This document shows, in pieces, positions 1 to 27,663 of a stretch of DNA of 27,663 nucleotides (its first letter is position 1; every line of letters starts with the position of its first letter). Source of the stretch: a virus. The stretch spans positions 1-27,663 of the IMG/VR virus record IMGVR_UViG_3300030107_004854. The stretch is one strand, 5' to 3'. The translations under genes were made by a program, and so were the position numbers. The notes beneath the pieces were generated by a model that saw only the letters and a list, made by a program, of their open reading frames with translations, had not been told where the DNA came from and did no database searches.

Positions 1-1078
1 CTTGTGTTTGTCCTGGGCCTGGGTTACAACCACCATCACCTTGTATCGCAGCAGGAGTAAATCCATCAGCTAAAAATCCAGGATTGTAGTTATTTGCCGA
101 TGAATCTAGTGGACAACCATACTCTTGACAACAACTAGTATCACCCCAAGAAGGGTGTAGACCAGCACCTTGTAATGGAGGTGAACCTGTACAATCGTTA
201 CCACTACTAGGGTCGTAATTAGGAGCATTAGGATTTAAACACATAGCAGCAATCGTAGGGAACTCACAACAACCATTATTTCCAGGTCCTGTACATTCAT
301 TACCAGGTGTATTATCACAGCCCATGACTTGAGCATCACAAGCTTGTAAGTTCACACCTGATGTTACTGGTATATAGTTTAATGCTTGAGGAATTGTACA
401 TCCATATACTACGTTTATGTTTGATTCACACTGCGTTGAATTAACAACTGTAGTAGGCGCGCCTGGTAATGTAGCGTAATTTTGTGCCCAATTTGTATTA
501 GCCCAAACATGATATAAAGTACCAGTATCACCAGTAACAGCGTCCCACCCAGCTTCGTCTATTTTAGCTTGACTAAAACTAAGATCAAGTGGATCAGAAC
601 AAAAATTCCAAACACAACTACCATCGTCTACGTTAACAGGTGGTATTAAATTACCACCATAATTATCAGCATTATAAGCATGTACAAATCCAGTGTCACC
701 TTCTCTTCCTAAGCAACCATACACCTCAGTGATACACGAACCATCGTCTTCAACAGCGGCTGGGTTATAATTGTAAGCCGTAGAATCTGTACAGCCCGTG
801 ATAAAAGGAATACAACTATTATCATCTACTATAGCGCCTGGATATAAAACATTATATGCCGTGGCATCAACTGAAAACAAAGTTGGATTGTAAGCTGTTG
901 GATCTGTACAACCATACCATCTACAACTTCCATCTTCTACCGTATGAAACGTACTATAATTATTTGGAATAGCCTCGGTGGTAGCGTTCATGCAGCCAGC
1001 AATACCAGCGATACAACTACCGTCGTCAACATCAGCTCCAGCATTATAATTACTAGCAGTTGGATCTGTACATCCCCA
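1..1078 (-). repeat. Degenerate GCTDPTA...DDGSC protein-repeat tract
   Basis: Within the giant tail gene, from the Trp codon at 1078 down to the window edge, the translation cycles through units such as WGCTDPTASNYNAGADVDDG-SC, YGCTDPTAYN and TGCTDSTAYNYNPAAVEDDG-SC. At least five units end in a DDGSC, DDNSC or EDGSC motif; later units degenerate into Cys-rich variants (GCC, SCC, GGC). The repeats are at protein level and too diverged at DNA level to be a DNA repeat array. This motif is common in secreted or surface proteins of marine Bacteroidota. The paired cysteines and Asp clusters suggest disulfide-stabilised, possibly calcium-binding, beta modules; that structural reading is inference. 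Confidence 0.8.
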
Positions 1079-4000
1079 GACTAAAGCTGGAGATGGAGTT
1101 TCGTTTAATATACCTAAACCTTGTATGGCTAAACTTCCTTGATCAAAAGTAGAAGTGTTGTCTTCTTGTACTATTATAGAATCACCAGCAAGGCTTACAT
1201 CTTGCCCTTTTATATAATTAAACCATTTACCTTCTTTTTTAATAAACTCGTTTAAACTACCTTTTTCTAAGTCGGTCACTATGTTAGATACATACCAACC
1301 TTTCTTTGCTTCTAAATTATAATATTGATTATCTTGATAGTTAAAAGTAACTTTTGAATCACTACCCTCGTAGTTTAAAGTATTAAAAGACTTAACTACA
1401 CCAGGACTATCGTTTAAAATAACATTTATACTAGAATTTTGAGTAGTAGTAACTGATCCATAAAAAGTATTTCTATCCACCTCCTCATCATGATGTTTCC
1501 ATATTTTACCATTTAAAAAAGTATAATAATCACTAGCACAACTTATACCGTCTTCAGGTATAAATGATTTAAAACTAACCCAACCTCTTACGTCTTCTTT
1601 AAATGTAACTGTTTTAGCAAAGTTTTCATCTACATTTTTTAACGTTATATTATATTCACTTTTTTTATCATCAAAACTACCAATTATTTTTTTAGATATT
1701 TTTAAATTATCTTTAAACCAATCTTTCATACCATGATCAGATATAGGTGTCAATCCATCTACAGATAATCTTACAATAGAACCTCTTACTTTGTCAGAAA
1801 AATAAGCTCTATATGCGTCCGAGGCAAAAGAATCTGGATCTTTAGATATACCATATTCTCCAGAATAAGGAATTGCTGTTCCTAAAACCTTACTAGTTGC
1901 TGTTATTTGTTTTTTACCATCAGCGTTAAATAAAGCATCTTTATTAGCTTGTATTTTTAATACTCTATCTTCACACAAAGCTAATAAGTCACCACTTTGT
2001 CCCCAACCAGCATGTAGTTTTTGGATACTACCATAACTAGGGCTTAAATCTTTAGTTATGTTTTGTCCTTGTATAAATTGATTTAAATTATTAACTCCAG
2101 AATTTGAATTATAAACACCAGAATATATTAAACCATATTTTCTTTTTTCGTTATCATAACCTTCTTCTAATGTTGCTGACACTTTAGGACCTTTGTCAAT
2201 AAATACAGAGTTAAACGTATCCCTTATTCTATTAGATTCTACACCATTACCAAAAGAATAGCAGTTATGCCAACCTAAACCTACTGGTTGTTGATATATA
2301 TCAGGTTTTAAACGTACGAAAAAAGAAGAGTTAATAGACGTTATAACTGTAGGTGGTCCAGTACCAAATATTGATGGAAATGTTAAATCACTTGTTGTTA
2401 TTGGCTCTGCTAAACCATCGTATATAGCTGTAGTATAAGATCCATCAGATCTTAAAAAAGAAAACTGTTGTTGACCAACCATAAAATCGTCAATAACAGG
2501 TTTGTCTAATTGAACTATATTATTACTCCAACCTACTACTTTAGCTACATCATTACCACCTGTTGTATATATAGGATTTGGATCTGTACCTAACGTAGGC
2601 GTTGAAACTATAGTACCAACTGGCGCGAAAGCGTAACTTGATTTATTTAAAAGGTTAACAGGTAGAGTATCACTAGCCTCGTGAAAAATATTTAAATCGG
2701 TGTTTTCTTTTGATTCTGTTTCAAAAACAGCAGGATTTTCTGGAAAAGTTTGCTCTGTAGCGTCTTCAACATAATGCAAGCTGAGTATTTCTATAGGACA
2801 ATTAAAACTTGAGTCTGCTATTTTTATTCCCCCAGATCCGTCGGCTTTTGGATCATCTATTGGATCATACACAGTTGTATCTATTACTTTATCTAATTTT
2901 AACCTCCAAGTAATACGCCTATTGTAATACGCTTGCGCCTGGTGAAGACGATACATGTTGGCATCTACACTAGTGGTGGTGCTACTAATTCCGGAACCAT
3001 CGTATATGTAAAAAGGAAATTCAAATTCATCTGGGTTAGAGTTCCAAGTTTTACCCATCGTATCTTCTGCATAGTTTAGTTTGTAATATTTTTTAACACC
3101 TGTTATTTTGTATATTGTATGTTTTGGATCTCTTTTAAATCTTATGTGATTACCTATTATTAAATTATTAGCAAATTCTATATCTCTAGGCGCGGCATTT
3201 GTACTATTAATTGTCCAGTACTCTTCCCACCGTTGTGCAAACTCATTAAACATCGTTGCATAAGAAAAACCAGATGGTGGGTTTGTAACAACTGCAATAT
3301 CCGCGGGGTCTAATTCACTTTCAAAAAATTCATTAGTGGAGTTAAACGAAAATGGAGATAAATCTGTTAAGGTGGCAGAGTCTGGCTTTGCATTATATCC
3401 AGGTGAAATAAAAGAAATATCTATTTCATTACCGTTCACACCTTTTCCAGTTGTATAATATTCGTAATTACTAGTGTCATTACCATGTCCTAAACCATCA
3501 ATAGGGCCAATAGGAGGAGTAACATCAGGCGATGAAAGAGGCTGAATATTTTTATCGTGCTCCCAAATTGTGTTTTTGTTGTGCTTAATAGAAGTTTCGT
3601 TTGATGACTCAAGGTGATAACCACCATACGTCGTTGAACCACCAGCAAAATAATAATTACCATATCCACCTGCTTTTTCATAACCTTCACTAAAATTTCT
3701 TCTACCCCACAAAGGTTCTTCACCAGTAGCAAAAGCTTCGTCTATAACCCATCTTGATGATTCAAAAGTTGTGTTTAATTTCTTATGTATTTCACGCCAA
3801 ACTAAAGCGCTCCAATAAACGTTTAAATCAAGTGGTTGGTCTGGAACTGGGTTCGTATAATCCCCCGCTGTATTTGTTTCACCTAAAACAGCGTTTCCAT
3901 CAAAACCATTAGAATTAAAATGAGCAATAGCAGCATTAGCTTGAGATTTACTAACACCTGAAGAAGTAACATCCTCATAATTATAATCTTTTATATAACC

Positions 4001-7000
4001 TAAGTTAGCAGCTCCAATAACACGTAGATTAGGATTTGTACTTTGGTTTACTATAGCGTTGTCAATATAAGCGTCTTTAAGTATTTTTACAAAAAATCTA
4101 CCTTGAAATACAGATTTATTTTGAACAATGTCTTGCCCTATTTCTAAAACTAATTGCTTGGAATTATCATCAAGATTTATTAAATCACTCGCGTCTATAG
4201 TACCAGCGATAGGAAGCCCACCACCACTATCGGTTGTAAAATCAATATCAGTTTTAAGTGGGGTTTTTAGTTTTATTATATATCTATCGATAGTTTCCTC
4301 TGTTCTTACAATATTATCTATTTCATACCAGTTAGAAATATCTTGTTCATCACCAGCTTCATCAACACTTCTTATTCTTAAAAGAAGAGGATTGTTAACA
4401 GATGCGCCACCACCACCACCTGGTGAAACGGTTGTAGTTGTACCGTCTGTTGTTGTTTCACTACTATCTGGCGAATTATGTCTTTTATGAAAATTCTCTA
4501 GTAAAGTATTATTTAAAACACTAGCACTTATATGCAGCTCGTTTTGACCAAAAACCGGTATAAAATCTTCTGAATTTTGTGGGGCCCCTGATTCTCCCAC
4601 AAAAACATCGTTAGCACCACCCGCAGAAGCACTATTTTGAGCAGAACCTAACACAACTCTTCTAGTTTTTATAAACTCAGGTGCTTCGTTTTTAACATCT
4701 ATAACTTTGTATTCTTCTGTGGTTAACTCTGGATCATTTGAGTTGAATTTCTTTTTTAAAAACAATGTGGTTTCTAAGTCTATTTTATTTCTATCATTAG
4801 AAGCAAAAGAAAGCCAAAGATTACCATCTTCAGCAGGAAACCATCTATCTAAAGATAAATTATAGTACTCTGAAGAAGTTTCTTTTATATAAAATTTTTG
4901 ATATATAGCCCAGTTAGGAGGATTGTGGTTTGTTTTTACTTCCAATTGGGTTGTTGAAGCTGCATCTAATTTACTAACGGATAAAGAACCGGTTAAATCA
5001 GTTACAACAGGGGATTGTCTATTGTAAATATCTGTATAAACAACACCTATTTGATAATTTTTTAAAGATTTAATAGATTTAAAATTATTGTTATTCCTGT
5101 TTTTTAAAGCAACGGTAAAGTTAGGTCTAACATTTTTTAAACTATAATTTTGCTCGTAATTACCATATATAATTCTACTACCACTAATCTCTTGAGCCAA
5201 AGCTCTTTTTGGAACAGTGTCAAAAGATCTTATTAGTTGACTTGAATCTAATAAAGCTTTTATAGTATCTTGTTTTATAGTGTAAGAATTACTTATCCAA
5301 TAGGTGTCGCTTGGGTTTATTTCATCAACGAGGTAAACATTAGGTGAATCAACATCTTTGTATAATATATCTATTTGTTTTACATCTTTAGGTATATTAT
5401 CTGGTACAATTTGTTTTATTATTAGCTCTCTAAGTTTATTTTCCATTCCCAAGTTATAACCCGAGTTAGGTGTATAACTATTATTATAAAAATTTGAACT
5501 TTCTTGATCCCAAGATCCTGGTAAAAAAGCCACTTCAGAAAAAGGTCCAAAACTAGAATACTCATTGTCTTTGTATTTCCATCTAAACGCAAATCTAGGA
5601 AATTTTAGTTTATATAACTTATCATAACTTTTATCTATATCTGTTACGTAATCTGGAGTAATATTAACGTTTTGCGATGCTTGTGTGCTAATACTTATAA
5701 TGTCACAAGTATAGGTACTTGAAGCGGTGTCTATTTGTTTGATAGTTAATCTTACATCATAATCGTTTTCTAAAGGTAATAAATCTTCTCCAGGAACACC
5801 TAGTTTTAACTTTATAACGTCTCCAATTTCATAATTTAAACTACCACTACCAATAGATGTTATTGTAATATCTATAGTGTCATTAGGTTGAACATCATCA
5901 AAATTAAAAGAGGTAAAACCATATGAATTACCCGTTTTTTCTCCCACCATTTCAAGCGTTGGAGCTTGTAGAGGTGGTTTTTTTATAACAGTAATATGCT
6001 CTTCTTCTACTTTTATATTACTATTAAAAATAATACCTCGTTCTTCATTTACCAATCTTGTAGCTGAAGGAGAAGAAGGATTTTGAACAGTACCTAACAA
6101 ACTGTCTTTTATATTTATTTTTTTAGGTTCAGTTTTTCCATCTGTCCAAAATAACATATCATCAACAATATTTATACCAGTTATACTATCGTTATGATTA
6201 AAGTTTAATGTTCTTGGACCAGTGAAAAGTAATGCGCTATAAGAGGAACCACTATACCCAGAGGCAAGATTTAAAACATTTCCTAAAAATATTTTTTGAT
6301 TTTGTAATATAAGTACCGAACCAACAGTGCTTATTCGCATACCGTTTACAAAACCTCCCACTTGCCAACCCGCTATATTCGTTTGATCATTACAGTCTTG
6401 TAATTTAATAGAATTATTTTGATGATCTATATAACTAACACAAAAATCACCATTTTGCATACCATTGTAATTTGGTAATAAAGTTACCACACTTCCAAGA
6501 AGCAAACTGTTTACAAGAAATAAATTTGGATCTGGAAATGTTATTAATCCAGTAGCAACTTGAGTTGTAACTTGAATCGTGAGTGTTATAGTGGCTGTTA
6601 TTGTCTTACCATTGTCCCAACTTTGAGAAACGTAGTCTGGTGAAGAACCACCTGTCCAAGACGAAGCAATTGGAGGATCTAAATAAGCATCTAGTCCAGA
6701 AATAGGTGTATCTAACTCAACTCTAACACCCGTCATACCTAAACCGTCAATAACTAGATTTGAAGGAGACGCGTTTATCATTTGATATGTAGAAGACAAA
6801 CCAGGTTGATCAGAAAATAAAGTTATAGATCCACCAATTAAATCTGAAATATTACCAATGTAATTTTTTATATAAACATGACTATAACCATCTGAACTCC
6901 AAACAGTGCTAGCATTTGGTGCATTACCCCAGTCTCCATTTGTTGGAATGTAAATAGCATCCCCTTTTTTAACATGATGGCTAACATTACCTATGATAAA

Positions 7001-7612
7001 CTCAAGTGTTGAATTAGCTGAAACAGGTATACCTTCAAACTCAACAACAAAAGGCTGTGGTGTGCTTTTATTAATTACAGTAGAAGTGTTAGACGTGTTG
7101 CCATTAGGATCTATACCCGTAACTTGCCAACCAGGTTGTATTTCAGAAAACATAGTTTGATTTGAAACAGTGAGTTCGTTAGTTGAAGTAGTAGACGAGT
7201 TTGATTGAGAAAAACCAAATTTATCAACAAAAACTTGTTCACATCCAGTTGAGTTATCAGGTGTTGGAGTGGTTTTACGTAATATTTGATCTGTTAAATT
7301 TATAGGAGTTGATAAAGCGCCAGGATTGGCTAAAGAAGCTGGTGATGATAATTTCTGACCAGAAATCATCCAATATAAAGTGTCGTTTTTTTCATCAGAA
7401 ATAGATCCAACGGTAAACGCACTGCTTGGTACAAAGTTAGTAGGACAACCGTTAGAATTACCAGCTAAATTTTCAACAGCACCAACATTGGAATCATCCG
7501 AAGTTGATACTTGTATATTCATTGCATCTCTATATTCACCTTTTGGAATAAGTCTTTCGTCAAGATCTTTATTCATTTTTCCACCTGTAAAGGTGTTTTT
7601 AATCTCTGGCAT
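1..7612 (-). CDS. Giant phage tail/structural protein with GCTDPTA-type C-terminal repeats (3' end outside window)
   Basis: One uninterrupted reading frame runs from the ATG at 7612 to the window edge, at least 2,537 codons, with the same frame confirmed at both ends. It opens MPEIKNTFTGGKMNKDLDER, followed by LIPKGEYRDAMNIQVS, a start I associate with large tail or DNA-stabilisation-like proteins of marine phages. Long beta-rich stretches follow, then a Gly run (PGGGGGA), a conserved-looking block around GNGVESNRIRDTFN, and finally Cys-rich GCTDPTA/DDGSC repeats from about residue 2,179 onwards. The gene starts three bases after the stop of the ring-protein gene at 7616 and lacks a Shine-Dalgarno sequence. 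The role is inferred: distal tail, fibre or receptor-binding structure on the virion. It could be several functional modules in one chain; the true C-terminus is not visible. Confidence 0.8.
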   Translation of the reverse strand, partial: MPEIKNTFTGGKMNKDLDERLIPKGEYRDAMNIQVSTSDDSNVGAVENLAGNSNGCPTNFVPSSAFTVGSISDEKNDTLYWMISGQKLSSPASLANPGALSTPINLTDQILRKTTPTPDNSTGCEQVFVDKFGFSQSNSSTTSTNELTVSNQTMFSEIQPGWQVTGIDPNGNTSNTSTVINKSTPQPFVVEFEGIPVSANSTLEFIIGNVSHHVKKGDAIYIPTNGDWGNAPNASTVWSSDGYSHVYIKNYIGNISDLIGGSITLFSDQPGLSSTYQMINASPSNLVIDGLGMTGVRVELDTPISGLDAYLDPPIASSWTGGSSPDYVSQSWDNGKTITATITLTIQVTTQVATGLITFPDPNLFLVNSLLLGSVVTLLPNYNGMQNGDFCVSYIDHQNNSIKLQDCNDQTNIAGWQVGGFVNGMRISTVGSVLILQNQKIFLGNVLNLASGYSGSSYSALLFTGPRTLNFNHNDSITGINIVDDMLFWTDGKTEPKKINIKDSLLGTVQNPSSPSATRLVNEERGIIFNSNIKVEEEHITVIKKPPLQAPTLEMVGEKTGNSYGFTSFNFDDVQPNDTIDITITSIGSGSLNYEIGDVIKLKLGVPGEDLLPLENDYDVRLTIKQIDTASSTYTCDIISISTQASQNVNITPDYVTDIDKSYDKLYKLKFPRFAFRWKYKDNEYSSFGPFSEVAFLPGSWDQESSNFYNNSYTPNSGYNLGMENKLRELIIKQIVPDNIPKDVKQIDILYKDVDSPNVYLVDEINPSDTYWISNSYTIKQDTIKALLDSSQLIRSFDTVPKRALAQEISGSRIIYGNYEQNYSLKNVRPNFTVALKNRNNNNFKSIKSLKNYQIGVVYTDIYNRQSPVVTDLTGSLSVSKLDAASTTQLEVKTNHNPPNWAIYQKFYIKETSSEYYNLSLDRWFPAEDGNLWLSFASNDRNKIDLETTLFLKKKFNSNDPELTTEEYKVIDVKNEAPEFIKTRRVVLGSAQNSASAGGANDVFVGESGAPQNSEDFIPVFGQNELHISASVLNNTLLENFHKRHNSPDSSETTTDGTTTTVSPGGGGGASVNNPLLLRIRSVDEAGDEQDISNWYEIDNIVRTEETIDRYIIKLKTPLKTDIDFTTDSGGGLPIAGTIDASDLINLDDNSKQLVLEIGQDIVQNKSVFQGRFFVKILKDAYIDNAIVNQSTNPNLRVIGAANLGYIKDYNYEDVTSSGVSKSQANAAIAHFNSNGFDGNAVLGETNTAGDYTNPVPDQPLDLNVYWSALVWREIHKKLNTTFESSRWVIDEAFATGEEPLWGRRNFSEGYEKAGGYGNYYFAGGSTTYGGYHLESSNETSIKHNKNTIWEHDKNIQPLSSPDVTPPIGPIDGLGHGNDTSNYEYYTTGKGVNGNEIDISFISPGYNAKPDSATLTDLSPFSFNSTNEFFESELDPADIAVVTNPPSGFSYATMFNEFAQRWEEYWTINSTNAAPRDIEFANNLIIGNHIRFKRDPKHTIYKITGVKKYYKLNYAEDTMGKTWNSNPDEFEFPFYIYDGSGISSTTTSVDANMYRLHQAQAYYNRRITWRLKLDKVIDTTVYDPIDDPKADGSGGIKIADSSFNCPIEILSLHYVEDATEQTFPENPAVFETESKENTDLNIFHEASDTLPVNLLNKSSYAFAPVGTIVSTPTLGTDPNPIYTTGGNDVAKVVGWSNNIVQLDKPVIDDFMVGQQQFSFLRSDGSYTTAIYDGLAEPITTSDLTFPSIFGTGPPTVITSINSSFFVRLKPDIYQQPVGLGWHNCYSFGNGVESNRIRDTFNSVFIDKGPKVSATLEEGYDNEKRKYGLIYSGVYNSNSGVNNLNQFIQGQNITKDLSPSYGSIQKLHAGWGQSGDLLALCEDRVLKIQANKDALFNADGKKQITATSKVLGTAIPYSGEYGISKDPDSFASDAYRAYFSDKVRGSIVRLSVDGLTPISDHGMKDWFKDNLKISKKIIGSFDDKKSEYNITLKNVDENFAKTVTFKEDVRGWVSFKSFIPEDGISCASDYYTFLNGKIWKHHDEEVDRNTFYGSVTTTQNSSINVILNDSPGVVKSFNTLNYEGSDSKVTFNYQDNQYYNLEAKKGWYVSNIVTDLEKGSLNEFIKKEGKWFNYIKGQDVSLAGDSIIVQEDNTSTFDQGSLAIQGLGILNETPSPALVWGCTDPTASNYNAGADVDDGSCIAGIAGCMNATTEAIPNNYSTFHTVEDGSCRWYGCTDPTAYNPTLFSVDATAYNVLYPGAIVDDNSCIPFITGCTDSTAYNYNPAAVEDDGSCITEVYGCLGREGDTGFVHAYNADNYGGNLIPPVNVDDGSCVWNFCSDPLDLSFSQAKIDEAGWDAVTGDTGTLYHVWANTNWAQNYATLPGAPTTVVNSTQCESNINVVYGCTIPQALNYIPVTSGVNLQACDAQVMGCDNTPGNECTGPGNNGCCEFPTIAAMCLNPNAPNYDPSSGNDCTGSPPLQGAGLHPSWGDTSCCQEYGCPLDSSANNYNPGFLADGFTPAAIQGDGGCNPGPGQTQ

Positions 7613-7615
7613 ATA

Positions 7616-9031
7616 CTAGTGTTTTATCTGCTTAGATTTGCCTCTAAGTATTTGAGTTAATTCTTCTAATTTTATATTTGAAAGTCTTAGTTTTGCTGTT
7701 CTAATAGCAGCAAATCGCTCTTTTTTATATCTTCTAATAACTGATTCTGAAACATCTGTTCTTGTTGATATTATTGCGTATATAATAGATTTATACATCG
7801 CCTCTTCAGCAAACTTATGTACAACCATTTCTCCATCAGTACCAAGGCCATCACTTATATAATCTAAGATCACAGTTTTTCCTGAAATATTAGAACTAAA
7901 ATGTGCTGTATTAAGAACATTATCTATATAAAAAGACCCATTAACCTGAGCATGTTGAGGATCTAATCCGTATCGTTGCCCATTATGTGGCCAATAATTA
8001 TCATCATCGTAATCATCATTATTGTTTTCAGAAGGTGTTGATGATTTATAATTACCCCAAGTAGCAGAACTTTCTTCATCACCAACACGTACAACAGAAA
8101 TGCTTTCTACTTTGTAAACTCCATTATCTGATAAAGTGGTTGGGTGTTTTTGAGATATTATAACACATCCTCTATACGCAAAATTACCAGCGGAAGAAAA
8201 AGTTGCGCTTAAACCGTTTTTACCAGGTATTATTACTTCTGTATGTGTACCATTAGATGTAATAGAACTAGTTTCAGCATAATCTCCATTTTCATCTACT
8301 AAAATAACTTTTAAATTACCAGTAACATATCCACTTATAACTATAGAAACTTGATATGATTCATCAGATCTTATATCTACATCTGTTTGTGTAAACGCCT
8401 GTTCAGAACCAAGATCATAAGCTCTAACACCGTTTTTTTCAAAATGCCACCCTCTTAAAGGATCTCCAGCTTGTGACTGTGGTGATGTAATAAAAGTAAC
8501 AGGCTGATTAACTGAATTTGGTAGTTCAATTCCACCCAGTGAATTAGGAGAGGTATTTAATAACCAACCTTCCGCACTACCATGAAAATTACCATTTGTA
8601 ATTAACTCACCCGCTTGTATTAAATTACCATCATCGTTAAAAAGATACTCACCATCATCATCTGTTTGGTTTTTAATTGGATTTGAAGTTTTACTAGCTG
8701 GATATAAAAGGTGTTTAATTCCAGCTGAATCGACCCAAGATAATTTTGTATAATTAACATAATCTTTTGGTAAGCGCATTTGAAGTGATGCTGAAACTAC
8801 TACTTCTTCTGATTTTAAAGATCTTAAAGTGTCAAAAGATAATTCTTGTAATGCTCTTTGAGCGTGAAATGCAACTTCATTCTTTTTTGTTTTTGGTATA
8901 ATTTTATCCGCACCAACATAGACAAACATAAATTGGTTTATTATGTCGTCTAAAGAAGTAATTTGGTAGTTATGAGCTCCAAGAGCACTGCTATAATAAT
9001 CTACGTCTGATATATTGTCTAATAATCCCAT
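7616..9031 (-). CDS. Ring/tail-adaptor-like structural protein with inserted jelly-roll domain
   Basis: A 471-residue protein. The N-terminal ~130 residues (MGLLDNISDVDYY; FHAQRALQELSFDTL at 55-69; LPKDYVNYTKLSW at 87-99) and the C-terminal ~100 residues (RYKKERFAAIRTAKLRLSNIK, then RGKSKQIKH) look like a helical ring or tail-tube adaptor common in marine phage structural operons. Residues ~142-316 differ: LITNGNF...GW followed by beta strands resembles a carbohydrate-binding jelly roll of the CBM4/9 type. An acidic linker (NNNDDYDDDN, 337-345) follows. It lies between a smaller ring-like gene, four bases away, and the giant tail protein, three bases away. That position fits a neck or tail-hub component. 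The ring assignment is inference from position and recalled family patterns. Confidence 0.6.
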   Translation of the reverse strand: MGLLDNISDVDYYSSALGAHNYQITSLDDIINQFMFVYVGADKIIPKTKKNEVAFHAQRALQELSFDTLRSLKSEEVVVSASLQMRLPKDYVNYTKLSWVDSAGIKHLLYPASKTSNPIKNQTDDDGEYLFNDDGNLIQAGELITNGNFHGSAEGWLLNTSPNSLGGIELPNSVNQPVTFITSPQSQAGDPLRGWHFEKNGVRAYDLGSEQAFTQTDVDIRSDESYQVSIVISGYVTGNLKVILVDENGDYAETSSITSNGTHTEVIIPGKNGLSATFSSAGNFAYRGCVIISQKHPTTLSDNGVYKVESISVVRVGDEESSATWGNYKSSTPSENNNDDYDDDNYWPHNGQRYGLDPQHAQVNGSFYIDNVLNTAHFSSNISGKTVILDYISDGLGTDGEMVVHKFAEEAMYKSIIYAIISTRTDVSESVIRRYKKERFAAIRTAKLRLSNIKLEELTQILRGKSKQIKH

Positions 9032-9035
9032 TTAA

Positions 9036-9794
9036 TTATGATTTTTCTTGCATTATTTGTAATGTTTCCAATCCTTGTGCTTGTTGTGCTAGGTCTGCTT
9101 TTTTCATAGACACACCAGCGTATTTTAATATTTTATATACTAACTCTGTTTCTTCTGATTCATGAAGACTAAAATGTGTTGTTTTAGAAGTATCAGTATC
9201 GTGTAGTGCTTTTCCACCAACCACAAAATAACCCCATTGAGGTTTATTACCTGCGCCACCCGACGGTGATTTTATATATGTATGTCTACCCGCATAAGTA
9301 GGTTTGTTAAATTCTGTTGGATAAATAACAATAGTATTTTCTGACCTTCTAGTAAAAACAGGTCTTAAAAAAGTTGGTTTTGTTAGTGGGCCATGAAACA
9401 TTCTTATAATTTCATCTTCTTGTACTTGCTCTACTAAAATAGGACTATGTGGAGGTATCGCAAAAGTATCAGTTGTACCATTTGTTAAATAAACGGTCCC
9501 TAACCTATAAAGATTAGTACCATTAAGATTAGCATACGTTGTTGCACCCGTAACACTACTGCTAGATTCAAAAAGACTAATTTTTTCATTTAAACGGTCT
9601 ATAGAATCTTGGTATTCATATTGTCTATCATTACTCATAATAGAAAATTTATCTAAATCATAAAAATATTGTTCAAATATTTCTCTTTGAGCTTGATCAG
9701 CATAAAGATTAAACTCCTGTGGAGTTATATATCCTCTTTGCTCTTTATTAGCTATAGCTAATACTTTTTGATACACATCATCTATATTTACCAT
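9036..9794 (-). CDS. Head-tail connector/ring-like structural protein
   Basis: A 252-residue protein. The helical N-terminus (VYQKVLAIANKEQRGYITPQ then FNLYADQAQREIFEQYFYDL) matches the pattern of neck-ring proteins I associate with crAss-like and marine podoviral operons, where the phrase 'GYITPQEFN..ADQAQ' recurs. The middle is beta-rich (residues ~100-175) and the C-terminus is helical. It follows the capsid genes and precedes the larger ring protein, with a four-base gap, so the pair probably stacks below the portal. The start at 9794 has an A-rich leader (AAAAAGAAATT) rather than a canonical ribosome site. No enzymatic motif is visible. The exact ring position cannot be decided from sequence alone. 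Confidence 0.55.
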   Translation of the reverse strand: MVNIDDVYQKVLAIANKEQRGYITPQEFNLYADQAQREIFEQYFYDLDKFSIMSNDRQYEYQDSIDRLNEKISLFESSSSVTGATTYANLNGTNLYRLGTVYLTNGTTDTFAIPPHSPILVEQVQEDEIIRMFHGPLTKPTFLRPVFTRRSENTIVIYPTEFNKPTYAGRHTYIKSPSGGAGNKPQWGYFVVGGKALHDTDTSKTTHFSLHESEETELVYKILKYAGVSMKKADLAQQAQGLETLQIMQEKS

Positions 9795-9803
9795 AATTTC
9801 TTT

Positions 9804-9968
9804 TTAATGATTATAAGGAAAAAATCTATTCAAAACTTGTTGTCTTTTATCACAACCACAATCTTTACCTGTTACTTTAGCAACAGTATCTACAACTTTT
9901 TTAATTCCAGTTGCTTTTGTTATTTTTGCAACTGTATCACCTAGACCTTTTGATTTTTTATTTTCCAT
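9804..9968 (-). CDS. Small conserved-looking protein with CGCDKR tail
   Basis: A protein of about 54 residues beginning MENKKSKGLGDTVAKITKAT and ending DCGCDKRQQVLNRFFPYNH. The frame extends upstream to a TTG at 9992, but that start lies inside a strong hairpin, so the ATG at 9968 is preferred. A lysine-rich amphipathic helix (GLGDTVAKITKATGIKKVVD) precedes a Cys-Gly-Cys cluster and an aromatic tail. I recall similar short proteins ending in CGC.(D/K).R....FPY in phages of Bacteroidota but know no function. It sits between the capsid-linked unknown gene and the ring genes, suggesting a minor virion role; this is inference. Confidence 0.6.
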   Translation of the reverse strand: MENKKSKGLGDTVAKITKATGIKKVVDTVAKVTGKDCGCDKRQQVLNRFFPYNH

Positions 9969-9980
9969 ATAATTTGAGTT

Positions 9981-10019
9981 TGTAGTTTGCAATCGCCCCG
10001 TAGAGCGACTGCATCTACA
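9981..10019 (-). other. Strong RNA hairpin in short intergenic gap
   Basis: The gap between the stop at 10026 and the ATG at 9968 holds an inverted repeat. Arms at 9989-9996 and 10005-10012 pair over eight positions with one G-U, around an eight-base loop. An outer five-base pair set (9981-9985 with 10015-10019) extends it across a small internal loop. It is G+C-rich against a very A/T-rich background. No U-run follows on the transcribed strand, so it is not a standard terminator. It could be a processing site, an mRNA stabiliser, or a translation control for the 54-residue gene. Confidence 0.55.
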
Positions 10020-10025
10020 GTTTGA

Positions 10026-10856
10026 TTAATTATTTAATCTTTTTTCAATATTAGAGTAAACCTCCATTCCTTCATCAGTTTTAAACCAAGCGGCTAAAGC
10101 TGAGTAAGGATGTTCGTCAAACGGAACATTCATTAGCTTTCTATTATTAGAAGCCCAAGAAAAAGTTCTTTGATCTCCAGACAAACTTAATATTCCCATT
10201 TCTGTTGCTTTAATACCAAAGTTTCTAAGTTGAACATTTTCATCATCTGCTAACTCTAAGAATAATTGAGGATTTCTTTTAGCATATACTAACAAATCTC
10301 TTTTAAGTTCTTTAGAAGTCATCTTAGACACTCTAGAACCAACTTCAACACGCATAATTGCTTCAGCCATGTCTATATCCATATCTTTAGCAGCATTTAA
10401 AGCATCTATTTCTAATTCTATACTTTCAACTTCATCAATTGCTTTTTGTTGAGGTTGATCTTCAATATAAATACTTCCTTTGTTAGGGTGGTACAAAGAC
10501 AATAGTTTTTGTAAAACAGTTTTATTTTTAGGAACAAACAAAACTCCATTTCTAAAAATAATATGTGATAACCTTTGTTCTCCTTGCATTTCATCTACAA
10601 AACAAGTTTGTTGATTTTCGCAATATTTTAACTCTCTTTCATAACCTTTTTCTTCATCAAAATAATAAATATTAGCAGATCTTATCATTTTACTTAAAGG
10701 CCTTTTGTTTCTAACTAGGTAATATACTCTATCTTTTACTTCCCAATTATCAATGTTTTTATTTTTAGGTTCAACTCTTTTAGTTTTTTTTGTTTCAACA
10801 ACTGGTGTTTCAACAACAGGCACTTCTACCTCTTTAGTTTTTTGTTTTTTTGCCAT
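10026..10856 (-). CDS. Uncharacterised capsid-proximal protein
   Basis: A 276-residue protein I cannot assign a function. The N-terminal ~30 residues are Lys/Val/Pro/Glu-rich with a short internal repeat (VPVVETPVVETKK), probably disordered. Residues ~38-125 look mixed alpha/beta (VKDRVYYLVRNKRPLSKMI, FRNGVLFVPKNKTVLQKL). The C-terminal half is helical (ELEIDALNAAKDMDIDMAEA; SKELKRDLLVYAKRNPQLF) and ends FKTDEGMEVYSNIEKRLNN. It lies immediately downstream of the major capsid gene but beyond a strong terminator, so it is likely expressed at a lower level than the capsid. Similar proteins occur next to capsid genes in marine phage contigs, as I recall. A minor capsid, internal or head-completion role is inference only. 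Confidence 0.6.
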   Translation of the reverse strand: MAKKQKTKEVEVPVVETPVVETKKTKRVEPKNKNIDNWEVKDRVYYLVRNKRPLSKMIRSANIYYFDEEKGYERELKYCENQQTCFVDEMQGEQRLSHIIFRNGVLFVPKNKTVLQKLLSLYHPNKGSIYIEDQPQQKAIDEVESIELEIDALNAAKDMDIDMAEAIMRVEVGSRVSKMTSKELKRDLLVYAKRNPQLFLELADDENVQLRNFGIKATEMGILSLSGDQRTFSWASNNRKLMNVPFDEHPYSALAAWFKTDEGMEVYSNIEKRLNN

Positions 10857-10879
10857 AATATAATATATAATAAAATTAA

Positions 10880-10916
10880 TAAAAATAAAAGGCCGAGGCC
10901 GAAGCCCCGGTCTTTT
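10880..10916 (-). terminator. Rho-independent terminator after the major capsid gene
   Basis: On the transcribed strand the sequence AAAAGACCGGGGC, TTCG, GCCTCGGCCTTTT folds into a seven-pair G+C-rich stem capped by a UUCG tetraloop. One A-C mismatch and five more pairs lie below it, followed by a T-rich tract (TTTTATTTTTAT). It begins 13 bases after the capsid stop codon (10929). It should end most capsid transcripts, with read-through supplying the genes for the 276-residue protein and tail components. Confidence 0.88.
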
Positions 10917-10928
10917 AAAATATAGTGA

Positions 10929-12431
10929 TTAGTTAATTAAAAAGAAGTTATTAGCCCCTTGAGTAACTAAACATCTTTCAGATAAATAATGCATTTCCAT
11001 AGCATCTAAATCAGATGTTACAGCTCCAACAGAACCAGTAACCCAAGTCTTCATTTTTCTAGACTCAGTTTGCGAAGCTCTATATCGAACGTGTAAAAAT
11101 GGACGTTTCATATTTTTACCTAACATTTGGTCATAAACTGAAGAAACACCAGCTGGAACTAAAACGCCTCTAATGGCGTTAACAGTATCTCTATCGTTGA
11201 TAGCACCTCTTGTTCCAAAATCATTTAAGTACTTCCAGTCAGACTTGTAGAAGTCATAAGAACCTCTTCTGAAACCAGAGAAACCTAAGTTTAATGCCAT
11301 ATCTTCTGAGTTATCAAACACTCCGTAAGAAGTACCACCAGCTCCGTAAGAATTCATTGAAGCTAACATGTCATCTATTGCTAAAGCAGTTGCTCTATTA
11401 ACAAACATCATGTTTTCTTCGATAGCTCCATTTTTATCAAGTTCCGCTAACATAGCGTCAAACTCAGCTAAATCAGTAGCAGCGTTAACACCAGTTATAC
11501 CAGAAGTTTGATTACCTCTAGATTCTAAAGCAGCGAATAAACCTTCAGTACCGAAGTTATCAGTAGAAGTGTCACCTAAGAATGTATCAGCATCAGATTC
11601 ATCAGTATCACCCATGATACCCTCAATGCACATCATCTCGCAGTAATCTGCAAAACGCATTTTTGTTTCAGATTCAGCTTTAACATACCATAAATAACCA
11701 CCCGTTCCATCTTCATTAGCAACTTCAACCCAACCTATTTGAGCAGCATCAGATCCAGAGATCTCATACTTATCTTTAATAATAACTGGTTTATTGCTAA
11801 AAGTTTTATGAGTTGGTTTAATAGCACCTGATCTACCGGTGTCACCTTTTGCATACTCAGATCCTATAACTAATATAGTATGAGTAACATCGTTATCAGA
11901 ACCTTGAGCGAACCCAGCGTTTGCTAAAGTAGCTGTAGTATTTCCAGCGTCATAAGGAGTTACACTAATACCACCTGTTACAACACCACCTGAAGACGCT
12001 ACAGCAGTAACTAATAGTCTCGCAGTTGTATTTGAATCAGATAATAATAATACATCATTTACTCTAATACCGTGAGTAGTTTGAGCAGCGTTACCATCAA
12101 TGTCAGTTTCAACTTGTAATTGACCACCGTTGTTAGAACCAGAAGCTTGGTTGTCATCATGTAGTACAAATCCTTTGTACGCTAAATGTAATCTACCTTG
12201 CTCAGCCCAGATAACTTGATCTGATTGCATTGCTTCTTCAGCTCCGACTTGAGCTAAGAATCCAGAAATCGTACGGTTTCCAAAAGCCTGCGCTTCTTTT
12301 TCCATAAGTTCTGGTAGATATTGAGACGCCCAAGTACCATCAGTACCTCCGTCTGCAAAATCTATATAATTTGATTGTAGTATCTGCTGCACTGGAGCAG
12401 CAGTCATACCACTTGCACTTGTAATTGCCAT
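10929..12431 (-). CDS. Major capsid protein (HK97-fold, crAss-like type)
   Basis: A 500-residue protein forming the head shell. The N-terminus (MAITSASGMTAAPVQQILQS then DGTWASQYLPELMEKEAQAF) and the C-terminal block (SYDFYKSDWKYLNDFGTRG, KRPFLHVRYRASQT, KMKTWVTGSVG, HYLSERCL) match the pattern I recall for capsid proteins of crAss-like and related marine Bacteroidota phages. Its position fits: the order is terminase, portal, scaffold, capsid. An inserted, Thr/Gly/Ala-rich beta region at about residues 95-190 may be a surface-exposed domain. The leader is A/T-only (AAAACAAAATTAAAAA before ATG) with no Shine-Dalgarno. A strong terminator follows, consistent with separately boosted capsid expression. 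HK97 fold is inferred from family membership, not directly seen. Confidence 0.88.
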   Translation of the reverse strand: MAITSASGMTAAPVQQILQSNYIDFADGGTDGTWASQYLPELMEKEAQAFGNRTISGFLAQVGAEEAMQSDQVIWAEQGRLHLAYKGFVLHDDNQASGSNNGGQLQVETDIDGNAAQTTHGIRVNDVLLLSDSNTTARLLVTAVASSGGVVTGGISVTPYDAGNTTATLANAGFAQGSDNDVTHTILVIGSEYAKGDTGRSGAIKPTHKTFSNKPVIIKDKYEISGSDAAQIGWVEVANEDGTGGYLWYVKAESETKMRFADYCEMMCIEGIMGDTDESDADTFLGDTSTDNFGTEGLFAALESRGNQTSGITGVNAATDLAEFDAMLAELDKNGAIEENMMFVNRATALAIDDMLASMNSYGAGGTSYGVFDNSEDMALNLGFSGFRRGSYDFYKSDWKYLNDFGTRGAINDRDTVNAIRGVLVPAGVSSVYDQMLGKNMKRPFLHVRYRASQTESRKMKTWVTGSVGAVTSDLDAMEMHYLSERCLVTQGANNFFLIN

Positions 12432-12457
12432 TTTTTAATTTTGTTTTAAATTGTTAT

Positions 12458-13669
12458 TTATTTTCTATTTTTAATTTTAAACTTAAAACCAGAAGAATCA
12501 TCACCTAACACTTTAAACTTCATGCCACCAGCTTTAATTTCACCATGAGCTTGTCTTGGATCCATATTTACATTTTTGGCTTTTGCAACACTATCTTTCA
12601 TAGCATCGGCTTTTCCTTGTTCATAAAAGTGTTTTGCAACAGCATCTGCATTCATAGCTGTATATAGAGATTTATGATAACCTTTAGCGTCTGTTAAAGC
12701 AGAGTTTTTATCCAAAAACTTTTTGGTAAAATTGCTTATATCACTTTGGGTGTTTTTAACCTCTTCAGCGTTGTTTACATTGAACCTGTATTTTTTATCA
12801 CCGACATTGTATTCAAAACCTTTGAACTTGTCGTTAAAAACTTGATTAGTTTTTTGTGTAAAAATTTCAGAATTCTTTTTAACTGTTTTTTGAGTTACTT
12901 CTGACTCCTTGTTATATCTATTAAAGAAATCTACAGCTTTTTGTTGTTCAGGCGTTAGCTTTGAACCAGCTTTAATATCTTTATAGTATTTGGACTTTTG
13001 CCCGTCCAGATGGGCTCTAGCGCTGGCAACTTGCTCTTTTAGCGCTAACTTTTTTCTTCTTATATCTATTTCTTCATCAACTTCTTCGTCGTAAGAAAAA
13101 GAATCTTCCATAAGGAAGTTAATTTCTTCATTATTTAAATGAGGTTTTGTTTGCTTGTAATACTCATAAAGTAGATTTTGATCATCTAGCTTTGAATAAT
13201 CTTGATTAAGCTTTACATAGTCATTTAAATCACCACCAGTTTCCTCCATAAAGTCCATTAACTTTTGAATATTTTCTGGTATTGGTTTTCCAGTAGCTTC
13301 AGCTTCAGCTATAGCCTCTTCAACTTTTTCTTCTACTTCAGTAATCTCTTCTTCTGTAGACTCTTCAGTTATTTCTTCTAATACTGGAGCTTCTTGTGCT
13401 TCTGCTTCCGGCTGTACTTCTTCTTGTTCTTGTGTGGGCTCGGCGTCTTTAGACTCTGCAACCACTCCGCTGTCGTCAGCGTTATCTTTTTTAGTTTCAT
13501 TTTTTTCTTTTTTTGGTGTTGGGGGTTTACTTAAATCTACTTTCACAACACTGTCATCGTCTGCAGATTCAAATTTGCTTTTATCAACTTTTACCACGTT
13601 TTCGTCACCTGGATCTTGTTGGTTTTGTTTTGTAGTTTCCTCAACTACTTGTTCTTTGTTTTCTTCCAT
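12458..13669 (-). CDS. Capsid scaffolding protein (putative)
   Basis: A 403-residue, highly charged protein located between portal and major capsid genes, the usual place for a scaffold. Residues ~1-125 are strongly acidic and low in complexity (Glu-, Val-, Gln-rich, with two repeated VVKVDLSK/VVKVDKSK units). Residues ~125-340 are predicted helical with coiled-coil character (EEEVEEKVEEAIAEAEATG; RRKKLALKEQVASARAHLD). The C-terminus is basic (GFKFKIKNRK), suiting an electrostatic contact with capsid subunits. No catalytic motif is seen and no separate head protease was found. Evidence is positional and compositional, since scaffold sequences diverge rapidly. Confidence 0.65.
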   Translation of the reverse strand: MEENKEQVVEETTKQNQQDPGDENVVKVDKSKFESADDDSVVKVDLSKPPTPKKEKNETKKDNADDSGVVAESKDAEPTQEQEEVQPEAEAQEAPVLEEITEESTEEEITEVEEKVEEAIAEAEATGKPIPENIQKLMDFMEETGGDLNDYVKLNQDYSKLDDQNLLYEYYKQTKPHLNNEEINFLMEDSFSYDEEVDEEIDIRRKKLALKEQVASARAHLDGQKSKYYKDIKAGSKLTPEQQKAVDFFNRYNKESEVTQKTVKKNSEIFTQKTNQVFNDKFKGFEYNVGDKKYRFNVNNAEEVKNTQSDISNFTKKFLDKNSALTDAKGYHKSLYTAMNADAVAKHFYEQGKADAMKDSVAKAKNVNMDPRQAHGEIKAGGMKFKVLGDDSSGFKFKIKNRK

Positions 13670-13696
13670 AATATAATATAATAATAATTAATAAAT

Positions 13697-16117
13697 TTAT
13701 CTAGGGTCAAACACGCCTAAGTCAATTCCGCCTCCTAGTATATCATTACCTGAAGACTCAAAGTTTTTAGGTGGTTTTCCACTTTTTCTTTGTTCAATCA
13801 TTTCTGATTGTTGTGTAGCTTGTATCTTAGTTCTCTCGTCTTTACGATCTTCTTTTTCTTTTTCTCTACTTTTCATGCCCTCAACTTCAACACCTTTAAG
13901 CTGCATGTTGTATTGAAACTCTAGCGCCATTAACTCTTTTTTCATTTCAACCTCTTGTAACATTTTTTGAGACTCAATTTGAGCTTCCATTTGCATAAGT
14001 TCCGCTTTGCTAGCGTTTAAGGCTTGGTTTTTCTGAACATCAGCCTGTGCAGCTGCTTGAGCCGATTGCTGATTCAATTGTGCTTGCCTTTCCATGTTTT
14101 GCTGTTGCATGGCTTGGTCTCTGTCTTGTTTCTTTTTTCTACGTATTTTTAAAAGTTGATTAGCTAGTTTTATGTTACGTATTTCTCTTAAGTCAATAGC
14201 ATCTTCTAATTCTATTGTTTGTTGTTGTAAAGCCATTTGAATATTGTTTTCTAAAATAGCTTTTTCTTCTTCGTCAGGAGTTAATTCTAAAAATATACCA
14301 AAATCATATAAATGCAAATTAGCCATTTCTTCTAATGTAGCTACATTGTGAACACCTATAGCTTGTATAAAAGCATCTTTTGTTGGTGAATATTCTATAA
14401 TATCAGATATTCTAAGCGATAAACACTCTGCTGTTTCAGCCGTTAAATATAATCCAGATTGTAATATATGCCTTGTTGCTGTATTAGAGTTGGCCGCAGC
14501 TAACTTTTGTATTCCAACCAAAGCGTTTTTATCTGGCATACTACCATCTCTAGCCTCATTAAGCCCTGTTACATCACGTATCATTTGTAAGTAATAATTA
14601 TAATTACCTATAAGTGCTTGCATTTTGTTACCACCAGATCCAGATGTTATTTCTTGAATAGGTACTTTACCAGGATTCATGTCACCTTCTTGTGTAAAAG
14701 ATCTACCTATTACAGAACCAGTTTGAAAAAACATATTTAAAGCTTCTTGTGGATTATAGTTTGTACCATTACCTAAATCAACTTCAGCTAAACCATCAGC
14801 ATCCAAATAAACACCATCTGGAACCATACGTGCCATTACTTGTTGTAATTTTAAATGTGTAAGTTGTATCATGTCCGCAAAACCAGTTATACGTTTTACT
14901 AGCGAATCAATTTTACCATTATACATTCTTGGTGCTACAATAGCATAATTCATTTTAACTTTTGTATAATCGCTTTTTGGGCGCATCATGTTTTTAGCCA
15001 TTTCCCATTTAAGCAATCTATCAGTACCAAGCACAATAGCACCATCGTAAACACACTCTATAGATCTTAATAGTCTAGAATATCCACCCTCCATATCACT
15101 TGGTGGATTAAAAGAATCATCTTTAGGTATAATTTTATCAGCACCAGTAGCTACTTCTTTTATTTTGTAAACCTCGTTCATATAAGTTTTATAATTAAAA
15201 TATAAAACTTGAACCATATTATTATCTTCTTTGCCTTGAGACCATTTAGTGTTATGGTTGTTAGTATTATAAGATTTACTTTCAACTATTTCATCGAGAT
15301 CGCTTTCGGTTAAATGTGGAAATTGTTTTGCTAATTCATTTATAGGAATTCTTTTAACTTCACCCACATAATATATATCATCAAAATAAGGTGAGTCTGT
15401 GTAAGAATATACAAGATTTGCAGGGTCAACATAGTCTATTACAACACCCTCTGAAGTATTAAAAGAGTTTTTAACAGCACCAATACCTAAAACTGTTAAA
15501 TCATAATAAAACCGCTTTTTAATTAACTCGTATTTACTACCTTCAAATAAAACATTTAAAGCTTGTTCTTCAGCAAGCTCAGCAGCTTGTTTATAAGAAA
15601 TCTGCATGTGAAGTTCTAGTTCTTCATTTGTTTCAGGTAGTGTTTTTTGATTGCTTTTTCTAAGGTCTATACCAAGATTACTCATGGCAAACTCATTAAA
15701 CTGTTGCGATTGCATATCACTTATTATATTCTCCATGTATTTAGTACGTTTACTAACACCATGTGGGTCTTGAGAAAAAGCTTTTATATCATAAGTTCTT
15801 TCAGCTATACCATTTACAACTATATCTACAAACTTAGGTATTATTGGAACGGGTTTCCAGTCTAAATTTAAATAGGACAAATCACCATTTATAGATAACT
15901 CATCCTTATATTTTTGTATAGATTGTTCGCCTCTAGCGTATAGTCTTAAACTATGAAAATTATCATGATTAGATTTGTATCTATTTATACTTCTATCATC
16001 ATTAAACCATTCTGTTTCTATAGCCTTAGCTACTTTTAAACCATATTCATAACTCAACTTTTCAGCGTCACTAACGGTTTGACTTGGAAAATAACTTGTA
16101 ATGCCAGACTCTGCCAT
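13697..16117 (-). CDS. Portal protein
   Basis: An 806-residue protein directly downstream of the large terminase. Residues ~90-120 (LDWKPVPIIPKFVDIVVNGI) and the following blocks (YVDPANLVYSYTDSPYFDDI; RLLKWEMAKNMM; MARMVPDGVYLDADGLAEVD; RDVTGLNEARDGS) show the wing/stem pattern of large dodecameric portals of the crAss-like type. The last ~150 residues are Gln/Lys/Glu-rich helix (MQQQNMERQAQLNQQSAQAA), fitting a coiled barrel extending into the head. It would form the ring through which DNA enters and to which the neck attaches. The start at 16117 is five bases after the terminase stop, with an A/T leader. Length and neighbours make this one of the safest calls in the window. Confidence 0.87.
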   Translation of the reverse strand: MAESGITSYFPSQTVSDAEKLSYEYGLKVAKAIETEWFNDDRSINRYKSNHDNFHSLRLYARGEQSIQKYKDELSINGDLSYLNLDWKPVPIIPKFVDIVVNGIAERTYDIKAFSQDPHGVSKRTKYMENIISDMQSQQFNEFAMSNLGIDLRKSNQKTLPETNEELELHMQISYKQAAELAEEQALNVLFEGSKYELIKKRFYYDLTVLGIGAVKNSFNTSEGVVIDYVDPANLVYSYTDSPYFDDIYYVGEVKRIPINELAKQFPHLTESDLDEIVESKSYNTNNHNTKWSQGKEDNNMVQVLYFNYKTYMNEVYKIKEVATGADKIIPKDDSFNPPSDMEGGYSRLLRSIECVYDGAIVLGTDRLLKWEMAKNMMRPKSDYTKVKMNYAIVAPRMYNGKIDSLVKRITGFADMIQLTHLKLQQVMARMVPDGVYLDADGLAEVDLGNGTNYNPQEALNMFFQTGSVIGRSFTQEGDMNPGKVPIQEITSGSGGNKMQALIGNYNYYLQMIRDVTGLNEARDGSMPDKNALVGIQKLAAANSNTATRHILQSGLYLTAETAECLSLRISDIIEYSPTKDAFIQAIGVHNVATLEEMANLHLYDFGIFLELTPDEEEKAILENNIQMALQQQTIELEDAIDLREIRNIKLANQLLKIRRKKKQDRDQAMQQQNMERQAQLNQQSAQAAAQADVQKNQALNASKAELMQMEAQIESQKMLQEVEMKKELMALEFQYNMQLKGVEVEGMKSREKEKEDRKDERTKIQATQQSEMIEQRKSGKPPKNFESSGNDILGGGIDLGVFDPR

Positions 16118-16122
16118 ATTTA

Positions 16123-18339
16123 TTATTTGATTATTTGTGAATTAGTTCCAGTATTACTATACTTGGAAATATTTATATTTAGTTTACGTTTTTCTATTTT
16201 TGCGTTTGGAGCATACAAATGTCTATTATTTGCCATTATAGCTAAACCAGAACTTATAGTTGCATCAAACTTTGTTCTTTTGTTTATATCAAATTTACTC
16301 CAATCATTTAACAAATCGTTGAAGTATAAATCTCCAAATGTTCCATCTTGTCTTACACCAACGTGATCTTGTATATACATTTCTATTGCAGCAGCGTGAG
16401 CTTGTTTTATATCTTCACTTGAGTTTGGTATACCACCCACTTCTTTTTCTGCTACAGATAATTTGTTCCATACTTTATCTGGCCTATTCATAGAAAAACC
16501 TCTATAACCTCTTCTTCTTAAATAATATAAAAGACGAGGTTTGTTGTTCTCTGCGAGTATTGGCATACCATAAAATACTAACGCCATTAATACATCTTCA
16601 AAGAATATTTCAGCTGTAGGTGGTCTTGATAAGTATTCTAAAAAGAAGCTGTTCGCAGGAGCGTCCTCCATACTAAACCTGGTTAAGCCGTGTAATGCTC
16701 CTTTAGATCCTTCTCCATCTACAGTCCCTGATATATCATAAGAGTCACAACCAAATGCTCCCATGTGTTCATTACCAGGGTGTTTTATACCGTTTTTTAA
16801 CACCACTCTATTTTGTAGTTGTTGAGGTGGAACCCAACTAACTTTAAATCTACCTTTTGGATCTGGATAGAATATTACTTGTGAATCTTTTATACCATTA
16901 ACCCATTGAAAATTACCAGTTGTAATTCCTAAAGTTTTAGACATTTCTTCGTTATAATCTATCTGCTCGTATATTTTAACGAGATTAAAAATAGAATTTT
17001 TAGTCTCATCTCTAAACGCGTGTTCTTCAGTTCTTGGAAACTGGCGGTAAAACTCATTTAAAGCGTCTTGATCACCTTTTAAACCTTCTGCTTCGTTATT
17101 CCAATGGTCAACTACACCTACATCTATTAGTTCACCGTCTGGGGCAAACACATCTGTGTCAGGAGTAATGAACACTGGAATTCCGTGCTCATCAATAAAT
17201 CCCTCGTAGTTCCATTCCATTGGGATAAACAAAGAGTATAAACCAGATTTTGTTTGACCGTTTCTATTTCGTTTAGTGACATCTGATGCATTGTATAGTT
17301 TTTTGAAGTTACCTCCACCTTTGTCTAGGGCGTTGGAAGTTGAACCCATCATACACTTACCTATAATTCTACTACCTAATCTAAGACATGTTTTTGTAAC
17401 ACGCCAGTTGTTTAATATATTATCAGGTCTTTCCCATTTACCACTTTCATCATGTACTAATAACGCTAGTTTTTCACCATCATAACTATTATCGCCAGTA
17501 TTTTTCCAGTCAATAGTAGTATCTAAACCTTCTATTTCCTCCATACCGTCTGTAGCTGACATTTTCTTTCTTGTAAACTTACTAGCTGGTACTCTATATG
17601 CAAGTTCAGATTTCGGACGGTCCATACCGTCTTGTATAGGTTTAAAAAAGAAAGGATAATTTATACTTATTGGTACAACTTTATCTGTAAACATTTTTTT
17701 AGCATCAGCACCTGTTTTAGATAGTATACCATATCTACTATCACTCGATATAGTGGCTAAATTAACTGTTTCTGCAGATGACATGAACGAAAAACCTGAT
17801 CTTCTGTTCTTTAGGTAGCACATACCATAACATCTTTTATCTGCTTTACAAGCTTCCCAAAATATAAAAAACAATCTATTTGCCTCTCTAAAATCTGGGG
17901 CTCCAACATCAATTTTACTCCATTGTAAATACATATAGTGTGTCCCTACTATATATGTTGGTTTACCATTATTTGTAAACCAAAAACCTTCATCTCTACG
18001 TTTAAACTCCTCATCTATATAGTCGTACCACTGCTCTTTTTGATCTTCTGGATAATTACGCCAATCAAATATATTTTTAAGACGAGATAATTCTTTAGGT
18101 TGATCAAACTTAACCCACTTGTTTTTATTGTTGCTATACACACTCTTTGGAACTTTCGGTAGTGCAATGGCCAAGTTTTGTATTTCTATTATTTCACCTA
18201 TCTGTCCGGTTTTAGATATAACAACAACATCATGCTCTTTATTATATCCGTATTTCCACTTTTTACCTTTGTTAAGTCTACTTATAGTGGTTTTTTTTAT
18301 AGGTTCAATTATTTTAACCAACGTTTGCTCGTACTTCAT
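16123..18339 (-). CDS. terL: Terminase large subunit (packaging ATPase/nuclease)
   Basis: A 738-residue DNA-packaging motor. The ATPase half shows a deviant P-loop region (YLKNRRSGFSF, ~175-185), a Walker B with catalytic acid (LALLVHDESG, ~291-300) and a coupling motif (MGSTSNA, ~331-337). The nuclease half contains GAFGCDSYDISG (~528-538), with an Asp suited to metal binding, and later acidic candidates around 577-600. The N-terminal ~110 residues are an extension before the ATPase core. Its ATG overlaps the preceding SET-domain gene's TAA as TAATG, implying translational coupling. The portal follows after five bases. The P-loop lacks the usual GKS/T and reads R-R-S-G-F-S, a departure also tolerated in crAss-like terminases as I recall. 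Confidence 0.87.
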   Translation of the reverse strand: MKYEQTLVKIIEPIKKTTISRLNKGKKWKYGYNKEHDVVVISKTGQIGEIIEIQNLAIALPKVPKSVYSNNKNKWVKFDQPKELSRLKNIFDWRNYPEDQKEQWYDYIDEEFKRRDEGFWFTNNGKPTYIVGTHYMYLQWSKIDVGAPDFREANRLFFIFWEACKADKRCYGMCYLKNRRSGFSFMSSAETVNLATISSDSRYGILSKTGADAKKMFTDKVVPISINYPFFFKPIQDGMDRPKSELAYRVPASKFTRKKMSATDGMEEIEGLDTTIDWKNTGDNSYDGEKLALLVHDESGKWERPDNILNNWRVTKTCLRLGSRIIGKCMMGSTSNALDKGGGNFKKLYNASDVTKRNRNGQTKSGLYSLFIPMEWNYEGFIDEHGIPVFITPDTDVFAPDGELIDVGVVDHWNNEAEGLKGDQDALNEFYRQFPRTEEHAFRDETKNSIFNLVKIYEQIDYNEEMSKTLGITTGNFQWVNGIKDSQVIFYPDPKGRFKVSWVPPQQLQNRVVLKNGIKHPGNEHMGAFGCDSYDISGTVDGEGSKGALHGLTRFSMEDAPANSFFLEYLSRPPTAEIFFEDVLMALVFYGMPILAENNKPRLLYYLRRRGYRGFSMNRPDKVWNKLSVAEKEVGGIPNSSEDIKQAHAAAIEMYIQDHVGVRQDGTFGDLYFNDLLNDWSKFDINKRTKFDATISSGLAIMANNRHLYAPNAKIEKRKLNINISKYSNTGTNSQIIK

Positions 18340-18770
18340 TATAGTTGGTTTTTAGGATTTTGGTCTTTATTAAACAAGTTTTTTATTTTATCTATAGCTT
18401 CTTTAAAAGCAGGGTTTTTATCAGTATGATCTCTATAATCTATTAAAATTTCTTCATTACGAAGAATATCTTTTTCTGCTATAGCCACTAAATTATTATC
18501 TTTTTTATTATAAAATTTAGCATTTTTATCTTTAGAATGATTAACCCATCTTCCTAGCACCGTTCTATAATAATTATCAATAGTCACATCGCCTATAACC
18601 TCTCCTTTTTTTATATTTTTAGAGGCAAAAACTCCAATGTTATGTATATTAGACTTTTCTTTATGGTAATTAAAGTGTTCGACCTCTATAACGTTATCCA
18701 TGTTGATAAGTATCCACGCCTGTTCTTCTGTAAGCCCAATCTCATTAAGCCATTTTTTATAATCGCTCAT
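18339..18770 (-). CDS. SET-domain protein, putative protein-lysine methyltransferase
   Basis: A 143-residue protein with a compact SET core. Residues 45-60 read IGVFASKNIKKGEVIG, 77-86 NHSKDKNAKF, and 96-112 AIAEKDILRNEEILIDY. These correspond to the G-x-G-V-F-A...KGE strand, the NHS..PN SAM-binding motif and the GEEL..DY motif with its catalytic tyrosine (Tyr112). The first glycine of GxG and the glycine of GEE are both Asn here, so the copy is slightly degenerate. It starts within ATGA of the putative small terminase stop and overlaps terL by TAATG, so it is firmly inside the packaging operon. The substrate is unknown; a phage structural or packaging protein, or a host protein, are both possible. 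Confidence 0.78.
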   Translation of the reverse strand: MSDYKKWLNEIGLTEEQAWILINMDNVIEVEHFNYHKEKSNIHNIGVFASKNIKKGEVIGDVTIDNYYRTVLGRWVNHSKDKNAKFYNKKDNNLVAIAEKDILRNEEILIDYRDHTDKNPAFKEAIDKIKNLFNKDQNPKNQL

Positions 18771-19042
18771 TTCGACCTACCTTCTGCAAATCCTTTAAAA
18801 GTTTTTTTCTTTGTCTCTTCAGGTGTTTTTCCCTCAAGTAATTGCTCTTCTTCTTGGATTCTGTTAAGTATTTCAAACGCATCAAATATAGCTAGTTTTT
18901 TAGTAGCTGCAGCGTTTTTAAGTCTATCCGCTGATATATCATCGTCTGAATCTACGATTGGCTCTTTAGCGACTTTAATTAATTCATCTACCGCTCTCTG
19001 CCCAGCTTGGATTATATTCTTCTTCGTTTCCTTGATATTCAT
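18767..19042 (-). CDS. Putative terminase small subunit
   Basis: A 91-residue, mostly helical protein (MNIKETKKNIIQAGQRAVDE, then ISADRLKNAAATKKLAIFDA, FEILNRIQEEEQLLEG) with a Lys/Arg-rich tail ending FAEGRSK. The frame extends upstream to a TTG at 19129, but the ATG at 19042 is preferred; it still overlaps the preceding gene by 59 bases. Position two genes before terL, small size and helical, charged composition fit a DNA-recognising small terminase. I also recall similar DISADRLKNAAA proteins at this locus in marine phages. No helix-turn-helix is clearly visible. It could instead be an unrelated packaging accessory. Confidence 0.5.
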   Translation of the reverse strand: MNIKETKKNIIQAGQRAVDELIKVAKEPIVDSDDDISADRLKNAAATKKLAIFDAFEILNRIQEEEQLLEGKTPEETKKKTFKGFAEGRSK

Positions 19043-19577
19043 ATTTGATTGTAATAAAATTAGATAAAACTCTAAATAGTCTTTCGTTATCAACGATAAA
19101 CTCATATTCACTACTTGGCCTGAAGCCAACTAGGTCTCCAACCTTTACTGTACCATCTGAATATTTAACAATACCCTGTAAAGGTTTTTCGGATTCAGTG
19201 TTAAACTGATCTGTAGCTTTTAAAGGTATTACAAAACAATAACCTTTTGGAGCTATCCACTCTTTATCTCTTTTATATAAAAAGATTTGATCGTGGTTTA
19301 TAAAATAAGTGTCTTCATTAAAGTACGCTTTACTATTTTTTTCAACACCTTTTACATTGTGCCATCTACGGAAAACATTATGATGTACTATAACAGTGTC
19401 TCCTACTTTTATATCTGTATTACCAATCATAGGTGTAGACGTAACAATAGCCTCTCTGTTTACATAGTGGTGATTAAATACTTCTGTGTTAAGTATTAAC
19501 TCTCCACCATCTAATTTTTTGGTATTGTTATATCTTTCTCCTTTTGGTTTTACAACAAAGTTGTAAACACTTTTCAT
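18984..19577 (-). CDS. Protein resembling two fused GroES-like domains
   Basis: A 197-residue protein that reads as a tandem of co-chaperonin-like barrels. Repeat one spans ~5-101: FVVKPKGE, ELILNTE, REAIVTSTPMIG, IKVGDTVIVHHNV, DTYFINHDQIFLYK. Repeat two spans ~107-178: GYCFVIPLKA, LQGIVKYSDG, VKVGDLVGFRPSSEYEF, DNERLFRVLSNFITI. Each shows the GroES order of an opening strand, a long loop, a small-residue turn, '(I/V)KVGD.V', and a closing '..L.RV...I' strand. The C-terminal ~20 residues are acidic. Its ATG overlaps the previous stop as TAATG. A role assisting the phage or host chaperonin during head assembly is inference; a structural barrel protein is the main alternative. Confidence 0.55.
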   Translation of the reverse strand: MKSVYNFVVKPKGERYNNTKKLDGGELILNTEVFNHHYVNREAIVTSTPMIGNTDIKVGDTVIVHHNVFRRWHNVKGVEKNSKAYFNEDTYFINHDQIFLYKRDKEWIAPKGYCFVIPLKATDQFNTESEKPLQGIVKYSDGTVKVGDLVGFRPSSEYEFIVDNERLFRVLSNFITIKYEYQGNEEEYNPSWAESGR

Positions 19578-19798
19578 TAGTATTCCAAGTTGTACTCTAC
19601 GGATACCGCCATATTCTTATTAAAGTCTTTCCAAGGTAGTACGTCTTTATTTTTTTTAATATAAATAGAATATTTTTCGTCTTCTTCTAATATATCACAA
19701 ATTATATGTCCACCGTAAACTTCTTGACCAACAGCATAATGCATGGCGTCATTCTTGTAGTCTTTACCTACACTAATCTTTCTTATTAGCTTCGCCAT
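19577..19798 (-). CDS. Small uncharacterised protein
   Basis: A 73-residue protein (MAKLIRKISVGKDYKNDAMH, then YAVGQEVYGGHIICDIL and a C-terminal MAVSVEYNLEY). I do not recognise a functional family, though short proteins of the form 'ISVGKDYKNAMHY.VGQEV.GG' recur in marine phage contigs as I recall. The alternating hydrophobic pattern suggests a small beta-rich fold. It overlaps the upstream coiled-coil gene by 26 bases and its stop overlaps the next start as TAATG. It belongs to the same tightly coupled early packaging block. Confidence 0.65.
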   Translation of the reverse strand: MAKLIRKISVGKDYKNDAMHYAVGQEVYGGHIICDILEEDEKYSIYIKKNKDVLPWKDFNKNMAVSVEYNLEY

Positions 19799-20084
19799 TT
19801 TCTTTTGGATAATTTATTATACCTGTTTGAATATCTATATCGAAAGTACCATACTCTTTTTCAAATTCATTTTGAAGTAAAGTAAGACTATCTCTTAAAC
19901 CAGCTATTTGATGCATCATTTCATGTTTTTTAACTTCCATGTTACCTATTTCTAGTTGTGCTCTATTCAAACTGTTTACTGTGTCTTGAACTTTGTTTAA
20001 CTGATCTTCAGTTATTTTTTCAGGTTTAATGCCTTTAAGTTCTTTAATTTTTTTACTTGTTCCTTTTATTTTGCTTGTCGCCAT
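19773..20084 (-). CDS. Small coiled-coil protein
   Basis: A 103-residue protein with a basic N-terminus (MATSKIKGTSKKIKELKG), a long helix with heptad character at ~28-78 (LNKVQDTVNSLNRAQLEIGN; HQIAGLRDSLTLLQNEFEKE) and an acidic/polar tail. The start at 20084 follows a 34-base A/T-rich gap after the LamG-like gene. No enzyme motif is present. Its place ahead of the terminase genes allows a role as an assembly or packaging accessory, or even an alternative small terminase. Neither is shown by the sequence. Confidence 0.65.
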   Translation of the reverse strand: MATSKIKGTSKKIKELKGIKPEKITEDQLNKVQDTVNSLNRAQLEIGNMEVKKHEMMHQIAGLRDSLTLLQNEFEKEYGTFDIDIQTGIINYPKENGEANKKD

Positions 20085-20118
20085 TTTATTTAATTTAAGT
20101 TAATTTTAATTTGTTTTT

Positions 20119-20859
20119 TTACGATGTTAAAGGTAATCTTTTCATATAATCGTGACAATCTTTTCTATCATCTGCATTTAAAGGTGATCTAAACACCATT
20201 ATTTCTTTCATAGGACCATTCCATGTTTGTGAACTACCATTTTTACCAGATATCTGTTGTATTTCAAAATCCTTTGAAGTTGCAATAGTTTCCGTGTCTG
20301 ACTGCGCTACGTTATCAATATATAATACAGCGCTACCATCTGTTTGACAAACTAACATAATATGATAAAGAGTATCATTTACTAACGCGCTAGGAGTATC
20401 TAAAGAGAATGTTTTAGTTTGACCATCTATTTTTATACTCATTGTGTTAGCCCCGGAATCATGCCTAATAAAATCATTATTACCCGCGTCGTCTCCAAAC
20501 ATTACTTCATTACCACTATCCCAGTCAGTGTTTGATCCATACCAAGCCAATGTCCAACCTGTTGCTGATGTATCTAAAACAATATTACTACCAGCTTGTA
20601 AGTAATCAGCATTTGGACTAGTTGCAAATGTTATTTCCTCATTAGCCGCGCTAAACGCGGGTTTTCTGTTTGCTGTCCCTTGTTCAAACACAAGACCAGC
20701 TACTCTATCTGTCCAATTTGTAACTGCTGTTCCATCCAGTTCTAAATCTTGCGCTCTAGCGGTTAGCCATAAAGCTAAATTCAATTCAGATGAAAGCGGA
20801 TTCCAAGGGGCTCTATCGTCTGATCCATATGTTGATAAACTATTTCCTAGTCCTAACAT
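20119..20859 (-). CDS. LamG/concanavalin-like domain protein, probable virion surface protein
   Basis: A 246-residue protein. Residues ~25-230 have the LamG jelly-roll pattern: LALWLTARAQDLELDGTAV then NWTDRVAGLVFEQ near the start, FTLAWYGSNTDW-type strands in the middle, TLYHIMLVCQTDGSAVLYID at about 163-182, and NGPMKEIMVFRSPLNADDRK near the end. Such domains bind glycans or act as trimerisable decoration on phage particles. Its ATG overlaps the stop of the preceding 130-residue gene as TAATG. No signal peptide is seen, consistent with a virion protein rather than a secreted one. Attachment or decoration is inferred from domain type. Confidence 0.7.
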   Translation of the reverse strand: MLGLGNSLSTYGSDDRAPWNPLSSELNLALWLTARAQDLELDGTAVTNWTDRVAGLVFEQGTANRKPAFSAANEEITFATSPNADYLQAGSNIVLDTSATGWTLAWYGSNTDWDSGNEVMFGDDAGNNDFIRHDSGANTMSIKIDGQTKTFSLDTPSALVNDTLYHIMLVCQTDGSAVLYIDNVAQSDTETIATSKDFEIQQISGKNGSSQTWNGPMKEIMVFRSPLNADDRKDCHDYMKRLPLTS

Positions 20860-21251
20860 TATTCTCCTATATAAGCTATTAAAGCGCCGGTTTTACCATT
20901 TCCAATCTCTATATTAGTCCATCTACCATAAATAGTAACTCCTTTTGGAAATGTATTAGAATTGTCTATTATTTGTCCACCTCCACCACTAATAGCGGTT
21001 TCAGATCCAACAGTTAAATTGTGAGCAGCTACAGCTGTACCAACATATTCTAAACCTAAATCTGCTGTATTAGAAGTATCAGCCGTTAAACCCTCACCAG
21101 TTCCAGATGTTATTTCTAATTGAGTATCTGCTAAAAATGTAATAGCTACAAACACCTTGCCCGAAGGTGGTGTTATTGGGTTATCAGCTGTGTCTGTGAA
21201 AACACTACCTAGCTGTCCAAAACCATAAGCTGTATCTTGTGTTATTGCCAT
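20859..21251 (-). CDS. Small beta-rich protein, possible virion decoration protein
   Basis: A 130-residue, Thr/Gly/Ala-rich protein (MAITQDTAYGFGQLGSVF at the start; GKVFVAITFLADTQLEI at ~31-47; TFPKGVTIYGRWTNIEIGNG at ~100-119; ending LIAYIGE). The strand pattern and the '(F)PKG.TIYGRW..I' phrase recur in small structural proteins of marine phages, as I recall. No catalytic motif is present. It is translationally coupled to the LamG-like gene. A particle-decoration or spike-base role is plausible but unproven. Confidence 0.65.
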   Translation of the reverse strand: MAITQDTAYGFGQLGSVFTDTADNPITPPSGKVFVAITFLADTQLEITSGTGEGLTADTSNTADLGLEYVGTAVAAHNLTVGSETAISGGGGQIIDNSNTFPKGVTIYGRWTNIEIGNGKTGALIAYIGE

Positions 21252-21255
21252 AATT

Positions 21256-21642
21256 TTATTTTTTTACTTTTTCAAATGATCGACCACCAAAATAAGCACC
21301 GATCACGGTTATTAATACTAATTGAAGTAAATCAACCCATGATGATTTAACTTCAAAATTTAACGCACCTGCATCTATAAATATTAATAGCATGGTGCAT
21401 ACTATTAAAAATATTAATACTAATGGCCTAACATTTTTACTTAGCCACGAGTCTGATTTTAAATCTGCTTCCCAACGAGATGTAATGTTCTTTTCCATTT
21501 CAACCTCGTAGTTAGCAATTAATTCTTTTATTTTTCTTTCTGCTTCTAGCTTTTCTTCGTTAGATGTATGTAAATTATCTATAACACCACCTACGCCTTT
21601 TACTAGCTCTGCAGCTCCTCCTGAAAATAGTTGTCCTAACAT
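21256..21642 (-). CDS. Holin, three-TM (gene-transfer-release) type
   Basis: A 128-residue membrane protein. An amphipathic N-terminus (MLGQLFSGGAAELVKGVGG) leads into a charged helix (EEKLEAERKIKELIANYEVE), then the signature DSWLSKNVRPLVLIFLIVCT (~63-82), continuing into the first membrane helix. A second helix (LLQLVLITVIGAYFGGRSFE, ~105-124) is followed by a Lys-rich tail. The '(D/S)W..KN.RP' phrase before the first membrane segment and the 'GAYFGGR..EK' end fit the holin family with up to three TMs known from phages and gene-transfer agents. It would permeabilise the inner membrane at lysis. A small membrane protein and a metallopeptidase-like gene lie just upstream. Confidence 0.8.
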   Translation of the reverse strand: MLGQLFSGGAAELVKGVGGVIDNLHTSNEEKLEAERKIKELIANYEVEMEKNITSRWEADLKSDSWLSKNVRPLVLIFLIVCTMLLIFIDAGALNFEVKSSWVDLLQLVLITVIGAYFGGRSFEKVKK

Positions 21643-21651
21643 AATTTAATT

Positions 21652-21864
21652 TTAATATCCACTTCCGCCACCACCACTAGACGGCGCGTTTGTATTAAGA
21701 GGCATGCCTGTTGCTTGTTGATGGTTAGCGCCACCCATATAGCCTTGTTGACCCTGCCAATTGTGCACGTGATAACCACTTAATCCATTTGCTCTTGCCC
21801 ATGCTAATGCTTCTTCTATTGTTGAAAACAAAGGTATACCAGCTATTGTTGTTAATATTGCCAT
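21652..21864 (-). CDS. Small conserved-looking orphan, His- and Gly-rich
   Basis: A 70-residue protein. The frame extends to a TTG at 21909, but the ATG at 21864 (MAILTTIAGIPLFSTIEEAL) lies two bases after the previous stop and is preferred. A hydrophobic start precedes AWARANGLSGYHVHNWQGQQ, the phrase GYMGGANHQQA, and a Gly/Ser-rich end. I recall near-identical short proteins in many marine phage contigs but know no function. Three histidines (HVH and NH) could bind metal; this is speculation. Its location between holin and a second membrane protein hints at lysis or virion association. Confidence 0.65.
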   Translation of the reverse strand: MAILTTIAGIPLFSTIEEALAWARANGLSGYHVHNWQGQQGYMGGANHQQATGMPLNTNAPSSGGGGSGY

Positions 21865-21866
21865 AT

Positions 21867-22079
21867 CTATTTTTTTGCAAATTTTTCTATACCACTTATA
21901 CCAAAACAACCAAGTACTACAAATACAAATGAATCATATACAAATTCATTAATCATCAAGTCTCTTCCTAGCCAGCCAGTTATAAGATCTACTATCATAA
22001 TCACACACATTATTGCAAATGCAATAAAACCTATGATAGATTTTTCATTCCACTCGTTGTTATCTTTAAATATCTCCAT
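21867..22079 (-). CDS. Small two-helix membrane protein, possible holin/antiholin partner
   Basis: A protein of about 70 residues beginning MEIFKDNNEWNEKS. Two hydrophobic segments follow: IIGFIAFAIMCVIMIVDLIT and FVYDSFVFVVLGCFGISGIE, ending KFAKK. The frame is open further upstream (ATG at 22145), but those residues overlap the metallopeptidase-like gene extensively. The ATG at 22079 (or 22082, in tandem) gives only a 14-17 base overlap. The short hairpin-type topology and the '..G..KF' end resemble small phage holins. With a separate holin 225 bases downstream, it may be an antiholin or accessory pore protein. This is inference. Confidence 0.6.
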   Translation of the reverse strand: MEIFKDNNEWNEKSIIGFIAFAIMCVIMIVDLITGWLGRDLMINEFVYDSFVFVVLGCFGISGIEKFAKK

Positions 22080-22500
22080 CATTACCATTGTTTGCGTCGT
22101 CCTCCCAAGGAAAGCCAGTGTCTCCAGCTTCTTTCCATTGTCCATCTATTAATATAGAGTCAACGCCATTAATATCCATTCTAGGAAAAACCTCACCATT
22201 ATAAGTTATACTATCATCGTTATAAGATAGTTTACCAACTCTCATATCTGTAGCGTGTCTCATTTCATGGTTTATAACTTGTCTTTCTTCTTGACTACCA
22301 GGTACTATATTTTGATTTATATATATTGTACCGTCCATATTAGCTTCACCCATAACACCTTCATCTAGTGGCATTCTAATAATAGGTGTACCAGGTATTG
22401 ATATGTCATTTTCTCCAGCTTGTTTACCAAAACGCATTTTTGTTTTGATTTCACCAGCTACAGCGTAGTTACCTCTATTTTTCCCTAGTTTAAAGCCCAC
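22066..22500 (-). CDS. Putative zinc metallopeptidase (HExxH)
   Basis: A 144-residue protein with a zinc-peptidase signature at residues 78-82 (HEMRH) in the context QVINHEMRHATDMRVGKLSY. His78 and His82 would bind zinc, Glu79 would be catalytic, and Asp85 or a later residue is the third-ligand candidate. The N-terminal half is beta-rich (GTPIIRMPLDEGVMGEANMD, then GTIYINQNIVPG). The tail is acidic (WEDDANNGNDGDI). No signal peptide is present. It lies just before two small membrane proteins and a holin, so it may be a lysis enzyme, or alternatively a virion maturation protease. No other endolysin or head protease is recognisable. The motif is real; the activity is inferred. Confidence 0.6.
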   Translation of the reverse strand: MGFKLGKNRGNYAVAGEIKTKMRFGKQAGENDISIPGTPIIRMPLDEGVMGEANMDGTIYINQNIVPGSQEERQVINHEMRHATDMRVGKLSYNDDSITYNGEVFPRMDINGVDSILIDGQWKEAGDTGFPWEDDANNGNDGDI

Positions 22501-22798
22501 GTCTTCCGGTCATTGCTCGTCTATTAGTTTTAGGCCCCTCAGGTCTAACAAGCATTCTTTCTCTTTTTACAATTTGACCAGCTGTTTGCCCTGCTTTTGC
22601 TGGAGATTTTTTACCGTACATTTTTAGCGGTGCTTCTTCTATAGCTTTTTTAAACTCTGGGTTAGCATCACTAGCCATTATTTTTTCTTTTCCTTCTTTA
22701 GTCAGCATTACAGGGTTTCTTTGAGCTTCTCCATATTTTGCTTTTTTATAAACTGGGCTTTTTTTTCTTGTGTTTCCAAATCCGTATTTACTTGGCAT
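22490..22798 (-). CDS. Small basic uncharacterised protein
   Basis: A 102-residue, Lys/Arg-rich protein (MPSKYGFGNTRKKSPVYKKA then KYGEAQRNPVMLTKEG; ending TNRRAMTGRRGL). Glycine, proline and basic residues dominate and little hydrophobic core is visible, so it is probably extended or nucleic-acid-associated. It starts two bases before the frameshifted gene's stop codon and overlaps the metallopeptidase-like gene by 11 bases. Short basic proteins with FGNTRKKSP-like starts recur in marine phage contigs, as I recall. No function can be assigned. Confidence 0.6.
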   Translation of the reverse strand: MPSKYGFGNTRKKSPVYKKAKYGEAQRNPVMLTKEGKEKIMASDANPEFKKAIEEAPLKMYGKKSPAKAGQTAGQIVKRERMLVRPEGPKTNRRAMTGRRGL

Positions 22799-22800
22799 AA

Positions 22801-23219
22801 TTATCTATCTTTATCTTTTATCATATCGTCTATAGCTTTGTTATAAACTTTATCCGTATATGATTTGTTTTTATAAAATACACTTCGTTCTGAAGTGGGT
22901 AAGTCCTCCTCACCTAGTAAGATTCTATATATCCTACTTATCATTTGTGAACATTTCCACGAAGTTTTAAATACAGAGTACATTATAGTAGTTCTGTTTC
23001 TATGTCTCCATACATCGATCCAACCTTCGTTTCTTAACCTGTCCCATCTTGCTTTATCCCACGAGTACGTATAAACTCCGTTGATAAAATCGTTTCGTGT
23101 AAATCTTCCTTTACAATCTAAATAAATTAATAATTCTAAGTTTTACAGACCCACTTTCTAGTGAGCCTGTAATACTTAAGGATATTTAATTCACGCAGAT
23201 CCTGCGCGGTTAGTCTCAT
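22801..23219 (-). pseudogene. Frameshifted gene, putative winged-helix regulator
   Basis: An ATG at 23219, three bases after the previous stop, encodes MRLTAQDLRELNILKYYRLT RKWVCKT and then TAG at 23138. The -1 frame opens at once (LELLIYLDCKGRFTRNDFIN...) and runs 112 codons without an ATG until 22983, ending KAIDDMIKDKDR. The two parts read as one protein of about 139 residues. WDRLRNEGWIDVWRHRNRTT then MYSVFKTSWKC resembles the recognition helix and wing of MarR-like winged helices. The break needs 3n+1 inserted bases (or loss of two) to restore the frame. Options: real mutation, assembly error, unusual recoding, or translation of a shorter protein from 22983. From memory, relatives are intact with several extra residues at the junction. 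Confidence 0.6.
23145..23170 (-). other. Strong hairpin abutting the frame break
   Basis: On the transcribed strand, ACAGGCTCACT and AGTGGGTCTGT pair over all eleven positions (two G-U) around an AGAA loop. The structure lies within the 5' part of the frameshifted gene and ends six bases before its in-frame TAG. No U-run follows, so it is not a simple terminator. It might have promoted a deletion or affect ribosome movement. Confidence 0.6.
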
Positions 23220-23222
23220 CTA

Positions 23223-23555
23223 CTACGATCCAGTAGTAAATGCTACAGTACTAACTGTTTTTGATATACCATCTCCATTAGCTTTGATAACCAAAGTACT
23301 TGGTCCACCAGGTTTAGTACCAGCCATATAATCAGCTAATTCTTTTCCAAGCGCAAGCGCTCTAGCAGTATCAGTAATAGTAATGATACTATCAGTTTTC
23401 GTGTTAGCGTCATCAAAACCAGACCTACTAGAAGTATAGTTACGGAAATGTACAATTACGTCGTTACCGTCAGCAATGTGCATAGCTGTAATATACTTTA
23501 CAGGTACCCAGTGACAATCAGTTGAACTGTCTTGAAATTCAATCCATTTTTGCAT
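23223..23555 (-). CDS. Small protein, probable diverged member of the neighbouring paralogue family
   Basis: A 110-residue protein (MQKWIEFQDSSTDCHWVPVK YITAM...). The pattern of short strands, a DxI.I.(T) strand (TDSIITITDTARALALGKEL at ~54-73), a helix, then a strand (PSTLVIKANGDG) parallels the three genes upstream at 23661-24762, though identity is low. The leader is A-rich (AAAAAAAGAGAAATT before ATG). No motif suggests catalysis. A virion-surface or decoration protein is the best guess; function is unknown. Confidence 0.6.
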   Translation of the reverse strand: MQKWIEFQDSSTDCHWVPVKYITAMHIADGNDVIVHFRNYTSSRSGFDDANTKTDSIITITDTARALALGKELADYMAGTKPGGPSTLVIKANGDGISKTVSTVAFTTGS

Positions 23556-23660
23556 AATTTCTCTTTTTTTAATTAATAATTCGTTTTCGTTTTTAAGTTT
23601 AAGGTTTGTGGATTATGGTTTGGGCTTAATATATATAATATCACATAGAGTGATATATTT
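23556..23660 (-). promoter_or_regulatory. 105-base intergenic region with A/T-rich hairpin
   Basis: This is the longest gap between two intact genes here. Just after the stop at 23661, an inverted repeat (23638-23644 with 23650-23656, seven pairs, five-base loop) could form a weak hairpin. It is A/T-rich and followed by ATTATATATATTAA rather than a U-run. Nearer the next start are short repeats (ACGAAAACGAA). No Bacteroidota -7 box (TA..TTTG) is evident. A weak terminator or an unrecognised promoter is possible. Confidence 0.35.
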
Positions 23661-24047
23661 TTATGTACCGTATGTAATTGATAAGGAAGTCATTCCAACA
23701 CCTAATTTTACAGAAGTAAAATCATATGTTCCAGGTGGATTGTTAAGATTATTTGGTATGCCATTATCTCTATCAGCAAAAACTACTAAATTAGTTTTAT
23801 CAGAGTTTAAAGCGATAGCCAGTGCTTCACATAACTCTTTAAATTTACCAACAGCGTGTTGTATTCTTATTGTATCAACATTAGCTTTACCTATTGTAGA
23901 TTCAAAATAAATTTCAGAACTAGAAGTACTAACAGGATCAATACCTTTAAATTTAGAAGCAGGCCAAATACAGGCGTTTCCATATACTTCTATATCTAAA
24001 TCATAATCTCTAAAATATATATATGTTTCTTTTGTTCCCCAACTCAT
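23661..24047 (-). CDS. Paralogous small protein C (virion-associated?)
   Basis: A 128-residue protein (MSWGTKETYIYFRDYDL). It shares the family outline with the two genes upstream: an aromatic strand (YIYF), 'G.AC(I/M)(W/F)P...(F)KG(I/L)DPVST', an IYFESTIG strand, VDTIRIQHAVGKFKELCEAL, and NLVVFADRDNGI. The N-terminus is about 10 residues longer than its paralogues. The products appear soluble, small and mixed alpha/beta, without catalytic residues. The tandem arrangement suggests gene duplication. A decoration, spike or cement role is inferred from recalled occurrence in marine phage structural regions. Confidence 0.7.
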   Translation of the reverse strand: MSWGTKETYIYFRDYDLDIEVYGNACIWPASKFKGIDPVSTSSSEIYFESTIGKANVDTIRIQHAVGKFKELCEALAIALNSDKTNLVVFADRDNGIPNNLNNPPGTYDFTSVKLGVGMTSLSITYGT

Positions 24048-24057
24048 AGTTTTGTTT

Positions 24058-24420
24058 TTAAGCTTGTGTTGTTACTGTAGCGCTTTTTATTTTGTATGTT
24101 ACAAAGTTAGCTGTGCCAGCTGATAACGAACCATTTGTCATTACTATAAATGGATCTCTTTGATTGACTTGTAAAAAATGCACAAATTCTTCGTTGAATT
24201 GTTTGTGTAGATCATTAAAATCCACATTTTGACTGTGAGTTAAAACCACAGTATCAGCAGTTGCTGTACCGTTTCTAGCTTTAAAATATAACGTTGATTC
24301 TCTATCACCGCTCATTACATCACCTGTTTCTCTTATACCTAATAACGAATCTAATGGAAACATACAAGCCTCACCTGTTGTTTCTACTGTTCCTTCTCCA
24401 AAATAAAAAAATCTTACCAT
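24058..24420 (-). CDS. Paralogous small protein B (virion-associated?)
   Basis: A 120-residue protein (MVRFFYFGEGTVETTGEACMF). It aligns end to end with its neighbours: FYFGEGTV with YFAEGTV, ACMFPLDSLLGI with AMYPASAFLGL, STLYFKARNGTATADTVVLTH with RISFKAENNTAVDDDVLIQH, and FIVMTNG with FIVVADE. A short extra segment (RETGDVMSGDRE) sits after the LLGI strand. It is separated from the next paralogue by six bases upstream and ten downstream. Function is unknown; paralogy is clear from the aligned motifs. Confidence 0.72.
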   Translation of the reverse strand: MVRFFYFGEGTVETTGEACMFPLDSLLGIRETGDVMSGDRESTLYFKARNGTATADTVVLTHSQNVDFNDLHKQFNEEFVHFLQVNQRDPFIVMTNGSLSAGTANFVTYKIKSATVTTQA

Positions 24421-24426
24421 TATTAA

Positions 24427-24762
24427 TTATGCTTTAGTTACTTCAACTGTACCTGTTAAACCTGCCCCGTCACCATCATCTAAATAAACACCGTTTGCTT
24501 CGTCTGCAACAACTATAAATTTACTCACTACAACGCTACTGGGATCACAAAGTCTTGCTATTAAACGAGCTACTTGCTCGTGTTTATTAGTACCATGTTG
24601 AATTAATACATCATCATCAACAGCAGTGTTGTTTTCAGCTTTAAAAGAAATTCTAGTTGTATTTGTACTAATAGGATCTAAACCTAAAAAAGCACTAGCA
24701 GGGTACATAGCTGCGGTGCCAGTTCCTGAAACAGTTCCTTCTGCAAAATATAAATAATTCAT
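24427..24762 (-). CDS. Paralogous small protein A (virion-associated?)
   Basis: A 111-residue protein (MNYLYFAEGTVSGTGTAAMY), the most compact of the tandem family. Blocks in order: YLYFAEGTV (3-11), AMYPASAFLGLDPIST (~18-33), RISFKAENNTAVDDDVLIQH (~37-56), a helix, KFIVVADEANGVYL, and a terminal strand TGTVEVTKA. It starts ten bases after the GroES-like gene's stop, so it is read on the chaperonin transcript. Similar single-copy proteins of the YFADG...AAMYPA type occur in marine phages as I recall, without known function. Confidence 0.72.
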   Translation of the reverse strand: MNYLYFAEGTVSGTGTAAMYPASAFLGLDPISTNTTRISFKAENNTAVDDDVLIQHGTNKHEQVARLIARLCDPSSVVVSKFIVVADEANGVYLDDGDGAGLTGTVEVTKA

Positions 24763-24772
24763 AACTTAGTTT

Positions 24773-25030
24773 TTATTCTACTAGAACAACGTCTCCATCA
24801 CGAATAACTCTATAAAGAGTCTCTTTCCATGATATATCGTGTCCAGCGTGTTTATCATAATATATCACATCTCCATCTTTCAAACCTTCTACAAGATTTC
24901 CACATGATATTATTTTTGCTTTTATATAACGATTGTCTACATCTGTATCATCCGTCATTATAAGACCAGCAACCTTTTTAGGTTCTGTCTTTATTTTATC
25001 TACTACTATATATCTATTGATCGCTTTCAT
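24773..25030 (-). CDS. groES: Phage GroES-like co-chaperonin
   Basis: An 85-residue Cpn10 protein (MKAINRYIVVDKIKTEPKKV then AGLIMTDD). Residues 21-25 (AGLIM) occupy the place of the mobile-loop GGIVL that docks on GroEL. KDGDVIYYDKHAGHDISWKE (51-70) matches the conserved '(V)GD.V.(F)...AG.E(I/V)' region, and YRVIRDGDVVLVE closes the barrel. It is about 12 residues shorter than the Escherichia coli protein, chiefly where the roof hairpin would lie. Its ATG is inside the 3' end of groEL (17-base overlap), so translation is coupled. It would cap the adjacent phage chaperonin, or modify the host one as T4 gp31 does. Confidence 0.9.
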   Translation of the reverse strand: MKAINRYIVVDKIKTEPKKVAGLIMTDDTDVDNRYIKAKIISCGNLVEGLKDGDVIYYDKHAGHDISWKETLYRVIRDGDVVLVE

Positions 25031-26579
25031 TCATTCTCATATTTGAAATTACACAATCTGCAGATATAATCGTTGATACCACACTTACTGCATTTTTAAG
25101 CGCTGACTTAGTTACAAGTACTGGATCAATAATACCAGACTCAATCATGTCAACTGATTCACCAGTTACAACATTTACACCCAAACCTTTAGTAGGTCTT
25201 GGTTCTACTTGTTCTAAACCAGCGTTTGCTAGTATAGTGTGAAAAGGTGCTGTTATAGCTTTAAGTAGTATTTCTTCACCCACCGCGTCAGCGGTGATTT
25301 CCTGCGAGGCGTTTAGTAGTGCAATACCACCACCTGGCACAATACCTTCTTTCAAAGCAGCTTTAGTAGCATATATTGCATCTTCTACTCTATCTTTCTT
25401 TTCTTTCATCTCAACTTTAGAATCAGCACCTACTTTTACCATACCTACGCTACCCGATAACATTGCCAGCCTTTGTCTATGTTTTTTTTGTATAAATGGA
25501 TTTTTTTCCCATTTATCTATAGTTTTCTTAATACTCTTAATCCTTTCTTCCATTTCATCTTCTGGAGGATCTATAGTTAAAACAGTGCTTTTATCATCTG
25601 TTATTGCTGAGTAAGCCTCACCTAAACAATCGATGTCTATTAAATCAAGATCATCACCTAGTTGCTCGTTAATTACTTTTGCTCCGACTAAAAACGCTAA
25701 ATCAGCAACTGTATCTTCTTTAGTAGGACCAAAGCCTGGCAAGTCAACTATATTAACTTTTATATTACCCTTAACCTTGTTCATGAGAAGTGCAGCTTTA
25801 ACTTGTTGATCAACAGGTGCCACTATAAGTAAAGAGCGTTTATTCTTAATAACATGTTCTAATACTGTTTGTATTCTTCTTATGTTAGGTATTTCTGAAG
25901 ATACTATTAATACTAATGGGTTATCAAGCTCGCATATTTGCTTGTCCTTATCAGTAACAAAATGTGGTGATGTGAGTCCTGAGTCTATTTGTACACCATC
26001 TACGACTTCAACATATGTCTCTTCAGTTGGAGACTCTTCCATTAATACCACACCGTCTTTACCTACTTTAGTATAAGCTTCTGCTATAATCTTTCCTAGT
26101 TCTGCATCATTATTGCAACTTATTGAACTAACAGATTCCAGCATATCGCCCTCGATCTTGACAGAAATCTTATCTAGGTAATCATTTACCTTTTTAAGAC
26201 CGGATTTAATCCCGTCTTTTATTTCTCTAGTAGTATTATCACTACTTTTTACTTCTTTTAATAGTGATTCAGCAAGGACGGTAGCTGTAGTAGTACCGTC
26301 ACCTGCTTCTCTCACTGTGTTTTTAGCAGCTTCTTTAATAAGAGTTGCCCCCATATTTTCAACCGGATCAAACAAGACAACTGATTCGGCTACAGTTACA
26401 CCGTCTTTTGTTATTACCGGTAAACCTCTAGCGTCTTCGTATATAACACACTTTCCAGACGCCCCAAGGGTTGATTTTACTGCTTTTGCTAGCTTTTCAA
26501 CGCCAGCAACTACTTTTTCGTTAGCGTTATCACCAAAGTTTATATCTTTGACAATCTCGCTAGGCTGATTGTATTCCAT
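25014..26579 (-). CDS. groEL: Phage GroEL-like chaperonin
   Basis: A 521-residue group I chaperonin subunit. ITKDGVTVA (56-64; Asp59 matches E. coli Asp52), GDGTTTATVLA (93-103; Asp94 matches Asp87) and RVEDAIYATKAALKEGIVPG (397-416; Asp400 matches Asp398) preserve the ATP-hydrolysis site. VGKDGVVLMEES and SGLTSPHFVTD mark the intermediate/apical junction. The C-terminus ends ISADCVISNMRMNESDQ, without the GGM-rich tail of bacterial GroEL. The full length and intact catalytic aspartates argue for an active foldase, probably for capsid or tail proteins. groES lies downstream, the reverse of the usual bacterial order. Confidence 0.95.
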   Translation of the reverse strand: MEYNQPSEIVKDINFGDNANEKVVAGVEKLAKAVKSTLGASGKCVIYEDARGLPVITKDGVTVAESVVLFDPVENMGATLIKEAAKNTVREAGDGTTTATVLAESLLKEVKSSDNTTREIKDGIKSGLKKVNDYLDKISVKIEGDMLESVSSISCNNDAELGKIIAEAYTKVGKDGVVLMEESPTEETYVEVVDGVQIDSGLTSPHFVTDKDKQICELDNPLVLIVSSEIPNIRRIQTVLEHVIKNKRSLLIVAPVDQQVKAALLMNKVKGNIKVNIVDLPGFGPTKEDTVADLAFLVGAKVINEQLGDDLDLIDIDCLGEAYSAITDDKSTVLTIDPPEDEMEERIKSIKKTIDKWEKNPFIQKKHRQRLAMLSGSVGMVKVGADSKVEMKEKKDRVEDAIYATKAALKEGIVPGGGIALLNASQEITADAVGEEILLKAITAPFHTILANAGLEQVEPRPTKGLGVNVVTGESVDMIESGIIDPVLVTKSALKNAVSVVSTIISADCVISNMRMNESDQ

Positions 26580-26611
26580 ATTTGATTAAATTTAATTAAA
26601 TTGTACTTCTT

Positions 26612-26902
26612 TTAGAATGTTTTTACTACTTTTGGGCCTTTTGTAGCCTCTAATTTCTTAGAGAAATGGTCGATGCTGCCATCAATTGCGGCTTCAGCGC
26701 CTTCTATGGTCTCTCTACGTGTTACATCGTGCCAATTTTTGTCATTTTCTGGATCTGACACCTCCGTTTGGTAAAATCCATTCGGTAATTGTGTAATTCT
26801 CCAGTTACTTTTGTCAGCTAGATGTTTCCACTGGTTAATAGTTTTTTCATTCGGTTTAACATTGCTAGTATATGTACTAGTCTTGTAGTATAAATAAGTC
26901 AT
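26612..26902 (-). CDS. Uncharacterised protein upstream of groEL
   Basis: A 96-residue protein (MTYLYYKTSTYTSNVKPNEK then WRITQLPNGFYQTEVSDPEN; ending EATKGPKVVKTF). A helix (TINQWKHLADKSN) is followed by strands and a second helix (IEGAEAAIDGSIDHFSKKLE). The block ITQLPNGFYQTE reads like a compact alpha-beta fold. I recall closely similar proteins next to phage groEL genes in marine contigs, which may indicate a functional link. No catalytic or membrane features are present. It is separated from groEL by 32 A/T-rich bases. Confidence 0.65.
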   Translation of the reverse strand: MTYLYYKTSTYTSNVKPNEKTINQWKHLADKSNWRITQLPNGFYQTEVSDPENDKNWHDVTRRETIEGAEAAIDGSIDHFSKKLEATKGPKVVKTF

Positions 26903-26948
26903 TTTGGTTTATTTTTTGGTTAATATTGACTTGGTTTAGGGTCTTTCC

Positions 26949-27422
26949 CTATTTTCTTTTTCCAAACCCAGGCATTTTAAATCCTTTTTTTAATATTGGA
27001 TTATCAACCGTTCTTTCTTGATAAAATTTATCTCGCGCGGCTTGTTTTACTGGATCACTTAATGGTGCTATAGCTGAACCAAACCTCATCTCTGCCTCTT
27101 CAATAGTCCCTGGTTTCATAGCACCACGAATATAATATTGTGATTCTTTATCTGTATCTACTTTTTCAACAGGTTTTGTGTCTTTAGGTAGAAACTTCCA
27201 TGCGTGTGACACAGGTATTTTAGCGTGTGTAAAGTTTTTTAACCTTTTTAAATCCATACCCTCTAACGATCTGTTATGCTTTATAACTAAATCTCTAACA
27301 TCTTCTTTGTTTACGCCAGGATTTTGTTCAATGTAATTTATAATCGCATCCATCCCTTGTCTGTAATATTCTCGAGTAGTCATTTTACCCTTTTTGTTTT
27401 TTATAGGAGTTGATTTTTTCAT
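26949..27422 (-). CDS. Uncharacterised helical, basic protein
   Basis: A protein of about 157 residues starting at the ATG at 27422, one base after the upstream stop (the frame is open to another ATG at 27455, inside the upstream gene). Lys-rich start (MKKSTPIKNKKGKMTTREYY), helices RQGMDAIINYIEQNPGVNKE and VRDLVIKHNRSLEGM, then a proline-rich middle and a C-terminus ending GFKMPGFGKRK. The GAMKPGTIEEAEMRFGSAIA block looks conserved in style but I do not recognise it. Net basic charge suggests DNA or RNA contact, or a packaged protein; function unknown. Confidence 0.62.
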   Translation of the reverse strand: MKKSTPIKNKKGKMTTREYYRQGMDAIINYIEQNPGVNKEDVRDLVIKHNRSLEGMDLKRLKNFTHAKIPVSHAWKFLPKDTKPVEKVDTDKESQYYIRGAMKPGTIEEAEMRFGSAIAPLSDPVKQAARDKFYQERTVDNPILKKGFKMPGFGKRK

Positions 27423-27423
27423 A

Positions 27424-27660
27424 TTACTTTTCTTTTTTAGTTCCTTTACCATCATTTCCTCTATTTGCTTTCACACTTTTAAACTTTCCATCCTTATGAT
27501 CGTAATCCTTACCTTTTATATTTTTACCGGCTTTTTTAGCAGCACGTCTTTTACGTTGATTCTCTGCTTTTTTCTTACGCCTATCCGCTGTCATCGCTGC
27601 TTTCTTATCGCGAATAGCTTTCATACGTTTTGCTGTAGGTGTAAGTTTCTGTTTTGCCAT
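27424..27660 (-). CDS. Small highly basic protein with DHKDGKF motif
   Basis: A 78-residue, Lys/Arg-dominated protein (MAKQKLTPTAKRMKAIRDKK AA..., with RRKKKAENQRKRRAAKKAGK). The C-terminal third reads KGKDYDHKDGKFKSVKANRG then NDGKGTKKEK. The DHKDG...ANRG phrase faintly echoes the end of phage HNH nucleases, but the first His/Asn-bearing half of that domain is absent, so nuclease activity is unlikely. A nucleic-acid-binding, histone-like packaged protein is equally possible. The start is only three bases from the window edge, so upstream context is not visible. Confidence 0.6.
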   Translation of the reverse strand: MAKQKLTPTAKRMKAIRDKKAAMTADRRKKKAENQRKRRAAKKAGKNIKGKDYDHKDGKFKSVKANRGNDGKGTKKEK

Positions 27661-27663
27661 AAC

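Follow-up and report, generated by a model that had tools for sequence, protein, structure and literature searches.

A predicted muzzle protein of a Callevirus- and Elemovirus-related phage carries Bacteroidota-type cysteine-rich repeats in a variable slot

INTRODUCTION

The muzzle, or tail plug, of crassvirus phicrAss001 is gp44 (PDB 7QOK/7QOL), a protein of 1,371 residues that has no repeat array at its end and whose gene follows a structural gene, that of ring protein gp43. In its treatment of gp44, PMC10172136 places the length variation of this protein in the crass and IG2 regions and not in a C-terminal slot, and it describes disulfides in the phicrAss001 tail barrel and hubs. For the T7 nozzle, the structural account in PMC6702177 presents the part between the propeller and the C-terminal platform as an outer-surface fiber dock. 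The window analyzed here, a virus fragment record of 27,663 bases, likewise has its muzzle gene after a structural gene; unlike gp44, its visible part has an array of short repeats in a Cys-rich C-terminal extension.

RESULTS

The single frame that the first-pass annotation reported, with no strand given, as open over 7.6 kb was confirmed. It runs on the minus strand from an ATG at 7612 to base 2, encoding 2,537 residues without a stop before the contig end (Table 1). By homology, this ORF is a predicted crassvirus-type muzzle protein (tail plug). Searches of solved structures with the window core and with the C-terminal profile returned nothing. For a relative of the window, L017, an AlphaFold2 model of the C-terminal 330 residues had the phicrAss001 muzzle as its best match (7qok_A, E 7.3e-5, probability 1.00 but TM 0.24); 7qol_P also matched (E 2.3e-4), and the next-best match was at E 0.027. 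A profile of this region aligned to gp44 residues 1133 to 1280. The nearest named relatives examined belong to Pervagoviridae or Elemovirus or are unclassified, and with regard to Crassvirales, they are placed in Caudoviricetes without an order. As judged from its genes, the phage is related to Callevirus and Elemovirus and more distantly to crassviruses. The first-pass annotation had described a giant tail protein without recognizing it as the muzzle.

TABLE 1 Features of the window
Feature	Coordinates	Strand	Residues and basis
Predicted muzzle (tail-tip plug) ORF	2..7612	-	2,537 residues visible, 3' open; phrog_14478 virion structural protein, E 6.6e-111; crAss_MUZ_C
Conserved muzzle core	1112..7612	-	Residues 1-2167, final motif ...AIQGLG; homologue alignment up to about residue 2167
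crAss_MUZ_C (PF25729)	1208..1477	-	Residues 2046-2135; E 1.8e-6, 28.8 bits versus gathering score 27 (passed)
Cys-rich acidic C-terminal extension (cassette)	2..1111	-	Residues 2168-2537; 24 Cys in 370 residues, D+E 40, K+R 3; incomplete at contig end
Repeat unit 1	1013..1075	-	Residues 2180-2200, GCTDPTASNYNAGADVDDGSC; profile 40.5 bits
Repeat unit 2	923..997	-	Residues 2206-2230, EDGSC at end; repeat profile
Repeat unit 3	812..913	-	Residues 2234-2267, GCTDPTA at start, DDNSC at end; repeat profile
Repeat unit 4	734..796	-	Residues 2273-2293, DDGSC at end; profile 40.1 bits
Repeat unit 5	614..718	-	Residues 2299-2333, DDGSC at end; repeat profile
Degenerate Cys-rich sequence	2..601	-	Residues 2338-2537; 14 Cys; one weak profile match at 2458-2470
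Virion structural protein, upstream of muzzle gene	7616..9031	-	phrog_13977; structural gene in equivalent place in Callevirus and Elemovirus
Virion structural protein	9036..9794	-	phrog_14543; synteny with Callevirus and Elemovirus
Probable major capsid protein	10929..12431	-	phrog_13704; Callevirus gene at equivalent position annotated major capsid protein
Portal protein	13697..16117	-	phrog_6547, E 1.5e-151
Terminase large subunit	16123..18339	-	phrog_6681, E 1.1e-171

Cys content is 6.49% in the extension compared to 0.42% in the core. The repeat unit is about 25 residues long, with the consensus GCTDPxAxNYxPxAxxDDGSC; three of the five units in the window end in DDGSC and one each in EDGSC and DDNSC, and the GCTDPTA pattern occurs twice in the extension. 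The unit profile gave seven matches of at least 8 bits, two of them parts of unit 3 and the last at residues 2458 to 2470, whereas 1,000 shuffles of the extension gave no match of at least 8 bits. The earlier count of at least five DDGSC-type units near the visible end therefore held, with five at residues 2180 to 2333. Neither Pfam nor NCBIfam had a model that matched the repeats of the window, and Pfam searches for a BACON domain were negative both for the window protein (E 0.1) and for ten cassettes (E 0.05). A solved-structure search with the extension returned nothing, and its structure model was poor (mean pLDDT 45.6), with no convincing structural match (best Foldseek E 4.4, no Z of at least 2). 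A plasmid search gave no match, and literature searches on the repeat motifs turned up no relevant title.

The contig ends within the extension, and the window's own C terminus is missing. To recover this end, viral contigs were scanned with the window extension, but no relative was found; therefore, the nearest complete relative, L003, was used as a stand-in. Its extension has 538 residues and, by eye, is Cys rich throughout with a Gly-rich end.

The muzzle locus was compared among 77 loci, the window and 76 relatives. The end of the core was set by the QGxG motif or otherwise by BLAST; it was set too late in 3 of the 77 (L022, L039, and L050), so part of their units was counted as core. By profile count, at least two repeat units directly follow the core in 24 of 77 loci (the window and 23 of 76 relatives), and the remaining loci have other modules or none. 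A C-terminal domain of about 110 residues is fused to the muzzle in 6 of 76 relatives (core end located) and is a separate downstream ORF in 54. It was not found in the other 16, of which 10 are cut by the contig end and six are closed loci with 9 to 2,465 nt of downstream sequence (2,465 in L030, 1,437 in L065, and 963 in L009). PHROG 18548 spans both parts, its positions 2 to 88 being matched by the window core and 136 to 239 by the L017 domain. These counts indicate, at the level of sequence, that the array sits in a variable slot ahead of the last muzzle segment, a segment usually encoded separately. The spacing differs with the length of the extension. Where the extension exceeds 400 residues, 18 of 23 loci have the start of the domain ORF close to the muzzle stop, at -60 to +22 nt; where it is shorter than 50 residues, the domain ORF lies 1.1 to 2.4 kb downstream in 23 of 24 loci (4.4 kb in L035), and other ORFs intervene in 23 of the 24. 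When encoded separately, the domain would complete the fold of the muzzle in trans. The profile of this domain by itself gave no match to gp44, and with VIA-align, the slot domain gave middling Z scores (at most 7.8) with tail and other components of phages as well as with the F1/V1 ATPase beta-barrel, a common arrangement. That the repeat tract precedes a further conserved muzzle segment in relatives had been missed in the first reading of the window.

On the core tree, the repeat trait requires nine changes, at least five of them forced by well-supported branches. The median identity of matched stretches was 30% for cassettes versus 48% for cores. No recent exchange of cassettes between distant cores was detected: cassettes were more alike than cores by more than 8 points in only 3 of 1,410 cassette alignments (two L007/L021 repeat-on-repeat matches and the close pair L028/L031), and recent swapping between distant phages was rejected. 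For repeat-number variation between strains, L011 and L075 are the only close repeat-carrying pair that reaches the array. They share 87% identity in the core and 77% in the extension (70 aligned residues, L011 being cut after 129), and by eye their units correspond. The contig end cuts 7 of 25 repeat extensions versus 4 of 52 others (Fisher P = 0.03), but per residue there was no difference (P = 0.76), and contig breaks were therefore rejected as a sign of variable arrays. A diversity-generating retroelement was also dropped as a candidate, as RVT_1 reverse transcriptase had no match in 20 relative records, all of them fragments.

Some cassettes contain partner modules. The terminal domain of the complete L007 cassette is related to part of a bacterial protein, L233, and adjoins an Lcl_C match; this end domain had no Pfam match of its own and no convincing solved structure. 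A fibronectin type III domain (fn3) was found in the L014 cassette. L233 itself combines repeats, an Lcl_C-like domain, and fn3, modules that also occur in phage cassettes. In L003, there was no recognizable terminal binding domain. The type IX secretion system (T9SS) sorting domain did not exceed the cutoff in ten phage cassettes (one weak match, E 0.011, in L048), and PF18962/TIGR04183 had no match in the complete relatives L003 and L007, the window's own end being missing.

The first-pass annotation had read the repeats as a host-style module that points to the host group. The first part stands, the repeats being of a kind carried by proteins that Bacteroidota export. With a probe of phage repeats, 27 of 27 confirmed loci in a species-genome collection were titled Bacteroidota, a T9SS sorting domain was present in 4 of 8 scanned repeat proteins from genomes and viral contigs (IMG/VR contigs accounted for three of the four), and modules of the L233 type are shared. 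The second part was not supported. A consensus array matched 28 records in a phage collection, of which 26 are Synechococcus phages or cyanophages (genome duplicates included), one is a marine single-cell virus placed in Kyanoviridae, and one is an uncultured phage; flavobacterial phages were absent from the 28, and the host therefore cannot be identified from the repeats alone. Repeats in phages of unrelated hosts, which the annotation had counted against its own interpretation, were thus found in part, in the Synechococcus phages. The repeat is also carried by varied viral proteins. Better indicators of the host are the muzzle and the terminase: for each, 87 records have a homologue, of which 86 come from phages that infect Flavobacterium, Cellulophaga, Tenacibaculum, or Maribacter and the other is without a host. 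By homology, both point to Flavobacteriia.

DISCUSSION

Adsorption appears to be the likeliest role of the array, although a putative one. We hold with moderate confidence that the cassette array in the muzzle slot forms exposed arms that contact the host surface or position a binding domain and so aid adsorption. This proposal starts from computed features, namely, homology, the position and variability of the slot, the separate coding of the last segment in most loci, composition, and repeat distribution. The slot between the muzzle core and the last ~110 residues holds a variable cassette, which would be present in six copies per tail if the muzzle is a hexamer as in phicrAss001. The arms would project from the muzzle collar as acidic, disulfide-containing, and probably Ca2+-loaded structures, and they may touch the host surface or keep a terminal binding domain close to it. 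Such contact would help with adsorption and gate triggering. An adhesin logic for the cassettes is seen in the L233-related end domain of L007, the Lcl_C match, and the fn3 domain of L014. Because the cytoplasm in which phage virion proteins are made is reducing, any disulfides of the array would have to form late.

A more elaborate version of this adsorption role is offered tentatively. Cassettes may occupy a surface loop before the last muzzle strands, with the next gene providing these strands and a small beta-barrel in trans. With its C terminus thereby freed, the muzzle could bear long, exchangeable arms, of which the GCTDP array is one example; each virion would have six of them, placed on the collar where the fibers dock in T7. 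Full folding of the arms might have to await lysis and the oxidizing, Ca2+-rich conditions of seawater. If so, a gate-keeping tail protein would gain long arms without breaking its fold.

Four alternatives were considered. First, the array might be only a spacer or armor that stiffens or shields the muzzle collar through disulfides and Ca2+, with no receptor recognition itself. A pure role of this kind is possible because the L003 array ends without a recognizable binding domain; the strongly acidic, Cys-rich composition and the related phages that manage without an array also fit it. However, cassettes are less conserved than cores, and some arrays bear an adhesin-like fn3 or Lcl_C-like end domain; we consider this reading rather doubtful. 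Second, the array might imitate host surface proteins so that virions stay on Bacteroidota surfaces or pass unnoticed there, rather than being specifically adsorbed. The repeat consensus is indeed shared with Bacteroidota proteins, some of which have a T9SS sorting domain, but cyanophage structural proteins share the repeat though their hosts are Synechococcus, and mimicry has no known mechanism of benefit; we consider it improbable. Third, and no more probable, short Cys/Asp loops might drift among marine phages and bacteria as a widespread tail module, their presence in Bacteroidota being incidental. The predominance of Synechococcus phages among the matching phage records and the variety of viral carriers would be expected from such drift, but not the exclusively Bacteroidota titles of the confirmed genome loci or the similar partner domains that accompany the repeats both in phage cassettes and in a Bacteroidota protein. 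Finally, a misjoining of a bacterial repeat gene to the phage gene during assembly, to which the contig end inside the repeats might point, is refuted by the independent relatives: 24 of 77 loci, each on its own contig, show repeats joined to the core at this point, and per residue, contig breaks are no commoner in repeat extensions than in other extensions.

To our knowledge, few receptor-binding parts have been described for marine flavobacterial crAss-like phages. A defined muzzle slot with variable, partly host-style modules is a concrete place to seek them, and it provides a sequence marker for finding such parts in metagenomes. Host prediction from the GCTDP repeat alone is unsafe because cyanophages carry it.

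Among known phages, Callevirus (Cellulophaga phages phi38:1 and Calle_1; Pervagoviridae) and Elemovirus have a homologous muzzle and the same gene order, capsid to muzzle, as the window. In Calle_1 and elemoD 13-5B, however, the core and the C-terminal domain form one protein (1,324 and 1,493 residues, respectively) without repeats. The nearest named record by terminase, MW202828 from Manatee Spring (64.5% identity), has a homologous muzzle whose extension contains Cys and whose remaining part is encoded downstream; unlike the window, it is split earlier in the core and, by eye, has no DDGSC-type unit in the extension. Kyanoviridae structural proteins (S-CAM3, S-H9-2, and AG-345-P14) carry one to three copies of a GCTDP-type unit, and in two annotated records the genes lie amid tail collar and short tail fiber genes, but the protein is unrelated to the muzzle, the host phylum is another, and the units are few. 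The GCTDP proteins of Bacteroidota have the consensus and the fn3/Lcl_C-like neighbors in common with the phage cassettes; some have the T9SS sorting domain (TIGR04183), which was not found over the cutoff in the ten phage cassettes. The tandem BACON repeats of crAss-like tails are likewise Bacteroidota-type surface repeats on tail proteins, for which the account in PMC6949934 infers host binding. BACON is an Ig-like domain, whereas the window has a ~25-residue Cys/Asp repeat in a defined muzzle slot of marine phages.

A muzzle protein with a repeat extension

The window is a virus fragment of 27,663 bases. The frame at the contig end, which the first-pass annotation called a giant tail protein, is a single long open frame and is more exactly the tail-closing muzzle. 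It matched phrog_14478, a virion structural protein (E 6.6e-111), and crAss_MUZ_C at residues 2046 to 2135, the latter narrowly above the Pfam cut-off. Two structural proteins, a probable capsid protein, portal, and terminase are encoded 5′ of it, and the gene order over the stretch compared, from capsid protein to muzzle, is common to the window, Callevirus, and Elemovirus. Family, domain, and gene order together therefore identify the muzzle. In the phage collection, 87 records carry a homologue, namely, phages of Flavobacterium (68), Cellulophaga (15), Tenacibaculum (2), and Maribacter (1) and one hostless record; terminase homologues gave an identical tally by host, the nearest being the hostless MW202828.

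The motif AIQGLG closes the conserved core at residue 2167. The DDGSC-type repeats noticed at the visible end of the frame were confirmed in the 370-residue extension beyond it, as five units at residues 2180 to 2333 followed by a degenerate Cys-rich stretch. A unit profile gave seven matches of at least 8 bits in the extension, two being parts of one unit, compared to none in 1,000 shuffles. The extension contains 24 Cys residues (6.49%, compared to 0.42% in the core) and 40 Asp and Glu compared to 3 Lys and Arg, a composition that would suit disulfides and Ca2+ binding. As a query against the phage collection, it matched no record.

Features of the window, with positions in nucleotides
Feature	Position	Strand	Remarks
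Muzzle ORF	7612 (ATG) to 2	minus	2,537 residues; no stop, open at contig end
SET-domain protein	18339-18770	minus	PF00856, E 2.2e-11; immediately upstream of terminase gene
Concanavalin A-like protein (Laminin_G_3)	20119-20859	minus	E 8.5e-10
Small protein with HExxH-like stretch HEMRHATD	22066-22500	minus	By eye; no Pfam match
GroES and GroEL (Cpn10, Cpn60), adjacent	24773-26579	minus	Phage encoded

The phage GroES and GroEL possibly aid in folding giant virion proteins; Cpn60 was also seen in 12 of 30 relative records, both with and without repeats. A SET-domain protein is unusual in a phage, and the Laminin_G_3 protein is a possible further candidate for binding.

Repeats occupy a variable slot in the muzzle

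The relatives analyzed were the best 80 of 595 confirmed loci from a viral-contig scan, a nonrandom sample; the core end was located in 76, and the remaining four break off within the core. With units counted both in muzzle fusions and in the next ORF, 24 of 77 loci (the window plus these 76) carry at least two units past the core and 28 at least one; others among the relatives listed end at the core or bear other modules.

In six of these best 80 (L017, L019, L020, L033, L038, and L080), all without repeats, the muzzle runs on into a C-terminal domain of ∼110 residues. Three flavobacterial isolates were examined (Calle_1, elemoD 13-5B, and Panino, whose muzzle is additionally split further upstream), and all have the domain likewise fused at the muzzle end. 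By domain profile, 54 of the 76 loci encode it as a separate ORF 3′ of the muzzle, and 16 gave no match; the contig end truncates 10 of these 16, and the other 6 cover 9 to 2,465 nt of downstream sequence. Among the best 80 loci, the domain ORF starts −60 to +22 nt from the muzzle stop in 18 of 23 with extensions over 400 residues (exceptions, L048, L050, L060, L063, and L082), compared to 1.1 to 2.4 kb away in 23 of 24 with extensions under 50 residues; other ORFs intervene in 23 of these 24 (none in L049). Of 12 repeat carriers with a separate domain (regular-expression count), 9 show the −60 to +22 nt spacing, and L015, L039, and L050 have an interposed ORF. This placement and spacing put the repeats in a variable slot, after the core and before its last segment. 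PHROG 18548 covers both flanks of the slot, aligning with the window at positions 2 to 88 and the L017 domain at positions 136 to 239, and was matched by 19 of 20 C-terminal domain rows.

By eye, a fibre-like protein bearing a YYNF-type motif shifts position around the domain gene, lying 3′ of the muzzle in L003, L008, L067, and L075, 5′ of the domain gene in L028 and L041, and seemingly fused to the muzzle in L059. The muzzle extension at L048:14782-18084 terminates in a Hint/intein-like domain (PT-HINT, E 1.2e-9), the last residues being VHNKG, and a Por_Secre_tail match in its middle is weak and below cut-off (E 0.011).

The C-terminal region profile aligns with residues 1133 to 1280 of the 1,371-residue phicrAss001 muzzle gp44. 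The domain by itself had no profile match to gp44, whose last strands resemble those of the Calle_1 domain by eye only. The final 330 residues of L017, modeled with AlphaFold2, had a mean pLDDT of 64.9, with mostly 87 to 95 in the slot domain (∼residues 221 to 290). The top two solved matches of the model were the phicrAss001 muzzle (E 7.3e-5 and 2.3e-4; next, 0.027), with low TM-scores (0.24 to 0.25) that leave relative domain placement unfixed. The T7 nozzle and the crassvirus muzzle share a propeller and a ring-joining domain (PMC10172136), and in T7 the outer-surface fibre dock lies between propeller and C-terminal platform (PMC6702177). By this analogy, the collar would be where the cassette emerges from the muzzle.

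Two named complete genomes, Panino (L252:3922-7835) and MW202828 (L253:3501-9521), have muzzles split elsewhere than at the slot, the remainder being encoded downstream; in MW202828 the muzzle piece bears a Cys-containing extension and another gene is interposed. These splits support, short of proof, the idea that a two-polypeptide muzzle may function.

Changes of the repeat trait

On a quick-search core tree of 75 rows (22 with repeats and 53 without), the trait required nine changes, at least five of them forced by well-supported branches. It was clustered, compared to a shuffled mean of 19 changes, and profile-based labels (23 with, 45 without, and 7 omitted) again gave nine. Across 1,410 cassette alignments, cassettes were less similar than cores where alignable (median identity, 30% compared to 48%), and there was no sign of recent exchange between distant phages. 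The 20 records scanned yielded no reverse transcriptase.

Other carriers of the repeat

The proposal that the extension is a host-style module was right in kind. Probing species genomes with L007, a related muzzle locus, gave 37 candidate stretches, and all 27 confirmed ones were in Bacteroidota-titled records. In a sample drawn from that phylum only, 22 of 296 genomes matched a profile of the unit; 12 of the 22 have a single unit in an open frame of 322 to 349 residues, possibly one recurring family, and in L240 the unit follows a signal-peptide-like start. However, the inference from repeats to host group, also proposed in the first-pass annotation, does not hold on its own. Of the 28 phage records that the consensus array matched, 26 are Synechococcus phages or cyanophages, one is a Kyanoviridae single-cell virus, and one is an uncultured phage, with no flavobacterial phage among them; the L007 array matched seven records of similar kind.

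At least 119 viral-contig stretches contain the exact GCTDPTAxNYN pattern; 80 of them were examined, a few on contigs shared with the muzzle relatives. Among the 80 listed, the pattern lies inside a muzzle ORF in 10, 29 have T9SS-like protein ends (regular expression), and 41 are mixed, including 2 with a muzzle piece in a different ORF of the locus. A T9SS sorting domain was present on four of eight repeat proteins scanned, one from a genome (L085) and three from IMG/VR contigs (L117, L123, and L183), the latter confirming by profile all three IMG/VR ends scanned. On IMG/VR contigs, such proteins reflect either bacterial sequences contaminating the collection or exported proteins that phages encode. 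Many of them, among L113 to L192, have signal-peptide-like starts, and L099 and L103 have a lipoprotein-like start (...SSSCRKEEGCMNPLAI) with repeat units immediately past the presumed lipobox cysteine.

In the bacterial protein L233, repeats occur together with an Lcl_C-like domain (residues 199 to 276, below cut-off) and a weak fn3; fn3 is also present in phage L014. The L007 end domain is 42% identical to L233 at ∼residues 123 to 223 (range derived from coordinates), and the overlap with the Lcl_C match is therefore only partial.

Role and precedent

We infer that the repeat extension is most likely an exposed arm for host contact. A DDGSC/GCTDP repeat in a muzzle is not known to have been described, and searches of one open-access literature collection gave no such description. 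The nearest precedent is the BACON repeats of crAss-like tail proteins, for which the host-binding role is likewise inferred (PMC6949934).
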